A stretch of DNA of 64,000 nt from Bacilli bacterium (lineage in GTDB: Bacteria; Bacillota_I; Bacilli_A; RF39; UBA660), in the NCBI GenBank assembly GCA_017541885.1, contig JAFXYF010000015.1, forward strand, positions 62,001-126,000, given 5' to 3'. This document shows positions 1 through 64,000 of this stretch, in pieces; the first letter of the stretch is position 1; each line of letters opens with the position of its first letter. A program made the position numbers and the translations under genes. The notes beneath the pieces were generated by a model, which saw only the letters and a list, made by a program, of their open reading frames with translations, was not told the origin of the DNA and ran no database searches.

Positions 1-402
1 GTTGGAGTAGATGTACCTAATGCGACTACAATGGTTATATTTGATGCTGATAGATTTGGTCTTTCTACACTACATCAGTTAAGAGGTAGAGTTGGAAGAG
101 GTACTTCTAAGAGTCAATGTATCTTAATTAGTGATAGTGATACAGAACGTTTAAAGATAATGGAAAGAGAAGATGATGGATTTGTTATCTCTGAAGAAGA
201 CTTTAAACTTAGAGGGCATGGAGATTTATTTGGTACTAAACAATCAGGTGATATGAGTTTTAAGATTGCTAGTATTAAGAGTGATTATAAGATACTGTTG
301 CAAGCTAAGAAAGATTCTAAAGAGTATTTATTAAATAAAGATACTGATAATGATCCATTAAAGAATAGATTAATTAATGCTATATCTATAAAAGAGTCAT
401 AA
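1..402 (+). CDS. recG: ATP-dependent DNA helicase RecG, C-terminal fragment
   Basis: The open frame enters from the left edge in frame 1, so the protein is truncated at its N-terminus by the window. The visible 133 residues begin with VGVDVPNAT and continue with DADRFGLSTLHQ-LRGRVGRG, the helicase C-terminal motifs V and VI of RecG-type superfamily 2 helicases. The LRGHGDLFGTKQSG stretch is the typical RecG tail. RecG remodels stalled replication forks and Holliday junctions. No gene overlaps it, and the next transcript starts from its own promoter at 434-462. Identification from family motifs is strong; only the C-terminal part can be judged. Confidence 0.93.
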   Translation, partial: VGVDVPNATTMVIFDADRFGLSTLHQLRGRVGRGTSKSQCILISDSDTERLKIMEREDDGFVISEEDFKLRGHGDLFGTKQSGDMSFKIASIKSDYKILLQAKKDSKEYLLNKDTDNDPLKNRLINAISIKES

Positions 403-433
403 TGTAAATACCGACAAATTTCTAGAATTGCAA

Positions 434-462
434 TTGACAATTTTAAAAATATCTTATATGAT
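434..462 (+). promoter_or_regulatory. Near-consensus sigma-A promoter for a small RNA
   Basis: A perfect -35 TTGACA (434-439), a 17-base spacer and a -10 TATGAT (457-462). The expected start is near 469. Only the hairpin-rich stretch up to the terminator at 541-570 lies downstream before the stop signal, so the promoter seems to serve a short RNA, not the gene at 639. Confidence 0.8.
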
Positions 463-468
463 TAAGAT

Positions 469-572
469 GCGTGGTAGTATATATCACGCCGATATCTCTA
501 ACGGTTTAATGTTAGAGTATATTCAACCGAACCCCCTGAAGAGGCCGTCGTGAGACGGTCTCACTTTTTTAT
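469..572 (+). ncRNA. Candidate structured small RNA, about 100 nt
   Basis: The interval between a strong promoter and a strong terminator has no convincing reading frame but has ordered structure. A first hairpin pairs GCGTG (469-473) with CACGC (485-489). A second pairs CTCTAAC (496-502) with GTTAGAG (511-517). The second loop contains GGTT (503-506), which can pair with AACC (525-528) to form a pseudoknot. A C-rich single-stranded stretch (530-536) follows, then the terminator hairpin. I do not recognise the family: it lacks the conserved SRP RNA and tmRNA features and is too short for RNase P RNA. An sRNA or a short cis-acting element are both possible. Confidence 0.6.
541..572 (+). terminator. 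Intrinsic terminator of the small RNA
   Basis: GAGGCCGTC (541-549), loop GTGA, GACGGTCTC (554-562): nine pairs including one G-U, followed by a T tract. It is the most GC-rich hairpin in this part of the window. Confidence 0.85.
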
Positions 573-580
573 TATATAAA

Positions 581-593
581 ACTTGCTTTTTTT
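581..593 (+). repeat. Orphan 3' half of a terminator, duplicated unit edge
   Basis: ACTTGC plus a T tract repeats the right arm of the complete terminator at 1225-1248 but has no matching left arm nearby. The same element precedes both paralogous genes (639 and 1313), which marks it as the edge of a duplicated unit. Confidence 0.55.
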
Positions 594-638
594 ATTTATG
601 AATGGTAGTATAAGAAACCAATAAAAACGGAGGTTATT

Positions 639-1220
639 ATGAATTTAGAGGGTTATATTAGTAATTATAAGAATCCACCTAAGAAAGAACGTCAATTAGA
701 GTTTTCAGCTGTTGAATTATATTATTATAAGGATATTGATAGAAAGAAGAAAAAACTTCTTAGAGAAACATTTAAACATTTATGTAAAGATGATTTTTAT
801 GATGCTTTAGAAAGAAGAGAAAAAGCAGTTGATACATCTGCTTATTATCAATCTGCTTCTGAGTCTGGAATTAGAGGATTAGTTAGAATTGAAACATGTA
901 CTGAAAATGGAAAGTATGGTTTAACTAGACCTATAGAAGAAGAAAAGTTCTTTGCAGATTATAATAGTAGATATATGATTGGAGAACAAAAATATAAAGT
1001 AGTTGAGAGTATAATTAATTCATATACTTTTAATGATAATGAGCAAAATACTTATATGAAAATATTCTATACTGCAGATGGTTGTATTTTCTTAGACCGT
1101 TTTTCTGCTAAACAAATTGAAATAATGAATATTGATGAATTAGGTAATCATTTAGCTGAAATTTGTATTAAAGAAGAAGAGAGATTAGAAAGAATAAATG
1201 GAACTAATAAAGCAAAGTAA
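639..1220 (+). CDS. Unknown protein, first of a tandem paralogous pair
   Basis: A 193-residue soluble, charged protein with no signal peptide or membrane segment. It is clearly homologous along its whole length to the next gene (1313-1900). Both share a YY-containing start region, a KDD-(F/Y)-YD block, AYYQS, a GLxRIE motif, a DYNSR-MIGEQKYK block near residue 110-120, and an FYTADG motif near 150. The start ATG follows CGGAGG at a normal distance. The gene ends just before its own terminator. I recognise no domain family. Tandem duplication suggests recent local amplification and perhaps a dosage or diversification role, which is inference. Confidence 0.8.
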   Translation: MNLEGYISNYKNPPKKERQLEFSAVELYYYKDIDRKKKKLLRETFKHLCKDDFYDALERREKAVDTSAYYQSASESGIRGLVRIETCTENGKYGLTRPIEEEKFFADYNSRYMIGEQKYKVVESIINSYTFNDNEQNTYMKIFYTADGCIFLDRFSAKQIEIMNIDELGNHLAEICIKEEERLERINGTNKAK

Positions 1221-1224
1221 TTAG

Positions 1225-1248
1225 AAGCAAGTATAACTTGCTTTTTTT
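1225..1248 (+). terminator. Intrinsic terminator after first paralogue
   Basis: AAGCAAGT (1225-1232), loop ATA, ACTTGCTT (1236-1243), then a T tract. Confidence 0.85.
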
Positions 1249-1312
1249 ATTATCTGATGTTAGTATATTGAGTCAATAGGAAGATAGTCACTTTCTATGG
1301 GGGAGGTATATT

Positions 1313-1900
1313 ATGAGATTAGAGGACTATATTGATAAAGCAAAGAATCCTGTTGTAAAAAAGCCTAAAATTGGATTTGCTGCTTTAGAGTTAGATTATT
1401 ATGATAATATTTCTAGTGATAAGAAGAAATTAATTGAGGCTGTATTTAATCATTTAAGTAAAGATGATTATTATGATGTACTTGATAGATATAATAAAGA
1501 AATGGCAAAATGTGCATATTATCAATCTGTTTCTACTGATGGTGTTAGGGGATTAATTAGAATTGAAATATGTGATTTATATGGTAGTTATGATTTAACT
1601 AGGGCAATTCCTAAAGATAAGTTTTTTGAAGACTATAATAGTAGACATATGATTGGTGAACAAAAATATAAAGAAGTTAAGGCTATGACTCATAGAGACT
1701 TTAATGATAGTTGTTTTGATCGTTATATGACTTTATTCTATACTGCTGATGGAGGAGTTTTCTTAGGAAAAGATAGTGCAGAAGAAATTGAAAAATTAAG
1801 TTTAGATAAATTAGGAGATCTTTTAGCAAATATTTGTATTAATGATGAAAAGAGTGCGGCTAGAAGAAAAGAGTTCAGTGAAAGAAATAAACTAAGATAA
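1313..1900 (+). CDS. Unknown protein, second of a tandem paralogous pair
   Basis: A 195-residue cytoplasmic protein, the paralogue of the gene at 639-1220. It keeps the same conserved blocks (YY, SKDDYYD, AYYQS, LIRIE, DYNSR-MIGEQKYK, FYTADG) with many substitutions between them, so the duplication is not very recent. The ATG is preceded by GGGGGAGG at good spacing, stronger than the site of the first copy. It lies in its own terminator-bounded unit. No family is recognised. Confidence 0.8.
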   Translation: MRLEDYIDKAKNPVVKKPKIGFAALELDYYDNISSDKKKLIEAVFNHLSKDDYYDVLDRYNKEMAKCAYYQSVSTDGVRGLIRIEICDLYGSYDLTRAIPKDKFFEDYNSRHMIGEQKYKEVKAMTHRDFNDSCFDRYMTLFYTADGGVFLGKDSAEEIEKLSLDKLGDLLANICINDEKSAARRKEFSERNKLR

Positions 1901-1922
1901 GCAGATTATTATCTGCTTTTTT
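1899..1922 (+). terminator. Intrinsic terminator after second paralogue
   Basis: AAGCAGAT (1899-1906), loop TATT, ATCTGCTT (1911-1918), T tract. The TAA stop (1898-1900) runs into the stem. Confidence 0.85.
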
Positions 1923-1924
1923 TA

Positions 1925-1933
1925 TGTTATAAT
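1925..1933 (+). promoter_or_regulatory. Extended -10 promoter placed on a leaderless start
   Basis: TG-T-TATAAT, an extended -10, ends at 1933. The expected transcription start is therefore about 1940, exactly the A of the ATG of the next gene. No Shine-Dalgarno sequence lies between. Confidence 0.6.
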
Positions 1934-1939
1934 TTTTAT

Positions 1940-2500
1940 ATGAAAGAATTAATTGATATAGATAATGAAATATTTAAATGTAATTTGTGTTCTAATATGG
2001 TAGAGAAGTTTCCTAATAGTAAAACTGTATCTATTGGGAAGAATAATAAAATAGTAGTACTAGGAGAAGCTCCTGCGAATAATGGTTGGAGAAAGAGTGG
2101 GGTTGCTTGGTATGATATTAATCATAAATTATTACCTTCTGGAGTAATACTTCAAAAATTACTAGATATTATTAATATTAAACTTGAAGATATTTATTTT
2201 TTAGAAGCTATAAAGTGTTATCCAAAGGATAGAAAGTATTTAAATAAATGTACTCATAATTGTAGAGTATTCTTATCTAGACAACTAGATATTATTAAAC
2301 CTAAAGTTGTACTTGCTTTAGGAGATGCAGCAACAAGATCAATATTAGATATTAAATATAGTAAATTTAGTGATGTTGTGGGGAAAAGATATAGTGTTGG
2401 TGATTATATAGTTATTCCTATATATCATCCTAGTCCTATATCACCTATGAGTTATAAAGGTAATATAGAAATATTTAAGAGTTTAGGAGATGTTTTATGA
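1940..2500 (+). CDS. Uracil-DNA glycosylase, family 4-like, iron-sulfur type
   Basis: A 186-residue enzyme that removes uracil from DNA in base excision repair. Motif A reads GEAPA (residues 42-46) and motif B reads HPSP (163-166), as in family 4 UDGs. Four cysteines (C14, C17, C93, C108) match the spacing expected for the 4Fe-4S cluster. Length is normal for the family. The start ATG has no Shine-Dalgarno and sits 6 bases after a TATAAT, so the mRNA is probably leaderless. The stop overlaps the next start by four bases (ATGA), giving translational coupling to the VOC protein. Assignment to family 4 rather than 5 rests on GEAPA, where the canonical form is GEAPG. Confidence 0.88.
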   Translation: MKELIDIDNEIFKCNLCSNMVEKFPNSKTVSIGKNNKIVVLGEAPANNGWRKSGVAWYDINHKLLPSGVILQKLLDIINIKLEDIYFLEAIKCYPKDRKYLNKCTHNCRVFLSRQLDIIKPKVVLALGDAATRSILDIKYSKFSDVVGKRYSVGDYIVIPIYHPSPISPMSYKGNIEIFKSLGDVL

Positions 2501-2883
2501 AATTTAATAGTTTAATACCAGAACTTACTGTATCTAATATTGATGTTAGTAAGAAGTTTTATTTATCTTTGGGATTTTGTATTAAATATGAAAGAGTAGA
2601 AGATAAGTTTTGTTTTTTAGAATTAGAAAATAATCAAATAATGATTCAAGAAGATAATGATAATTGGAGTACTGGTAAACTTGAATATCCTTATGGTAGA
2701 GGAATAAATATTAGTATGTCTATTAGTAATGTTGAAGAGTACTATAACAAATTAAAAAAAAATAATATTAAGTTCTTTAAAGAACTTATGACTAATGAAT
2801 ATAGGGCAGGAGAAGAAATATATTTTGATAAAGAATTTTTAATACAAGATCCTGATGGATATTTATTAAGATTTAATGATTAA
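2497..2883 (+). CDS. VOC superfamily (glyoxalase/bleomycin-resistance) protein
   Basis: A 128-residue single-module vicinal oxygen chelate protein. It shows the family's paired beta-alpha-beta pattern: an N-terminal LIPELTVSNIDVSKKFYLSLGF strand-helix unit (longer than usual to be exact, residues 5-26) and a C-terminal FLIQDPDGYLLRF strand. The length and the single-chain layout resemble bleomycin-binding proteins, which act as dimers. Substrate cannot be told from sequence; drug sequestration and a metal-dependent enzyme are both open. Its ATG overlaps the stop of the uracil glycosylase gene, so the two are co-translated. Confidence 0.8.
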   Translation: MKFNSLIPELTVSNIDVSKKFYLSLGFCIKYERVEDKFCFLELENNQIMIQEDNDNWSTGKLEYPYGRGINISMSISNVEEYYNKLKKNNIKFFKELMTNEYRAGEEIYFDKEFLIQDPDGYLLRFND

Positions 2884-2941
2884 TTCATTGCTTATAGAGT
2901 TAATTTTATGTTATACTTGTGTAGAATAAGAGGTGTTGGTT

Positions 2942-3373
2942 ATGGATATGAAAGTTATATCTGTAAATGGTAAATACTTTTTAGATGGTGTTCTATGTGA
3001 AGAAAACCGTGTTGGTGATGGTACTTTATATGTACTTATAGATGATGCACCATATTTTAATGTTACACCAGAAGAAGTATCTCTTGTTTGTGCAAAAAAT
3101 AAAATTTCTTTTAGTATATTAGATGATCCTAATTTACAAATGTATACTGTAGAAGAAGAGGAAGAACCTGATAATCTCTTTTTAGTTTATACTAAGAATA
3201 ATCGTAATTATGTAGAACAATCTTTACTTCAAAAATTTCATTTGCCACCAATGAGTGATATGATTAATGTTGATGGTAAGTTTTATTTTGAAATTAGTCC
3301 ACAACAAATTGCGATTATAGAGGGTAGTTCTATATATGGTATTTGGAAAGCAAATTACCAAAGTTTAGATTAA
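2942..3373 (+). CDS. Unknown acidic protein, 143 residues
   Basis: I chose ATG 2942 because AGAGGTG at 2929-2935 lies at the right distance; an upstream GTG (2933) overlaps that site. The product is soluble and acidic with an EEEEE patch near residue 75, and shows two similar halves built around short VNGKYF and VDGKFYF segments near residues 8 and 115. No known family is recognised. It is a single-gene unit with a TGTTATACT-type -10 upstream and a terminator at 3381-3405. Confidence 0.7.
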   Translation: MDMKVISVNGKYFLDGVLCEENRVGDGTLYVLIDDAPYFNVTPEEVSLVCAKNKISFSILDDPNLQMYTVEEEEEPDNLFLVYTKNNRNYVEQSLLQKFHLPPMSDMINVDGKFYFEISPQQIAIIEGSSIYGIWKANYQSLD

Positions 3374-3380
3374 TAATAAA

Positions 3381-3405
3381 AACAAAGTTTAGACTTTGTT
3401 TTTTT
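3381..3405 (+). terminator. Intrinsic terminator
   Basis: AACAAAGT (3381-3388), loop TTAG, ACTTTGTT (3393-3400), T tract to 3405. Confidence 0.85.
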
Positions 3406-3415
3406 GAGGGCTTTT

Positions 3416-3931
3416 ATGAAGAATGAGAAAAGATTAGAATATATTAATATTAGAAAACATATAAATGATAAGGAAGAGAAGAGTAAGAGAATTACTAGTA
3501 AGATTCTATCTCATCCTAGATTTATTAATTCATCTACTATAGGACTTTATGCTTCGCTTGAAGATGAAGTATCTACTGATATACTTATTACTGAATCATT
3601 AAGATTAGGAAAGAGAGTATATTTACCTAAAGTAGTAGGTGAAGATATAGGTTTTTATGAGATTAATTCTTTAGATGAATTAATGATAGGTACTTTTGGA
3701 GTAAGAGAACCTATTTCTAATAATAATTTATCTGATTTAGATCTTGTGATTGTTCCTGGAGTAATATTTGATTCTAATAATAATAGAATGGGATATGGAA
3801 AAGGATACTATGATAGATATTTAAAAGATAAAAATTGTTATAAAATAGGTATTTGTTTTAAAGAACAAATAACAGATAATCTTCCAATAGATGATTATGA
3901 TATAAAAATGGATGAGGTGGTTGTAGACTAG
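3416..3931 (+). CDS. 5-formyltetrahydrofolate cyclo-ligase
   Basis: This 171-residue enzyme converts 5-formyl-THF to 5,10-methenyl-THF using ATP and so returns a storage folate to one-carbon metabolism. The diagnostic GYGKGYYDRYL motif is near residue 130, with the usual LGLYASLEDEV-like and VPGVIFD-like segments before it. The ATG at 3416 follows GAGGG at 5 bases; an upstream TTG (3404) in the preceding T tract is less likely. Length matches the YqgN/MTHFS family. It stands alone, followed by a new promoter. Confidence 0.93.
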   Translation: MKNEKRLEYINIRKHINDKEEKSKRITSKILSHPRFINSSTIGLYASLEDEVSTDILITESLRLGKRVYLPKVVGEDIGFYEINSLDELMIGTFGVREPISNNNLSDLDLVIVPGVIFDSNNNRMGYGKGYYDRYLKDKNCYKIGICFKEQITDNLPIDDYDIKMDEVVVD

Positions 3932-3937
3932 TTTTTC

Positions 3938-3966
3938 TTTACAAATCACTCTTTTTTTGATATAAT
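3938..3966 (+). promoter_or_regulatory. Sigma-A promoter
   Basis: TTTACA (3938-3943), 17-base spacer, TATAAT (3961-3966), driving the membrane protein at 3993. Confidence 0.75.
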
Positions 3967-3992
3967 ATTGAACTTGTAACGGGGTGAAGAGT

Positions 3993-4505
3993 ATGGATAA
4001 AATTATTAATAAAAAATTAAATATTATTGAAGCTAGTTGTGTACTATTTGGTATTGTGTGTTTACTTGTATCTGCAACACTACATTTTAGTGAGAGTATT
4101 TGGGGATACAAAGTAATTCAAGATTTAATAGGATTAGTAGGAATGATTGCTGAAGCAGTAGTTGTTTCTATTGAATTAATGTTATTCCATTTAGAAAATA
4201 AACAATATAAATTTATGACTGTTGGATACTATATAATTGAACTTGTATGTATTATGTTTGCAAATGCTTTAGTTCCTTTTATGGGATTACTTGTTTTAAC
4301 AGTATTTAGTATTGGTAAGAATGTTTATCGTGTATTAAATGTTGATTCTATTTATAGAACTTTAGGTTATTATGAGTTATGTAAGAAATTTGGAATTAAG
4401 GTTAAGAAACCTAGAAAAGCAAGAGTTACTGCTACTCGTAGAAAGACAGTTACTGCGAAGAGTCCAAAGAGAACTGCTGCAGCAAAAGAACCAACTTATG
4501 CTTAA
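3993..4505 (+). CDS. Unknown membrane protein with basic C-terminal tail
   Basis: A 170-residue protein with about four hydrophobic segments in the first 110 residues (near 13-32, 42-63, 75-95 and 95-112). A strongly basic tail follows from about residue 138, rich in K, R, T and A (KKPRK, TATRRK, SPKRTAA). The tail resembles nucleic-acid-binding or low-complexity histone-like tails, so a membrane anchor for DNA or RNA is possible, though this is inference. ATG 3993 is chosen because GGGGTGA precedes it; GTG 3984 overlaps that site. Confidence 0.7.
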   Translation: MDKIINKKLNIIEASCVLFGIVCLLVSATLHFSESIWGYKVIQDLIGLVGMIAEAVVVSIELMLFHLENKQYKFMTVGYYIIELVCIMFANALVPFMGLLVLTVFSIGKNVYRVLNVDSIYRTLGYYELCKKFGIKVKKPRKARVTATRRKTVTAKSPKRTAAAKEPTYA

Positions 4506-4509
4506 TAAG

Positions 4510-4537
4510 AAATCTAGTTTACTACTAGATTTTTTTT
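4510..4537 (+). terminator. Intrinsic terminator
   Basis: AAATCTAGT (4510-4518), five-base loop, ACTAGATTT (4524-4532), T tract to 4537. Confidence 0.85.
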
Positions 4538-4572
4538 GTGCTAAAATATAGTTAGATGATAGGAGGTTTCTT

Positions 4573-4944
4573 ATGAAAGTTTTTAAATGTATGACTTGTG
4601 GAAATATTATTATAAAGGAGAAAGATGATGGTAGTGTTCCCGTTTGTTGTGGATCACCAATGAAGGAGTTAAAGGCTAATACTGAGGATGCTGCGGTTGA
4701 AAAGCATGTACCAGTTGTTAAGTTTGCAGCTAATATGGTACTAGTTACTTGTGGAGAAGTAATACACCCTATGGAAGAAAAGCATTATATTGAATTTATT
4801 GCGATTGAAACTGATAAGGGTGTTAAGAAACAAGATTTAAAACCAGGAGACGATCCAATTTGTAGTTTTACTTTAGATGAAGGTGAATTATTCTTAGGAG
4901 CATATGCATATTGTAACTTACATGGATTATGGAAGAATAAATAG
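4573..4944 (+). CDS. dfx: Desulfoferrodoxin (superoxide reductase)
   Basis: A 123-residue two-centre superoxide reductase that reduces superoxide to peroxide without making oxygen, typical of anaerobes. The N-terminal desulforedoxin-like iron site has C6, C9, C25 and C26. The catalytic iron site has H45 (EKHVP), H65 and H71 (HPMEEKHY), C114 and H117 (CNLHGLW). All ligands are present, so the protein should be active and of the 2Fe-SOR class. A GGAGG site precedes the ATG. Eight bases separate it from the HAD gene downstream, so they may share a transcript. Confidence 0.95.
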   Translation: MKVFKCMTCGNIIIKEKDDGSVPVCCGSPMKELKANTEDAAVEKHVPVVKFAANMVLVTCGEVIHPMEEKHYIEFIAIETDKGVKKQDLKPGDDPICSFTLDEGELFLGAYAYCNLHGLWKNK

Positions 4945-4952
4945 GTGATATT

Positions 4953-5597
4953 ATGAGAAATATGATACTATTTGATCTAGATGGTACATTATGGGATACA
5001 GCAGATAAGACTTATGAAATTGTTAATAAATATTTAAAAGATAATGGATATTCTTATACAGTAGAAAAAGATGTTATTGTTAATAATATGGGATTTGAAT
5101 TTGATGTTTGTGCTGAAAGATATTTCCCTAAATTAAATAAAAAAGATGCTTTAGAATTATTAACTAAAATATATGATTATGAAGAGGAATTATTAAAAGA
5201 AGGAATTGTACTTGGAAAGATATTTCCTAATGTTACTGAAACAATTAAGAAATTATCTGAGAAATACTTAATTTGTATTGTTAGTAATTGTTCTAGTAAA
5301 GCATATATTAAAAACTTTATAGATAGTGCTGGAGTTAATGATTATGTTATTGATTATATTGCAGCATCTAATTTCTTTATTTCTAAAGCAGAAGCTATTC
5401 GTAAAATGAAAGATAGATATCAAGCTAATAAAATTGCTTATATTGGAGACACTTTAAAAGATCAAGTTTCGGCTGTAGATGCTGGGGGAGTATTTGTATA
5501 TGCAAAATATGGATTTGGAGAAGATTTAATGTCTAAATACTCAATTAATGATATTTCAGAATTAATTTCTTTAACATCTTATATATTTGAGGAGTGA
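4953..5597 (+). CDS. HAD-superfamily hydrolase, phosphoglycolate phosphatase-like
   Basis: A 214-residue HAD phosphatase. Motif I is FDLDGTLWDT with nucleophile D8 and acid/base D10. Motif II is in IVSNCSS near residue 110, and motif IV is IGDTLKDQVSA near 168-178. The helical cap between motifs I and II fits the phosphoglycolate phosphatase/beta-phosphoglucomutase subclass. The substrate is not deducible. The start follows TAGGTGAT. The gene ends with TGA five bases upstream of the GTG of the SDR gene, inside that gene's ribosome-binding region, so the two are coupled. Confidence 0.88.
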   Translation: MRNMILFDLDGTLWDTADKTYEIVNKYLKDNGYSYTVEKDVIVNNMGFEFDVCAERYFPKLNKKDALELLTKIYDYEEELLKEGIVLGKIFPNVTETIKKLSEKYLICIVSNCSSKAYIKNFIDSAGVNDYVIDYIAASNFFISKAEAIRKMKDRYQANKIAYIGDTLKDQVSAVDAGGVFVYAKYGFGEDLMSKYSINDISELISLTSYIFEE

Positions 5598-5601
5598 TAG
5601 T

Positions 5602-6408
5602 GTGAAGACAGTTGTGATTACTGGTAGTGCTAGGGGATTTGGATATGCTATGTTAGAAGAATTCTACAAGAAAAATTATAATGTAGTATTATGTGATGTT
5701 AATATTGATGAATTAGATAAAGCTATGGAAAAACTTTCTCATGTTAGATCTAATGGTAAGATATTATCTTATAAAATGGATGTAACTAATGAAGAAGAAG
5801 TTAAAAGCGTAATTGATAGTATTAAATCTAAGGGATATAAAATAGATATTTGGATTAATAATGCTGGAGTAAATCAACCTATGAAACCAATATGGGAATT
5901 AGATACTAAAACTATTGATAGATTATTAGAGATCGTTTTAAAAGGAACAATTCTTTGTAGCAAATTAATAATGCCTGTAATGATAGAACAAAAGAGTGGA
6001 GAAATCTATAATGTAGAAGGGCATGGATCTAATGATGCGACTATTACAGGATTATCTATTTATGGTACTGCTAAAAGAGCTGTTACATATTTTACTGAGT
6101 CTTTAGCAAAAGAGTCTAATGACAATGGAGGATATGTATCAGTTGGAAAGATTACTCCTGGAATTATGATTACTAATTTTATTGGTAGAAGTTTAGGTGA
6201 CGGAGAGAAAATAGAATTAGATGAAAAAACAAAAAATATCTATAATATTTTAGGAGATAAACCTGAAGTAATTGCTAGATTTATGGTAAATAAAATTCAT
6301 TTTAATAAAAAGAAACATCCTAAATTTGTTTGGTTAACTACAGGTAAAGCAATGGGCAGATTTATGAGTGCTATCTTTGGTAGAAAAAATAATTACTTTG
6401 ATGTATAA
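5602..6408 (+). CDS. Short-chain dehydrogenase/reductase
   Basis: A 268-residue classical SDR oxidoreductase. The Rossmann motif TGSARGFG (residues 7-14), NNAG (86-89) and catalytic Y154-x3-K158 are intact, and a serine at 143 sits at the expected distance before the tyrosine. C33-D34 at the end of beta-2 favours NAD(H), which is inference. Start: GTG at 5602, spaced seven bases from GAGGAG; the in-frame TTG at 5587 would put that site inside the gene. Substrate unknown. It follows the HAD gene closely and is followed within 20 bases by the zinc-ribbon protein. Confidence 0.88.
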   Translation: MKTVVITGSARGFGYAMLEEFYKKNYNVVLCDVNIDELDKAMEKLSHVRSNGKILSYKMDVTNEEEVKSVIDSIKSKGYKIDIWINNAGVNQPMKPIWELDTKTIDRLLEIVLKGTILCSKLIMPVMIEQKSGEIYNVEGHGSNDATITGLSIYGTAKRAVTYFTESLAKESNDNGGYVSVGKITPGIMITNFIGRSLGDGEKIELDEKTKNIYNILGDKPEVIARFMVNKIHFNKKKHPKFVWLTTGKAMGRFMSAIFGRKNNYFDV

Positions 6409-6428
6409 TTATTTTGAGGAGATTAATT

Positions 6429-7163
6429 ATGGAAAAAAAGAAAATTGAATTAGAATGTGAGTATTGTGGGGTTCCTATTACAGAGAAGGATCATAAGTGT
6501 CCTAATTGTGGAGCTAACTGTACTGAAAGAATTAAAAAATATAAAGAACAAAAAGCAGTAGAGACAGAAGAAGAAAAGCAAAGAAGAATTAAACAATCAG
6601 AAGAGATTCAAAAAGCTATGGAAGCTCCTGTTAAAGTTGTGTTTGGAGTAGCAATTGGAATTATTGTTCTTGTTATGATAATTTTCTTTGTAGCAATTTT
6701 TGGTGCTAGAAATACTACACATGATGTAGAAGGAACAGTTGATGCTGAATATCAAGAAGAAGCTGAAACTAAGACTATGAGTTGTACAATGGATTCATAT
6801 GAATTATATGAATATAAATCTGATAATTTCCCTGAGAGTTACAATACTCCTGAAGGATATCAAAAGATTGCATTTCATGTATCTTGTACTAATGTAAGTA
6901 AAACTGATATTTATATATCACCAATGGATGTTAAATTAACTGCTGATGATTATCCTGTTGAAAAAGCTAATTTAAAGACTGGTGTATTTGAAAAAGCTGT
7001 TCAAGGAAAAGCTAGTTATCCAGCAATTACTGGAAATAGTATTAAGAGTGATGAAAAGATTCAAGGATATGTTGGATACTTAGTTCCAAAGGATGCAAAA
7101 ACTTTGAAATTTTCAATTAAAGAGATTACTATTACTTTAGATAATCCTGCTTATGAAGAATAA
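6429..7163 (+). CDS. Zinc-ribbon membrane protein with DUF4352-like ectodomain
   Basis: A 244-residue protein. Cysteines C10, C13, C24 and C27 form an N-terminal zinc ribbon (CEYC...CPNC). A charged helical stretch follows (residues 36-65), then one membrane span (about 69-92), then an extracytoplasmic domain. The ectodomain pattern (YQKIAFHVSCTNVS, then polar beta-strands) resembles DUF4352-type beta-sandwich domains also present in the gene at 27198. ATG 6429 follows GAGGAGA. The zinc ribbon is cytoplasmic by the positive-inside rule. Function unknown; a sensor or envelope-stress role is a guess. Confidence 0.75.
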   Translation: MEKKKIELECEYCGVPITEKDHKCPNCGANCTERIKKYKEQKAVETEEEKQRRIKQSEEIQKAMEAPVKVVFGVAIGIIVLVMIIFFVAIFGARNTTHDVEGTVDAEYQEEAETKTMSCTMDSYELYEYKSDNFPESYNTPEGYQKIAFHVSCTNVSKTDIYISPMDVKLTADDYPVEKANLKTGVFEKAVQGKASYPAITGNSIKSDEKIQGYVGYLVPKDAKTLKFSIKEITITLDNPAYEE

Positions 7164-7185
7164 TCTTCGGATTATTCTTTTTTTT
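7158..7185 (+). terminator. Intrinsic terminator with TTCG tetraloop
   Basis: GAATAATC (7158-7165), TTCG, GATTATTC (7170-7177), T tract to 7185. The TAA stop at 7161-7163 is inside the stem. Confidence 0.9.
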
Positions 7186-7211
7186 GGTATAATACTAGTA
7201 GGAGGGATATT

Positions 7212-8402
7212 ATGAATGAAATTAAATGCCCTAATTGTGGTACTGTTTTTCAAATAGATGAGACTGATTATCAATCAATAGTAAAACAAATAAGAGATCA
7301 TGAGTTTGAAAAAGAAGTTTTATTAAGAGAAGAACAAGCTAAGAAAGATAAAGAGAGTGCTTTAAAATTAAAAGAAGCATCTATGAATGAAGACTTTCAA
7401 GTAAAGATGTCTAAAAAAGATTTAGAGATTGCAGAATTAAATAAAAAATTAGAATTACAAGAATCTAAGAGTGAACTTGCAATGCAAAAAGCTTTATCTG
7501 AAAAAGATAAGAAAATTGATACTTTAAATAGTGAACTTGAATTAAAGATAAAGGAACATGAATTAAAAGAGAATACTATTAAAGAAAATTATGAAAATAA
7601 AATAAAAGATAAAGATGAACAAATTGCTTATTATAAAGATTTTAAAGCTAAACAATCTACTAAGATGATTGGTGAATCTTTAGAGGTTCATTGTAGTACT
7701 GAATTTAATAGATTAAGACCACTATTTATGAATGCAACATTTGAAAAAGATAATGATGCGAAGACTGGATCTAAGGGAGACTTTATCTTTAGAGATTATG
7801 ATGATAATGGAGAAGAAATTGTATCTATTATGTTTGAGATGAAGAATGAGGCAGATGAGACATCTACTAAACATAAGAATGAAGATTTCTTTAAAGAGTT
7901 AGATAAAGATAGAAGAGAGAAGAATTGTGAATATGCAGTTCTTGTATCACTTCTTGAAGCAGATAATGATTATTATAATGATGGAATAGTTGATGTAGGA
8001 CATTTCTATGACAAGATGTATGTTATACGTCCACAGTTTTTTATTCCCTTAATTACATTAATTCGTAATTTATCTAGAAAGTCACTTGAATATAGACATG
8101 AATTAGAACTTGTTAGAAATCAAAATATTGATATTACACATTTTGAAGAAAATATTAATATATTTAAAGAAGGATTTAGTCGTAACTATAGACTTGCATC
8201 TGAAAGATTTAGTAAAGCAATAGAAGAGATTGATAAGACTATTGATCATTTACAAAAGATAAAAGAACATTTACAAAAGACAGATGATAATTTAAGACTT
8301 GCGAATAATAAAGCGGAAGATTTAACTATAAAGAAGTTAACTAATAATAATCCAACTATGAAAAAGATGTTTGATGATTTAGAAAAAGAAGTAGATGAAT
8401 AA
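7212..8402 (+). CDS. DUF2130 coiled-coil protein
   Basis: A 396-residue protein matching the DUF2130 family layout. It opens with a CPNC zinc-knuckle half (C6, C9), runs through a long K/E-rich coiled coil (about residues 30-155), and ends with a conserved globular domain. That domain contains FEMKNEAD near 218, HKNEDFFKELDKDR and CEYAVLVSLLE, features that resemble a restriction-endonuclease-like fold (E and K of FEMKNE), although that relation is inference. Start has GGAGGG at good spacing and a TATAAT at 7188-7193. Function of the family is unknown. Confidence 0.85.
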   Translation: MNEIKCPNCGTVFQIDETDYQSIVKQIRDHEFEKEVLLREEQAKKDKESALKLKEASMNEDFQVKMSKKDLEIAELNKKLELQESKSELAMQKALSEKDKKIDTLNSELELKIKEHELKENTIKENYENKIKDKDEQIAYYKDFKAKQSTKMIGESLEVHCSTEFNRLRPLFMNATFEKDNDAKTGSKGDFIFRDYDDNGEEIVSIMFEMKNEADETSTKHKNEDFFKELDKDRREKNCEYAVLVSLLEADNDYYNDGIVDVGHFYDKMYVIRPQFFIPLITLIRNLSRKSLEYRHELELVRNQNIDITHFEENINIFKEGFSRNYRLASERFSKAIEEIDKTIDHLQKIKEHLQKTDDNLRLANNKAEDLTIKKLTNNNPTMKKMFDDLEKEVDE

Positions 8403-8414
8403 TCTACTTTTTTT
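8389..8414 (+). terminator. Intrinsic terminator
   Basis: AAGTAGAT (8389-8396), loop GAATA, ATCTACTT (8402-8409), T tract. The stop codon lies in the loop. Confidence 0.85.
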
Positions 8415-8431
8415 GTGAAAAAAATAGGTGC

Positions 8432-8460
8432 TTGACATACGAACAAATGTATTATATATT
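8432..8460 (+). promoter_or_regulatory. Sigma-A promoter overlapped by a LexA-like box
   Basis: TTGACA (8432-8437), 17-base spacer, TATATT (8455-8460). Inside the spacer, CGAAC-AAAT-GT at 8440-8450 resembles the Gram-positive LexA operator (CGAACRNRYGTTYC); I count 12 of 14 matching positions over 8440-8453. Promoter call is firm, operator call tentative. Confidence 0.65.
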
Positions 8461-8481
8461 GAGAGTGTAAGGGGGAAAATA

Positions 8482-9366
8482 ATGAAGGACGATTTAATTA
8501 TAAATAATCAGAAAATAGAGGATTTAATCTATGAAATAGACGGAAAGCAAGTGATGCTTGATTCTGATCTTGCGCGACTTTATCATTGTAAGAATGGAAC
8601 AAAAGAAATCAATCAAGCAGTAAAAAACAATATAGAAAAATTTCCGGAAAGGTTTTCTAGGAAACTAACTCGTGATGAATTTGATGGTTTGCGGTCAAAA
8701 CTTTTGACCGCAAGTTATAATACAAAAAGCAGATCAACACCTAGAATTTTTACTGAACAAGGCGTTATGATGCTTGCGACTATTTTAAAAACTAATGTTG
8801 CGGTGGAAACAACTATTCGAATAATGGATGCATTTGTTTGGATGAAAAAATATATATCTAATGATTTGATAAATAATAACAAAGTTTATAGCATTGTGAT
8901 TGATAATCAAAGAAGAATTATAGAACTTGAAAAAGCTTTTAAAAAATTAAAGAAAGATAAGGTAGAGCATGAAATATTCTATAGTGGTCAATTGTTTGAT
9001 GCTTATTCTAAGGTGTATGAAACAATTAGTAAGGCAAAGAAAAATATTATAATAATTGATGCTTATGCTGATTGTACTATTTTAGATATTGTGAAAAGAA
9101 TAAATATCGATGTAGTAATTATTACTAGAAAGAATAAACTATTAACTAAGCAAGATATAGATAGATATAAATCACAATATAATAATTTAAGGGTTGTTTA
9201 TAGTGATGATTTTCATGATAGATATTTTATATTAGATTCAAAACAAGTTTATCATTGTGGAACTAGTGTTAATAAAATTGGTAGAAAAACTTTTTCTATT
9301 AATAAGGCAAGTGATGGTTTAATGATAGATAAGTTTATTGATAGTGTTAATAGTTTAATAGAATAA
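8482..9366 (+). CDS. ORF6N-domain protein (phage-type DNA-binding regulator)
   Basis: A 294-residue protein. The N-terminal 130 residues are a typical ORF6N domain: VMLDSDLARLYHCKNGTKEINQ (residues near 23-44, shown only to place it), then NIEKFPERFSRKLT, FTEQGVMMLATIL and a following helix. ORF6N occurs in phage and mobile-element anti-repressors and regulators. A coiled-coil linker (155-180) leads to a C-terminal domain with SDDFHDRYFILD and HCGTSVNKIG, reminiscent of the phospholipase D-like tail found in some ORF6N proteins, with HxK replaced by HDR. Start ATG follows AGGGGG. Codon use is slightly less AT-rich than its neighbours, consistent with acquisition. Confidence 0.8.
   Translation: MKDDLIINNQKIEDLIYEIDGKQVMLDSDLARLYHCKNGTKEINQAVKNNIEKFPERFSRKLTRDEFDGLRSKLLTASYNTKSRSTPRIFTEQGVMMLATILKTNVAVETTIRIMDAFVWMKKYISNDLINNNKVYSIVIDNQRRIIELEKAFKKLKKDKVEHEIFYSGQLFDAYSKVYETISKAKKNIIIIDAYADCTILDIVKRINIDVVIITRKNKLLTKQDIDRYKSQYNNLRVVYSDDFHDRYFILDSKQVYHCGTSVNKIGRKTFSINKASDGLMIDKFIDSVNSLIE
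8689..8713. repeat. 12-bp perfect inverted repeat inside the ORF6N gene
   Basis: TTGCGGTCAAAA (8689-8700), one base, TTTTGACCGCAA (8702-8713). It falls in the conserved GLRSKLLTAS segment of the ORF6N domain and could be a protein-binding site or an mRNA hairpin. Confidence 0.7.
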
Positions 9367-9397
9367 TTTACTTCTTTTTTACATATAATAATAAAAA

Positions 9398-9424
9398 TTA
9401 GCACTTGATACTTGACAGTGCTAA
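9398..9424. promoter_or_regulatory. CIRCE element (HrcA operator)
   Basis: TTAGCACTT (9398-9406), nine-base spacer, CAGTGCTAA (9416-9424): the CIRCE consensus with only the innermost base of each arm changed. It overlaps the -35 of the hsp20 promoter, so HrcA binding should block transcription. Confidence 0.92.
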
Positions 9425-9440
9425 TTTATAGTGGTATAAC
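9412..9440 (+). promoter_or_regulatory. Sigma-A promoter of hsp20
   Basis: TTGACA (9412-9417), 17-base spacer, TATAAC (9435-9440). The -35 is embedded in the CIRCE element. Confidence 0.88.
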
Positions 9441-9445
9441 TAAAA

Positions 9446-9538
9446 TGTAAGGAAAAAGTAATCCTTACATGGGTATCATTATTTATACAATGTGCTACCT
9501 TTAAGGCTCTACACATAGATGAAAGGAAGATGATGTAT
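9446..9538 (+). promoter_or_regulatory. Structured 5' leader of hsp20
   Basis: About 90 bases of leader. ATGTAAGGA (9446-9454 region) pairs with TCCTTACAT just downstream, and CCTTT (9498-9502) can pair with AAAGG (9522-9526) of the Shine-Dalgarno region. Masking of the ribosome site at low temperature, as in RNA thermometers of other hsp20 genes, is possible. Confidence 0.45.
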
Positions 9539-9970
9539 ATGATGATAGTACCTAGAAAAAACTTTGATTTATTTGATGACTTCTTTGATGATCCATTCTT
9601 TACAAGAAGTGAAAGACATGCTCATCCAATGCCTATGATGAAGACCGATATTCGTGAGAATGAGAAGAATTACATTATTGATGTAGATTTGCCTGGATTT
9701 GAAAAAGAAAATATTAAAATTGATGTAGAAGATGGATATCTAAATATTAATGCTTCTATGAATTCTTCTGAAGATGAAGAAGAAAAAGGTAAATTTATTA
9801 GACGTGAGAGATATTCTGGTGAGTGTTCTAGAAGTTTCTATGTTGGAGAAGATGTAGAATCTGAAGACATTAAAGCTACATTTAAGAATGGTATATTAAC
9901 TTTGGAAGTTCCTAAAGTAGAAGATAAGAAAAAATTACCAGAAAAGAAATATATAGAAATTGGAGAATAG
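9539..9970 (+). CDS. Small heat-shock protein, Hsp20/alpha-crystallin family
   Basis: A 143-residue ATP-independent holdase chaperone. It starts with the MIVPRKNFDLFDDFFDDPFF-type N-terminal segment (residues 2-21). The alpha-crystallin domain follows: DIRENEKNYIIDVDLPGF, then the GVL-like FKNGILTLEVPK at the end of the domain, and a KKYIEI tail with the I-x-I-type anchor. ATG 9539 best fits the AAGGAAG site; ATG 9530 is too close to it. Expression should be heat-inducible through the CIRCE element and HrcA. Confidence 0.93.
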   Translation: MMIVPRKNFDLFDDFFDDPFFTRSERHAHPMPMMKTDIRENEKNYIIDVDLPGFEKENIKIDVEDGYLNINASMNSSEDEEEKGKFIRRERYSGECSRSFYVGEDVESEDIKATFKNGILTLEVPKVEDKKKLPEKKYIEIGE

Positions 9971-9987
9971 CTTTGCTATTCTCTTTT
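9963..9987 (+). terminator. Intrinsic terminator of hsp20
   Basis: GAGAATAG (9963-9970), loop CTTTG, CTATTCTC (9976-9983), T tract. The TAG stop is part of the stem. Confidence 0.88.
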
Positions 9988-10026
9988 TAGTTTGTTATAA
10001 TATGGTTGTTTGTAAGGAGGGATAGT

Positions 10027-10917
10027 ATGGTTATTATTTCAGTAGAAGATAATGAAGGTTTAAGAATAGATCGTTATTTATCGGAAAAATTAGAATTATC
10101 TAGAAGTAAGATTCAAAAACTTATGAAAGAAGAGAAAATTATTGTTAATGGTAAAAGTGTTAATAATTCTTATTCTGTAAGAAGTGAAGACGTTATTGAA
10201 ATTAATGATAAACTTGATTATACAATTTCTGTTGAACCTGAAGATATTCCTCTAAACATTGTTTATGAAGATGATGATTTAATTATTATTAATAAAGAGA
10301 GTGGAATGGTTGTTCATCCTGCTCCTGGACATTATTCAGGTACTTTAGTTAATGCTTTACTATTTAAATATGGTAAATTAGCTGGGGAAGAATTTAGACC
10401 TGGAATAGTTCATAGATTAGATAAAGATACTAGTGGACTTATGTTAGTTGCAAAGAATGAAGAAACTTTAGAAAAATTATCTGATATGATTTCTAAAAAA
10501 GAAGTAGAGAGAAAATATCTTGCAATAGTTGATGGAGTTATTAAACATGAAACTGGTACAGTAGATGCACCTATTGGAAGAGATCTTAATAATAGACAAA
10601 AGATGGCTGTTACTGATGTTAATGGAAGAGATGCTATTACGCATTTTAAAGTGTTAGAAAGATTTAATAATAATACTTTAATTGAATGTAAGTTAGAGAC
10701 TGGTAGAACTCATCAAATACGTGTACATATGGCATATATTGGATATCCTATTAATAATGATCCATTATATGGAAAAGGTAAGAGCAATGAATTTGGACAA
10801 ATGTTACATTCTTACTATATTAAATTTAATCATCCAAGAACTGATAAAGTAATAGAATATGAAGTAGAGGCACCAAAAGAGTTTTTGGAAAAAATCGAAG
10901 AATTAAGAACAAAGTAG
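10027..10917 (+). CDS. RluD-family 23S rRNA pseudouridine synthase
   Basis: A 296-residue enzyme that isomerises uridine in large-subunit rRNA. Residues 1-60 are an S4 RNA-binding domain (RIDRYLSEKLELSRSKIQKL region). The catalytic domain carries VHRLDKDTSG with the nucleophile D132 and the GRTHQIRVH motif near 235. The ATG at 10027 follows a full AAGGAGG; the TTG at 10006 contains that site and is not the start. The family is certain; which uridines it modifies (RluD-like H69 sites or others) is not. Confidence 0.92.
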   Translation: MVIISVEDNEGLRIDRYLSEKLELSRSKIQKLMKEEKIIVNGKSVNNSYSVRSEDVIEINDKLDYTISVEPEDIPLNIVYEDDDLIIINKESGMVVHPAPGHYSGTLVNALLFKYGKLAGEEFRPGIVHRLDKDTSGLMLVAKNEETLEKLSDMISKKEVERKYLAIVDGVIKHETGTVDAPIGRDLNNRQKMAVTDVNGRDAITHFKVLERFNNNTLIECKLETGRTHQIRVHMAYIGYPINNDPLYGKGKSNEFGQMLHSYYIKFNHPRTDKVIEYEVEAPKEFLEKIEELRTK

Positions 10918-10949
10918 GTATACTTTGTTTTTATATAGAGGGAGGTATT

Positions 10950-11393
10950 ATGGAAACAGTTAAAAGTACTCATGTAGGAGCGTATGGATTTATTATTAGA
11001 GATGGAAGGATTGCTCTAATAAAGAAAGCTAGAGGAGGATATAAGGGACTTCTAGATATTCCTGGAGGAGGAATAGAGCATGAAGAGACTCCAGAAGAGG
11101 CATTAAAAAGAGAACTTATGGAGGAAGCTGGAGTAACTGTTACAAATTATCAATTATTAAAAGCTACTTCTCGTACATTTCCTTGGAATGTAGATGAAAA
11201 CTTAATTGAAGATTTACATCATATTGGAATTTTATATAAAGTAGAAGTATTAGAAGATACATTAAAGAGTGATGCTGATGGTTTAGATTCTAATGGATGT
11301 AATTATTATGAAATTAGCGAATTAAAGAAAAGTGAGATTACACCATTTGCTTTAGAAGGATTAGAATTGTTGGGATATAAAATAAACGAATAG
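10950..11393 (+). CDS. Nudix hydrolase
   Basis: A 147-residue pyrophosphohydrolase. The complete Nudix box G-x5-E-x7-REU-x-EE-x-GU spans residues 40-62 with R54, E55, E58 and E59. The N-terminal AYGFIIRDGRIALIKK strand pattern is usual. Substrates range from 8-oxo-dGTP to nucleotide sugars and cannot be assigned. GGGAGG precedes the ATG, 30 bases after the pseudouridine synthase gene, so they may be co-transcribed. Confidence 0.9.
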   Translation: METVKSTHVGAYGFIIRDGRIALIKKARGGYKGLLDIPGGGIEHEETPEEALKRELMEEAGVTVTNYQLLKATSRTFPWNVDENLIEDLHHIGILYKVEVLEDTLKSDADGLDSNGCNYYEISELKKSEITPFALEGLELLGYKINE

Positions 11394-11407
11394 AGTCAAT
11401 TATATGT

Positions 11408-11434
11408 AAAAAAAGAAGAGAATTCTTCTTTTTT
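11408..11434. terminator. Intrinsic terminator, A/T-symmetric
   Basis: AAGAAGA (11413-11419), loop GAAT, TCTTCTT (11424-11430) flanked by A and T runs, so it could act in both directions. Confidence 0.75.
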
Positions 11435-11482
11435 ATTTGAGTCTTAATTTGAATTATATTATGATTGTAGTAGGTGAGCTAA

Positions 11483-12304
11483 ATGGAAAAGACAGAAAAA
11501 GAACTTGAAGAGAAAAAAGAAGAAGTAAAAGAAGAAAAAGAAGAACAAACAGAAGAAAATTTAGAAGAAGAAGTACCTAAATTAGAAATATCTATTAAGA
11601 GTGTTATTATCACTTTATTTTTTATGGTGTTATTTTTCTTTGTTGGTTATTGTATAGGAAATAATTGGTTATCTCCAGAAGATAGTGAAACATTAAATAA
11701 TCAAACTAAATATGCAATTGATGATGTAATGATTGTTGATTTAATGGAAAGATTATTTGCTGGAACTGATTGTAATGCAATAGAAGTATTTACAAATGAT
11801 CATAAAATATTTGTTAATGATTTATCTAATGAAGTATTATTTCAAGTAACTGAACTTGCTAGTTTTGCACCTAAAGGTGTGGAAACTATGAGTATTGCTG
11901 ATTTTGATACTGAGATTCAAAAGTATTTTGCGAAGGGTTATGAGTTTAATCCTGAGGAAATTAATTATCAAGGAAGAGAGTGTTTCTCATATTATTATGA
12001 TGCACCATCTAAAACATTTGGAAAACAAGAAACAGCTTGTGGTGGTACTTGTGGACCTAATAGTACTCAATATAAAATTGTAAAAGCTGTATCACAAGAT
12101 GATATTTTAAGAGTAACAATAAAAGTGTTATTTGGATCTCAATCTGAGAGTGTAGCATTCTATTCTAATTATGAGAGAACAGAATATGTTACAGATGATT
12201 ATGAAAATATAGATAATTATTTTGATAAAGGAGCAACTTATATTTTCACTTTTAGTAAAGCTGATGATAATTTTGTTTATGAATCAAGTGAGAGAGTAGC
12301 ATAA
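11483..12304 (+). CDS. Unknown one-TM protein with charged N-terminus
   Basis: A 273-residue protein. The first 33 residues are almost only K and E. One membrane span follows (about 37-58: IIT..FFMVLFFFVGYCIG), then an extracytoplasmic domain of about 210 residues with CGGTCG near its middle, which may form a disulfide. No family is recognised. RBS is TAGGTGAG. It is convergent with the gene at 12315 and shares a bidirectional terminator with it. Confidence 0.72.
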   Translation: MEKTEKELEEKKEEVKEEKEEQTEENLEEEVPKLEISIKSVIITLFFMVLFFFVGYCIGNNWLSPEDSETLNNQTKYAIDDVMIVDLMERLFAGTDCNAIEVFTNDHKIFVNDLSNEVLFQVTELASFAPKGVETMSIADFDTEIQKYFAKGYEFNPEEINYQGRECFSYYYDAPSKTFGKQETACGGTCGPNSTQYKIVKAVSQDDILRVTIKVLFGSQSESVAFYSNYERTEYVTDDYENIDNYFDKGATYIFTFSKADDNFVYESSERVA

Positions 12305-12333
12305 AAAAAGGATCTTATTTAGATCCTTTTTTT
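12303..12333. terminator. Bidirectional terminator between convergent genes
   Basis: AAAAAGGATCT (12305-12315), loop TATTT, AGATCCTTTTT (12321-12331). Stop codons of both flanking genes fall in or next to the hairpin. Confidence 0.88.
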
Positions 12334-12932
12334 TGGTTCATTATTTTGTTTCTTCTTAGCGTATTGTTTAGAACGATATTATATCTTTCTTCTTCACTTA
12401 ATTCTGGATGATCAACTTTTAATTGCATAAGTTCATATATTGCATATTTTAAACGATAGTGACTTGCATATTTTTCTTTCATATTTAAATTCTTATCAAA
12501 AGGATAAACAACTTCTCCTTTTATTTTTGTAACATCTTCAGTTGCATCACCGTTAACAAATTTTTCTAAATCTTTATTAGTTTTAATACTATTTCTTAAG
12601 AAACCTAAAGTAAATGGACTACATATTACATATAAACTTTTTCCATCACTTGATTTAAATTTAGCTTTCATTCTTTCATCTTCTGTTATTGTTAAGAACT
12701 TTGCCATAAATGTTGTGAATAGATCTGCATTAAAAGTACCTGTTTCAATAAATCTATCTTCAACTTCTTTTAACATTTCTCTAAAATCTTTGATTCTTTG
12801 AGTTCTTATTTCTCTAGTTGGTGTAAATAGAGGATCTTGTTCTGCAAGATATAATTCTTTTGCTTCTTCATTTAAGGCATTATTTAGAAAGTTTCTGTAT
12901 TTTACTAATTCGATTATTTCTTTCTTTTCCAT
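12315..12932 (-). CDS. Unknown cytoplasmic protein, 205 residues
   Basis: A charged, mostly helical protein without signal or membrane segments. Recognisable stretches include a KEEAKELYLAE-like helix near 20 and a TFMAKFLTITEDE segment near 115; no known family fits. The ATG on the minus strand is preceded by GAAGGAGTG at good spacing, which supports a real gene. Its promoter must lie in 12933-13010, back to back with the next gene. Confidence 0.72.
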   Translation of the reverse strand: MEKKEIIELVKYRNFLNNALNEEAKELYLAEQDPLFTPTREIRTQRIKDFREMLKEVEDRFIETGTFNADLFTTFMAKFLTITEDERMKAKFKSSDGKSLYVICSPFTLGFLRNSIKTNKDLEKFVNGDATEDVTKIKGEVVYPFDKNLNMKEKYASHYRLKYAIYELMQLKVDHPELSEEERYNIVLNNTLRRNKIMNQKKGSK

Positions 12933-13022
12933 TTTTTCACTCCTTCATTTATAACTTTTTATTATAGTGTTCATACTTTTTAAAGTCAATTGTTTGTGTT
13001 AAAATTATTTTAGGTGATTTAT

Positions 13023-13559
13023 ATGAAAATAATTTATTATGTTCACGGAACTACAACTGATAATGCATCTAAAAAATGTAGTGGTTGGAAACAAGCGCAG
13101 TTAAATGATTTAGGAAGAGAACAAGCTGTTAATTTAGGTAAAAATACTCCATACAAGTTTGATATTTTATTTACATCAGATTTAGATAGAGCTATGGAGT
13201 CTGCAAAACTTGCTTTTCCAGAGTTCCAAGCAATACATGATGCAAGACTCAGAGAGTGTAATTATGGTGATTTAGATGGTGAAGACAAAAAATTAGTAGT
13301 ATATGAAGATCATATAGATACTCCTTTTCCAAATGGGGAAAGCTTAAAAGATGTTTGTAAGAGAGTTAAAGAATTCTTAGATGAAGTAAATGAAAAATAT
13401 CCAGATAAAACAATCGGAATTATAGCTCATAGAGCTCCTCAAATTGCTTTAGAAGTATTATCTAAAAATATTAGTTTTGAAGAAGCAAATAAAAATGATT
13501 GGAGAAAAACAGGAGATTGGATGCCTGGATGGGAGTATGAAATAAGACATTTTGATTAA
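13023..13559 (+). CDS. Histidine phosphatase family protein, altered RHG motif
   Basis: A 178-residue phosphoglycerate-mutase-like protein. The family motif LVRHGxT is here YYVHGTT, so the catalytic H8 stays but the phosphate-binding Arg before it is Val. The rest fits: LNDLGREQA near 29-37, SDLDRAMESA near 58, the acid-base E in LRECNYGDLDG, and a second His in GIIAHRAPQ where GVVTHGG is usual. ATG 13023 follows AGGTG. The family fold is likely, but activity is uncertain because of the missing Arg. Confidence 0.8.
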   Translation: MKIIYYVHGTTTDNASKKCSGWKQAQLNDLGREQAVNLGKNTPYKFDILFTSDLDRAMESAKLAFPEFQAIHDARLRECNYGDLDGEDKKLVVYEDHIDTPFPNGESLKDVCKRVKEFLDEVNEKYPDKTIGIIAHRAPQIALEVLSKNISFEEANKNDWRKTGDWMPGWEYEIRHFD

Positions 13560-13654
13560 TTATGTTGATTTTTATAGAAAAAAGTAGTATTATAAAAGCC
13601 AAAATTAACGGAATAATATGCGCTTTTGTTTATAGACAATTAGTGTAAACATAT

Positions 13655-13683
13655 TTGATTTTATTCTAATATCTTATTACAAT
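13655..13683 (+). promoter_or_regulatory. Sigma-A-like promoter
   Basis: TTGATT (13655-13660), 17-base spacer, TACAAT (13678-13683), ahead of the AMP-forming ligase at 13720. Confidence 0.6.
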
Positions 13684-13719
13684 AATTATGTAAGATGTCT
13701 ATTTTAAGGGGGAGTTAAA

Positions 13720-15570
13720 ATGACGAAAGAAGAACTTGTCAAATTAAAAAATAAATTAAGTAGATTGACAGAAGCAGAAAATGTAAAAAGAGATTTATAT
13801 TTAAGAAAAGTTTCTTTGGGAGAAGAAGATGGTGAATTAACAGGATACGCTAGTATAGATAAACCTTGGTTAAAATTCTATCCTGAAGAGAAATTATTGG
13901 AAGAAGTATCTAAGGATAGTATTTATAATTATTTGAAAAAAAGAATTAAAAATAAAGATTTAATAGCAATAAATTATTTTGGAAATAAAATATCTTATAG
14001 GGAACTATTTGAAAGAATTGATACTACTGCAAAATCTTTTTTGGAAATGGGAATAAAAGAAGGAGATATTGTAACATTGTTATTAGCTAATACTCCTGAA
14101 AATGTTATTTGTATGTATGCTCTTAATAAAATTGGAGCTATACCAAATATGGTTGACTTAAGGGTTAAAGAAGATAAACTTGTTCATTATATTAATTCTA
14201 CAGATTCAAAAATGGTTATTACTACAAATCTATTTCTTCAAAATCTAGATGATGTTGTAGATAGAATTAACACAAATAAAATTGTTGTTACTTCTCCATT
14301 TAATTCTATGCCCATGCCTATAGGTGGACTTATTTCATTATTAAGAAAGCAATATAAACCTAAAAATATGACTCCAATGAAGTGGAACGATTTTGAAAAA
14401 ATAGGTAGAGACTCAAATATGAGTAATAATTATAAACCTTTAGATAGTGATGCTGCGTGTATTGTACATACTAGTGGAACAACAGGAAATCCAAAGGGTG
14501 TTATTCTAATGAATAAAACATATAATGCAATGGTTACTGAATATGAAGACGTGATTGTTAAGGCAAAGGAAGGAGATAAGATTTTATCTCAGGTTCCTCC
14601 TTTTGTCGCATATAGTGTTATTATGTCTATTCATTTACCATTGTCATTAGGGGTAACTCTTGAAATGTTGCCTACATATGAACCAGAAAAGTTTGCAGAC
14701 AATGTTTATAAACATAAAACGGAACATCTTGTTGCAGGTCCTGCTGATTGGAATAGTTTTTTAACAAGTAAAAAAGTTCCAAAAAGAGATTATAGTTTTG
14801 TTGTTACTATGGGTAGTGGTAGTGATAAAATTGATACTGAAACAAGACATAAGATTGATGATATTTTAGCTAAACAAGGTTGCAGATACCGTATTTTTGA
14901 AGGTTATGGAATGACAGAAGTAGGATCTGCTGCTGTTACTAATTTACCTTATCATATTGTTGATGATAGTGTTGGTATTCCTTTACCTAAAATGAGTGTA
15001 ATGATTTATGACAATGAAAATGAATGTGAATTACCTTATGGTAAAATAGGTGAAGTTTGTTTATCAGGAGCTACAATGATGAAAGAATATTATAAGAATC
15101 CAGAAGCAACAGCTGATATGATTCGTTTGCATCCAGATGGCAAATATTGGGTTCATAGTGGTGATTATGGCTATATGAATTCGGATGGAAATTTATTTCT
15201 TAAAGGACGTATGAAGAGAATCATTGTATTACATGATGGATATAAGGTTTCACCATTAGATATCGAAAAAGTATTGATGAATACTGGAATGGTTTCAAGT
15301 TGTTGTGTAGTAGGCGTTAGAAATACTGAAAAGGGATATGGATCCATACCAATTGCTAATGTTGTATTAAATTCTGATGTTATAGAAGATGAAGAAAATG
15401 TGATTCATCAATTGACTGAAAAATGCGAAGAATTTTTAAGTGCTGTTTGTAGACCAAATAAGATTTTTGTTCGTAAATCTCTTCCACTAACTGATGTTGG
15501 TAAGATTGATTATCGCGAATTAGAGTCTATTTGTGAGTCTGATGTTAATGGAACAGTAAAAAAGAAGTAA
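13720..15570 (+). CDS. AMP-binding acyl-CoA synthetase/ligase
   Basis: A 616-residue class I adenylate-forming enzyme that activates a carboxylate with ATP, usually as an acyl-CoA or acyl-carrier intermediate. Core motifs are the P-loop HTSGTTGNPKG (from residue 250), the A5 motif YGMTEVG near 398, and HSGDYGYMNSDGNLFLKGR near 485-503. The PLTDVGKIDY C-terminal lysine motif is near 594. All are intact. The substrate is unclear; the length suits medium/long-chain acyl ligases, but no acyl carrier or pathway gene is next to it. AGGGGGAG precedes the ATG. Confidence 0.9.
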   Translation: MTKEELVKLKNKLSRLTEAENVKRDLYLRKVSLGEEDGELTGYASIDKPWLKFYPEEKLLEEVSKDSIYNYLKKRIKNKDLIAINYFGNKISYRELFERIDTTAKSFLEMGIKEGDIVTLLLANTPENVICMYALNKIGAIPNMVDLRVKEDKLVHYINSTDSKMVITTNLFLQNLDDVVDRINTNKIVVTSPFNSMPMPIGGLISLLRKQYKPKNMTPMKWNDFEKIGRDSNMSNNYKPLDSDAACIVHTSGTTGNPKGVILMNKTYNAMVTEYEDVIVKAKEGDKILSQVPPFVAYSVIMSIHLPLSLGVTLEMLPTYEPEKFADNVYKHKTEHLVAGPADWNSFLTSKKVPKRDYSFVVTMGSGSDKIDTETRHKIDDILAKQGCRYRIFEGYGMTEVGSAAVTNLPYHIVDDSVGIPLPKMSVMIYDNENECELPYGKIGEVCLSGATMMKEYYKNPEATADMIRLHPDGKYWVHSGDYGYMNSDGNLFLKGRMKRIIVLHDGYKVSPLDIEKVLMNTGMVSSCCVVGVRNTEKGYGSIPIANVVLNSDVIEDEENVIHQLTEKCEEFLSAVCRPNKIFVRKSLPLTDVGKIDYRELESICESDVNGTVKKK

Positions 15571-15590
15571 TTATATACTTCTTTTTTTTT
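15562..15590 (+). terminator. Intrinsic terminator
   Basis: AAGAAGTA (15562-15569), loop ATTATA, TACTTCTT (15576-15583), T tract. The stop codon is inside the stem. Confidence 0.85.
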
Positions 15591-15632
15591 GTGCTTTTTG
15601 ATATAATTGTTAGTATGATAGAGGTGGCTATT

Positions 15633-18116
15633 ATGACAAATAACAATATCATTTTTTCAATTTGTAGTTTTGTTTATATTGTTTTAATTTGTATAATTTA
15701 CTTTTCTAAGAAACGTTTAAACAACATTGAAAATAAAATCTATTCGACGTTGATTATTACTAATTTGATTGGTTTAATTATTGAAATATCAGGATCGTTT
15801 TTTACTAATGGTCTAGGTTATAGTTTTTTGCAAATAGTTTCTTTAAGATTGATAAATGTTTATTTTCTGACATGGCTTTCAATTTTTACTTATTATGTTT
15901 TTATTATTTCTGTTGATATTAATAAGTTAAAAGAAAGATTTGCAAGAATAAATACATTTGTGATTTGTGGTTTTTTCATACTTTTATTATTGGTGCTTAT
16001 ACTACCATTAAATATACAATATGAAGGCGGTTATATTGTATATACCTATGGCCCTTCTGTAATGTTTTTATATGGTGTTTCTTTTGTTTATGTTTTGATA
16101 TGTTTTATATTATTATTATTTAATATTAAAAGACTAGGAAACAAAAAGTATTTACCATTAATTACATTTTTCGTTTTGGGAGTAGTTACTGCAATTGTTC
16201 AGATGAATTATCCTGAATTAATTATTTTATCTTCTATGGAATCTTTTGTAACTGTAATGATGTATCATACAATTGAAAATCCTGATATGAAGATGGTTCA
16301 AGCTTTAGAGATAGCTAGAGAGTCTGCTGATAGAGCAAACAATTCTAAGACTGAGTTTCTTTCTAGTATGTCTCATGAGATTCGTACTCCATTAAATGCC
16401 ATTGTTGGATTTAGTGATTGTATTGTTGATGCTAATAATTTAGTTGAAGCTAAAGAAAATGCGAAAGATATTGTTAATGCAAGTCAAACATTACTTGAAA
16501 TCGTTAATGGAATTTTGGATATTTCTAAAATTGAAGCTGGTAAGATGGAGATAGTTAATACGAAGTATAATGCTAGAGAAGTTTTTACAGAAGTTGCTAA
16601 ACTAATAACTCCTAGAATGAAAGAAAAGGGCCTTGATTTTACTTATATGATTGATCCTAATTTACCAGCAACTTTATTTGGTGATAAAGCTAACTTGAAG
16701 AAAATTGTTACAAACTTCTTAAGTAATGCTTGTAAATATACGGATAGAGGTTTTGTTAGATATGAAGTGCATTGTGTTAAATTGGGTGAGTATTGTAGAT
16801 TAATTATTTCTGTAGAAGACTCTGGGCGTGGAATTAAGAAAGATAGTGTTGATAAACTATTTAATAGATTCCAAAGAGTAGATGAAGATAGAAATACTAC
16901 TATTGAGGGTACTGGTCTTGGACTTGCAATTACTAAACAATTAACTGAATTAATGGGTGGTAAAGTAATTGTTCACACAGTGTTTGGACAAGGATCTAAA
17001 TTTACTGCTGTTATAAATCAAAAGATTGAATCTATGAACGAAGTAGAAGAAACAGTTGTTCATACTGAATTGAATTTAACTGATGTACGAATATTAATTG
17101 TTGATGATGCTCCACTTAATTTGAAAGTAGCCACAAAGTTAATGCAAAAGTATGGAGCTAATAATATTGATACTTGTATGAGTGGATTTGAATGTATTCG
17201 TAAGATACAAGAGGGAGAAAAATACGACTTAATCTTTATGGATGATATGATGCCTAAGATGAGTGGTATTGAAACTTTTAGTAAGTTAAAACAAACTCCT
17301 CATTTCCATACTCCAACAATTGCTTTAACAGCTAATGCAATTACTGGTATGAGAGAAAAATATTTATCTGTTGGATTTAATGATTATTTAGCTAAACCAA
17401 TGGATCAAATGGAATTAATTAGAGTATGTAATGAACTTCTTGGAAGAGAAGATACTACTTCTAAGATAGTTGTTCCTGTAGAAGAAACTGAAGAAGAAAA
17501 GTTAGAGAGAACTGCAGTTATTCCTGTTCCTGAAAATATTGAACAATTAATAGGAGATGCTGCACAGATGGAAGGTACTGCAGTAGTAGAGGAGAAAGTT
17601 AAAGAAGAGAGCATTGAAACATTAGAAGAGACTCCTGAGACTGAACCTGAGACAACACCTATGACAGTTCCTTTGATTGAAGTTGAGGAGATTAATCTAC
17701 CGCCACTCATGGAAAGTTCTACTGAGAATAGTACTACTGCCGAGGTGTATGACAGAAATTATTTAGAGAAAAACGGAGTAGATGTTAATAAAGCATTAGA
17801 GATGCTTGGAGATATGGATATGTATAATGCTACTGTTCATGACTTTGTATCTGAAGTAGAAGAGAAGTGGAAAAGAATAGAGAGTAATTTAGAGAGTGGT
17901 AACATGTCTGATTACTCAATAGATGTTCATAGTTTGAAGAGTGATTGTAAGTATCTTGGATTTATGCCTTTAGCAGATATTGCTTATGATCATGAACTTA
18001 AGAGTAAAGAAAATAATTATGAATATGTTAAAGAACACTTTGAAGAGTTAAGAGAAGGATATAATAAGTACTTAGATATTGCGAAGAAATATGCTAGTAA
18101 TAATCCTGTAAATTAA
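15633..18116 (+). CDS. Hybrid sensor histidine kinase with REC and HPt domains
   Basis: An 827-residue membrane kinase. Six or seven hydrophobic spans fill residues 1-210. HisKA has the phospho-accepting H248 in SHEIRTPLN. The HATPase has NFLSNACKY, DSGRGI and GTGLGLAI. A receiver domain follows with phospho-acceptor D537 in FMDDMMPKMSG. An acidic, proline-rich linker (about 610-700) leads to an HPt domain with H766 in VHSLKS. A complete four-step phosphorelay is thus in one chain, but no response regulator lies nearby. ATG 15633 follows GAGGTGG; the TTG at 15591 precedes the TATAAT (15602-15607) and is not the start. Signal unknown. Confidence 0.93.
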   Translation: MTNNNIIFSICSFVYIVLICIIYFSKKRLNNIENKIYSTLIITNLIGLIIEISGSFFTNGLGYSFLQIVSLRLINVYFLTWLSIFTYYVFIISVDINKLKERFARINTFVICGFFILLLLVLILPLNIQYEGGYIVYTYGPSVMFLYGVSFVYVLICFILLLFNIKRLGNKKYLPLITFFVLGVVTAIVQMNYPELIILSSMESFVTVMMYHTIENPDMKMVQALEIARESADRANNSKTEFLSSMSHEIRTPLNAIVGFSDCIVDANNLVEAKENAKDIVNASQTLLEIVNGILDISKIEAGKMEIVNTKYNAREVFTEVAKLITPRMKEKGLDFTYMIDPNLPATLFGDKANLKKIVTNFLSNACKYTDRGFVRYEVHCVKLGEYCRLIISVEDSGRGIKKDSVDKLFNRFQRVDEDRNTTIEGTGLGLAITKQLTELMGGKVIVHTVFGQGSKFTAVINQKIESMNEVEETVVHTELNLTDVRILIVDDAPLNLKVATKLMQKYGANNIDTCMSGFECIRKIQEGEKYDLIFMDDMMPKMSGIETFSKLKQTPHFHTPTIALTANAITGMREKYLSVGFNDYLAKPMDQMELIRVCNELLGREDTTSKIVVPVEETEEEKLERTAVIPVPENIEQLIGDAAQMEGTAVVEEKVKEESIETLEETPETEPETTPMTVPLIEVEEINLPPLMESSTENSTTAEVYDRNYLEKNGVDVNKALEMLGDMDMYNATVHDFVSEVEEKWKRIESNLESGNMSDYSIDVHSLKSDCKYLGFMPLADIAYDHELKSKENNYEYVKEHFEELREGYNKYLDIAKKYASNNPVN

Positions 18117-18120
18117 TAAA

Positions 18121-18147
18121 AAAAGTCAGATTTAATCTGACTTTTTT
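18121..18147. terminator. Bidirectional terminator
   Basis: AGTCAGA (18124-18130), loop, TCTGACT (18136-18142) with flanking A and T runs, between the convergent kinase and TspO genes. Confidence 0.85.
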
Positions 18148-18604
18148 AAATGTTTAATAAATAAATTGAAAGTGATAGGATGGTTGCAAAAACTGATAAA
18201 CATATATAGGGAATCAAAAAATACTTAGTTTTATTCTTTAAAAGAGAAGTTTCTTCATATAAGAATAATACTGATATTAATGTAGTTATACATGAAATAA
18301 AGCCTAAGAAATTATTCTTTAAAATAAAAAATACAATTACAAAACTTTGATTAAGAATATAATTTATTAGAAGTGTAATTTTATAAGAATTTGGTATTTC
18401 TTTCCACTTATATGAGTATACTATTTTGTATATTGTATAAGCTGTTAAGATATAAATTATTGTCCAACTTATACCATAAAATGATTTTGGTGGTGTAAAG
18501 AATGGAGTTTTAATTTTATCTAGATAATTGTAATCTACCTTTAATATACTTGTTAAAAACCATGGTACTAAACATAATAAATATGTAAATATCTTTTTAA
18601 TCAT
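18146..18604 (-). CDS. TspO/MBR family membrane protein
   Basis: A 152-residue protein with five membrane spans, the TspO/translocator-protein layout. It has the family's PP-x-FYGISWTIIYILTAYT loop and helix (residues 38-59) and a final PYICLSVFATILSLSIYLLN helix region (near 129-151). TspO proteins bind porphyrins and related ligands and are linked to stress responses. The family is usually tryptophan-rich; few Trp remain here. On the minus strand, GAGGAGA lies upstream of the ATG. Confidence 0.87.
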   Translation of the reverse strand: MIKKIFTYLLCLVPWFLTSILKVDYNYLDKIKTPFFTPPKSFYGISWTIIYILTAYTIYKIVYSYKWKEIPNSYKITLLINYILNQSFVIVFFILKNNFLGFISCITTLISVLFLYEETSLLKNKTKYFLIPYICLSVFATILSLSIYLLNI

Positions 18605-18674
18605 TTCTTCATCTCCTCTTTTCTTATTTTATGTTTTATATTATAATATTATTAGTTTTTTAGGAGGAAATTTT

Positions 18675-19829
18675 ATGGATGAACAAATTGTACTTGATGA
18701 GAAAAATATGATAACAATGAAATTGCTTCATTATTTTATTACTGAAAAAAATTATAATCCTATAATACTTCAAGGGGTAGACAATGAGATCTGGCTTGAG
18801 AATTTAGATGAAGATTGTAAGGTAATTCGAATTGTTTCTAATTATATTCATAATGATGAACAGTTTGATTTTGATGTATTTAAGACTAAAAGAATTTTAA
18901 AGAAGATTAAGAAAAAGACTTTTTCTTTTAGATTGAATGTTATGAGTATATTTTTATCTATGGGAGATAATATTACTGAAGATATTAATGCTGATCCTAA
19001 TTTAATGTGTATTAATGTTAAAGATGAGAAAGATATTTCGAAGAGTAAGATAATAAAAGAAATATTTCCAGATTTATCTGATAAATTAAAATACAGTGAA
19101 GAGGGTGTTGAATTATTTATGAAGATTACTGGAGATATTAATAAACATAATAAAGAAGATGCAACTAGACTTGAAAAAGTATTTAAGAGTAAAGTTCCTT
19201 ATATTACTTATTTCTTAATTGCAGTTAATTGTATTTTCTATTTTGTACCTTTAATACTTGGACAATATCAATATGTAATTGATACATTATGTGTACATGG
19301 ACCTAGCATTAGAGCAGGACAATATTATAGATTACTTACTGGTATAGTATTACATGGAAGTTTAATGCATTTATTCTTTAACTGTTATTCATTATATGTA
19401 ATTGGTTCTCAGATTGAGAGTTTCTTAGGTAAGTTTAAATATTTAATTATTTATATATTTGCTGGACTTACAGGATCACTTTTATCAATTACTATGAGTG
19501 GTGGAGTTGCATCAGTAGGTGCCAGTGGAGCAATCTTTGGACTTATGGGAGCGCTTCTATACTTTGGATACTACTACAGAGTATATTTAGGAAATGTTGT
19601 TAAGAGTCAAATTTTACCATTAATTGTACTTAACTTATTATTTGGTTTCTTTGCTGAAGGAATTGATAATGCAGCACATATTGGTGGATTAATTGGTGGT
19701 ATTATTATTACTATGGCTTTAGGTGTTAAAGATAAATCATCTACTTTTGAAAAAGTAAATGGATGGATAATTGCATTTATCTTCTTAGCATTCTTGAGTT
19801 ATATGGGAATAGTAATGGCTGGTAGATAA
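18675..19829 (+). CDS. Rhomboid family intramembrane serine protease, fused N-domain
   Basis: A 384-residue protein. The first 175 residues form a soluble domain of a type seen in some Firmicute rhomboids such as YqgP. Six or seven membrane spans follow. The catalytic dyad is S284 in GASGAIFG and H335 in NAAHIGGLIGG, and the HLFFNCYSLYVIG segment carries the oxyanion H and N. All are intact, so cleavage of membrane proteins in the bilayer is expected. TTAGGAGG precedes the ATG. It stands alone with a terminator downstream. Confidence 0.93.
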   Translation: MDEQIVLDEKNMITMKLLHYFITEKNYNPIILQGVDNEIWLENLDEDCKVIRIVSNYIHNDEQFDFDVFKTKRILKKIKKKTFSFRLNVMSIFLSMGDNITEDINADPNLMCINVKDEKDISKSKIIKEIFPDLSDKLKYSEEGVELFMKITGDINKHNKEDATRLEKVFKSKVPYITYFLIAVNCIFYFVPLILGQYQYVIDTLCVHGPSIRAGQYYRLLTGIVLHGSLMHLFFNCYSLYVIGSQIESFLGKFKYLIIYIFAGLTGSLLSITMSGGVASVGASGAIFGLMGALLYFGYYYRVYLGNVVKSQILPLIVLNLLFGFFAEGIDNAAHIGGLIGGIIITMALGVKDKSSTFEKVNGWIIAFIFLAFLSYMGIVMAGR

Positions 19830-19833
19830 TAAT

Positions 19834-19861
19834 AAAAGTCACTATTTAGGTAGTGACTTTT
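19834..19861 (+). terminator. Intrinsic terminator
   Basis: AAAAGTCACTA (19834-19844), loop TTTAGG, TAGTGACTTTT (19851-19861). Confidence 0.9.
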
Positions 19862-19925
19862 CTATTGTATTTCAATTGTGAAAATGATAGAATATAGGTA
19901 TAATATTATAGTGAGAGGTGATATT

Positions 19926-20180
19926 ATGTCACAAGAACAGACAAGTTTATTTGATATTCAAGAAATTGATGCAGAAAACATTCGTGAAACTTTAAAAGAA
20001 GTTTATGCATCACTTGAGGAAAGAGGATATAATCCAACTAATCAAATTGTTGGATACTTGATTAGTGGTGACCCTGGATATATTTCAAGCTATAAAGATG
20101 CGAGAAGTAAGATTCAAGAGATTGATCGCGCTAAGATAGTAGAAATCTTATTATTAGAATTTCAAAAACAAAATAAATGA
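19926..20180 (+). CDS. ireB: IreB family regulatory phosphoprotein
   Basis: An 84-residue cytoplasmic protein of the IreB/YrzL (DUF965) family, a substrate of PASTA Ser/Thr kinases in enterococci that affects cell-wall stress and cephalosporin tolerance. The hallmark ETLKEVYASLEERGYNP and GYLISGDPGYI segments are present (near residues 19-36 and 41-52), and T6 lies in the N-terminal tail where IreB is phosphorylated. ATG 19926 follows AGAGGTGA. The TGA stop overlaps the ruvX ATG. First gene of a conserved Bacilli block. Confidence 0.94.
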   Translation: MSQEQTSLFDIQEIDAENIRETLKEVYASLEERGYNPTNQIVGYLISGDPGYISSYKDARSKIQEIDRAKIVEILLLEFQKQNK

Positions 20181-20593
20181 GATATTTAGGACTTGATTTA
20201 GGTAGTAGAACTTTAGGTGTTGCGGTAAGCGATAAGACTGGTACTATTGCGAATAGTGTTAAAGTGATAAGACATCAAGAAGATTATGATGCATTAGTAG
20301 GGGAAGTTTGCGATTTGGTACGTGAATATGATGTAGAGTCTATTGTGCTTGGTTTCCCTAAAAATATGAATGGGACAATTGGGCCTAAAGGAGAACTTAG
20401 TATAGACTTTAAACAAAAATTAGAGAGTGTTCTTTCTATACCTGTTATATTACAAGATGAAAGACTTACTACGAAGAGTGCTACCGATATGTTGATTATG
20501 GGTGATGTGTCTCGTAAAAAGAGACATGAAGTTGTTGATTCTGTTGCAGCAACTATAATATTACAATCATATTTAGATAGGAGAGATAATTAA
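20177..20593 (+). CDS. ruvX: Putative Holliday junction resolvase RuvX/YqgF
   Basis: A 138-residue RNase H-fold nuclease. Acidic residues sit in GLDLGSRTLGVAVSD (D5 of the first strand), in the central VLGFP strand region, in QDERLTT near 95, and in VDSVAA near the end. YqgF acts in pre-16S rRNA processing and has been proposed as a junction resolvase. Translation begins in a four-base overlap with ireB, with no separate ribosome site, so it is coupled. Confidence 0.94.
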   Translation: MRYLGLDLGSRTLGVAVSDKTGTIANSVKVIRHQEDYDALVGEVCDLVREYDVESIVLGFPKNMNGTIGPKGELSIDFKQKLESVLSIPVILQDERLTTKSATDMLIMGDVSRKKRHEVVDSVAATIILQSYLDRRDN

Positions 20594-20594
20594 T

Positions 20595-20891
20595 ATGAAA
20601 AAGAATACATTTAGTATGTTAGATGAAAACGGAAAAGAAATAATTTATGATGTTTTATTTACTTTTGAAAGTGAAGAAACTCATAAGAATTATATTGTAT
20701 ACACAGATAATACAAAGGATGAGACAGGAAATATTGAAGTATATGCTTCTATTTATGATCCTAATGATCCTCATAGTAAATTAGAGGCAATTAAAACTGA
20801 TAAAGAGTGGAAAGTAATTGAAACTATTCTTGATACATTACAAGAAGAAGTTCGTAAGAAAAAAGCTGAAAAAGAAAATAACGAGCAATAG
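20595..20891 (+). CDS. DUF1292 (YrzB-like) protein
   Basis: A 98-residue acidic protein matching DUF1292: FTFESEETHKNYIVYTD near residues 23-39 and YASIYDP near 53. The C-terminal tail is K/E-rich. The position between ruvX and mltG is the Bacillus yrzB position. Function is unknown. Its start lies two bases after the ruvX stop. Confidence 0.9.
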   Translation: MKKNTFSMLDENGKEIIYDVLFTFESEETHKNYIVYTDNTKDETGNIEVYASIYDPNDPHSKLEAIKTDKEWKVIETILDTLQEEVRKKKAEKENNEQ

Positions 20892-20912
20892 CTCTTATTT
20901 TTTGGAGGAAGT

Positions 20913-21983
20913 ATGAAGAAAAAAGTAAGGTTTAAACCTCTCTTATTTCTTTTTTTCTTATTTGCAATTGTTTTAATTGGTTGTGGTGTAACTTGGATGT
21001 ATTTAGAAAGTCCAGTTGACAAAAATGATAATGAGATTATTGAAGTAAAAGTAGAGAGTGGTACATATTCTTCAAAAATTGGAGAATTATTAAAAGAAAA
21101 AGGGTTAATTAGAAGTGTTCTTTTATTTAAAATACATTTAAAAATTGATAAAGTTGATGATTTAAAAGCATCTAATTATAAATTTACTAAGAGTATGAGT
21201 ATGCAAGAGATTATTAAATCACTTGAAAAGGGTGTTATTAGTAATGATGATGCGATTAAGATGACTTTTAAAGATGGAGAAAGAATACCTAGTTATGCAA
21301 AAGAAATATCTGATAAATTAGAAATTTCATATGATTCTGTTATTGAAGTAATGAAAGATAAAGAATATATGAATGAGTTAATTGGTAAGTATTGGTTTTT
21401 AACAGATAAGATATTACAAGATGGAATTTATTATCCTTTAGAGGGATACCTTGCTCCTGAGACTTATTATTTTGATCCTGATAGTAATGTTAAAACTATA
21501 ATTGAAAGATTACTTGATCAAACAGAAGACAACTTAGAAGAATATAAAGAAACTATGAAGAGCGATCCTCATTACTTTATTACTATGGCAAGTGTTGCTC
21601 AACTTGAAGGTACTAATACTGAAAATAGAAGTATGATAGTTGGTATATTTAAAAATAGACTTGCTAAGGGTATGAATATGGGTAGTGATGTAACTACATA
21701 TTATGCTTTACAAAAGAGTATGAAAGAGGATTTAACTGCTAAAGAAATTGAAACTGTTAATCCATATAATACTAGAGGAGCTAATATGATTGGTAAGATG
21801 CCAATTGGTCCTATTTGTAATCCTAATATGTCTAGTATTGAGGCAGCAGTTAAACCTAAGAGTAGTGATTATTTATTCTTTGTAGCAGATAAATATGGAA
21901 ATATATTCTATACAAAGACTAATGCTGAGCATAATCAAAAAGTAGCAGAAATAAAAGCAAAAGGTGATTGGATTTTTGATTAA
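20913..21983 (+). CDS. mltG: Endolytic transglycosylase MltG
   Basis: A 356-residue membrane-anchored enzyme that cuts nascent glycan strands and ends their elongation. One N-terminal membrane span (residues 8-31) is followed by a LysM-like segment and the YceG domain: EGYLAPETYYF near 182 and MASVAQLEGT near 226, then IVGIFKNRLAKGM and SDVTTYYAL. The catalytic Glu should be the E of QLEG; the preceding conserved Glu is Gln here, a family variation. GGAGG precedes the ATG. A small GAGC-AATA-GCTC hairpin lies just upstream. Confidence 0.93.
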   Translation: MKKKVRFKPLLFLFFLFAIVLIGCGVTWMYLESPVDKNDNEIIEVKVESGTYSSKIGELLKEKGLIRSVLLFKIHLKIDKVDDLKASNYKFTKSMSMQEIIKSLEKGVISNDDAIKMTFKDGERIPSYAKEISDKLEISYDSVIEVMKDKEYMNELIGKYWFLTDKILQDGIYYPLEGYLAPETYYFDPDSNVKTIIERLLDQTEDNLEEYKETMKSDPHYFITMASVAQLEGTNTENRSMIVGIFKNRLAKGMNMGSDVTTYYALQKSMKEDLTAKEIETVNPYNTRGANMIGKMPIGPICNPNMSSIEAAVKPKSSDYLFFVADKYGNIFYTKTNAEHNQKVAEIKAKGDWIFD

Positions 21984-21984
21984 T

Positions 21985-22569
21985 ATGAATAACTTAATAG
22001 AAGAGATGAAGAATTATGCTGTAATAAATCATGTTCCAATTATTACAGATGGTGGACTTCATTATTTAGAAGATTATATTAAAAAACATAATATTAAAAA
22101 TATTTTAGAAGTTGGAACTGCAATAGGTTATTCTGCTATTTGTATGTGTAATATAGATTCGGATATAACAGTTACTACAATAGAGAGAGATGAAGCTAGA
22201 TATTTAGAAGCTGTAAAGAATATTAAAAAAGGAAATTTAGAAGATAGAATTGAATTAATATTTGGAGATGCTTTAGAAGTAAATTTAGAAGATAAATATG
22301 ATCTTATATTTATAGATGCTGCTAAAGCACAGAATGGAAAATTTTTTGAAAGATTTGAAATCAATTTAAAAGATAATGGAACTATAATTACTGATAATAT
22401 GAATTTTCATGGATTGGTATTTAAAAATGAAGAAGAGATTGAGAGTAGAAATCTTAGACAGTTAGTTAGAAAAGTTAGAAACTATAAAGAGTTTTTAATT
22501 AGTAATCCAAAATATGAAACTCTTTTTTTAGATATTGGAGATGGACTTGCTGTTAGTGTTAAGAAATAA
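21985..22569 (+). CDS. trmR: TrmR-like tRNA wobble-uridine O-methyltransferase
   Basis: A 194-residue class I SAM methyltransferase. Motif I is LEVGTAIGYSA near residues 35-45, an acidic TIERD lies at the end of beta-2, and DLIFIDAAKA (near 105-114) carries the metal-binding Asp of catechol-type O-methyltransferases. The position after mltG and before two U32 genes is that of Bacillus yrrM (trmR), which methylates 5-hydroxyuridine at tRNA position 34 to mo5U. ATG 21985 lies one base after the mltG stop with no clear ribosome site, so translation is probably coupled. Confidence 0.88.
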   Translation: MNNLIEEMKNYAVINHVPIITDGGLHYLEDYIKKHNIKNILEVGTAIGYSAICMCNIDSDITVTTIERDEARYLEAVKNIKKGNLEDRIELIFGDALEVNLEDKYDLIFIDAAKAQNGKFFERFEINLKDNGTIITDNMNFHGLVFKNEEEIESRNLRQLVRKVRNYKEFLISNPKYETLFLDIGDGLAVSVKK

Positions 22570-22595
22570 AAGAAAGATGATTTCTTTCTTTTTTT
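22569..22595 (+). terminator. Intrinsic terminator
   Basis: AAAGAAA (22569-22575), loop GATGA, TTTCTTT (22581-22587), T tract. It separates trmR from the U32 genes, which have a TATAAT-like element and their own ribosome site. Confidence 0.7.
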
Positions 22596-22635
22596 AATAA
22601 TTTAATATATAATATATGCGATAAGAGGTGAGTGT

Positions 22636-23475
22636 ATGAAGATACTTGTAGAACCTAAGAGTAAAATAATAGAAAATATAAAGTGTGATGGATTAATTCT
22701 TGCATTAAATAATTATGCAGTAGAGTCTGTTGTTTACTTTGATTTAGATGAGATAAAAGAAATAAAAAAATCTAATTTAGAAATATTTGTTAAAGTTAAT
22801 CGTAATTTTTTTAATGAAGATATAGATGGATTAAAAGAAGTTTTAAAAGAATTAGATAATATTGGAATAAATGGAGTATTCTTTTATGACTTAGCAGTAT
22901 TACAAATTAAAAAAGAATTAGATTTAAAATTACCATTGATTTGGAATCAAACACATATGGTTAATAATTATCGTACTTGTGATTATTACTATAGTAAGGG
23001 AGTAGAATATGCCTTACTTGGAAAAGAAATTACTTTAGATGAAATTAAAGAAATAATAGAGAAGAGTAAGATATCTTGTATGGTAGAAGTTATATCAATA
23101 CCATCAGTAGCTTTTAGTAAAAGAAAACTAGTAACAAATTATTATAAAGATCTTGGTAAAGATGGAGATAAAAATTTACTTGTTAAAGAAAAAGTTACAG
23201 GAGATTTTTATAAAGTAATTGAAGATAATTATGGTACTTGTTTTTATTTAAATAAGATTACTAATGGTACTTCTGTTATTAAAGATTTATATGATGTAAA
23301 TTGTCCATACATTATTCTTAGAGAATATGGAATAGATAATTTTAATGAATTAGTTGATGATACATATTCATATGTTAGTGGAGGATGTATTGATACTGAT
23401 TATTTATCTAAATATGAAAAGTTAGGGGATAGTACAAACTTCTTTTTCAAGAAAACTATCTATAAGGTGAAGTAA
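22636..23475 (+). CDS. Peptidase U32-like protein, YrrN/TrhP1-type
   Basis: A 279-residue TIM-barrel protein related to the U32 family but shorter and without the cysteine-rich signature of its downstream partner. The segment LPLIWNQTHMVNN (near 106-118) and the repeated beta-alpha pattern fit. In Bacillus the pair yrrN-yrrO is required for prephenate-dependent hydroxylation of tRNA U34, the step before TrmR. It is two bases from the next gene. RBS AGAGGTGAG. Confidence 0.83.
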   Translation: MKILVEPKSKIIENIKCDGLILALNNYAVESVVYFDLDEIKEIKKSNLEIFVKVNRNFFNEDIDGLKEVLKELDNIGINGVFFYDLAVLQIKKELDLKLPLIWNQTHMVNNYRTCDYYYSKGVEYALLGKEITLDEIKEIIEKSKISCMVEVISIPSVAFSKRKLVTNYYKDLGKDGDKNLLVKEKVTGDFYKVIEDNYGTCFYLNKITNGTSVIKDLYDVNCPYIILREYGIDNFNELVDDTYSYVSGGCIDTDYLSKYEKLGDSTNFFFKKTIYKVK

Positions 23476-23476
23476 G

Positions 23477-24664
23477 ATGAAAAGAATTGAATTATTATCT
23501 CCTGCAGGAGATTTAGAAAGATTAAAAGTTACCTTACTTTATGGAGCAGATGCAGTATATATTGGTGGACAACAATATAGTCTTCGTGCTAATGCGAATA
23601 ATTTTAGTATTGATGAAATACGTGAAGGTTGTGAGTTTGCACATAAGCTTGGTAAAAAAGTACATTTAACTTTAAATATAGTTTTCCATAATGAAGATAT
23701 GGATGGAGTAGAGGAATATATTAAAGATGTAGTGGAAGCAGGAATTGATGCATTTATAGTTAGTGATCCATTTATAATTTCATATATTAAGAAGAATTAT
23801 CCTAATGTACAAGTACATTTAAGTACTCAGAATTCTACTAGCAATTATGAAGCTATTAGGTTCTTTGAATCTGAAGGAGTAGATAGGGTAGTTCTTGCGA
23901 GAGAGTTAAGTAAAGTACAAATAGAAGAAGTTATTAAAAATGTAAATTGTGATATAGAGACTTTTATTCATGGAGCAATGTGTACTTGCTTTAGTGGTCG
24001 CTGTGCACTTTCTAATTATGTAACTAATAGAGATGCTAATAGAGGTGGATGTGCTCAAGTATGTAGATTCTCTTTTGAGAATTCTGGAGAAAAAGACTTT
24101 ACAATGGCTACTAAAGATATGAATATGGCTAATCATATTAAAGATCTAATAGATATTGGTGTTACTAGTTTAAAAGTAGAAGGTAGAATGAGATCTTTAT
24201 ATTATTTGGCAGTTGTAATTGGTACCTATAGAGCTATTATAGATGACTTATATGCTGGTACTATGACTGATGATAAGATGAAGACCTATCAAGCTAGACT
24301 TGATAGAGTAGCAAATAGAGAAACTTCTACACATTTCTTTACTAGAGAAGAGAATTATACTGACCAATATTATAGTGGTAGAAGTGAAGTTTCTAATCAA
24401 GATTATTTAGGACAAGTTATTTCATATGATAAAGAGAATAAATTACTTAAAATATTTGAGAGAAATTATTTTGAAGTAGGAGATACAATAGAGTTATTTA
24501 CTCCTAATGGAGATCATATAGAGTTTGTTTTGGAAGATTTATATAATCAAGAAATGGAAGCTGAAGATATTGCTAGACATCCTGATGATGTTTACTACTT
24601 AGGACTTGATACTGATATAGATATTCCAGAGTACTCTATGATTAAAATAGTTAAGGCTGGGTGA
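23477..24664 (+). CDS. U32 family tRNA hydroxylation protein, YrrO/TrhP2-type
   Basis: A 395-residue protein. It opens with ELLSPAGDLERLK and GADAVYIGG (residues 4-32), the U32 start. The signature CTCFSGRCALSNYVTNRD with a following GGCAQVCR (near 170-200) carries the cysteines thought to hold an iron-sulfur cluster. A C-terminal beta-barrel with DYLGQVISYD follows. Members of this family hydroxylate tRNA U34 or, in other branches, act in ubiquinone synthesis; the old peptidase label is doubtful. Context with trmR favours mo5U formation. It ends in TGA, with the next start four bases on. Confidence 0.9.
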   Translation: MKRIELLSPAGDLERLKVTLLYGADAVYIGGQQYSLRANANNFSIDEIREGCEFAHKLGKKVHLTLNIVFHNEDMDGVEEYIKDVVEAGIDAFIVSDPFIISYIKKNYPNVQVHLSTQNSTSNYEAIRFFESEGVDRVVLARELSKVQIEEVIKNVNCDIETFIHGAMCTCFSGRCALSNYVTNRDANRGGCAQVCRFSFENSGEKDFTMATKDMNMANHIKDLIDIGVTSLKVEGRMRSLYYLAVVIGTYRAIIDDLYAGTMTDDKMKTYQARLDRVANRETSTHFFTREENYTDQYYSGRSEVSNQDYLGQVISYDKENKLLKIFERNYFEVGDTIELFTPNGDHIEFVLEDLYNQEMEAEDIARHPDDVYYLGLDTDIDIPEYSMIKIVKAG

Positions 24665-24668
24665 TATT

Positions 24669-25790
24669 ATGAGTAAGAATATAGAGATTGCAAAAGAAAA
24701 CTTTTTAAATAAAGAAAAATACTTGAGTAAATATGCAACTAAAAGTAGTGATGCAATAAGACTTAGAGAAGAAGATGATAGTGATATTCGTCCACCTTAC
24801 TTTAGAGATATTGATCGTATAATGTATTCTTTGAGTTATACTAGATATCTTGATAAGACGCAAGTGTTTACTCGTAGTGGAAATGATCATGTTAGTAAAA
24901 GAATTACACATGTACAATTAGTTAGTAAAGTTGCTCGTACAATTGGTAGAGCTCTTAATTTAAATGAGGATTTAATTGAAGCTATTGCTTTAGGACATGA
25001 TATTGGTCATACTCCTTTAGGACATACTGGAGAAGCAATACTTAATGAAATATCTTTGAAGGAATTAAATGAATACTTTGCGCATAATATACAAAGTGTA
25101 CGTCATTTAAACTATGTTGAAAAAGATGGTAGAGGGCTTAATCTTTGTATACAAGTTCTTGATGGTATTATGTGTCATAATGGAGAAATATTAAATCCAG
25201 TATATGAACCTCAAGAAAAGGATGCTAAAGAAGTTATTCGTGAATATGAAGAAGCTTATCATGATTTGAAAAAGGCTAATCAAAATAGACCTATGACATT
25301 AGAGGGATGTGTTGTACGTATCAGTGATGTTATTGGATATATTGGAAGAGATATTGAAGATGCTATTATGATTGGTAAAATAAAAAGAAGTGAAATACCA
25401 GAAAATATAGTTAGTGTATTGGGATGTACTAATAAAGATATTATTAATACTATTATTACTGATATTATAGAGAATAGTATGGATAAGCCTTATATTAAAA
25501 TGAGTAATGAAGTATATAAAGCATTACTTGATTTAAAGGATTTTAATTATAAGCATATTTATAATTATAGTTTTACTAAAGAAGAAAAAGAAAAATATAG
25601 AGATGGTATGGTTCGGATTTATAATCGATATTTAAAAGATATAGAAACAAATAATCAAAATAGTGTTATATTTAGATTCTTAGAGACACAAAAAGAAGAG
25701 TATATGGATAATACTTCTTCTAAGAGAATGGCTATTGATTTTATAGCTGGAATGACTGATGAGATGTTCTTAAGAGAAATAGAGAAATAA
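24669..25790 (+). CDS. dGTP triphosphohydrolase-like HD-domain protein
   Basis: A 373-residue HD phosphohydrolase. The metal-binding and catalytic residues are RITH81, H110-D111, H114 and H119 (GHDIGHTPLGH), followed by D of the RISDVIGY segment near 215, matching the dGTPase family. It probably hydrolyses dNTPs to deoxynucleosides and triphosphate, adjusting nucleotide pools. GGGTGAT precedes the ATG, overlapping the end of the U32 gene, so they are in one operon. Confidence 0.88.
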   Translation: MSKNIEIAKENFLNKEKYLSKYATKSSDAIRLREEDDSDIRPPYFRDIDRIMYSLSYTRYLDKTQVFTRSGNDHVSKRITHVQLVSKVARTIGRALNLNEDLIEAIALGHDIGHTPLGHTGEAILNEISLKELNEYFAHNIQSVRHLNYVEKDGRGLNLCIQVLDGIMCHNGEILNPVYEPQEKDAKEVIREYEEAYHDLKKANQNRPMTLEGCVVRISDVIGYIGRDIEDAIMIGKIKRSEIPENIVSVLGCTNKDIINTIITDIIENSMDKPYIKMSNEVYKALLDLKDFNYKHIYNYSFTKEEKEKYRDGMVRIYNRYLKDIETNNQNSVIFRFLETQKEEYMDNTSSKRMAIDFIAGMTDEMFLREIEK

Positions 25791-25792
25791 TA

Positions 25793-25821
25793 TTGATTTT
25801 TTTAGGGTTTTGTGGTATAAT
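25793..25821 (+). promoter_or_regulatory. Sigma-A promoter
   Basis: TTGATT (25793-25798), 17-base spacer, TATAAT (25816-25821), for the membrane protein at 25866. Confidence 0.75.
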
Positions 25822-25865
25822 TAAATCCGCTTTGTGGGTACTATACCTAAGGAAAGGTTGATAAG

Positions 25866-26522
25866 ATGAAAAATTATATAGTTGATAAAAAGGGAGAAGA
25901 AAAATTTATTCGTGAGGTAAAGAAATGTTCTAATGGAACACTTACTTTAAAGTTTGCAGATGGAAAAGTTTTTAAGAATGTTACTGCTTGTGATGAGAAT
26001 ATTAATAAAATAATTGAAACACAAGAAGCACAAGCTAAAGAAGGTATGATGAATTATAAAACTTTTGTTAAACGTGAACATAATGCTGGAATGGCTATGG
26101 CAGCTTCTGGTTTAGTTACTTTAATGGCAGCTACAGGTGCAACTTATATTCCTCAAATACATGAGGCATTAAGTACACAAAATCCAGTTTTGGTTGCTAC
26201 TGGTATTGGAGCAATTACAGTTTTAGGAATGATTCCTGCTTATTGTAAATTACGTAAGAATAAACAAACTGTTAAAGAAATAGATAAATTACGTTATCGT
26301 GAATCTAATATGGAAGATTTAAAAGCATTCCGTAATTATCCAAATGCTTTAGCTGATGTTAATAGTAAAGTTGCAAACTGGATGAAAAAGGAAAAAGATC
26401 CATTTTCTATATTAAATATAGATAATTATAGTCGTGCTGATTTAGAGCAAATAATATCTAATATTGATGTAGAACAAGCATATAATTTTACATATAAGAA
26501 TGAGAGTCCAAAAACTAAATAA
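25866..26522 (+). CDS. Unknown two-TM membrane protein
   Basis: A 218-residue protein. The N-terminal 55 residues are soluble and contain CSNGTLTLKFADGKVF, a small beta-rich segment. Two hydrophobic hairpin helices follow (about 77-96 and 106-125), then a charged helical tail. No family is recognised. It sits between dgt-like and greA genes with its own promoter, so it need not belong to the surrounding operon. Confidence 0.7.
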   Translation: MKNYIVDKKGEEKFIREVKKCSNGTLTLKFADGKVFKNVTACDENINKIIETQEAQAKEGMMNYKTFVKREHNAGMAMAASGLVTLMAATGATYIPQIHEALSTQNPVLVATGIGAITVLGMIPAYCKLRKNKQTVKEIDKLRYRESNMEDLKAFRNYPNALADVNSKVANWMKKEKDPFSILNIDNYSRADLEQIISNIDVEQAYNFTYKNESPKTK

Positions 26523-26530
26523 TTAGGATA

Positions 26531-26559
26531 TTGAATTCGATAAAAAAATGTGATATACT
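26531..26559 (+). promoter_or_regulatory. Sigma-A promoter of greA
   Basis: TTGAAT (26531-26536), 17-base spacer, TATACT (26554-26559). About 60 bases of leader with a small AGTAGTG/CACTATT hairpin precede the start. Confidence 0.72.
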
Positions 26560-26621
26560 ACTGCAAGTTGAGTCTAGTAGTGATTCACTATTTAGATTTT
26601 TTTATTTTAGAGGTGATTTAA

Positions 26622-27092
26622 ATGGTTAATAAAAATACAGTATATCTAACACAAGAAGGGTTAGATGATTTAAAAAAAGAACTTGATGATTTAATTAACG
26701 TTCGTCGTCCTGAAAATATTCAAGCTATTAAAGAAGCTAGAGCTTTAGGAGATTTATCTGAAAATGCTGAATATGATGCTGCTAGAAACGAACAAGCTCA
26801 AATTGAAGGAAGAATTAAACAACTTGAAAAAATGTTAGAAAATGTTTCTATCATTGCTGAAGTTAATACTGATAAAGTTAGTATTGGAAATACTGTTTCA
26901 ATTAAATATGTTGATGACGATGAAGAAGATGAATATAAGATTGTAGGTAGTCAAGAGGCTGATCCATTTGAAAGTAAAATTTCTAATGAGAGCCCAATTG
27001 CTCAAGCTTTATTTGATCATTCAGTAGGAGACATTGTAACAGTTGAAAGTCCTAACGGAAATTATCAAGTTGAAATTATTGATATAAAATAA
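26622..27092 (+). CDS. greA: Transcription elongation factor GreA
   Basis: A 156-residue factor that rescues backtracked RNA polymerase by stimulating transcript cleavage. The N-terminal coiled coil carries the acidic tip DLSENAEYDAA (near residues 44-54) with the catalytic D and E. The C-terminal FKBP-like domain has SPIAQALF and the GD segment typical of the family. Length is standard. It ends the Bacillus-like gene block; its terminator separates it from the secretion locus. Confidence 0.96.
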   Translation: MVNKNTVYLTQEGLDDLKKELDDLINVRRPENIQAIKEARALGDLSENAEYDAARNEQAQIEGRIKQLEKMLENVSIIAEVNTDKVSIGNTVSIKYVDDDEEDEYKIVGSQEADPFESKISNESPIAQALFDHSVGDIVTVESPNGNYQVEIIDIK

Positions 27093-27116
27093 GCACATTA
27101 AATGTGCTTTTTTTTT
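27091..27116 (+). terminator. Intrinsic terminator of greA
   Basis: AAGCACA (27091-27097), loop, TGTGCTT (27103-27109), long T tract. It marks the left border of the secretion/pilus locus. Confidence 0.9.
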
Positions 27117-27197
27117 GTATTTTTTTGTATATTTACTTTCTATTTTTTTCTAAATAGGTTATACTTAATATGATGATAATAGGGGAGTGTGTACACT

Positions 27198-28751
27198 ATG
27201 ATTATACGTAAGCCTTATGCCTTTTTAATTAAGAACTTTCGTAAAATCCATGTAGCGTTATTATTAATTGGCTTATACATTTTATACAAAACATTTGATA
27301 CTGTACAATTTGTTAATAGATTCATGGATTATGGTATTTATGATTTATATGCTGATCCTATTTCGGGTCACATTACTTTTTGGATGCGTGTTGCAATATT
27401 ATTAGTTGTTGCTGGCACTATTGCATTACTATTCTTATTACTTCATAAGAAGAAACCTTGGAAAGCATATTTAACACCAATCATTGTCTATGTACTTTTA
27501 TTCTTTGTATTAGGAATGATTAGTAGTTTCTTTAGAACATATACTGAGACTGTTGATGCAGCGGATTTAAGATTATCTAGAGATTTACTTATGATCTTTA
27601 TGGTTGGTCAATTACCTGCTTTAGGAGTATTTGTTGTACGTATCTTTGGATTAGATGTTAAAAAATTTGATTTTAATTCAGATCTTGAAGAATTAAATCT
27701 AAGTGAAGAAGATAGAGCAGAAGTTGAAGTTAGCTTTGATTTTGATATTAATACTATTAAGCGTGGATATAAGAGATTTAAAAGAAATGCTGGATACTTT
27801 TATACAGAACATAAATTTATTACAAGAGCAATAGTAGTGCTTATTATTGGAATTATTGCTTATAACTGTTATTCATTCTTCTTTGTTACTAATAAAGTTT
27901 ATAAACAAGGGGATTCATATGAAGCCAATGGTTATACTATTAAAGTAGGAAATGCTTATCTATCTAATAAAGATGGAGCTGGTAAGATTATTTCTAATAA
28001 TAGTAACTTTGTGGTAGTATCAATTACTGTTAAAAATAATATAGAACCTAGAAACTTAGATATAAGTAATTTCCATTTACTTGCTGGTACTAAGAACTAT
28101 GAAGTAACTGAAACTACTTATGCAAAAGAATTTGAAGATTTTGGAACTAGTTATAAAAAAGTAAAGAAATTAAAAAGAGATGAAAGTGTTACTTTTATTG
28201 CAATATATAAAGTAGATAAAGATATACCTAAAAATAAATTTGTATTATGTTATCAAGAAAAGAGTGGACTTTACAAATTAAGACAGATTAAATTGAAAGT
28301 AAAAGATGTTAGTAAAATACAAGATACTGAAGTAGTTGCTTTAGGAGATTACTTCGATGTACCTATATATGGTAAGGAAGATTCACTAAGTATTGATTCA
28401 GTTGTATATGCATCTACAATTACTTATAACACTAATAGTTGTACTAGTACTGAGTGTAATGTAAAGACTAATTCTTATACTGCTCCAGAGGGTTATAAAA
28501 TCATGGAAATTACATTCTCTTCAGACGAATATGAAGCCAAAAACATGATTGACTTTTTGAATAAGTATGGTAGAATTAATTATAAGGATAGTAGAGGAAA
28601 AGCTAAAGATATGGGCATCGAAGTAGCAATCACTAAAAAGTACTTTGGCAAGAAGGTTTATCTGACTGTTCCGGCTGATTTTGAATCATTTGAAGAAGTA
28701 AGTTTAGACATTATAATTCGTGATAAACATTACAGTTATCAATTATCATAG
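27198..28751 (+). CDS. Five-TM protein with DUF4352-like ectodomain, locus start
   Basis: A 517-residue protein. Four spans lie within residues 18-155 (near 18-36, 60-82, 92-112 and 130-152). A fifth (near 212-232) follows a cytoplasmic acidic and basic segment. The ectodomain starts at GDSYEANGYTIKVG near 243, a DUF4352-like beta-sandwich, with a second beta-rich region containing CTSTEC. ATG 27198 is ten bases after AGGGGAG; the GTG at 27189 is too close. A TATACT at 27160-27165 is a weak promoter candidate. It heads the co-directional locus and may be an assembly-platform or regulatory membrane component. Confidence 0.75.
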   Translation: MIIRKPYAFLIKNFRKIHVALLLIGLYILYKTFDTVQFVNRFMDYGIYDLYADPISGHITFWMRVAILLVVAGTIALLFLLLHKKKPWKAYLTPIIVYVLLFFVLGMISSFFRTYTETVDAADLRLSRDLLMIFMVGQLPALGVFVVRIFGLDVKKFDFNSDLEELNLSEEDRAEVEVSFDFDINTIKRGYKRFKRNAGYFYTEHKFITRAIVVLIIGIIAYNCYSFFFVTNKVYKQGDSYEANGYTIKVGNAYLSNKDGAGKIISNNSNFVVVSITVKNNIEPRNLDISNFHLLAGTKNYEVTETTYAKEFEDFGTSYKKVKKLKRDESVTFIAIYKVDKDIPKNKFVLCYQEKSGLYKLRQIKLKVKDVSKIQDTEVVALGDYFDVPIYGKEDSLSIDSVVYASTITYNTNSCTSTECNVKTNSYTAPEGYKIMEITFSSDEYEAKNMIDFLNKYGRINYKDSRGKAKDMGIEVAITKKYFGKKVYLTVPADFESFEEVSLDIIIRDKHYSYQLS

Positions 28752-28759
28752 GAGGATTT

Positions 28760-30565
28760 ATGCAAAAGAAATATATGAAAACAATTAGATTAGTTGTAGT
28801 TTTTGCAATTATTGGCGCTTTTGTTTGGTTCTTAGTATTATCGCCTATGATTACATTTAGAAATAATGAAAAAGTATTAAAAGATGCTGCTGTCAGATAT
28901 TTTGAATTAAATAAAGAACAATTACCTACAGGAGAAAGAGTAAAAACTCTTTCTTTAAACACGTTATATAAGAAAGCATATTTAAAAGAAGATTTCAAAG
29001 CACCTTATTCAAATAACTTATGTTCATTAGAGAATAGTTGGGTTAAGGTAAGACGTGAAAATGGTGAATATAAATATTATGCATATTTAGATTGTGGATT
29101 TATGAAATCATCAATTGATCATACTGGACCACAAATTAAATTAGAAGGCAAAGAAGATATGACCATTAATATGGGAGAAGAATTTACTGATCCTGGAGTA
29201 AAGAGTGTGGTAGATGATACTGATGGTAAACTTGATACTGATGGAGTTACTATTAAGGGAGAAGTAAATACAAAGAAAGCTGGTACGTACGAAATTGTGT
29301 ATACAGCTTTTGATGGTTTTAGTAATAAAAGTGAAGTTACAAGAAAAGTTAAAGTTGTTAAATCTTTAATTAGTACTGTTAAAAAAGATTTAGGCGATGA
29401 GACAAATTATAAAGGCTTCCCTGAAAACAATTTTGTATTATTATCAAATATGATGTTTATGATTTATGGAATAGATAGTAATAATAATGTAATACTTGTA
29501 CAAGATGAAGATGTTTCAAATGTTAACTTTAATAAAATTGATAAATGGCTAGATGAAGTATATTTAGAACATTTTACAGAAGAAGCTAAGAAATTTTTAG
29601 TAAAGTCAAAGTTCTGTGATATGACAATTAAGAGTGATGAAGATTTAAAAGCAAAGGCATGCAAATCTTATACAAAAGAAAGATATGCTTATATTCCTTC
29701 TAATGTAGAAGTTAATTTAGCTCAAGAAAAAGAAGATAATTTCATGAAAACATACACTATGTCTTGGATTGCGGCTAAGAAAGATAATAATGAAGCTTAT
29801 CTAACAAGAGCATTTTTCTTTGGTAAAGCCGAAGACAATGATTTCTTTCTTGAAAAAACTAAAACAAATTATGGAGTTCGTCCAATGATTGTTGTTAAGG
29901 GTGACTCATTAATAGTTGCTGGAGATGGAACTGAGGAAAATCCTTATTCATTTGGAGAAACAAAGAAGGCTAAGGGTGGATCTTTACTTAATAAAAGATA
30001 TCCTGGTGAGTATATAACAAGCAATGGTTATATTTGGAGAATAATGGAAGTTGAGGATGATGGTACTATTAAAGTTATTTCTAATTCGACTTTGAAAGAT
30101 ACTTCAGATAGACCAAAGATTACATCAATGGATGAGTCTAAAGGTATCAAATATGATCCTAAAAATAAAAATAGTCATGCTTATAAAATTAATAATCAAG
30201 CGAGTGAATATATTGATATTTCTATATTTACAACACATGAAATTTCAATCCCTGTATATAAGAAGAATATTACTTATGGAGAAGTAGAAAAATATAATAA
30301 ATATAAAGTTAAGTTATCTGCTCCTTGCATGCATGATATGTTTAGTGCACAAGCAGTTGCTTATGAAAATAATTATTCTTATTGGTTGTGTGATACAGTT
30401 CCAAGTGCTGAAAGAAAAGCTGGTGCTGTTACTGATATAGGAGTTCCTGTTGATGAGATTCCAGCATACTATGATTTTGGTATGCGTGTAGTTGGATTCT
30501 TAAAGAAGGATACTGTAATTAGTAGTGGAGCTGGAACAATAAATTCTCCGTATAAATTAAAATAG
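28760..30565 (+). CDS. One-TM surface protein with Ig-like (DUF5011) domain
   Basis: A 601-residue protein. A single N-terminal span (residues 8-30) is followed by KDAAVRYFE...LP, and then a C...YKYYAYLDCG block that recurs in the gene at 52956. A DUF5011/Ig-like module follows (about 118-195: GPQIKLEG, EEFTDPGV, AGTYEIVYTAFDGFSN). Two later copies of a beta-rich domain end in GTEENPYSF and GTINSPYKLK. The hydrophobic N-terminus without a clear signal-peptidase site resembles a pilin-type anchor, but no G-x4-E prepilin site is clear. Likely an exposed structural component of the locus. The next gene is the sortase, 14 bases away. Confidence 0.75.
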   Translation: MQKKYMKTIRLVVVFAIIGAFVWFLVLSPMITFRNNEKVLKDAAVRYFELNKEQLPTGERVKTLSLNTLYKKAYLKEDFKAPYSNNLCSLENSWVKVRRENGEYKYYAYLDCGFMKSSIDHTGPQIKLEGKEDMTINMGEEFTDPGVKSVVDDTDGKLDTDGVTIKGEVNTKKAGTYEIVYTAFDGFSNKSEVTRKVKVVKSLISTVKKDLGDETNYKGFPENNFVLLSNMMFMIYGIDSNNNVILVQDEDVSNVNFNKIDKWLDEVYLEHFTEEAKKFLVKSKFCDMTIKSDEDLKAKACKSYTKERYAYIPSNVEVNLAQEKEDNFMKTYTMSWIAAKKDNNEAYLTRAFFFGKAEDNDFFLEKTKTNYGVRPMIVVKGDSLIVAGDGTEENPYSFGETKKAKGGSLLNKRYPGEYITSNGYIWRIMEVEDDGTIKVISNSTLKDTSDRPKITSMDESKGIKYDPKNKNSHAYKINNQASEYIDISIFTTHEISIPVYKKNITYGEVEKYNKYKVKLSAPCMHDMFSAQAVAYENNYSYWLCDTVPSAERKAGAVTDIGVPVDEIPAYYDFGMRVVGFLKKDTVISSGAGTINSPYKLK

Positions 30566-30579
30566 AAAGGAAAGGTAGT

Positions 30580-31416
30580 ATGAGCGGTAGAAAAAAGAAA
30601 TTGAGCGATAGACTCAAAAGGTACAATGTATTGCTAATAATTGCTTTAATTGTACTGATGTTATTACTAGGGGTACTAATGATCTTCCAAATCTTTGGTA
30701 ATAACGATTATTACAAAGTGGTTTCTCGAGAAGATAATATCGAAAAATCAAAACAAAATGATAATGGAGATCATGAAACTATAGGATGGGTAAGAGTTCA
30801 AGGAACTAATATCGACTATCCTGTATATGGAATTCTTTCACAAGAATTTGACTATCCTGTTGTTTCAACATCATTTACTTGGTCTTTGAATAAAGATTCT
30901 GATTATCATAATACAATGGTTATTTATGGTCATAATATTATGAATTTAGGTCCTTATCCAAGAGTACATGATGATGACTTCGACAGAATGGAAGAACTTA
31001 TGGGATTTGTTTATCCTGATGTTGCTGAGAAAAATCAATATATTCAACTTACTATGAATGGTGAGAATTATTTATATAAGATTTTTGCAGCAGGATTCAT
31101 TGATCAATTTACACTTGATTCTCTTCCAAAGGGAGAATATCCTGATGATGTTAGAAACAAGTATATTGAACTTGTAAAAGAAAATTCAATTTATGATTAC
31201 GATGTTGACTTAAAAGATGATGATAAAATCTTAAGTGTAGTTACTTGTACAAGATTCTTAGGAAGTGATTTTAGTAATGACTTTATGATTACTGGTAGAC
31301 TTGTAAGAGTTGGAGAAGAAGTTGATCAGTATAAAGTTCATCGTAATAAGAATTATGATAAAGTTTATGAAATTTTGAAAGGAGCTGAGGGTGATGAATC
31401 CGAAGAAAATGCTTAA
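30580..31416 (+). CDS. Sortase, class B-like
   Basis: A 278-residue transpeptidase with an N-terminal membrane anchor (residues 16-38). The catalytic triad is visible: H118 in IYGHN, C223 in VVTCTRF, and R240 in TGRLVR. The domain starts at IGWVRVQGTNIDYPV, as in SrtB-type enzymes. Sortases link proteins to the wall or polymerise pilins. No LPxTG-like sorting signal with a C-terminal hydrophobic tail is present in any product of the window, so its substrate is elsewhere or unusual. The next gene overlaps its 3' end by 23 bases. Confidence 0.92.
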   Translation: MSGRKKKLSDRLKRYNVLLIIALIVLMLLLGVLMIFQIFGNNDYYKVVSREDNIEKSKQNDNGDHETIGWVRVQGTNIDYPVYGILSQEFDYPVVSTSFTWSLNKDSDYHNTMVIYGHNIMNLGPYPRVHDDDFDRMEELMGFVYPDVAEKNQYIQLTMNGENYLYKIFAAGFIDQFTLDSLPKGEYPDDVRNKYIELVKENSIYDYDVDLKDDDKILSVVTCTRFLGSDFSNDFMITGRLVRVGEEVDQYKVHRNKNYDKVYEILKGAEGDESEENA

Positions 31417-34396
31417 AAGATTAATTGGGGTTGCGTTATTAGTATTTGTTCTTTGCTTTTCTTTTTCAGTTTTAGCAAAACCAGTCAATCCTGACGATGG
31501 TTCTGGAAATACTCCAACAACTGATACTGGTACTGGCAATAATACTACTGGAAATAATACTACTGGAAACAACTCTACAAATAGTCAAACTAAAGATCCT
31601 GTAGTAGTTGTACCTTATTCAAAATGTGGTCAAAAATCATGTACAAAAGGTTCAGAATCAACAGTTGTTGTTAATAAATATGGTTTGCAACTAACATATT
31701 CTAAAGGTCAATTTAAAGTAGAAATGCTAAAAAGTGTAAAAGATGGAGTTTATTTTACTATTGCTAAAATAAATGGTTATGCTGCTCCAGCTGATGTAGC
31801 TAGCAAAAAGATTGAATATCTTCATCCTGTAACTTTTACAGCAAAGGGAACATATGATGATCCTGATTCTGGATTAGAAGGAGTTCTAGTTGAACTTAAA
31901 TCTTCTGATTGTGTGTATAATTCAATGAGTTCTTGTTATTGGGATCATTTAGAAGCTACTATGTTTACTACAGATGGAGTTTTAGAGCCTGTGTTTTCAG
32001 AAGTATCTTATAAAATTGGTTCTCTTGTAGATGCTAATTATCTTGCTTATACTATTGATTGTACAAATAATACTGTTAGAGCTAATGGTACTACTCAAAC
32101 AATTAAGAGAGGATCTGGTTCTTTTGAAGATAAATTCTGTTATGCAAAAGAACATGCTTCTAAAAAATATTCATCTGGTATTAGCAATAGAAATAATGAT
32201 GAATTAATTACATTTAAGTGTGATTATAAATTAGAAAGTATTCCTGCTAATGAATCAACTTTAGTAGGAGATAAATATTTTACAAATAAACAATATTTAT
32301 ATGGTGTGTCTACTTATTCAGAAAGTACAAATCTTGTTTATCATTACACACCAAGTTATGAAAATAAAGATACTACAATTTCTTGTGATGTAACTTGTGA
32401 AGAGGCAGTTGAGGTTGAATATGGACCTCCAGTTGCTTCTGCTGCAGGTATGTGTTTTGAATATAAAGTTCGTGTTACAAGCCGTGTATCATGTAATATG
32501 TCTAAAGCACCTTCTTCTGCAGATTTATGTAAATCACAAATTTGTTCTCCAAGACCACAATGTTACCATAGTGGTGGAGAAGTTTATGAACAAGCTGGTC
32601 CAAATACAGACTTTGATTCTTGTGTAAAGAAATGTGATGGTGGAATTTATTCTAAAAAATGTTCTACATCATGCTATAAGAAAGTTTATGGTGACATTTC
32701 TGCTTATGCAAAAACTAATGGTGTTTATTATGATGAAGTTTTTGGTATTAAATTAAGTCGTAATTATAATAAAGGTGTAAATGCTTGGAAGCAAAGAGAT
32801 TTAGCTGGATGTGTTGGATATTATGATAGAAGTAATGGTTCTACTACATCTGATTGGCATGGTAAAAATGAAACTATTCCTGGTAGATGGTATTGTGCTA
32901 ATGGTTGGGCATATAAACCAGGAAAAGGATATCAATATTATAAATTCTTCTATGGTGATAAAGATGGATTCTTCCGTAAATACTATGATAATTGGAGACC
33001 ATGTGATGCAGATTGTAAATGGGAAGAATGTCCAGGGGATATTTATTTAAATAATTATGTTCCATGTAAAACTGTTATGACAGAAGGTTCTGAAGATTGG
33101 AAAAATTATTGTATAACTAGTGGTCAATATGCAGGCTATGTTAATATTCTTGAATATGACTGTGCTAAGAACCAAGAAAGATATAATAATTTAGTTAAAC
33201 AATGTCAAAGTATGGCTTCTTGTTCAACTACTCAAGCTGAATTTACTATTTCTGCAAGCTATACTAAACTTGGACAAACTAAGGAAACTACAATTAATTT
33301 CCCTTATAATTCAAATGCTGATTACTTAAAACATGGTAATCCAGTTAGTTCATCACAAACAAGTAAAACTTCAACATTACTTCCAGATTATCCTGAAAAA
33401 GATCAAGGTATCTTAGGATGTTATCAAACTGGAGGAGATAAAAACTTATATCGTTCTACTTGGGGATTCCCAGGATCTTGGAGAAACTTAAAGACTAATG
33501 AAGTATCTTATGATCCAGCAGTAGATAAAGAAAATCAAGGATCTGCCGATGGTGGTGGAAATAAATCAATTTGGTTTGCATTCCCTGGTAAGTTCTGTAT
33601 TCCAGGAGACGCTAAGAACATAAATGGTGCTTGGTGGAATGCTTATAAACATAGACAACTTGTTAATACAGGAGTAATTGGAGATTTATCAGTATCTCAA
33701 GATGCTCAACTTGGTGCTGAATGTATTGGTGAAGGTTCAGTTATGAATCCACCTGCAAATTATGCACCTGAGAAATATAATATTAAAGCTCATGCTAAAG
33801 ACTTTGGATACTTTGGATGGGATATTGATATTGAATGCTTCTATGCAATCAATGATAATCCTATAAATACAAGTAATGATGAATGTATTGAACCTGTTCA
33901 AGGAGAGGCATATAGAGTTCGTTCTACTGATTTAGAGAACTTATTCCCAGCTGCAGATGGATCTGATTTAGCTTCACCTGACACTGCTGGTAGAAAACCT
34001 GGATTTAACTGGTCAGAATATGCAGTTAATACAAAAAATACTGAATATAAATCTAACCCAGTTAAATACATGCAAGCATTACAAGAAGCTGCTAAGAAAG
34101 CAAAAGATGGTAGTGCAGAAATGTATACAAACGATAATCTAGATTATCAATTCTACTTGACTCCAAAAGTTCTTCGTGAAATGCGTAAGGATAAAGCTGG
34201 TTCAGGTGGATCAAATTACACAGCATTTAGTGATAGTGGATTTACACTAGATAACAATGGTGTAGGACGTTACTACAGTAAGAAGATTCGTAATTTAGGT
34301 AGTGATAATAAACTTCCATTAAATAACGATTCACTATATTGTAACAATATGGTTAACTGGCAAATGCCTGGTTGTGACACCATTCATAATGATTAG
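31394..34396 (+). CDS. 1000-residue secreted cysteine-rich protein
   Basis: A Sec signal peptide (residues 1-28, SVLA cleavage region) is followed by a T/G/N-rich linker with three TGNNT units (residues near 46-60). A long domain rich in C, Y, W and G follows. I count 35 cysteines after the signal, many in CxxxC pairs (CNMS..CKSQIC, CVKKC, CSTSC), implying extensive disulfide bonding. There is no C-terminal membrane anchor and no sorting motif. ATG 31394 is placed nine bases after AAAGGAG. Size, secretion and position make it a candidate tip, adhesin or cargo of the machinery. No family recognised. Confidence 0.78.
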   Translation: MNPKKMLKRLIGVALLVFVLCFSFSVLAKPVNPDDGSGNTPTTDTGTGNNTTGNNTTGNNSTNSQTKDPVVVVPYSKCGQKSCTKGSESTVVVNKYGLQLTYSKGQFKVEMLKSVKDGVYFTIAKINGYAAPADVASKKIEYLHPVTFTAKGTYDDPDSGLEGVLVELKSSDCVYNSMSSCYWDHLEATMFTTDGVLEPVFSEVSYKIGSLVDANYLAYTIDCTNNTVRANGTTQTIKRGSGSFEDKFCYAKEHASKKYSSGISNRNNDELITFKCDYKLESIPANESTLVGDKYFTNKQYLYGVSTYSESTNLVYHYTPSYENKDTTISCDVTCEEAVEVEYGPPVASAAGMCFEYKVRVTSRVSCNMSKAPSSADLCKSQICSPRPQCYHSGGEVYEQAGPNTDFDSCVKKCDGGIYSKKCSTSCYKKVYGDISAYAKTNGVYYDEVFGIKLSRNYNKGVNAWKQRDLAGCVGYYDRSNGSTTSDWHGKNETIPGRWYCANGWAYKPGKGYQYYKFFYGDKDGFFRKYYDNWRPCDADCKWEECPGDIYLNNYVPCKTVMTEGSEDWKNYCITSGQYAGYVNILEYDCAKNQERYNNLVKQCQSMASCSTTQAEFTISASYTKLGQTKETTINFPYNSNADYLKHGNPVSSSQTSKTSTLLPDYPEKDQGILGCYQTGGDKNLYRSTWGFPGSWRNLKTNEVSYDPAVDKENQGSADGGGNKSIWFAFPGKFCIPGDAKNINGAWWNAYKHRQLVNTGVIGDLSVSQDAQLGAECIGEGSVMNPPANYAPEKYNIKAHAKDFGYFGWDIDIECFYAINDNPINTSNDECIEPVQGEAYRVRSTDLENLFPAADGSDLASPDTAGRKPGFNWSEYAVNTKNTEYKSNPVKYMQALQEAAKKAKDGSAEMYTNDNLDYQFYLTPKVLREMRKDKAGSGGSNYTAFSDSGFTLDNNGVGRYYSKKIRNLGSDNKLPLNNDSLYCNNMVNWQMPGCDTIHND

Positions 34397-34411
34397 GAGG
34401 GATGAGAGAGT

Positions 34412-34912
34412 ATGAATAAAGGAATTTTAACAGTTGGAATTATCTTACTTGCTTTAATCGCATTAAACTTATTAAATGTTTTAAATAATTATTCAACAGG
34501 TAGTGAATTAGATTATTACTTATTAAAAGAAACTACTGATGCTGCTATGATTGATGCTTTAGATCCTTTCTATAAATCAACTTGTGGATTATATCGTATC
34601 GATAAAGAGAAGTTCGTAGAGAGCTTCCTTTATCGATTCGCAACTAACGTAGATGCATCTAGAGCTTATACAATTGGATTCTATGATATTAATGAAGTTC
34701 CACCAAAAGTAAGTGTAAAAATTGATTCAGGAACTTCAATCGGATTCAATACAGGAACTGGTGGTAGTGGTGATAAATTAGCTGCTAATATTTCTACTAG
34801 TTACGATGCAGTATTGGAAACAAACTATAAATCTGATGTTCAAACTGAGATGGGATTATTATTAAACTCAAGTGAATGTCAAAATCTTCGTGAACTTTAC
34901 GGGGAGGCTTAA
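34412..34912 (+). CDS. Small one-TM TadE/pseudopilin-like protein
   Basis: A 166-residue protein with a hydrophobic N-terminus (residues 5-25: ILTVGIILLALIALNLLNVL) directly followed by a charged helix and a small soluble domain with two Cys (near 60 and 156). This is the layout of TadE-like pseudopilins and minor pilins, as also seen at 39553 and 40037. Function as an accessory pilus subunit is inferred from layout and neighbours. AGGAGG lies 11 bases upstream, with a purine-rich stretch closer to the ATG. Confidence 0.62.
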   Translation: MNKGILTVGIILLALIALNLLNVLNNYSTGSELDYYLLKETTDAAMIDALDPFYKSTCGLYRIDKEKFVESFLYRFATNVDASRAYTIGFYDINEVPPKVSVKIDSGTSIGFNTGTGGSGDKLAANISTSYDAVLETNYKSDVQTEMGLLLNSSECQNLRELYGEA

Positions 34913-34931
34913 AAAGTAAAGGAGGATAAAA

Positions 34932-35744
34932 ATGGGAAATTTAACTACAGGACTAAGAAAATTTTTACAAAATAAAAATACAGTCACAGTTATTGGTGTT
35001 GTACTTGCAATATTTATATTATATTTTGCATATACAATGCGTATTAAAAGTTCTATTAATCCAATTAATGTTCCATATGCTGCTGAACAAATTGATCCAG
35101 GAGTACAAATTACTGAGAGTATGATTGCTACTAGACAAGTACCTCCTTCAATGTTAGAGGGAGATGTAATCACTAATATGGGTGAATTAGTAGATAAGTA
35201 CTCTGCAGTAGATACTGTTATTCCAAAAGGAAGTTTGTTCTATAAGAGAGCTGTTGTAGAAAAAGAACAGTTACCTACAAATATTATTCTTCAATATCCA
35301 AAAGGATATGTACTATATAACTTATCAGTTGATACAGCTAGTACTTATGGTAACTCTGTATATCCTGGTAACTATATTGATATATATCTAAAGGCAGTTA
35401 ATAAAATTAATGAAAATGATCCTAAGGCGTTAACTAAAGATGCTGATAAGATTATGTTAGGAAAATTATTTGCTAACATTGAAGTATTAGCTGTTAAAGA
35501 TAGTTCTGGTAAACCTGTTTTCCAAAATATTGATGAGAACAGAACTCCAGCAATGGTAGTATTTGCTTTACCAGAAGAATATTATATCTTGCTTAAGAAA
35601 GCAGAATTTATGAGAACTTATGATACAACATTAATTCTTGTTCCTACAAACGAAAGTTTAAAGGATGAACCTGGAGATCTTGAAAAATCAAGTGACCAAT
35701 TAACACAATGGATTAATGAACATACATATTGGACAGAAAGTTAA
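34932..35744 (+). CDS. SAF-domain protein, CpaB/RcpC-like
   Basis: A 270-residue protein. One membrane span (residues 17-37) precedes a SAF domain: VPYAAEQIDPGVQITESMI (residues near 48-66) with the PKGSLFYKRAV strand near 110. The order of TM, SAF domain and beta-rich C-domain is that of CpaB/RcpC, a Tad pilus envelope component, and of FlgA-like proteins. It lies directly upstream of the CpaF-like ATPase, as in Tad loci. AAGGAGG precedes the ATG. Confidence 0.85.
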   Translation: MGNLTTGLRKFLQNKNTVTVIGVVLAIFILYFAYTMRIKSSINPINVPYAAEQIDPGVQITESMIATRQVPPSMLEGDVITNMGELVDKYSAVDTVIPKGSLFYKRAVVEKEQLPTNIILQYPKGYVLYNLSVDTASTYGNSVYPGNYIDIYLKAVNKINENDPKALTKDADKIMLGKLFANIEVLAVKDSSGKPVFQNIDENRTPAMVVFALPEEYYILLKKAEFMRTYDTTLILVPTNESLKDEPGDLEKSSDQLTQWINEHTYWTES

Positions 35745-35790
35745 TAAAAAGAGAATAAATAAAAAGATTATAAAAAGGGAAGTGAGTTAA

Positions 35791-37584
35791 ATGAATGAAA
35801 ATATATTTGACAAGTTAGACTTTGGACCATTTCGTTCATTATTAGATGATGATGATATCACCGATATTTCTTATGATAACAATGGACAGATTTGGATTCG
35901 TTCTTTAACTCAAGGATCTATGAGAGTTGAAATTGAAGGGGCCACTCCTGAATTCGTTGAGAAGTTGGCCTTTCAATGTTCTAACGTTATGGGTACTACA
36001 TTTAACAATGCTAAGCCATTCTTAGATGCTGAGTCTGCAGAGTTACGTATGAACTTTGTACATCAGTCTATAGCTACAAATGGTATTGCATTAGTTATTC
36101 GTAAAACTCCAGCTAAGATTCGTCTTGATAAAGACAAATTATTAAAAGAAGATTATTTTACTGAAGCAATACATGATTTCTTAATTAAATGTGTTGAAGG
36201 TCACTGTAACATAATGGTTGCTGGAGAAACTGGTTCTGGTAAAACTGAGTTTGTTAAATATTTAGCATCTCATACAATTACTAATGAAAAGATTATTACT
36301 ATTGAGGATACTTTGGAGTTACACTTAGACAAGATTTATCCTCAAAGAGATATTGTTGCGATGAAGACAAACAATGTTGCTAGTTACTCAGATGTATTAG
36401 TTACTTGTATGCGTCAGAATCCAAAGTGGATTCTACTTTCCGAGGTTCGTTCTGCAGAAGCTGTTTCTGCTGTACGTAACTCTATTTCATCAGGACACAA
36501 CATCTTATCAACAATCCATGCTGATAAGGCATCTGCTATACCATATCGTCTTTATTCATTAATGGAGACTGACTTGGATGTACATCAATTCTTATCAACG
36601 ATTTATCGTTATATTCAATTAGGTGTACATATCAAAGCATTCTATAGTAAAGAATATGGTAAGTTCCATCGTGAGCTAGATGAAGTTTGTGAATTTTATG
36701 TTGATGAAAATAATGAACCAAAGTCTAGAATAATTTATCAAAAACAAATGGGTAAAATGATGATGTGTAAACCATCAGCTCATTTGACAGAATATATTGA
36801 AAATCAAAATATCGATATTAGTAGTATCATTAGAGATCTTCCAGACGAACTTCCAATTACGGAGTATACTGGAGAAGATGAGAAAGTGGCTGCTAGTGAA
36901 GAGAACAATGTCACAAAAGAAGACGAAAATAAAGAGGAGACTCCTGCAGAGGAAGCTTCCACAAAACCTGTTGAAGAAAACAATGTAGTTTCTACAGAAA
37001 CTACTGAAAATAATAATATTTCAACAGAACCTGTGGAAGAAAATAATGTAGTTCCTATTGAGACTACTGAAAATAATAATATTTCAACAGAACCTGTGGA
37101 AGAAAATAATATTCCTTCTGTTCCGGTAGTTCCACCAGTATTGGGTGATGGACCTGTTCTTGTTGGTACTGAAGACAATAAAGAGAATGTTCCTGGAGCA
37201 AAACCAGATGAAGAAACAAATGTTGTTGTAGGTGCTGAGCTTGGTAAAGCAGAGTCTGTTCCAGTAGTTGATGCTTCTGGTGATGTTCAATTAGGTAATT
37301 CAGCTGTTTCTACAATGGTTCCTGAAATTGGTAGTGCTGATCCAAATGTATTAGCTGCTAACCAACCTGACGTTGTACCTATGGCTCCACCTGTTGATAA
37401 TCCAGTTCCTTTACCTGCACAACCTACACAACCTGTTATTCCTAATGGTGTACCTGTTAATCCACAACAGCCTACTCAGGTTATTGTTCCACAGCCACCA
37501 ACTCAGGTTGCTGTTCCTACTCAAGTTATTCCACAAACCGCAACTAATCCTGTGATGCCTAATGTTGTACGTTTGGAAGGGTAG
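35791..37584 (+). CDS. CpaF/TadA (VirB11-type) ATPase with long disordered tail
   Basis: A 597-residue secretion ATPase that powers pilus assembly as a hexamer. Walker A is GETGSGKT (residues 145-152), an Asp box-like segment is TIEDTLEL, and the LLSEVRSAEAV and SSGHNILSTIHA segments give the Walker B and His-box regions. Core homology ends near residue 355. The remaining 240 residues are low-complexity: two and a half 21-residue repeats rich in E, N and T, then a Pro/Gln/Val-rich tail. Such a tail is absent from typical CpaF. It is followed 12 bases later by the TadB gene. Confidence 0.92.
   Translation: MNENIFDKLDFGPFRSLLDDDDITDISYDNNGQIWIRSLTQGSMRVEIEGATPEFVEKLAFQCSNVMGTTFNNAKPFLDAESAELRMNFVHQSIATNGIALVIRKTPAKIRLDKDKLLKEDYFTEAIHDFLIKCVEGHCNIMVAGETGSGKTEFVKYLASHTITNEKIITIEDTLELHLDKIYPQRDIVAMKTNNVASYSDVLVTCMRQNPKWILLSEVRSAEAVSAVRNSISSGHNILSTIHADKASAIPYRLYSLMETDLDVHQFLSTIYRYIQLGVHIKAFYSKEYGKFHRELDEVCEFYVDENNEPKSRIIYQKQMGKMMMCKPSAHLTEYIENQNIDISSIIRDLPDELPITEYTGEDEKVAASEENNVTKEDENKEETPAEEASTKPVEENNVVSTETTENNNISTEPVEENNVVPIETTENNNISTEPVEENNIPSVPVVPPVLGDGPVLVGTEDNKENVPGAKPDEETNVVVGAELGKAESVPVVDASGDVQLGNSAVSTMVPEIGSADPNVLAANQPDVVPMAPPVDNPVPLPAQPTQPVIPNGVPVNPQQPTQVIVPQPPTQVAVPTQVIPQTATNPVMPNVVRLEG
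36967..37125 (+). repeat. 63-bp tandem repeat in the ATPase tail
   Basis: Units begin at 36967, 37030 and 37093 (each starting CCTGT), with a 63-base period, about 2.5 copies, encoding 21-residue units with PVEENNVV and ENNNISTE. Copy number may vary between strains. Confidence 0.85.
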
Positions 37585-37596
37585 GAGTGTGATGAT

Positions 37597-38499
37597 ATGT
37601 ATTTAGAAGAGTTCTTTATCATTGTAATCTTTGTAGTTGCGATTTATTTATATCGTAATTATAAGGGTGAGAATGTTGGTAAATATGTATTAGGACAAGT
37701 ACAAGGTATGTATGAAAAATTTGCTCCATATTCTTTCCAAGTAGTTCGTGAAAAGACTAAGCAGCTTGGTCAAGAATATACTGTTAAGCAGTATGCTATG
37801 CAAGTGGCAATCTTTGCTGGGTTTGCTGGAGTAGTTTCATATTTATATTTCTATAATTTGATTATTAGTGTTATATATGCTGCTATTGCAGTTTCATTTG
37901 TACCATACTTAGCATTTCTAAGATGTAAAAAAGTATATTCAGAATTTATCTTTGAGCAAATTCAAGTTTATACTTCAAATACTATTATGGAATTTGGTAC
38001 TACACAATCTTTTGTTAAAGCGTTAGAGGGTGTATGTAACTCAGGAGTATTAGAAGATCCAGTCTTAGCTGATGTAAGACAAATGATTAATATGAGTTAC
38101 GATAATGGTACAATTGATGAAGCACTTGACTATATGTCAAAACTTTATCCATATTACATAGTTAAAAATATGCATCAATTATTTTTACAAATTACTAAAG
38201 AGGGTGCACAAAACTCTGCAGACTCTTTAGAGAACATGCAATTAGATATCGATATGCTTGTTGAAAGTGTATATCGAGATAGAATTGAAAGAGCAACATT
38301 CCATAAATCATTCTTACAATTCGGTATTATGCTTTACCTATTAGTAATGTTAGTTCAATACTTATTAGGAAGAGATACATACTTGCAATTACTAGAAAGA
38401 TGGTATGTTCAGTTTTTGATGCATGGTGTATTAATTGTAAACACTTTCTTCTTAGTTAAAGGAGAAAAATACTATTATGAGAATGTAGGTGCTGAATAA
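37597..38499 (+). CDS. TadB-like pilus platform membrane protein
   Basis: A 300-residue inner-membrane protein of the GspF/TadB class. Hydrophobic segments are near 5-20, 70-88, 90-108, 243-262 and 270-288. Between them is the cytoplasmic four-helix GspF domain with TIMEFGTTQSFVKALEG and GAQNSADSLENMQ. TadB and TadC form the platform that couples the CpaF ATPase to subunit extrusion. The stop overlaps the TadC start by one base (TAATG), a sign of coupled synthesis of the pair. Confidence 0.87.
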   Translation: MYLEEFFIIVIFVVAIYLYRNYKGENVGKYVLGQVQGMYEKFAPYSFQVVREKTKQLGQEYTVKQYAMQVAIFAGFAGVVSYLYFYNLIISVIYAAIAVSFVPYLAFLRCKKVYSEFIFEQIQVYTSNTIMEFGTTQSFVKALEGVCNSGVLEDPVLADVRQMINMSYDNGTIDEALDYMSKLYPYYIVKNMHQLFLQITKEGAQNSADSLENMQLDIDMLVESVYRDRIERATFHKSFLQFGIMLYLLVMLVQYLLGRDTYLQLLERWYVQFLMHGVLIVNTFFLVKGEKYYYENVGAE

Positions 38500-39302
38500 T
38501 GGAGATACTAATTGTTGGTGCTATTATCATGTTTGTATTAATTTACAATAATACTATTGATAAGGATAAGTTTTTTGCAGATAACCAAAAATATTTGGAA
38601 ATGTTAAAAGAAGATGATTACCAATTTTTGGTTTATGCTAGATATGGAGAAGATGTAGATGTAGATCAATTATATTCAAAGAGAATTACAATGGGATTCA
38701 TTGCTTTCTTATTTGTATTAGTATTATCTATATCTGGAAATAATTCAGTTGAAATAATTAATGCTCAATTCTTTTTAAATCTTGTTGTTGCTGTTGTTGT
38801 TGCTTATGCAATATTTAAATTACCTTATACTCAATTAAAAGGTTATTATAAACAACACTTACAAGAGATTGATATTATGCTTCCATATTATTTAAAGAGT
38901 TTAGAGATTTTAATTCAACATTATACTGTTCCGGTTGCAATAGGTAAGTCTATTGGAGATGCTCCTGAAATATTTAAACCGGGACTTAGAAAAATGATAG
39001 ATAGAATCAATTCTGGTGATTCTTCTGTTGATCCTTATATGGAATTTGCTAATACATATCCTGTAAGAGATTCAATGAGAATGATGAGACTTTTATATCG
39101 TCTTGGAATTGGTTCACAAGAGAGAAAACAAGAAAGACTTATGATGTTTTCTAAAACAGTTTCTTCTTTACAAAATAAAGCTCGTGAAACTAAATATAAA
39201 GAGCGTTTAAACCATATGGAAAGTCAAACAATGGTAATGCTTGTTTGTACAGGAATTGGTGTTATGCTAGTTATCTTAATCTCTATGATGATGATGTTCT
39301 AG
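38499..39302 (+). CDS. TadC-like pilus platform membrane protein
   Basis: A 267-residue GspF-type protein, the partner of TadB. Membrane segments are near 2-18, 57-75, 85-105 and 245-266. The cytoplasmic segment (MLPYYLKSLEILIQHYTVPVA region near 128) is the TadC-type helical domain. It ends the first operon part: a new promoter for the small pilin lies 25 bases beyond. Confidence 0.86.
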   Translation: MEILIVGAIIMFVLIYNNTIDKDKFFADNQKYLEMLKEDDYQFLVYARYGEDVDVDQLYSKRITMGFIAFLFVLVLSISGNNSVEIINAQFFLNLVVAVVVAYAIFKLPYTQLKGYYKQHLQEIDIMLPYYLKSLEILIQHYTVPVAIGKSIGDAPEIFKPGLRKMIDRINSGDSSVDPYMEFANTYPVRDSMRMMRLLYRLGIGSQERKQERLMMFSKTVSSLQNKARETKYKERLNHMESQTMVMLVCTGIGVMLVILISMMMMF

Positions 39303-39326
39303 TATGTAAAGATGCTTTTTTAAGAA

Positions 39327-39355
39327 TTGTTATTTCAAATATAGTTTGTTATAAT
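39327..39355 (+). promoter_or_regulatory. Promoter of the Flp-like pilin gene
   Basis: TTGTTA (39327-39332), 17-base spacer, TATAAT (39350-39355). It gives the small pilin its own transcription start inside the locus, as expected for an abundant subunit. Confidence 0.72.
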
Positions 39356-39390
39356 GAATTTATGATAGGAAAGGAAAGGTGATTCATTAA

Positions 39391-39537
39391 ATGAAAGCTG
39401 CTACTGGTGAATTAAACTTAACTGTTATTACTCTTTTAGCAATTGCTGCTGTTATTGCTTTCTTCTGGGTAATGTGGCCAACTATTCAAAACACAATTAA
39501 TGCACAATGGACAAATCTATCTACATATAGAGGATAA
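39391..39537 (+). CDS. Flp-like small pilin candidate, 48 residues
   Basis: A short frame starting ATG 39391, eight bases after AAAGGTGA and ending TAA at 39537. The product is a six-residue leader-like start, then G6-E7, a 22-residue hydrophobic helix (about 9-31) and a short polar tail ending NLSTYRG. Size, single helix and location directly after TadB/TadC match Flp/Tad major pilins, although the usual G-x4-E spacing is not kept. Own promoter and ribosome site support translation. It is easily missed by gene callers because of its length. Confidence 0.75.
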   Translation: MKAATGELNLTVITLLAIAAVIAFFWVMWPTIQNTINAQWTNLSTYRG

Positions 39538-39552
39538 TAATAGGAGGTTTGC

Positions 39553-40026
39553 ATGAAAGAGGCTTTTGGAGGAATATTTAATTTTTTCTTTTTAATTATA
39601 TTCCTTGTTATTGTAATTGGAGTCTTAGGACTTACTTTTTCCTACACGAAAGCTTTTAAAATGAAGAATGCTATAATCTCTGTCATTGAAGAATACGAGG
39701 GCTCTGGCTGCTATCCTGAAATAAGTGGATCAGCATCTAGTGATACAGCTTGTCGTAGAGCTATTAAACAAAAAGCACAGGATTTAAAGTATAATCCTGT
39801 TTCTTTGAATTGTGATGCAACGTGTAGTGAAAACAGCGGTATGTGTAAGGGTGGAGACATATACTGTTATGAAATTCATACCACTCATAAAAATGGTAAA
39901 AAATATGCTGTGTTTAGAGTTGTAACACAGGTAGATATTAGTTTTCCTATTATTGAAAGAATTATGGGAATTAGATTCTTTCAAGTAGCGGGAGATTCTA
40001 AAGAAATTCAGTTACAGACAAAGTAG
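39553..40026 (+). CDS. TadE-like minor pilin, first of a pair
   Basis: A 157-residue protein. A long hydrophobic N-terminal helix (residues 8-30) is followed by YTKAFKMKN and a small Cys-containing domain (six Cys between about 53 and 103). It ends with VVTQVDISFPIIERIMGIRFFQVAGDSKEI, a hydrophobic and beta pattern (residues near 123-152) typical of TadE/TadG proteins. The next gene has the same YTKAF-MKN-II and DI-IPI blocks, so they are paralogues. GGAGG precedes the ATG. Confidence 0.72.
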   Translation: MKEAFGGIFNFFFLIIFLVIVIGVLGLTFSYTKAFKMKNAIISVIEEYEGSGCYPEISGSASSDTACRRAIKQKAQDLKYNPVSLNCDATCSENSGMCKGGDIYCYEIHTTHKNGKKYAVFRVVTQVDISFPIIERIMGIRFFQVAGDSKEIQLQTK

Positions 40027-40036
40027 GTGAGAATTC

Positions 40037-40516
40037 ATGAATGAAGGTATGGGAAGTACAACAATGATTGTTATAATTATTGTCTTTATTTCTGTTGTTT
40101 CTGCATATATGGCTTACAATGTAAACTATACTAAAGCTTTTCGTATGAAGAATAAGATTATTGCTTTATATGAAGAATATGATGGTGATTGTGGAGCTGA
40201 TTGTAAGGAAGAAATTGCTGAATATGCGAAAGACATTGGTTATACGAGCATAAATAATCTTCGTTGTGAGGAAAGCTACTTTAAACCAGATGATCCATCT
40301 GTTAGAACACAAACTTTTGATAGATATGGATACTGTGAATACAAAGTAAATGTTGTAAAGAGTTCAAATCCATCTGTACATAGGGATAATAATAGTGATC
40401 CTGGATATTATTATCGTATTCTTACTCGTATTGATATTAATATTCCTATAGTTCAAAATGTATTGGATTTAAGAATTTTAAATATTACAGGAGATACAAA
40501 AGTATTTAATAATTAA
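40037..40516 (+). CDS. TadE-like minor pilin, second of a pair
   Basis: A 159-residue paralogue of the preceding protein: N-terminal hydrophobic helix (residues 8-28), YTKAFRMKNKII, an EEYDGDCGADC segment, and a C-terminal ILTRIDINIPIVQNVLDLRIL strand-helix region followed by ITGDTK. Cysteines probably form disulfides outside the cell. It starts ten bases after its paralogue. The pair resembles TadE/TadF in Tad pilus loci. Confidence 0.72.
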   Translation: MNEGMGSTTMIVIIIVFISVVSAYMAYNVNYTKAFRMKNKIIALYEEYDGDCGADCKEEIAEYAKDIGYTSINNLRCEESYFKPDDPSVRTQTFDRYGYCEYKVNVVKSSNPSVHRDNNSDPGYYYRILTRIDINIPIVQNVLDLRILNITGDTKVFNN

Positions 40517-40543
40517 TTGCAAGAATAAAAGGGTGTTGATACT

Positions 40544-41599
40544 ATGGATATTGTAGTTGCAAATCAGTATAGAGATGAAATAATGAATCTTGATGCTGAC
40601 ATTATTAAAAGTGTTAATGGTGAATATGATGCAGCTGAGATAGGAGAAATGTTTAAAGATTTCTTCTTTGACCGTTTAATAATTGATGTTACTGCATTAA
40701 AGTCATATGATGACTATAATATATATAAGAGATTAATTGCTTATATAGATCCAGATAAAATAGTATTTTTACTTCCGGAAGGAAGTAAGCTTTGTACCCC
40801 TAGTTTTTTAAATCAATTAATTCAGATGAAAATTTATAACTTTACAACTAATGTTAGTGGAGTTTCTTATTTACTTAAGAAACCAAATACTTATAAAGAA
40901 GTAGAACATATTGCTAAGATGGCTGAGAAGGCACCTCCTACAGAACCTCCTGCACCTAAGGAGATAGTGGAGCTTGTAGAAGAGAAAAGTGCTCCTCAAG
41001 CTAGTGTTCCTGTAAAGAGTGAACCTAAGAAGAGCAGTACTATTATTCTTGGTGTTAGAAATGTTACAGCTTCTGCTGGAGCAACAACACTAATTTATAT
41101 GATGCTTAAGGAGTTATCACTTGTTTATGGACAAGAAAAAGTTTTAGCAATAGAAATAGATAAAAATGATTTCCCTTATTTTTATGATAAGAGAATGATT
41201 TCTATTAAACAAGATAATTTAAGAGCAACATTAGATAAATATTCAAATATGAAAGTAATATTAATGGATTTAAACGGATGTAGAGAGAGTTCTTTTTGTA
41301 AAGATATTATTTATTTAATTGAACCATCTACATTAAAATTAAATCGATTAATTCAGAGAAATAGAATTGTATTTCAAAGCCTTGTGGGCAAAAAAGTTGT
41401 ATTAAATCAAAGTATTTTACAAAATAATGATGTTTTTGATTTTGAGTCTGAAGCAGGTATTAAGATATTCTATAATATGCCTCCATTAGATGAGAGAAAG
41501 AGAAATTCAGTTATTGCAGATTTGTTGTCACAATTGGGATTAATTAATTCTTCTGTTAGTGATGGATCTGGAAAAATATTTGGTTTATTTAGACGTTAA
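40544..41599 (+). CDS. TadZ/CpaE-like protein with degenerate P-loop
   Basis: A 351-residue cytoplasmic protein. An N-terminal receiver-like domain (1-125) and a proline/lysine linker (127-165) lead to a MinD/ParA-like domain starting ILGVRNVTASAGATTL. The deviant Walker A should read KGGxGKTT; here ASAGATT (residues about 176-182) lacks the GK lysines, so ATP binding is doubtful. VILMDLNG (near 245) fits the Walker B position. TadZ/CpaE proteins place Tad pili at the pole, and some have lost ATPase activity. Last gene of the Tad-like part before the strong promoter at 41603. Confidence 0.75.
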   Translation: MDIVVANQYRDEIMNLDADIIKSVNGEYDAAEIGEMFKDFFFDRLIIDVTALKSYDDYNIYKRLIAYIDPDKIVFLLPEGSKLCTPSFLNQLIQMKIYNFTTNVSGVSYLLKKPNTYKEVEHIAKMAEKAPPTEPPAPKEIVELVEEKSAPQASVPVKSEPKKSSTIILGVRNVTASAGATTLIYMMLKELSLVYGQEKVLAIEIDKNDFPYFYDKRMISIKQDNLRATLDKYSNMKVILMDLNGCRESSFCKDIIYLIEPSTLKLNRLIQRNRIVFQSLVGKKVVLNQSILQNNDVFDFESEAGIKIFYNMPPLDERKRNSVIADLLSQLGLINSSVSDGSGKIFGLFRR

Positions 41600-41602
41600 C
41601 AA

Positions 41603-41632
41603 TTGACAAAGAGTTGTTGATAATATTATAAT
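41603..41632 (+). promoter_or_regulatory. Strong promoter of the first VirB2-like gene
   Basis: TTGACA (41603-41608), 18-base spacer, TATAAT (41627-41632). Confidence 0.78.
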
Positions 41633-41654
41633 TAATTAAGAAGGAGTGGTCGTA

Positions 41655-41984
41655 ATGGCAAATCTAGTTCAATTCGGTGCAATCGATGCATGCGGAGGAT
41701 TATTACCAATCGTAAGAGTTATTAAGAAAGGAATTTTCCCAATTTTCCAATTAGGTATTCCAATTCTATTAATTCTTTTAGGTACTATTGATTTAGGAAA
41801 AGCTGTTATTTCTAGTGATGAAAAAGAAGTTAAGGCTGCACAAAGTAGATTAATTAAGAGATTTATTTATGCTGCGTTAGTATTCTTTGTAGTAACTTTT
41901 GTTTCTGTATTAATGAATATGGTTGCTCAAGGTGGACAAGGAGATACAGCTAGCTGGGAAAACTGCTGGAGAGCAGCTGGTTAA
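41655..41984 (+). CDS. VirB2/TrbC-like pilin-type protein
   Basis: A 109-residue protein with two hydrophobic helices (about 25-45 and 70-92) separated by a short charged loop, the VirB2/TrbC-type layout. The loop and second helix (DLGKAVISSDEKE, IKRFIYAALVFFVV) are matched in the next gene. It lacks a clear signal peptide. It has its own strong promoter and terminator, consistent with high expression of a structural subunit. ATG 41655 follows AAGGAGTGG. Confidence 0.72.
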   Translation: MANLVQFGAIDACGGLLPIVRVIKKGIFPIFQLGIPILLILLGTIDLGKAVISSDEKEVKAAQSRLIKRFIYAALVFFVVTFVSVLMNMVAQGGQGDTASWENCWRAAG

Positions 41985-41998
41985 AATTACGAGAAAAG

Positions 41999-42024
41999 AT
42001 AGCAATTTATTGCTATTTTTTTTT
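41999..42024 (+). terminator. Intrinsic terminator between the two VirB2-like genes
   Basis: ATAGCAA (41999-42005), loop TTTA, TTGCTAT (42010-42016), T tract to 42025. It isolates the first pilin gene transcriptionally. Confidence 0.87.
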
Positions 42025-42052
42025 TCATTTGATATACTTATTATGATATAAT
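42023..42052 (+). promoter_or_regulatory. Promoter for the VirB2-to-VirD4 part
   Basis: TTTCAT (42023-42028), 18-base spacer, TATAAT (42047-42052). The -10 overlaps an in-frame upstream ATG, which is therefore not the start. Confidence 0.6.
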
Positions 42053-42071
42053 GTTTAACGGAGTGGTTAAT

Positions 42072-42527
42072 ATGAAAAAAGCGATAATCGTTGGTATATT
42101 TATGTTTATTTCACTATTTGCTTTTGTTCCAGTTCAAGCGCATGCTGTGTCTTTCTCAGATGGCGTATTGATTGCTGCAAAAACTAATATTTCGGACTTA
42201 ACTGATGGATATAATCAAACACAAGATTGCGATGGATCTGATTCATTATTAGGTAATCCTGATGATGAAAATTCTGTTGCATGGTTATTAAATAAAATTT
42301 TAACTTATGCCACAATAATTGGTATGGTTTTAGTAGTAGTTTTAAGTAGTATTGATTTCTTAAAAGTTATTACTAAGGGTGATGATGAGGCAATGCAAAA
42401 AGCTGCTAAGAAACTTGCTTTACGTTTAGTATTTGCAGCATTATTATTCTTTGTACCAACTCTTGCTGCTGCGTTATTAGATTTATTTGGTTTAACATCT
42501 GAATCCACTTGTGGAATTGGTCAATAG
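42072..42527 (+). CDS. VirB2/TrbC-like pilin with signal peptide
   Basis: A 151-residue protein with a clear Sec signal (residues 1-26, VQAHA cleavage region), an acidic linker, and two membrane helices (about 80-100 and 118-140). The segment SSIDFLKVITKGDDEAMQKAAKKL (residues near 96-119) parallels the preceding protein. The layout fits VirB2-type T4SS pilins. CGGAGTGG precedes the ATG at 42072. Confidence 0.75.
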   Translation: MKKAIIVGIFMFISLFAFVPVQAHAVSFSDGVLIAAKTNISDLTDGYNQTQDCDGSDSLLGNPDDENSVAWLLNKILTYATIIGMVLVVVLSSIDFLKVITKGDDEAMQKAAKKLALRLVFAALLFFVPTLAAALLDLFGLTSESTCGIGQ

Positions 42528-42541
42528 GAGAGGTGATATAG

Positions 42542-44734
42542 ATGGGAGATTCATACTTAGAGTCATCAAACTTAGGACGTGATTTAATCCGTTCTATTTT
42601 CGCGTTTCTAGATAGACCTGCTTATTGGCTATTAGGAATTGCTTATCAACTATTCTTTAATGTCGCTTCAGCTGATATTTTTAGTAATAATACTATTATG
42701 AAATTTTATGGAAGAGTCCAAGTAATCCTTGGAGTTTTTATGATGTTCCAATTAGCAATGGTATTTTTAAGAGGTATTATTGATCCTGATAGTTTTTCTA
42801 AAGAAAAAGGCGGAGGCTCTTTACTTAGAAGAGTTGCTATGTCATTAATACTTATTACTTTATTAATGCCAATTAGTATTACTAGTCCTAGAAATGAATA
42901 TGAAAAACAAATTAATAATAATGGATTATTATTTGGTACTTTATATTCTTTACAACATAGAATTTTATCAAATAATACAATTGGTAGATTGGTTCTAGGT
43001 ACTACAGATACAAGTGCTAATTATGTTGATGGAGATGAAGATAAACTGGAAACTTCTTCAAGAGTTTTCTCATCAACAATTTTAAAGGCTTTTTATAGAA
43101 TTAATCTGTTGCCAAAAGATAAGAGAACTGATACTGGTACAAAAGATCCAGCAACATTAAATAAAAATAGAGTATGTCAAGATATGGATTCAGAGTTTTT
43201 GAATTCTTATACTAAGTTAGATGCTGATCCTGGTGACATTATTGCAATGGTTAATAAGACTTGTACATTAGATGATGGTCTATTTGGTAGTAAATTCTTA
43301 GGTAGTAAGAAATATTATTTTACTTATATGCCTTTAATTTCAACAATTGTTGCAATTATATTTGTATTTATATTATTAAGTTTTACAATTGATATTGCTG
43401 TTCGTGCTATTAAACTTGCAGTATTACGTTTAATTGCACCAATACCTTTAATATCTTATATGGATCCTAAAGGTAGTGGAGATGAAGCGTTTAAGTCTTG
43501 GAGTAAGACTTTAACTTCAACTTATCTTGATTTATTTATAAGACTTGCTGTTGTATATTTTGTAATATTTATTATTCAAGATATGATTGTTAATGGTATT
43601 GTTATTGAACATGGCTCTGGAGTTATCGGAGTATTATCATTAATTATTATTTGGATTGGTTTATTTGTATTTGCTAAACAAGCTCCTAAGTTTATTAAGC
43701 AAGTCCTAGGATTAAAAGATTCTGGATTTAACTTATTTGGTGGTCTTGCTTCACTTGCAGGAGCTGGAGCTGTTGCTGCTGGAACAATTGGATCATTCAA
43801 TGCTTCTAGAACAGCAAGCAGATTTGCTGATTCAGTAAATAATAAAGATCCTAATACTTTATTTAATAGAGGTAAACATTTACTTGCTGGATTTGCTGGT
43901 GCTGCTGGTGGTGCTGTTACTGGTATGACTGCTTGGGCTGGTGCAAAAGATCACCAAGGAAAAGCAGTATTGGATGCTATTAACAAGCGTAATGCGACTG
44001 AGATTTCAAGAGGAGCATCCGGTTCTACATTACGTGGTAGAATGGATGCTACTGGACATAGATTATTCCAAGGTGAAGGTGCAACATCATTTGATGCTGA
44101 AACTAGAAATATTGCTCAAAAGAAGAGTATCGAAAAAGCTGCAAAAGATTTATTCTCTTACTTAGAGGGTAAAGGTAAAACAGATGGTGCTGCTGAAAAC
44201 GTTAAAACTGCTAATATCGATGCTTTAACTGGACAAGATGGAGTAAAAGTTGGTGTTAAGAGTTCATTAAATGATTTCAATAGAGCAAAAGCTGATGCTT
44301 TGGCACGTCAACAGCGTGAAGGTGGTGCAGCAACATTTACTATTAATGTTGAAGATGCAAAAGGTAATAAATATACTCGTACTATTGATGCTCATGATGC
44401 AGTTGCTACTAAAATTGAAGAAGAATTATCTTATGCTGCAGGTGACTGGTGGGCTGCTGGTATAGGAGCTAATGATAATGGATTCCTTCAAAAGAAAGCT
44501 ACTTATAATGAATCTTTAAAAGATGCAACATTGACACAAGCAGAAAAAGATGGACCATTATATCACGAATATACTTCTCAACCATACAAGAAGGATAAAG
44601 ATGGAAATGATGTTACATTTACTGCTTCTGTATTAAAGAAAACATCAAAAGCTGCTGGAGGAGAAGCTACTCGTCGTGAAAGCAGTGAAAGCTATAAGAA
44701 ACAACAAGCAGATTACAATGCTACTAAAAAATAG
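42542..44734 (+). CDS. VirB6/TrbL-like polytopic T4SS channel protein
   Basis: A 730-residue protein with about seven spans in residues 20-400 (near 35-50, 65-85, 100-118, 262-300, 318-340, 345-368, 400-420). A hydrophilic Ala/Gly/Lys-rich tail of about 300 residues is presumably cytoplasmic. The central segment with AVLRLIAPIPLISYMDPKGSG is typical of TrbL/VirB6-type proteins of Gram-positive conjugation systems, where they form the membrane channel core. Position between VirB2-like and PrgI/VirB3-like genes agrees. RBS GAGGTGAT. Confidence 0.83.
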   Translation: MGDSYLESSNLGRDLIRSIFAFLDRPAYWLLGIAYQLFFNVASADIFSNNTIMKFYGRVQVILGVFMMFQLAMVFLRGIIDPDSFSKEKGGGSLLRRVAMSLILITLLMPISITSPRNEYEKQINNNGLLFGTLYSLQHRILSNNTIGRLVLGTTDTSANYVDGDEDKLETSSRVFSSTILKAFYRINLLPKDKRTDTGTKDPATLNKNRVCQDMDSEFLNSYTKLDADPGDIIAMVNKTCTLDDGLFGSKFLGSKKYYFTYMPLISTIVAIIFVFILLSFTIDIAVRAIKLAVLRLIAPIPLISYMDPKGSGDEAFKSWSKTLTSTYLDLFIRLAVVYFVIFIIQDMIVNGIVIEHGSGVIGVLSLIIIWIGLFVFAKQAPKFIKQVLGLKDSGFNLFGGLASLAGAGAVAAGTIGSFNASRTASRFADSVNNKDPNTLFNRGKHLLAGFAGAAGGAVTGMTAWAGAKDHQGKAVLDAINKRNATEISRGASGSTLRGRMDATGHRLFQGEGATSFDAETRNIAQKKSIEKAAKDLFSYLEGKGKTDGAAENVKTANIDALTGQDGVKVGVKSSLNDFNRAKADALARQQREGGAATFTINVEDAKGNKYTRTIDAHDAVATKIEEELSYAAGDWWAAGIGANDNGFLQKKATYNESLKDATLTQAEKDGPLYHEYTSQPYKKDKDGNDVTFTASVLKKTSKAAGGEATRRESSESYKKQQADYNATKK

Positions 44735-44754
44735 AATAAAGGTGTGTGATATTT

Positions 44755-45081
44755 GTGTATAATGAGTATTTGATTCCTGCAAATACGAAGAGAGGGCAAT
44801 TAATCTTAGGATTTTTTAGACCGTTTGATTTGTATTTGTTTGGTGGAGGTGTACTGGTTACATTTATTCTAATTGCGTTCCTGCCGTTATCAAGTACGGC
44901 TATTACGATATTTTGCTTAGCTCCGGCATTTATAACAGGATTTCTTGTTATGCCGGTGCCATATTACCATAATATGTTAGTTGTAATAAAGGAAGCATAT
45001 GAATTCTTTACTGGTCGTCAAAGATATAGATGGAAAGGTTGGTGTTATAAAAATGTCGTCATCAAAAAACGTCAAAAGTAG
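44755..45081 (+). CDS. PrgI/VirB3-like membrane protein
   Basis: A 108-residue protein with two membrane helices (about 25-45 and 47-66) after a YNEYLIPANTKRGQ start, and a basic C-terminus. PrgI/VirB3 proteins anchor the VirB4 ATPase and nearly always precede it, as here. The GTG at 44755 is chosen because AAAGGTG (44738-44744) is at a workable distance; GTG 44746 is too close. It overlaps the following gene by 29 bases. Confidence 0.8.
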   Translation: MYNEYLIPANTKRGQLILGFFRPFDLYLFGGGVLVTFILIAFLPLSSTAITIFCLAPAFITGFLVMPVPYYHNMLVVIKEAYEFFTGRQRYRWKGWCYKNVVIKKRQK

Positions 45082-45610
45082 TGGTTTTACAGAAGATTGG
45101 TTACCTGTAAGAGCCATACAAAATAATATGATTGTCACTCGTGACAATTCAAAGGTTACTGGAGTTAAGATTACTCCTAGAAATATATTTATATTAGACC
45201 CTGATCTACAAAATAATATATTGATTGCGCTTAGAAATTTTTATAACACAATCGATTATGAATTTTGGTTAGTTGTTGCAGATAGACCTGTAGATATTTC
45301 TGTTTACATGTCTCAAATGCAATTACTACTTAATGAAACAAGTTCTCCTGCAATTCGTAAATTAATATTACAAGATATTGATAAAGGAGAAACATTTATT
45401 AGAAATAATGTTGTAGATACTGAATATTATTTCTTATTTAAAACAAAAGATGCTGATTTAGCACAAAAGAGAATTCGTCAAATGATTAATGGACTTGCTG
45501 CTGCTGGACTTAATGCTTCAATGGTAAGTAATTCCGATTTAAGATTAATCTTAGATAATTTCTTAAATGGGGGAAATACTACAGAGTTTGGAACGGTGAT
45601 GCCAGTATGA
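45053..45610 (+). CDS. VirB4 N-terminal domain protein (split VirB4)
   Basis: A 185-residue soluble protein corresponding to the N-terminal non-ATPase domain of VirB4: SGFTEDWLPVRAIQNNMI, a DLQNNILIALRNFYNT helix and the EFWLVVADRPVD strand (residues near 10-80). It ends where the ATPase part begins in the next frame, with a four-base ATGA overlap. In most systems both parts are one chain. ATG 45053 fits GGTG upstream; the in-frame ATG at 44999 would overlap the previous gene by 83 bases. Confidence 0.78.
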   Translation: MSSSKNVKSSGFTEDWLPVRAIQNNMIVTRDNSKVTGVKITPRNIFILDPDLQNNILIALRNFYNTIDYEFWLVVADRPVDISVYMSQMQLLLNETSSPAIRKLILQDIDKGETFIRNNVVDTEYYFLFKTKDADLAQKRIRQMINGLAAAGLNASMVSNSDLRLILDNFLNGGNTTEFGTVMPV

Positions 45611-47397
45611 GTACAGGATTAAGAAGTCAATTAGCTCCTAAGGGCTTACAATTTAATGCTAGTGATTTCTTCATTAGCGACAAATATGCAACTATTTTAA
45701 CAGTTGTATCTTATCCAAAATATATTGCTCCTGGTTATTTATCATCACTTACAAATATGTCTGGAATTAAGGTAGTAGTTAAACATATTCCAGTACCATT
45801 TGGTGATATGCAAAAGATGTTAAATAAGCAAGTTGCCGAATTAAAACAAAGATATCAAGATGAAAGAGATCAAACTACAAAAGAGAGAATTAGACAAGAT
45901 GCTGAAAGTTTGGAATATTTCATTTCAATGCTTGCTGGTAGTCAAGCAAGAATCTTCGATTTTCAAATGCACATTATGATTACTGCTGAGACTAAAGAAG
46001 ATTTAGAGTTAAAGAAATTAAATGTTAAGAATTATTTAGATGCAATGGAGTTGAAAGCTGTATCTTTAAGATTTGAACAAGAAAAAGTTTTAAAATCTAT
46101 ACTTCCAGTTTTCCCTTCACAAGATATTGAACAAAGAATTGGTACTCCAATTCCTTCTGTAACAATTGCAGCTATGTATCCATTTATTTTCGATAGTATT
46201 AAAGATCCTGGACTAAGTTGTTTACTTGGAGTAGACTTCTCAGGAGGAGTAATCTTATTTAATCAATTCTTATACAAGATTCGTAAAGAAAATAATAGAA
46301 ATAATGCTAATATGATTATTCTTGGTACATCTGGTTCTGGTAAATCTACAGCAGCTAAATTATTACTTAGAACTCATATACGTAATGGTTGTCAAATTGT
46401 TATTATTGACCCTGAAGATGAATTCAGAGAATTAACTAATGCGTATGGTGGAGATACTGTTGATATTGGTAAAGGTGGAGAGTTTGGTTTAATTAACCCA
46501 CTTGAAATCGTTATTGATGCAGATGAAGAAGAAATTAAACAAGGTCTTGGTTATACAGTACTTACTCGTACTTTACAATTCTTAAAGGCATTTATGAAGT
46601 ATTATGATCCTTCTATTGAAGAGGATGTACTTACAATGTTCTCTGAAATTGTACAAGATACTTATAGAAGATTTGGAATTGACTTTAATACAGATTTTTC
46701 TCAGTATACTTCTCAAGATTATCCAACATTTAGTGATGTGTATGCAACAATTAAAGGTAGACTTATGTCTATGACTGATCATACACAAGAGAGAGATATA
46801 ATGGAGAGACTTGAATTAAAGGTTCGTCCAATTACTAAAGAATTAAAGTTCTACTTTGATGGACATACTACAATCCGTAAGGGTAGTGACTTTATGGTAT
46901 TTAATATTAAAGAGTTAATGAATAGTGATTCTACTGTTAAAAATGCATTATTCTTCAACGTATTAAAGTATGCTTGGGGATTATGCTTAGACTTTAGTGT
47001 AGATACAGTACTTATGGTAGATGAAGCTCATGTATTATTAGGTGATAATAATGCTTTAGGAGCTGATTTCTTAGCACAAGTACAAAGACGTGCTCGTAAA
47101 TATAATACTGGTACAGTTATCATTACTCAACAACCATCTGATTTCTCAGATCCTTCTGTAATTACTCAAGGAAAAGCTATCTTTGATAACTCTTCTTATT
47201 ACTTAGTAATGGGTCTTAGAAAACAAGCTGTTGAAGATTTAAGTTTATTAATTGACTTAAATGAAAGTGAAAAAGAAAGTATTAAACGTTATTCTCAAGG
47301 AGAGGCTTTACTAGTATGTGGAGATAGACGTATGAGAATAAATGTTGCTGTTACACAAGATGAATTAGATTCCTTTGGATCTGGAGGAGGATTCTAA
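45607..47397 (+). CDS. VirB4-family T4SS ATPase (C-terminal part of split VirB4)
   Basis: A 596-residue AAA+ ATPase of the VirB4/TraC/TrsE class that energises subunit handling in type IV secretion. Walker A is GTSGSGKST (residues 240-248). Walker B is LMVDEAHVLL with D472. The ARRARKYNTG and ITQQPSDF segments are typical VirB4 motifs. The first 230 residues still contain part of the N-terminal domain. Translation starts in an overlap with the preceding gene, so the two halves are made together. Confidence 0.93.
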   Translation: MSTGLRSQLAPKGLQFNASDFFISDKYATILTVVSYPKYIAPGYLSSLTNMSGIKVVVKHIPVPFGDMQKMLNKQVAELKQRYQDERDQTTKERIRQDAESLEYFISMLAGSQARIFDFQMHIMITAETKEDLELKKLNVKNYLDAMELKAVSLRFEQEKVLKSILPVFPSQDIEQRIGTPIPSVTIAAMYPFIFDSIKDPGLSCLLGVDFSGGVILFNQFLYKIRKENNRNNANMIILGTSGSGKSTAAKLLLRTHIRNGCQIVIIDPEDEFRELTNAYGGDTVDIGKGGEFGLINPLEIVIDADEEEIKQGLGYTVLTRTLQFLKAFMKYYDPSIEEDVLTMFSEIVQDTYRRFGIDFNTDFSQYTSQDYPTFSDVYATIKGRLMSMTDHTQERDIMERLELKVRPITKELKFYFDGHTTIRKGSDFMVFNIKELMNSDSTVKNALFFNVLKYAWGLCLDFSVDTVLMVDEAHVLLGDNNALGADFLAQVQRRARKYNTGTVIITQQPSDFSDPSVITQGKAIFDNSSYYLVMGLRKQAVEDLSLLIDLNESEKESIKRYSQGEALLVCGDRRMRINVAVTQDELDSFGSGGGF

Positions 47398-47425
47398 AAT
47401 ATAAGGAAGTAAGGTGGTGGTGGCA

Positions 47426-49777
47426 ATGGCATATCAAGCACGACATGAAGATGACTATGATGCAGGTCGTAGTTATTCAGAACAAACAAAAATTGAAGAT
47501 CAAAGAAAAACAGAAAACAATGCTAATACACTTAGAAATGCCGCTGATGTTGCTATCGCTTCTAAAAATCCTTATGCAGTAGCTATAGGTGCTGGTGTTA
47601 AAGCAGCTGATAAACTTACTGGTGGTAAAAGTACTGATGCTTTAGGAAAAGCATTTACTAAGGCAAATAAGCATGGTCTTGGAGGCAAAGCTCTACAAAA
47701 GGCTAGTGATAAACTTGCTGAAAGTGGTATGGGTGACAAGATCGGTGATGCTGCTAGAATTAAGAATATGGCTGATGGTGGCGGAGAAGGTGCTGCTAAT
47801 GGAGCAGATAAAGCTGCCGACGCTGCTAAGAAAGCACAAGATGCTAAAAATGCAGAAGCTGCTGCACATAATGCTAAAAAGTTAGATGAAGCTGCAAGTA
47901 AGATGAATGCTGCTGCAGCTAATAATTCGGATAAAAAAGGAGGAGAACGAGACGGTTCTCCTTCTTCTGATGAAGATGAAAAAAAAGGTGGATTAGGAAA
48001 ATTCCTTGTAAGACAAATGGTTATTACAATGGTTTTAACTTTTGCACCAGTTCTTTTATTAATATTAATTGTTATTCTTGTTGCTGCAATGGTTACAGGA
48101 GTTATTGGTAACTATGAAGATGCATTTGGAATGAGTTCTACTCTTGAAGAAGAAACTGGAGATATGTACTTTACTGCATCTTCTAAAGAACAAGAAAAAT
48201 TCTATAAAAGAATTTATGATATTAAACTTGATTATGAAAAAGATGGTAAGAGTTTTGATGCAATGAAAATAGTAGCAATATTTGCTGTTTTAAGAGCTAA
48301 TGATGCTAATATTGATTATGATAAGGTTTCTAATTCAACAATCAAGAGTTGGGCTAATTCAATGCTTAAAGATGGTTTTTATGATGAAGAAACTTTTAAA
48401 GATAATTTGATACACGATATTCTTCCTCATTATTTAAAACATAAAAGTGAAGAAGATTATAAAATTCTTGCTGATGAGGTTATTGCTTATGTAAATGATT
48501 ATAATGACTTAATTGGTAAAAATGCTAATGGAGGTAATTGTGCTTCTATTGGAAGTTGTTCTTATAATATTAAGGGATTCTATTTAGGTGGAAGAGGTAA
48601 TGTTGTTAAGAATATGCAAGTAAGTGACTTAAAGGTTCGTTTAATGGAATGTGGTAGTCCTTATGGTAATGGAAGTTATAATAAAGCAATTGATCAAGAT
48701 TTAGTTAGTTTTGAAGATTATGTTGCAGGAGTAGCTTATGCAGAAGTTGGACCTAATGCTCCAGAAGAAGTATTAAAAGCTCAAATGGTAGCAGCTAGAA
48801 GTTTTGCTTTAGCTCGTCCTACAGCAATGAATAATAGTAATGGTAAGAAACTTGTTCAGGAAAATGGACAATGGATATTACAAATATCTTCTTGTGTTGC
48901 AGATCAAGTGTTCTGTAATGTTGATCAAGGCTGCTCTTATATGGGTGGTGGAGATGGACAAGGTGGTATTGTTAAGAGTGGTAAAGTAAGTGGTGCTAAG
49001 AGAACCAGAGATCCTTTACCTCAAAATCATCCACTTAGAGCTGCTGCTGCTGAGACACAAGGAGAAGTTCTTGTTAATGCACAAGGATATATTATTAACA
49101 CTAGTTACAAGAGTACTGATCAAAAGAATTGGGAATCTCTTGCTAAGAGTGGATTAAATTATAAACAAATATTACTACAATCATATAATAGTAGTGCTCA
49201 TAATATGGGTGCTGCTGATATACAAAGAGCATCTTGTAGTAGTGGAGAAAATGCTAACTGTATTAGTACAGGAGAATTCTCTAAATGGAAACAAACTGAT
49301 CCTCAATGGAGAGGTGTTCCTATGGGTAATTCTGGTAAGAATTTAGGACAAATAGGATGTTTAGTTACATCAATTTCTATGCAAATTGCTAAGAGTGGTG
49401 TTAAAACACAAGTAAGTCCATTTAATCCTGGAACTTTTGTACAATACTTAAATACTCATGGAGGATTTGCTGCTGGTGGAAACTTCTTATGGTATTCTGC
49501 TCAAAAGTTTGCTCCAGAGTTTAAATATCAACAAAGAGTAAGTTTAAGTGGATTAAGTAGAGAAGCTAAACTTAATAAGATTAAGTCTATTGTTAGTCAA
49601 AAAGGTGTATATGCTGTTTGTGAAGTTAAAGGACCTACAGGACAACACTGGGTTGCAATTGATAGTGTCACTGGAGATACAATCAATATGATGGATCCTT
49701 CTTCAAAATATACTAATATGTGGCAGAAATATTTCTGGGGTAATACATCTGCTATTGTTTATTATAAAGTTGGGTAG
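47426..49777 (+). CDS. VirB1-like wall hydrolase: SpoIID/LytB plus C39-type peptidase
   Basis: A 783-residue protein. Residues 1-190 are Ala/Lys/Asp-rich and low-complexity. One membrane span (about 200-230) follows. A SpoIID/LytB domain has EDYVAGVAYAEVGP...EVLKAQMVAARSFAL, with the expected catalytic E440. A C-terminal peptidase C39-like domain has C645 in GCLVTS, H741 in GQHWVAID and an MMDP Asp. Both are peptidoglycan- or peptide-cleaving families, so this likely opens the wall for the apparatus, the job of VirB1/PrgK. SpoIID in that role is unusual. ATG 47426 follows AAGGTGG. Confidence 0.85.
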   Translation: MAYQARHEDDYDAGRSYSEQTKIEDQRKTENNANTLRNAADVAIASKNPYAVAIGAGVKAADKLTGGKSTDALGKAFTKANKHGLGGKALQKASDKLAESGMGDKIGDAARIKNMADGGGEGAANGADKAADAAKKAQDAKNAEAAAHNAKKLDEAASKMNAAAANNSDKKGGERDGSPSSDEDEKKGGLGKFLVRQMVITMVLTFAPVLLLILIVILVAAMVTGVIGNYEDAFGMSSTLEEETGDMYFTASSKEQEKFYKRIYDIKLDYEKDGKSFDAMKIVAIFAVLRANDANIDYDKVSNSTIKSWANSMLKDGFYDEETFKDNLIHDILPHYLKHKSEEDYKILADEVIAYVNDYNDLIGKNANGGNCASIGSCSYNIKGFYLGGRGNVVKNMQVSDLKVRLMECGSPYGNGSYNKAIDQDLVSFEDYVAGVAYAEVGPNAPEEVLKAQMVAARSFALARPTAMNNSNGKKLVQENGQWILQISSCVADQVFCNVDQGCSYMGGGDGQGGIVKSGKVSGAKRTRDPLPQNHPLRAAAAETQGEVLVNAQGYIINTSYKSTDQKNWESLAKSGLNYKQILLQSYNSSAHNMGAADIQRASCSSGENANCISTGEFSKWKQTDPQWRGVPMGNSGKNLGQIGCLVTSISMQIAKSGVKTQVSPFNPGTFVQYLNTHGGFAAGGNFLWYSAQKFAPEFKYQQRVSLSGLSREAKLNKIKSIVSQKGVYAVCEVKGPTGQHWVAIDSVTGDTINMMDPSSKYTNMWQKYFWGNTSAIVYYKVG

Positions 49778-49785
49778 GTGATACA

Positions 49786-50565
49786 GTGGCAAGTAAAAAA
49801 GCTTATATTATATTGATTGCTATCCTTCTTATATTTGGACTTGTTATGTTTGTACTTTTTGGTGTTCCAAATATTAAGAAAGAAGCTATGGAATCAGTCT
49901 TAATAGTTGGAGATAATACTACATGGGTATATAAAGATCAAAAGTGGAATAATATAGCTTATTTAGAAGCAATTGAAAAATATAACTGGAGAGAATTTAA
50001 AGTTTTTGAAGATAATAAAGAATTAGGTAATTATTATTTATGGCATGATGATAAATGGTATGCATTTAAAGAGAATAGAGAAGCTTTAAATATTGTTGGT
50101 AACTTTATTGCTTATGATGCAAATTATGAAATGAAATTACTTGATTATGAAATGTCTGAAGTAGATGATATGACATATGTATATCAAGTTTTAGAAGAGA
50201 ATAATTTAGCAAGAGATAGTGAATTTTCTTCTATATATAAAGTAAGTGTTGATTTTGATGGAGATAATATTATAGAAGATTTCTATTTAATTACTAATGT
50301 TTTTCCTATAGACTTTGAGCCTGAGGAGAACTTTGGTATTGCATTTATGGTAAAAAATGGAGAGATTTATACTCTATATAATGAAGTAGGTGTTGCAGTT
50401 GGATTAAACAATTGTAAGCCTTACTATAATACTTTTATAGATACTAATAATGATAATATTTATGAAGTAATATTAAGTTGTGGAAAATATAGTACTGAGG
50501 GGTCAATTGATAGGTTATATCAATTTGATGAAAACCAATTTAAATTAATGGTTTCTAATCAGTAA
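49786..50565 (+). CDS. One-TM extracytoplasmic protein, possible VirB8-position component
   Basis: A 259-residue protein with an N-terminal membrane span (residues 6-27) and an outer domain. Two acidic loops, DFDGDNIIEDF (near 165) and DTNNDNIYEV (near 224), look like calcium-binding DxDxDN loops. It begins with GTG after TAGGTGAT. Gram-positive T4SS loci usually carry a one-TM VirB8-like protein near VirB1 and VirD4, and this protein occupies that slot, but the sequence gives no family match, so this is positional inference only. Confidence 0.6.
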   Translation: MASKKAYIILIAILLIFGLVMFVLFGVPNIKKEAMESVLIVGDNTTWVYKDQKWNNIAYLEAIEKYNWREFKVFEDNKELGNYYLWHDDKWYAFKENREALNIVGNFIAYDANYEMKLLDYEMSEVDDMTYVYQVLEENNLARDSEFSSIYKVSVDFDGDNIIEDFYLITNVFPIDFEPEENFGIAFMVKNGEIYTLYNEVGVAVGLNNCKPYYNTFIDTNNDNIYEVILSCGKYSTEGSIDRLYQFDENQFKLMVSNQ

Positions 50566-50622
50566 AAATAATGACTTTTTTGAAAAAATTAGTTATAATA
50601 TGGGAAGAAGGGAAGATTTGGT

Positions 50623-52941
50623 ATGAAGTTTAAGTTTCGTGCAGACCCAGAAGATTTATTAATATTTATTATGTTTGCAATCTTCTTATTATATATTGTT
50701 TGTATTACGGTTGCGAATATCCATATGTTTGCAATAGAAGGACATTTAAGTGGATTAAATCCATTTTATGCATTTGATCCTTCTATTATAGGTGCAACTA
50801 TAGTATTTTATTTACTTGCACTTCTTGGATTATTTGCAAGTGTTAGTTCTTGGTTCTTTGATCGTGAAAAAGGATTTGGAATTACAACAGATAAGAAAGA
50901 TAAGGGTTATTCTAGATGGGCAAAAGATAAAGAGATTAAAGAAGAATTAGAGTGTGTTTCTTTAACACAAAAAAGTTCTAAAGCTGCTGGTGTTCCGCTT
51001 ATTTTAAATGAAAAGGAAATGTGGGTAGATAATGGTGAGTACCATTCATTAGTAATTGGTGCTACTGGTTCTGGTAAAACTCAGACAGTTATTTTACCTA
51101 TGGTACATAGTTTAGCTAAAGCTAAAGAGTCTATGATTATTACTGACCCTAAGGGTGAGATTTATGAAAAGACTTCTAATATGTTAAGAGCTAAAGGATA
51201 TCAAATATTATTACTTAATTTCCGTGATCCACAAAATGGTAATGCTTGGAATCCAATGTCTTTACCATATCAAATGTATAAGAGTGGAAATCAAGATAAA
51301 GCTATTGAGTTACTTGATGACTTAGCTTTAAATATTCTATATGATGATACTAATAAAAATGCTGATCCATTCTGGGAAAAAACATCTGCTGATTATTTCT
51401 CAGGAGTAGCACTTGGATTATTTGAAGATGCTAAACCAAATGAAATTAATATTAATAGTATTTCTTTAGCAACAACTGTTGGTGAAGAAAAGTTTGGTGG
51501 ATCTACATATATTAAAGAATACTTTGCTGGAAAGGATCCTAATAGTGCAGCTAGCATTAATGCTTCTAGTACAATAATGGCTCCTAATGAAACTAAAGGA
51601 AGTATTTTATCAGTATTTAAACAAAAAGTTAAATTATTTGCATCTCGTGAAAATTTATCAGAGATGTTAAGTCACTCAGATATTAATCTTGAAAGTATTG
51701 GTGAAAGACCAACTGCTGTATTTATAGTTATTCAAGATGAAAAGAAAACATATCACTCATTAGTTACAATATTAATTAAACAAATTTATGAAACTTTAAT
51801 TAGTGTTGCTCAACGTCATGGTGGTAAATTACCAATTCGTACAAATTTCTTACTTGATGAGTTTGCAAATATGCCGCCTTTAAAAGATGTGTCTACAATG
51901 ATTACGGCAGCACGTTCTCGTAAAATTCGTTTTACAATGATTATTCAAAACTTTGCACAATTAGATGATGTTTATGGTAAAGAGGAAGCTGAAACTATTA
52001 GAGGTAACTGTGGTAATATTATTTACTTGATTACTACTGAGTTAAAGGCTTTGGAAGAAATATCTAAGATGTGTGGAGAAGAAAAGTCTAAGAAAGATGA
52101 TAAGACTGCTTCAACTCCATTAGTTACTGTTTCAGACTTACAAAGAATGAAACAATTTGAAGTAATTATCTTAAGAATGCGTAAACAACCATTTAAGACA
52201 AAGTTTACTCCATACTTTAAGTTAGATTGGGGTAAGAAATATCCACCTGCTAAATATCCAACTAGACCTAAAAAAGAAGTTCATACATTCGATATAAAAG
52301 AATTTGTTAAGAGTGAAAAGAAAAAGAAATTATTAGAAATGATGAATTCAGCAGAGGAAACTGATGAAGAAAATTCTAGATTAGAAAAAGAGGATGGAAT
52401 TGTTAGAAATAATCCATTCCATGAACAGTTACCTGCAGAACTTAGAGCAATTCGTGAAAGAAGAATGCGTAATGAAGATGAGGTTCCTGATTTCTTAAAG
52501 AGAGAGAAACCTGAACCTGAACCTGAAACTAAACCTGTTTCTAGTGGAATTCCTACATTTGAAGAATTTAAGAAACAAATGGAAGCAGAGGGTGGATTTA
52601 ATCCTTTTGATGAAGAAGAGGATGTTAAGACTCCTGTTAAAGTTGATAAGAAGTCTGAACCTGAAGACGATGATGATATCGATGATGACTTAGGTTTTGA
52701 TGTAGATGAACTTGTTAGAAAGATCGATGCTAAGATTGCTGAATTAGAGGCTGAAGAAGAAAGAAATAAGCAAGCTGAGAAAGCTGAAGTTGTTCCAGTT
52801 GAAGAACCTAAGCCTGCAGTTATGTCTGAGCCTAAGAAACCAGAAGAGAATAAAGATGATCGTAAGACAACTATTAAACTTGAAGATGATGATGACATTG
52901 ATGACGATGATGATTTCTTTGATGACTTTTTTGATAATTAG
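50623..52941 (+). CDS. VirD4/TraG-type coupling ATPase with acidic tail
   Basis: A 772-residue T4SS coupling protein that recruits substrates to the channel. Two N-terminal spans (about 12-34 and 55-80) precede the nucleotide-binding domain: Walker A GATGSGKT (146-153), ITDPKGEIYE, and LLDEFANMPPL with the Walker B Asp-Glu. The ATPase ends near residue 555; a 215-residue tail is highly acidic with runs of Asp (DDDDIDDD, DDDDIDDDDDFF). The tail may bind basic cargo or partners. A TATAAT at 50594-50599 could provide extra transcription. No relaxase is nearby, so the cargo is likely protein. Confidence 0.92.
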   Translation: MKFKFRADPEDLLIFIMFAIFLLYIVCITVANIHMFAIEGHLSGLNPFYAFDPSIIGATIVFYLLALLGLFASVSSWFFDREKGFGITTDKKDKGYSRWAKDKEIKEELECVSLTQKSSKAAGVPLILNEKEMWVDNGEYHSLVIGATGSGKTQTVILPMVHSLAKAKESMIITDPKGEIYEKTSNMLRAKGYQILLLNFRDPQNGNAWNPMSLPYQMYKSGNQDKAIELLDDLALNILYDDTNKNADPFWEKTSADYFSGVALGLFEDAKPNEININSISLATTVGEEKFGGSTYIKEYFAGKDPNSAASINASSTIMAPNETKGSILSVFKQKVKLFASRENLSEMLSHSDINLESIGERPTAVFIVIQDEKKTYHSLVTILIKQIYETLISVAQRHGGKLPIRTNFLLDEFANMPPLKDVSTMITAARSRKIRFTMIIQNFAQLDDVYGKEEAETIRGNCGNIIYLITTELKALEEISKMCGEEKSKKDDKTASTPLVTVSDLQRMKQFEVIILRMRKQPFKTKFTPYFKLDWGKKYPPAKYPTRPKKEVHTFDIKEFVKSEKKKKLLEMMNSAEETDEENSRLEKEDGIVRNNPFHEQLPAELRAIRERRMRNEDEVPDFLKREKPEPEPETKPVSSGIPTFEEFKKQMEAEGGFNPFDEEEDVKTPVKVDKKSEPEDDDDIDDDLGFDVDELVRKIDAKIAELEAEEERNKQAEKAEVVPVEEPKPAVMSEPKKPEENKDDRKTTIKLEDDDDIDDDDDFFDDFFDN

Positions 52942-52955
52942 AAAGGATGAATATT

Positions 52956-54188
52956 ATGAATGAAAATTTAGTTAAAAAACCTAAAAAAGATGAAGAAGAT
53001 ATTGTAGAAGAAGAGGAAGATATTGAATTAGAGGATGATGAAGAAGAATCTAGTTCATCTGATACTAAGAAAACAGAAGATGATCCTAAGAAGAAAATGT
53101 TCTTATTAATGGGTATCATTGTTGGTGGTGCATTAATTCTTTTACTAATACTATATATTGCTTCTTTATTCACAACTAGAACATATAATTATGAAGATAT
53201 GGAAACTATCTTAAAAGATGCTGCAGTTGCATACTTTGTAGATCATCCTGATCAATTACCAAAGAATGATGGAGATGCAGTTGTAGTTGATTCATCTAAC
53301 TTAGTTTATGAAGGTAAGATGAATGATTTATCTACATATCGTAATGATGGTGTTGCTTGTACTGGAACTGTACAAGTTGAGAATGTCTCTGGTGAATATG
53401 TATACATTCCATTCTTAAATTGTGGAGAAAGTTATTCTTCAGTAGAACTTGCTTCTAAGATTGAAGAAGATAATCCTACAGTTTCAAATGGTAATGGATT
53501 ATATGCAATTAATAAAGCTCGTGTATTTAGAGGAGAAAATGTTAATAACTATGTTCAATTAGATAAGAGTTTATGGAGAGTAGTTAAAATTAATAATGAT
53601 GGTACTATTACATTAATTCATGCTACTGGACTTGATTTCTATCAACCTTGGGATAATCGTTATAATGAAGAAAGATTATATGAATCTGGAATTAATAATT
53701 ATAGTGTAAGTAGAATTAAAGATTATTTACAAAAACTTTATAGTAATCCTAGCAAAGATGATGGAGAAGAGATTTTATCTAATAATGATAAAGCAAGACT
53801 TGTTTCTTTCACAGTATGTGTAGGAAGTAGAAAGACTAGTTCTGAAGGAAGAAATAATGCTGAAGAGTGCCGTCAAAAAGTACAAAATCAAAAACTTGGA
53901 TTATTAACATTATCTGATTACTTAGTTGCAAGTTTAGATACAACTTGTAAAAGTGCTGATACTAAATCTTGTATGAATTATAACTATTTAACTACTGATG
54001 ATGAATGGTGGTTAGCAACTCCTAATGCAGAAGATACTTCAACAGTATTTAAAGTAGATCGTAGTGGTGTTGTTAAAGCTGAAATCGCTAGTACTTATTC
54101 AAGAGTACGTCCAGTAATTACATTAAATAGTCATACAATGTTTGCTAGTGGAAAAGGTACAGCAGATAAACCATATAAAATTAAATAG
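52956..54188 (+). CDS. One-TM surface protein related to the product at 28760
   Basis: A 410-residue protein: acidic cytoplasmic N-terminus (1-48), one span (about 49-70), then the same DAAVAYF...LPKND...C...YVYIPFLNCG block as the 28760 product, and a C-terminal domain with WRVVKINNDGTITLI, EWWLATP and RVRPVITLN, ending GTADKPYKIK. The last motifs resemble DUF6273-like domains of surface proteins. ATG 52956 follows GAAAGGATG; ATG 52947 is too close. It is the last gene of the locus, followed by a strong terminator. Confidence 0.75.
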   Translation: MNENLVKKPKKDEEDIVEEEEDIELEDDEEESSSSDTKKTEDDPKKKMFLLMGIIVGGALILLLILYIASLFTTRTYNYEDMETILKDAAVAYFVDHPDQLPKNDGDAVVVDSSNLVYEGKMNDLSTYRNDGVACTGTVQVENVSGEYVYIPFLNCGESYSSVELASKIEEDNPTVSNGNGLYAINKARVFRGENVNNYVQLDKSLWRVVKINNDGTITLIHATGLDFYQPWDNRYNEERLYESGINNYSVSRIKDYLQKLYSNPSKDDGEEILSNNDKARLVSFTVCVGSRKTSSEGRNNAEECRQKVQNQKLGLLTLSDYLVASLDTTCKSADTKSCMNYNYLTTDDEWWLATPNAEDTSTVFKVDRSGVVKAEIASTYSRVRPVITLNSHTMFASGKGTADKPYKIK

Positions 54189-54218
54189 GAATCTATCACA
54201 AGATAGATTCTTTTTTTT
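54189..54218 (+). terminator. Terminator at the right border of the secretion locus
   Basis: GAATCTATC (54189-54197), loop ACAA, GATAGATTC (54202-54210), T tract. Confidence 0.9.
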
Positions 54219-54242
54219 GCATTAAATACTTTGGAGGTGAAT

Positions 54243-54470
54243 ATGATGCTTATAGATATTCGTGATAGAGAAAAGTATTTAAAAGGGCATTTAAATGGTG
54301 CAGTATCCATTCCATTTCTAGAGTTATTTTTAAATCCTAATAGATTATCAAAAGACAAAGAATATACACTTTATTGTGATACTGGAAGTAAGAGTAAAAT
54401 TTTAGTTAATCATTTAAACAAGTTAGGTTATCACTGTGTCAACTTAGATGGTGGCTACTTGTTCCATTAA
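54243..54470 (+). CDS. Minimal rhodanese-like domain protein
   Basis: A 75-residue single rhodanese domain: LIDIRDREKYLKGHLNGAVSIP near the start (residues 3-24, the CH2A-like region) and the active-site loop CDTGSKS with C45, then NLDGGY at the end. It is shorter than typical 100-110 residue domains, but all core strands seem present. Likely handles sulfane sulfur or acts in a thiol relay. GGAGGTGA precedes the ATG. It lies close to the VTT protein gene. Confidence 0.87.
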   Translation: MMLIDIRDREKYLKGHLNGAVSIPFLELFLNPNRLSKDKEYTLYCDTGSKSKILVNHLNKLGYHCVNLDGGYLFH

Positions 54471-54505
54471 CTCTTTTATACTATAATATACATGAAGGTG
54501 ATAGG

Positions 54506-55084
54506 ATGGATCTTATTAAGTACATAATTGATCATAGTACGGAATTTGTATCTAATGGTGGAATGCTTGTTGGATTCTTTTTAGTATTCATTGAATGTTT
54601 TATTCCAGTATTACCTTTAAGTGTCTTTGTCGCATTAAATGTTAATGCATTTGGATTCTTAGGAGGCTTTCTTATCTCTTGGAGTGCTACTTGTTTGGGT
54701 AGTTATTTATGTTATTTATTCTTCTTATTTATAGAAGGAAAACTCACAGAAAAATTCTTAAAACGAAAGACTATTAAGAAAATAAAAAATAGTATTGATA
54801 AATTTGAAAAAATTAAATTTACAGAACTAGTTTTAATTATTACATTACCATTTACGCCATCTTGTTTAGTTAATATTTTGGCAGGACTTACAAAAGTGGC
54901 AAAAGAAAAATTCTTAATTGCTTTACTTATAGGTAAGAGCTTCACAATAGTATTTTGGGGATATATTGGTAAGAGTTTAATAGAGAGTTTAACAGATTTA
55001 AAATCTTTAATCTATATTTTTGTAACATTATTACTTGCATATATTATTTCTAAAATAGTAAGTAAAAAGATGCATATTGATTAG
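54506..55084 (+). CDS. VTT-domain (DedA/SNARE-associated) membrane protein
   Basis: A 192-residue polytopic membrane protein of the DedA/TVP38 superfamily. The re-entrant-loop region ECFIPVLPLSVFVALN (near 31-46) and the FTPSCLVNILAGLTKV segment (near 116-131) are the conserved family features. Members act in lipid transport or flippase roles, such as undecaprenyl phosphate recycling, and membrane homeostasis. RBS AAGGTGATAGG. Likely one transcript with the RmuC gene ten bases on. Confidence 0.87.
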   Translation: MDLIKYIIDHSTEFVSNGGMLVGFFLVFIECFIPVLPLSVFVALNVNAFGFLGGFLISWSATCLGSYLCYLFFLFIEGKLTEKFLKRKTIKKIKNSIDKFEKIKFTELVLIITLPFTPSCLVNILAGLTKVAKEKFLIALLIGKSFTIVFWGYIGKSLIESLTDLKSLIYIFVTLLLAYIISKIVSKKMHID

Positions 55085-55093
55085 GAGGTATTT

Positions 55094-56176
55094 ATGGATA
55101 TAGTAATTATTGTATTATTAGTTATTTTAATTATCTTAGTTTGTTTTTCTTTAATGAAAAATATTAATGAAGCAAAGATTACAGAAAGACTAGGAAAACT
55201 AGAACTTGAAATGGTAAAAGAGATGGGAGAATTTAAAAGTGATTTATCTCATACTTTAAATGATGATTTTACTAAACTTAATGAGGGTGTAGAAAAAAGA
55301 CTACTCATGATTAATGAGAAAGTTAATGAAAGACTTGATCAAAACTTTGAAAAAACTAATAAGACTTTTATGAATGTAATTGAGAGACTTTCTAAGATAG
55401 ATGAAGCACAAAAAAAGATAGAAACTCTATCTACTGATATTGTAAGTTTACAAAGTGTTTTAACTGATAAGAAAACTAGAGGAATATTTGGAGAAGTAAA
55501 TCTAAAACACATCTTATCTAATGTTTTTGGAGATAATAACAAAGATATTTATGACCTACAACACACTTTTTCAACTGGGGTCATTGCCGATGCCGTTTTA
55601 TTCGCACCTGAACCTTTAGGGACAATTTGTATTGATTCTAAGTTTCCTTTAGAACATTATCAATTAATGGTTGATAAAAATAATACTCCAGAGTTAAGAA
55701 GTGAATATGAAAAATTATTTAAGTCAGATATGAAGAAACATATTGATGTGATTCATGATAAATATATTATTCCTGGAGAGACAACTGATCAAGCAATATT
55801 ATTCTTACCAGCTGAAGCAATATTCGCAGAAGTAAATGCATATCATCCTGATTTAATAGATTATTCTTATAAGAAAAAAGTATGGATTACTAGTCCAACT
55901 ACATTAATCTCAACATTAACAGTAATTGAGATGATTATTAAGAACATGGAAAGAGATAAATATACATCTATTATCCATGAAGAATTAAATAAATTAGGTT
56001 TAGAGTTTGCGAGATATAAAGAGCGTTGGGATAAGTTAGCTAAGAGCATACAGACAGTTAATAAAGATGTTGAAAATGTCTCTATTACAACAGATAAGAT
56101 ATCTAAAAAATTCGATACTATTAATAAAGTCGATATGACTCAACTAGAATATAATAAAGAAGAGAACCTTGAATAG
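55094..56176 (+). CDS. rmuC: RmuC-family protein
   Basis: A 360-residue protein. An N-terminal membrane span (residues 3-20) and a coiled coil (25-130) precede the RmuC domain with KTRGIFGEVNLKHIL, a CIDSKFPLEHYQ segment, and FLPAEAIFAEV. The core has a nuclease-like fold, and E. coli RmuC limits inversion of short repeats. Length is normal. The stop sits in the loop of its terminator. Confidence 0.92.
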   Translation: MDIVIIVLLVILIILVCFSLMKNINEAKITERLGKLELEMVKEMGEFKSDLSHTLNDDFTKLNEGVEKRLLMINEKVNERLDQNFEKTNKTFMNVIERLSKIDEAQKKIETLSTDIVSLQSVLTDKKTRGIFGEVNLKHILSNVFGDNNKDIYDLQHTFSTGVIADAVLFAPEPLGTICIDSKFPLEHYQLMVDKNNTPELRSEYEKLFKSDMKKHIDVIHDKYIIPGETTDQAILFLPAEAIFAEVNAYHPDLIDYSYKKKVWITSPTTLISTLTVIEMIIKNMERDKYTSIIHEELNKLGLEFARYKERWDKLAKSIQTVNKDVENVSITTDKISKKFDTINKVDMTQLEYNKEENLE

Positions 56177-56187
56177 GTTCTTTTTTT
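56163..56187 (+). terminator. Intrinsic terminator of rmuC
   Basis: AGAACC (56163-56168), seven-base loop holding the stop codon, GGTTCT (56176-56181), T tract. Confidence 0.82.
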
Positions 56188-56204
56188 ATATCATAGAATA
56201 GGGT

Positions 56205-56399
56205 ATGAGAATTATTTTATGGATACTTAGTATTTTACTTATGAGTGGTGGAATTGCTTTTATTATGATTTATTCTAATTTATTTACTATTGGATATCAT
56301 TTCTTTGATTATTTATTATTTCTTTGTACTAAGTTAGAAACTTTATCTTTTTTATTGGGATTTATTATTCTTTTATTTTTATCGATAAAAAAAAGATAG
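56205..56399 (+). CDS. Small two-TM membrane protein, 64 residues
   Basis: A hydrophobic product with two spans (about 4-24 and 45-62) and a basic end KKR. The ATG lies six bases after TAGAAT, so either a short-leader or leaderless mRNA is possible; AGGG sits directly before the start, too close for a normal ribosome site. No family is recognised. It is convergent with trpS. Confidence 0.55.
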   Translation: MRIILWILSILLMSGGIAFIMIYSNLFTIGYHFFDYLLFLCTKLETLSFLLGFIILLFLSIKKR

Positions 56400-56418
56400 A
56401 TTAATAATCTATCTTTAA
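56383..56418. terminator. Terminator between the small membrane gene and trpS
   Basis: AAAGATAGAT (56392-56401), loop, ATCTATCTTT (56407-56416). The A tract at 56384-56394 is the U tract for the minus-strand trpS transcript. Confidence 0.82.
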
Positions 56419-57405
56419 TGCTTGTTTTACTTTTTTAACAGTTACTTCTGCTTTAGCAAGAGCTTCATTAGTTCCTTTTTCTAGAACTTTTTCTACTTCT
56501 TCAGGATGTTCTTCATAGAACTTTCTCTTTTCTCTAATTGGTTCTAGGAAATTGTTAAGAGCTTCAATTAATTCTCTCTTACATTGAACACATCCTCTTG
56601 CGCCTTTTTTACATTCTTCACAAATCTTATTATTATTTTCTTCATTATTTACTAATTTGTGATAGTAGTAAACCATACATACATCTGGGTTTGCAGGATC
56701 ATCTTTTTTTATCTTATTAGGATCTGTTACTGCGCCCATAACTTTCTTTTGAATGGTTTCATAATCATCTACTAAGTAAATTGCATTACCTAAACTTTTA
56801 CCCATCTTATCATTACCATCTAATCCTTTAATTCTTGGAGTATTTGATAATAATTGTTGTGGCTCTATTAGAGTTTCTCCATAAATAGAATTAAACTTTC
56901 TAACTATTTCACGACATTGTTCAAGTAATGGCAATTGGTCATCTCCAACTGGTACTACTTCTCCATCAAAACATGTAATATCTGCAGCTTGTGATACTGG
57001 GTATCCTAAGAATCCATAAGTAATTGATTCTCCATCATTACCAAATAATTCTTTCTTTTGAGCTATTTCTGTTTTTACTGTTGGATTTCTTTGTAATCTA
57101 GATACTGTTACTAAGTTAGAGTAGAAAACTGTTAATTCAGCAATTTGTGGTATCTTAGATTGAATAAAGAAATGAACTTTTTCAGGATCTAGTCCTATTG
57201 CGAGTAAATCTTTAGTTATTTCATAAACATTATGTCTAACTTTTTCTGGATTATCAAAGTTATCTGTTAATGCTTGTACATCTGCAATCTCTAAATAAAA
57301 GTCATAATTATCTTGAATGTTACGCCAAGTTTGACCAGCTCCAAAATAATGACCTAAATGTAGGTTACCTGTTGGTCTTAAACCTGTTAAAACTGTTTGT
57401 TTCAT
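56401..57405 (-). CDS. trpS: Tryptophanyl-tRNA synthetase
   Basis: A 334-residue class Ic synthetase that charges tRNA-Trp. The HIGH-type motif is TGLRPTGNLHLGHYFGA (residues 4-20). The KMSKS motif is KMGKS near 203-207. A CEECKKGARGCVQCK segment near 267-281 is a Cys cluster seen in some bacterial TrpRS and may hold a metal or Fe-S site. On the minus strand GAGGAGTG precedes the ATG by about nine bases. No T-box is visible upstream. Confidence 0.95.
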   Translation of the reverse strand: MKQTVLTGLRPTGNLHLGHYFGAGQTWRNIQDNYDFYLEIADVQALTDNFDNPEKVRHNVYEITKDLLAIGLDPEKVHFFIQSKIPQIAELTVFYSNLVTVSRLQRNPTVKTEIAQKKELFGNDGESITYGFLGYPVSQAADITCFDGEVVPVGDDQLPLLEQCREIVRKFNSIYGETLIEPQQLLSNTPRIKGLDGNDKMGKSLGNAIYLVDDYETIQKKVMGAVTDPNKIKKDDPANPDVCMVYYYHKLVNNEENNNKICEECKKGARGCVQCKRELIEALNNFLEPIREKRKFYEEHPEEVEKVLEKGTNEALAKAEVTVKKVKQALKIDY

Positions 57406-57546
57406 CAATAATCACTCCTCATAAGGGTATTCTATCATATTTTTATTATGATTTCTACAATTGTTCAAAATTTGATAAAAACACGTGAAAAACGATAATT
57501 TTTAATAAAATTTGTGTAAAGTGGAAGATTAGTTTGCCTTAGTTCA

Positions 57547-57575
57547 TTGAGGAAATAGTCCAAAAATACTATAAT
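57547..57575 (+). promoter_or_regulatory. Promoter of the repeat surface protein
   Basis: TTGAGG (57547-57552), 17-base spacer, TATAAT (57570-57575). The start codon follows at 57595 with TAGGAG between. Confidence 0.72.
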
Positions 57576-57594
57576 TAAACTAGGAGTACTATAT

Positions 57595-60405
57595 ATGAAA
57601 ATAACTAGAAGAAAGCGTAGATTTGATAATAGAAAATATAGAATCTTTGCAATTCTAGTTTTTGTGTTGTGTTTAACTGTTGGATATTCTCTACTTGGTA
57701 CTGAATTAGGAATAACAGGTTCTATTAATATAGAGAGATATAAAGAACCAATTATAAGAACGACTTACTATAGTGATAATACTGCATTTAGAAGTGATAC
57801 TTATAGAGAAAAAATAAAGATAATAAATCTAGATGATGAAATTAATCCTCCTAATAATGTAGTCGCAAGTTGGGATATAGGAGAAGCTAGAAATGGAAAT
57901 GTAATGGCTTATATCACAACTAATCAAGAGGATAATACAATGTATGATTTATATATACAAGGAGATGGCCATTTATATGCAAATGAGGATAGTACTTGTT
58001 TGTTTTATGAGTTAAGAGGACTTGATCAAATAAATGGAATTGATTCTCTAGATGTTTCGCGTGTTACAAATATGACTCATATGTTTTTTAATACTGGTTG
58101 TGATAGTACATCATTTACATTGGATTTGGGAAATAATTTTGACACAAGTAATGTGACAAATATGTATTATATGTTTTCTGGCACAGGCTTTAAGAGTCCG
58201 GTTTTCACCTTAGATTTAGGCGATAAATTTGATACAAGTAATGTTACTAATATGGGATATATGTTTTCGATGTGTGGTAGATATAGTACTGTTTTGTCCT
58301 TGGATTTAGGCGATAAATTTGATACAAGTAATGTTACAGGAATGTCAGGTATGTTTCAGCTTTGTGGCCAGGAAAGTACTGTAATGACATTAGATTTGGG
58401 AGACAAATTTGATACAAGTAATGTTACAAGCATGAGTAATATGTTTGAAAGTTTTGGTTATGAAAGCACTGTTTTTACTCTCGATTTAGGTGATAAATTT
58501 GACACAAGTAATGTTACAGGAATGGGAAGTATGTTTTCTTCTATTGGAAGTAAAAATCCAACATTCACCTTGAATTTAGGAAATAAGTTTGATACAAGCA
58601 AGGTTAAAAATATGAATTATATGTTTAGTAGTGTTGGTTCTAAAAATGAAAACTTTACTCTTGATCTTGGCGATAAGTTTGACACAAGTAGTGTAACTAA
58701 AATGAATAGAATGTTTTCTTATACTGCACATAGTAGTAAAGTTTTTACACTAGATTTAGGTGACAAATTTGATACTTCAAATGTTACTGATATGGAGTGT
58801 ATGTTTTATCAAACTGGATACAAAAGCACAGTGTTCACTTTAGATTTAGGTGACAAATTTGATACAAGTAATGTTACTAAAATGAATTCAATGTTTAGAG
58901 AATGTGCTTATTATAGTCCAGTGTTTACACTGGATCTTGGAGATAAGTTTGATACTTCAAGTGTTACTGATATGAAATTGATGTTTTACCAAGCAGGTTT
59001 TATGAGCGAAGTAATGACATTAGATTTAGGCGATAAATTTAATACAATCAATGTTACTAATATGTCTGGAATGTTTTCTGGTACGGGGAGACAAAGTACT
59101 GCTTTTACGTTGAACATAGGTAGCAAGTTTGATACAAGTAGTGTAACTGATATGGGGCAACTGTTTGCATCTTGTGGTTATAGTAGTCCAGTGTTTACCT
59201 TGAATCTAGGAGATAAATTTGATACTGGTAATGCGACCAATTTAAGTGGTCTGTTTTCTTACACGGGATATGTTAATACAACATTTACTTTAGACTTAGG
59301 AGATAAGTTTGATACAAGTAGTGTTACAAATATGTCTGGTTTATTTAAATGTACTGGACATGATAGTACGATTTTTACATTAGACTTAGGGAATAATTTT
59401 GATACAAGCAATGTAACTAGTATGTCTGGAATGTTTACTGGCACAGGATATAGTAGTACTGTCTTTACCTTAGATTTAAAAAACAAATTTAATACAAGTA
59501 ATGTAACTGATATGAATGCTATGTTTAACTGTACTGGTTTAGCAAATACATCTTTTACATTAGATTTAGGAAATAATTTTGATACAAGCAATGTAACTAA
59601 TATGAGAAATATGTTTGCTAATACAGGGTATAATAGTACAGTGTTTACTTTGAATTTGGGTGATAAATTTGATACAAGCAGTGTTACTGCAATGTCTGGA
59701 ATGTTTTATAGTACTGGATATAATAGTTCTGTGTTTACACTAAATTTAGGAAACAAATTTGATACAAGCAATGTAACTACTATGGCAGGAATGTTTAATT
59801 CTACTGGATATAAAAGTACAGTGTTTACCTTGGATTTAGGAGATAAATTTGATACAAGTAATGTAACAGATATGAATACTGGATCGGTTGCTCTTGATGT
59901 AACTAGTTCTACAGGTAACAAAGGAATGTTTGAAAGATGCGGTTATAGTAGCCCTGTTTTTACATTGAATCTTGGGAATAAATTTGATACTAGTCAAATA
60001 ACGGATATGAACTATATGTTTAGGAGTTGTGGACGTTCTAGTTTGGTTTTTACTTTAGACTTGGGAGATAAATTTGATACAAGCAATGTAACCAAAATGT
60101 CTTATATGTTTAATGGGACTGGATATAGTAGTACATTATTTACTTTAAATTTAGGTAACAAGTTCTTCACATCAAATGTAACAACGTTTTCATATATGTT
60201 TTCTTCTACAGGAAATGCAAATAATAGTTTTGAAGTTGATTTATCAACGTTTGATTTTAGTAATTCACCAGCTCATATAAATATGTTTGGTGGTTGGAAA
60301 ACAACTAATAAAGTATATGTAAAAGATGCTACAGATCAGGCTTGGATTATTAATAATAGTGGTAATAGTAATTTGACTACAAGTAATGTACTTATTAGAA
60401 CATAA
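57595..60405 (+). CDS. BspA-like surface protein with about 24 DUF285 repeats
   Basis: A 936-residue surface protein. A basic start and one hydrophobic segment (residues 18-40: CLTVGYSLLG) form a signal or anchor, followed by a short domain with the GDGHLYAN and LRGLDQING segments. About 24 repeats of 30 residues follow (consensus DTSNVT-M--MF---G--S-VFTLDLGDKF), the DUF285/BspA leucine-rich-like fold used in adhesins. One repeat (near 762) has a 15-residue insertion. No LPxTG is present at the C-terminus. Own promoter and terminator. A host- or neighbour-binding role is inferred from the family. Confidence 0.9.
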   Translation: MKITRRKRRFDNRKYRIFAILVFVLCLTVGYSLLGTELGITGSINIERYKEPIIRTTYYSDNTAFRSDTYREKIKIINLDDEINPPNNVVASWDIGEARNGNVMAYITTNQEDNTMYDLYIQGDGHLYANEDSTCLFYELRGLDQINGIDSLDVSRVTNMTHMFFNTGCDSTSFTLDLGNNFDTSNVTNMYYMFSGTGFKSPVFTLDLGDKFDTSNVTNMGYMFSMCGRYSTVLSLDLGDKFDTSNVTGMSGMFQLCGQESTVMTLDLGDKFDTSNVTSMSNMFESFGYESTVFTLDLGDKFDTSNVTGMGSMFSSIGSKNPTFTLNLGNKFDTSKVKNMNYMFSSVGSKNENFTLDLGDKFDTSSVTKMNRMFSYTAHSSKVFTLDLGDKFDTSNVTDMECMFYQTGYKSTVFTLDLGDKFDTSNVTKMNSMFRECAYYSPVFTLDLGDKFDTSSVTDMKLMFYQAGFMSEVMTLDLGDKFNTINVTNMSGMFSGTGRQSTAFTLNIGSKFDTSSVTDMGQLFASCGYSSPVFTLNLGDKFDTGNATNLSGLFSYTGYVNTTFTLDLGDKFDTSSVTNMSGLFKCTGHDSTIFTLDLGNNFDTSNVTSMSGMFTGTGYSSTVFTLDLKNKFNTSNVTDMNAMFNCTGLANTSFTLDLGNNFDTSNVTNMRNMFANTGYNSTVFTLNLGDKFDTSSVTAMSGMFYSTGYNSSVFTLNLGNKFDTSNVTTMAGMFNSTGYKSTVFTLDLGDKFDTSNVTDMNTGSVALDVTSSTGNKGMFERCGYSSPVFTLNLGNKFDTSQITDMNYMFRSCGRSSLVFTLDLGDKFDTSNVTKMSYMFNGTGYSSTLFTLNLGNKFFTSNVTTFSYMFSSTGNANNSFEVDLSTFDFSNSPAHINMFGGWKTTNKVYVKDATDQAWIINNSGNSNLTTSNVLIRT
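58051..60290 (+). repeat. 90-bp tandem repeats, about 24 copies
   Basis: Unit starts are at 58141, 58231, 58321 and onward every 90 bases, each opening with GATACAAGTAATGT-like sequence. Units are diverged at synonymous sites, so this is an old array, not a recent expansion; one 45-base insertion breaks the register near 59880. Confidence 0.9.
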
Positions 60406-60432
60406 AAAAAGAACCTTATGGTTCTTTTTATT
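60404..60432. terminator. Bidirectional terminator
   Basis: AAAAAGAACC (60406-60415), loop TTAT, GGTTCTTTTT (60420-60429), between convergent genes. Confidence 0.88.
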
Positions 60433-61026
60433 TTATATAAATGGGAATGAATTGAAATATAGGAAATATATTCCAAAGGCTATTCCACAGAGTGCTCCGA
60501 TTAGGTGACCATCATGATATACTTTTGAATTGTGTTCTGTGATTGATCTTTTTACTTCTCCTAAAACATAGAATATACAAATTAGTATTACAGTTAATGG
60601 TATTTTACCTTCTTGAATATTTGTAAATGAACTTAGTACTATTAACATATAGACATTACCTGAGGCTCCTAAGATTCTATTATTAGTAAATATTATATTA
60701 AATAGTGCGATTACTAGAGAAGTTAAGGCAAACATTATAATTAAATCTATACTTCCATATTTTTCTTCTATCATTGGACCAACTAATAGAATATATAAAA
60801 AATTACCTATTAAATGATCTAGATCTTTATGACCAATACAGTGAGTAAACATTCTAATATATGTCATTGGATTTAATGGATTAGACCTATAACTTTCAAA
60901 TAGTTTTTTATTTGATGTACCTCTGGTGATTATATTTAAAAGCCAAGCTCCTAAACATATAAAAAGATATGTTAGTATTACTTTTGAGTTGTAATCAAAC
61001 TTTAAATTTGTGATATCTAATTTCAT
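60433..61026 (-). CDS. Rhomboid family intramembrane protease
   Basis: A 197-residue, six-span membrane protein without the N-terminal extension of the rhomboid at 18675. Catalytic S122 lies in GASGNVYML and H174 in HDGHLIGAL; H71 and N75 (HLIGN) give the oxyanion residues. All are intact. On the minus strand AGAGGTAA precedes ATG 61026; the longer frame to 61071 is not needed. Substrates unknown; the neighbouring surface protein at 57595 is a conceivable but unproven one. Confidence 0.88.
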   Translation of the reverse strand: MKLDITNLKFDYNSKVILTYLFICLGAWLLNIITRGTSNKKLFESYRSNPLNPMTYIRMFTHCIGHKDLDHLIGNFLYILLVGPMIEEKYGSIDLIIMFALTSLVIALFNIIFTNNRILGASGNVYMLIVLSSFTNIQEGKIPLTVILICIFYVLGEVKRSITEHNSKVYHDGHLIGALCGIAFGIYFLYFNSFPFI

Positions 61027-61065
61027 AATATTACCTCTTATCTTATCTCTATTATACCTTAAAAT

Positions 61066-61094
61066 TTGCAAATTTTGTCATTTTGTGGTATAAT
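61066..61094 (+). promoter_or_regulatory. Promoter of the 17-codon ORF
   Basis: TTGCAA (61066-61071), 17-base spacer, TATAAT (61089-61094), with an expected start near 61101. Confidence 0.68.
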
Positions 61095-61124
61095 GTGTAC
61101 ACCAATTGAGTGATGGGGGTTATT

Positions 61125-61178
61125 ATGATTTGGATTTTATTATACGTAGTTGGAAAGAGACTGAAGAGTAGGGCTTAA
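61125..61178 (+). CDS. 17-residue hydrophobic peptide ORF
   Basis: ATG 61125 follows GGGGG at a good distance and a promoter, and ends TAA at 61178. The peptide is MIWILLYVVGKRLKSRA: a hydrophobic half and a basic half, like small membrane peptides. It ends 12 bases before the T-box promoter. It could be a true micropeptide or a leader ORF. Confidence 0.45.
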   Translation: MIWILLYVVGKRLKSRA

Positions 61179-61189
61179 AATTACGTAAT

Positions 61190-61218
61190 TTGACAAATAA
61201 AAAAATATAATATATAAT
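61190..61218 (+). promoter_or_regulatory. Consensus promoter of the gatCAB T-box leader
   Basis: TTGACA (61190-61195), 17-base spacer, TATAAT (61213-61218): a perfect match to the sigma-A consensus. Confidence 0.9.
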
Positions 61219-61224
61219 GAATTT

Positions 61225-61498
61225 CGAAATCGATGAGGAAGAAAAGTAAAAATAGAAATCTTTTACAGAGAGTTAAGGTTTGGTGGAACTTAACAAAGAA
61301 CTATTTTGAAAGAACACTTCTGAGTGCTTAAAGAATTAAGTAGAATAAGCCGGTGCGCATACCGTTAACAATGCTTAGGTTTGATGGAACCGAAAGTGAT
61401 CATAGAGTTTTTCTATGATAATAAGGGTGGTACCGCGGAAACACTAGTCTTCGTCCCTTACTAATTTTAGTAGGAGATAAAGACTAGTGTTTTTTTGT
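61225..61498 (+). promoter_or_regulatory. T-box riboswitch, apparent Asn specifier, before gatCAB
   Basis: The T-box sequence AGGGTGGTACCGCGG is at 61424-61438. Stem I is recognisable: base helix GGAAG (61237-61241) with CTTCT (61317-61321), the AGAGAG bulge, and a distal loop GGTTTGGTGGAA closed by GTTAAG/CTTAAC. The specifier position just before the base helix reads AAC (61313-61315), Asn. Uncharged tRNA-Asn should stabilise the antiterminator and turn on gatCAB. The competing terminator is AACACTAGTCTT (61440-61451) with AAGACTAGTGTT (61480-61491). Confidence 0.9.
61440..61496 (+). terminator. T-box regulated terminator
   Basis: Twelve perfect pairs between 61440-61451 and 61480-61491, with a smaller inner hairpin, followed by a T tract to 61496. 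Confidence 0.9.
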
Positions 61499-61512
61499 TA
61501 GGAGATGATAGT

Positions 61513-61812
61513 ATGATAGAAAAAGAAAAATTAAAATTATATGCAAATAAATTAATGTTTGATATGAAAGATGAAGAGTATCAGACACTACAAGAAGAAT
61601 TTGATATTATTTTAAAACAAATGGACTTGATTGGTAAAATTGATGGAATTGAAAAAGTTTCTCCTATGACTTTTCCATTTCCAAATACTGATGCAGTTTT
61701 AAGAGAAGATGAAGAAGGGGATTATTTAACTGTATCTGAGGTATTAGAAAATGCTAAACATCAAATTGATGATCAAGTCAAAGTACCAAAGGTGGTGAGT
61801 GAAGATGTATAG
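61513..61812 (+). CDS. gatC: Asp/Glu-tRNA amidotransferase subunit C
   Basis: A 99-residue subunit that stabilises GatA and bridges it to GatB. It shows KLKLYANKLMFDM at the start, a DIILKQMDLI helix, and V-SPMTFPFPNTDAVLREDE near residues 52-71, the GatC wrapping segment. ATG 61513 follows GGAGATGA; the upstream TTG 61495 is inside the T tract of the terminator. It overlaps the gatA start by eight bases. Confidence 0.93.
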   Translation: MIEKEKLKLYANKLMFDMKDEEYQTLQEEFDIILKQMDLIGKIDGIEKVSPMTFPFPNTDAVLREDEEGDYLTVSEVLENAKHQIDDQVKVPKVVSEDV

Positions 61813-63259
61813 AGGTAAAAGTATATTAGAATTAAGAGAATTGCTTGATAGTGGAGAAGTTACTGTAGAAGAGTTATTTTCTGATGCAAATACTATGGCA
61901 CATTCATTTCAAGATGAATACAACTCATTTGTTACAATAATCGATAAATTAAAATATAAAGAGAGAGATTCTAAGTTATGTGGAATTCCATATGCTTTAA
62001 AAGATAACTTTTCAACTAGTGGAATTTTAACTACTGCATCTTCAAATATTTTAAAAGATTATGTACCAGTATATGATGCGACTGTTTATAAGAAGCTTAA
62101 AAATGCTGGAGCAGTTCTTGTTGGTAAAACAGTACTTGATGAATTAGCTATGGGTGGTACTGGTACAACAGGACATACTGGAGTTGTGAAGAACCCATGG
62201 GATAAGACTCGTATGATTGGAGGTTCTTCTGCAGGAAGTGCTGCTGCTGTAGCACTTGGAATAGTACCTTTCTCAATTGGTAGTGATACAGGGGACTCTG
62301 TAAGAAAGCCTGCAGCATACGGTGGATTAGTTGGATTTAAACCAACTTATGGAAGAATATCAAGATATGGATTATTTGCTTTTGCGTCAAGTCTAGATCA
62401 TGTTGCTTTATTTTCTAGAAGTGTAAGAGATGCTGCTATAGTTACTGATGTACTTAAAGGGTATGATCCACATGATATGACTTCTTTAAGAGATGATGGT
62501 ATTTGTTTAGAAGATTCACTTGATAGAGACATGACTGGTAGAAAATTATTCTACATTAAAGAAATATGTGGAAAAGATCAATATAAAGATAGTGATGACT
62601 CTGAATTAAAAGAAACTATTGATGAGTTTCACAAGATGATTGATAAGATTCGTGAGACTGGGATAGTTGTAGAAGAAGTATCTATGGATAAGAAACTATT
62701 AGAAGCAATTTATCCAACTTATATGTGTATTAGTTGTGCAGAGGCTACTTCTAACAACTCAAACCTTACTGGTATACAGTTTGGTCCTAGAGGTGTAGGA
62801 GAATCTGTTGAAGAGATTATGTTTGATGCTAGAACTAAAGGTTTCTCTGAACTTATTAAGAGAAGATTTGTTTTAGGAAGTTATATATTACAAAAAGAAA
62901 ACCAAGAAAAATTATTCTTAAATGCAGGGAGAGTTAGAAGAATGATTGTTGATAAAATGACTGAGTTCTTTAAAGAATATGATGGAATGATTGCTCCTTG
63001 TAGTGGAGGACCTGCTCCTAAGTTTGAAGCAACTTCTGAGAAGTTAAGTGATCGTTACCTAATACTTGAAAACCATTTAGCAATTGGAAACTTTGGAGGA
63101 TTCCCATCAATTACAATTCCTTATGGATTTGTAAGTGATTTACCAGTTGGATTAAACATTACTGGTAGAGTAAAAGAAGATGATATAGTTCTTGGACTTG
63201 CTTCTAAGGTAGAAGAAGTTACTGGACTAAAAGATATTTATAGTAAGGTAGGTGATTAA
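61805..63259 (+). CDS. gatA: Asp/Glu-tRNA amidotransferase subunit A
   Basis: A 484-residue amidase that releases ammonia from glutamine for transamidation. The Ser-cisSer-Lys catalytic set is K66 (ALKDN), S141 (GGSSAGSAA) and S165 (DTGDSVRKP), with the standard 75- and 24-residue spacings. The usual DTGGS is DTGDS, a noticeable change next to the nucleophile. With GatB and GatC it converts Asp-tRNA-Asn or Glu-tRNA-Gln to the amides. GGTGAG lies upstream. The gatB ATG is one base after the stop. Confidence 0.95.
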   Translation: MYRGKSILELRELLDSGEVTVEELFSDANTMAHSFQDEYNSFVTIIDKLKYKERDSKLCGIPYALKDNFSTSGILTTASSNILKDYVPVYDATVYKKLKNAGAVLVGKTVLDELAMGGTGTTGHTGVVKNPWDKTRMIGGSSAGSAAAVALGIVPFSIGSDTGDSVRKPAAYGGLVGFKPTYGRISRYGLFAFASSLDHVALFSRSVRDAAIVTDVLKGYDPHDMTSLRDDGICLEDSLDRDMTGRKLFYIKEICGKDQYKDSDDSELKETIDEFHKMIDKIRETGIVVEEVSMDKKLLEAIYPTYMCISCAEATSNNSNLTGIQFGPRGVGESVEEIMFDARTKGFSELIKRRFVLGSYILQKENQEKLFLNAGRVRRMIVDKMTEFFKEYDGMIAPCSGGPAPKFEATSEKLSDRYLILENHLAIGNFGGFPSITIPYGFVSDLPVGLNITGRVKEDDIVLGLASKVEEVTGLKDIYSKVGD

Positions 63260-63260
63260 G

Positions 63261-64000
63261 ATGTTTAAACCTGTTATAGGATTAGAGGTTCATTGTGAAT
63301 TAGATACTAAAACAAAAAACTTTTCTGCAGCTCCAGCGTTCTTTACTGAAGAACACAATACACATGTTTCTACTGTTGATTTAGGTTTACCTGGAATACT
63401 TCCTGTAGCAAACAAAGAAGCGGTTAGAAGAAGTATTTTAACATCTATGGCTCTACATTGTGAAATTCCTGATGAAGTAATTTTTGATCGTAAAAACTAT
63501 TATTATGCAGATTTACCTAAAGGATATCAGATTACTCAAAATACTAAGCCTATGGGTATTCATGGTTATTTAGATATATTAGTATCTGGAGAAATGAAAA
63601 GAGTAGATATTCATGATTTACATCTTGAAGAGGATACTGCTTCACTTGAACACTATCCAAAATATTCTTTAATTGACTACAACAGAAGTGGTGTTCCTTT
63701 AATGGAAATTGTTACTGAACCTTGCCTACATAGTGCAGATGAAGCTGTTACTTTCTTAGAAGATTTAAGAGATATATTCTTATATTTAGGAGTAAGTGAG
63801 GCAAAAAGCAACTACGGACAAATGAGATGCGATGTGAACATTTCTTTAATGAAAGACACTGATACAGAATTAGGTACTAAAGTAGAGATGAAGAATATCA
63901 ACGCATTTAGTGATGTTCGTGCCGCAATAGAATATGAGATTAAAAGACAAAGTGAATTATTAAGTAAAGGTGAAAAGATTGTTCAAGAGACTCGTAGAAT
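63261..64000 (+). CDS. gatB: Asp/Glu-tRNA amidotransferase subunit B, 5' part
   Basis: The frame starts ATG 63261, one base after the gatA stop and behind GGTGAT, and runs off the right edge after about 246 codons. It shows the GatB opening FKPVIGLEVHCELDTKTK (residues 2-19), then LPGILPVANKEAV, DRKNYYYADLPKGYQITQ (near 75-92) and the EEDTA-SLEH segment, which carry the catalytic and metal-binding residues. The tRNA-binding C-terminal part is outside the window. Confidence 0.95.
   Translation, partial: MFKPVIGLEVHCELDTKTKNFSAAPAFFTEEHNTHVSTVDLGLPGILPVANKEAVRRSILTSMALHCEIPDEVIFDRKNYYYADLPKGYQITQNTKPMGIHGYLDILVSGEMKRVDIHDLHLEEDTASLEHYPKYSLIDYNRSGVPLMEIVTEPCLHSADEAVTFLEDLRDIFLYLGVSEAKSNYGQMRCDVNISLMKDTDTELGTKVEMKNINAFSDVRAAIEYEIKRQSELLSKGEKIVQETRR

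Follow-up and report, generated by a model that had tools for sequence, protein, structure and literature searches.

The window examined here, a stretch of 64,000 nucleotides from a bacterium of the order RF39, carries on its forward strand a run of genes of the Tad type. It opens with a gene for a DUF5411 protein (34412..34912), followed by a CpaB/RcpC-like protein with an SAF domain (34932..35744), an ATPase of the VirB11/TadA family (35791..37584), putative TadB-like (37597..38499) and TadC-like (38499..39302) platform proteins, a 48-residue protein here called S48 (39391..39537), two further candidate pilins, E1 (39553..40026) and E2 (40037..40516), and a putative TadZ-like protein (40544..41599), which has no family match, was named from its position and ends the Tad part. 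Counting the window, 57 of 81 loci have this order in full, continued by two VirB2-like genes and a VirB6 gene; contig ends cut many of the others. Just 5' of the Tad genes (30580-34396) are a sortase-like gene and then a gene for a 1001-residue cysteine-rich putative surface protein without a family match.

The ATPase is certainly TadA. It matches PF00437 (E = 3.6e-27), TIGR02788 (3e-33) and TIGR03819 (4e-29), as a Tad/CpaF-type ATPase should. Its long C-terminal tail (about 36900-37580) is rich in Pro, Glu and Asn and made of near-exact repeats, which is unusual for this ATPase. The CpaB/RcpC component of a Tad system is also present: the SAF domain (PF08666) scores above its cut-off, and RcpC (PF16976) just below (26.5 bits against 28.8). 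The platform proteins were assigned from position and hydrophobic profile. T2SSF gave no match in 13 TadB homologues or in the TadB and TadC of the window, and across the genome of origin, with E values up to 10 allowed, it found PilC and chance matches only. A profile-profile comparison of TadB with TadC, for which the alignments are shallow, was not significant.

The DUF5411 protein (PF17424, E = 1.2e-40) co-occurs with S48. Among the genomes of this lineage covered by the surveys for both, 38 of the 40 that have DUF5411 also have S48, as against 0 of the 6 that lack DUF5411 (Fisher p about 3e-6). The two exceptions are uninformative, because one (G055) ends after TadB and in the other (G039) the stretch is masked. 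A DUF5411 protein, a CpaF ATPase and a platform protein also occur together in the DUF5411/CpaF/PilC putative secretion operon of Roseburia, Ruminococcus and Eubacterium, likewise gut Gram-positives; that operon differs in having been described in Clostridia (PMC9523054).

S48 has the sequence MKAATGELNLTVITLLAIAAVIAFFWVMWPTIQNTINAQWTNLSTYRG. A promoter lies directly upstream of its frame, with a -35 box TTGTTA (39327-39332), a 17-base spacer and an extended -10 box of the form TGtTATAAT (TG at 39347-39348, TATAAT at 39350-39355; 39327..39355 overall). It is followed by the Shine-Dalgarno-like sequence AAGGAAAGGTG (39371..39381), nine bases 5' of the ATG at 39391, and a GAAAGGA-type motif is found at this place in most relatives. 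In 66 of 78 loci TGnTATAAT occurs in the 110 bases that precede S48; among the remaining Tad genes (DUF5411, CpaB, TadA, TadB, TadC, E1, E2 and Z) it precedes one of 567 starts. The loci are related and the counts therefore not independent, but the contrast is made within the same loci, and it is clear. Codon usage may also hint at high expression. For Phe, Ile, Val and Asn, the codons of S48 are moved towards those of EF-Tu, and the C-ending fraction of Phe codons is 0.54, compared with about 0.2 in the neighbouring genes. This lends weak support, because the Phe positions are fixed ones, and the bias is partial, with Ala and Thr codons not following EF-Tu.

Within the genus, 33 of 39 genomes have the frame, and the family profile matches 195 of the 241 order genomes that were sampled. 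Across a phylum-wide sample the profile matches 10 of the lineage's 11 genomes, and gives one weak match (E = 0.004), within an open frame of 322 residues, in the other 284. When contigs were scanned with TadC, S48 followed tadC in 77 of 80 loci, and the three loci without it extend just 0.05-0.33 kb beyond tadC. The first 14 residues, MK[A/E]A[T/S]GEL[N/Q/S][L/M]TV[I/V]T, hardly vary among 76 sequences, in which K2, A4, G6, E7, L8, T11, V12, T14, F25 and W40 are unvarying; a smaller sample of 23 sequences has 11 invariant residues. Pairwise dN is 0.07-0.33 and dS 0.38-1.7, with dN below dS in every listed pair. S48 is thus a real gene, far beyond chance, and is strongly conserved across the whole order. 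A preliminary description of this DNA had proposed a genuine short gene with its own promoter and ribosome-binding site, placed after a TadB/TadC pair. All of this is borne out, with the reservation that TadB and TadC are named by position; and the results that would have spoken against it, a frame lacking conservation or a dN above dS, are the reverse of what is seen.

The same description had predicted one long hydrophobic helix, and the AlphaFold model agrees, giving a single helix over residues 3-44 (pLDDT 85.9). S48 would therefore be a short protein with one long hydrophobic helix and no globular head, as Flp pilins are. In its relatives the helix is kept and the tail varies, so that lengths range from 48 to more than 80 residues. 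In all eight long members examined the tail has four or six Cys residues and the helix has none, as would suit an exported tail with disulfides. Many genera carry tandem copies, and in one paralogue (L117b) Ser replaces G6. A search of the S48 sequence profile against the PDB returned chance matches only. Foldseek with the S48 model found no match, which for a lone helix is uninformative.

The N-terminus of S48, MKAATG, is a hydrophilic leader that ends in Gly or Ala ahead of the hydrophobic stretch. The cleavage site is ambiguous, because A4 and G6 are both invariant, and the leader could end at Ala4 or at Gly6. The short leader M[KR]xAxG is common to S48, E1 and E2, with G6 in 77 of 78 E1 and in 69 of 69 E2 sequences, and A4 is near-invariant in S48 and E1. 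S48 does not have the Glu at +5 and Tyr at +6 of Tad pilins. If it is cut after G6 these positions are held by Thr11 and Val12, both invariant in the 76 sequences, and a cut after A4 does not supply them either; E+5 is missing from E1 and E2 too. The preliminary description regarded G6-E7 as an altered prepilin motif. The residues are as it described them, but Glu beside the leader Gly is invariant throughout the order, and G6-E7 is for that reason a trait of the family and not a defect of this copy.

No dedicated TadV peptidase is present in the Tad part of the locus. The single A24 peptidase match of the genome lies on a different contig, adjoining a T2SSF platform gene, and A24 peptidases are found in 225 of the 241 genomes of the order. 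We considered whether a missing peptidase argues against processing, and rejected the argument: 11 of the 16 order genomes without A24 have S48, which is near the base rate, and their lack of A24 can be explained by assembly gaps. It has been suggested that MSH loci share a peptidase (PMC6668835), and likewise that the Kil pilus of Myxococcus does (PMC12075869); we infer that the A24 enzyme of this genome cleaves the S48 precursor. The enzyme itself belongs to a separate type IVa or competence-like pilus set, in which it stands beside PilC with a canonical GFTLIE pilin gene near, and with a PilB-like ATPase on another contig (L101 4750-5517 and 9770-10273; L102 7603-9672).

The two proteins encoded after S48 resemble minor pilins. 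E1 is a TadE-like minor pilin or pseudopilin candidate, by its leader and its model, with no Pfam match. The model has a helix at residues 2-47 and a β-sheet (pLDDT 87.4). Foldseek found nothing significant, and a second structural comparison ranked pseudopilins top: the best matches are Xcp pseudopilins, with Z of 5.6 (rmsd 3.6, 102 residues aligned) and 5.0 (3.1, 81), followed by the pilin PilE at 4.0. These values are below the level that would exclude a common arrangement, and are suggestive of a pseudopilin-like fold. E2, a second TadE/F-like candidate, has the leader and no family match. A profile-profile comparison of S48 with E1, again from shallow alignments, was not significant. In one genome (G147, locus L148) two S48 copies, E1, E2 and Z form a unit apart from the ATPase and platform genes. 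Because this unit is detached, we suggest that S48-E1-E2-Z acts as a pilin module whose genes travel together.

Comparison with the Flp/Tad (type IVc) pilins (PF04964) brings out both likeness and difference. The solved Tad pilin of Caulobacter is a 45-residue amphipathic helix without a β domain (PMC11067988). S48 resembles this PilA in its short single helix, its lack of a β domain, a leader ending in Gly, a Tad-type locus beside TadE-like genes, and a predicted mature length of about 42 residues. It differs in having Glu directly after the leader Gly, and no E+5/Y+6, the pair that bonds the subunits of the Caulobacter pilus and is described as crucial for its assembly (PMC11067988); its locus differs in having no TadV in the Tad part. 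Neither PF04964 nor PF16982 matches S48 or 22 relatives at E values up to 1. PF04964 has no match anywhere in the genome of origin, with the Caulobacter control positive, and PF16982 (Flp1_like) has none in the 11 genomes of the lineage in the phylum sample, a search in which no positive control registered. S48 differs in this from Flp1_like and from the Gram-positive pilins termed 'Flp-like' by Imam et al. 2011 (PMC3244431), small putative pilins of tad loci that, like S48, have no Y+6. The archaeal type IV pilin N-terminus PF07790 matches 3 of 23 S48 members, at best with E = 0.039, a level at which homology cannot be claimed; Tad systems are believed to have arisen from archaeal pili (PMC6668835). 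The proposal of a Flp-like pilin in the preliminary description thus stands as regards a short single helix in the pilin position, and falls as regards PF04964/PF16982 membership and the E+5/Y+6 pair. S48 is Flp-like in build, place and expression signals, yet it is outside the known Flp families.

On the basis of these observations, we hypothesise that S48 is the major pilin of a lineage-specific Tad-like system, and put the probability of this at roughly 0.65. The reading draws on the conservation and fixed place of the gene, its specific promoter and EF-Tu-ward codons, the shared leader and predicted single helix, the variable tail and tandem paralogues, the model of E1, and the presence of an A24 peptidase in the order. 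Against it count the lack of E+5/Y+6 and of a Flp match, the absence of a peptidase from the Tad part, the ambiguous cleavage site, the Ser of L117b, the partial codon bias, and platform proteins that T2SSF does not match. The strong S48 promoter would give an excess of pilin over the machine genes, and the protein would insert with its N-terminus in the cytoplasm. A six-residue leader MKxATG would then be cut off, the probable enzyme being the single A24 peptidase whose gene lies elsewhere, beside the type IVa platform gene; this would leave a mature helix of about 42 residues, to which other genera would add a longer, variable, sometimes Cys-rich outer tail. TadA and the two platform proteins would polymerise the mature subunits, presumably in abundance, while E1 and E2, which are TadE-like, would serve as minor pilins that form the tip. 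As S48 is without E+5 and Y+6, its core would need rewired polar contacts, for which the invariant E7, T11 and T14 are the simplest candidates.

An alternative, which we consider unlikely, is that the TadE-like E1 and E2 build the shaft and that S48 acts as a tip adapter or minor pilin. A missing E+5 is typical of tip-capping minor pilins (PMC10191384), TadE-like shafts have been proposed for Flp-less tad loci (PMC3244431), and the E1 model has a pseudopilin-like appearance. However, E1 and E2 also lack E+5, the conserved promoter seen at 66 of 78 S48 genes is found at 0 of 78 E1 and 0 of 69 E2 genes, and S48 is far better conserved than E1 and has tandem duplicates in other genera. Less likely again, S48 would stay uncleaved in the membrane as a small subunit of the machine that assembles the pilus, a scaffold or motor partner outside the filament. 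The non-canonical cleavage context, the paralogue lacking G6 and a Tad part without TadV would all fit such a subunit; variable, Cys-rich tails that are probably exported, tandem copies, and a strong promoter for this gene alone would be unusual for a scaffold, and the leader of S48 is common to its two pilin-like neighbours. It is highly improbable that S48 instead works with the type IV secretion genes, perhaps as a pilus or channel protein, since, for all that VirB2-, TrbL/VirB6-, VirB4- and VirD4-like genes come next on the same strand, that part holds VirB2-like proteins of its own and has its own promoter-like site in 24 of 65 loci, and the Tad genes of G133 (L149), with two S48 copies, have no adjoining T4SS genes.

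It has been recognised since 2011 that some Gram-positive tad loci lack a recognisable pilin (PMC3244431). For a large gut lineage that is uncultured, S48 now offers a concrete candidate. A limited literature search found no work on RF39 or Tenericutes with Tad or VirB4. S48 also provides a natural test case for two questions: whether something else can take the place of the E5/Y6 network, described as crucial for Tad pili, and to what extent two pilus systems can be served by one prepilin peptidase.

The secretion genes lie directly 3' of the Tad genes (41646-52941) and encode two VirB2-like proteins (PF18895, below cut-off), then TrbL/VirB6-like, VirB4-like, SpoIID-domain and VirD4-like proteins. 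The first three are in the same order in most related loci, and the promoter-like site 5' of the first is of the form TTGnnn-TATAAT. It is conceivable, if doubtful, that S48 forms a pilus whose core, with Thr at +5 and Glu next to the leader Gly, is rewired, and that this pilus joins VirB4, VirB6 and VirD4 in a single hybrid apparatus for contact-dependent transfer. Further downstream in the window (57595-60405) is a gene for a 936-residue protein with 12 DUF285 repeats.
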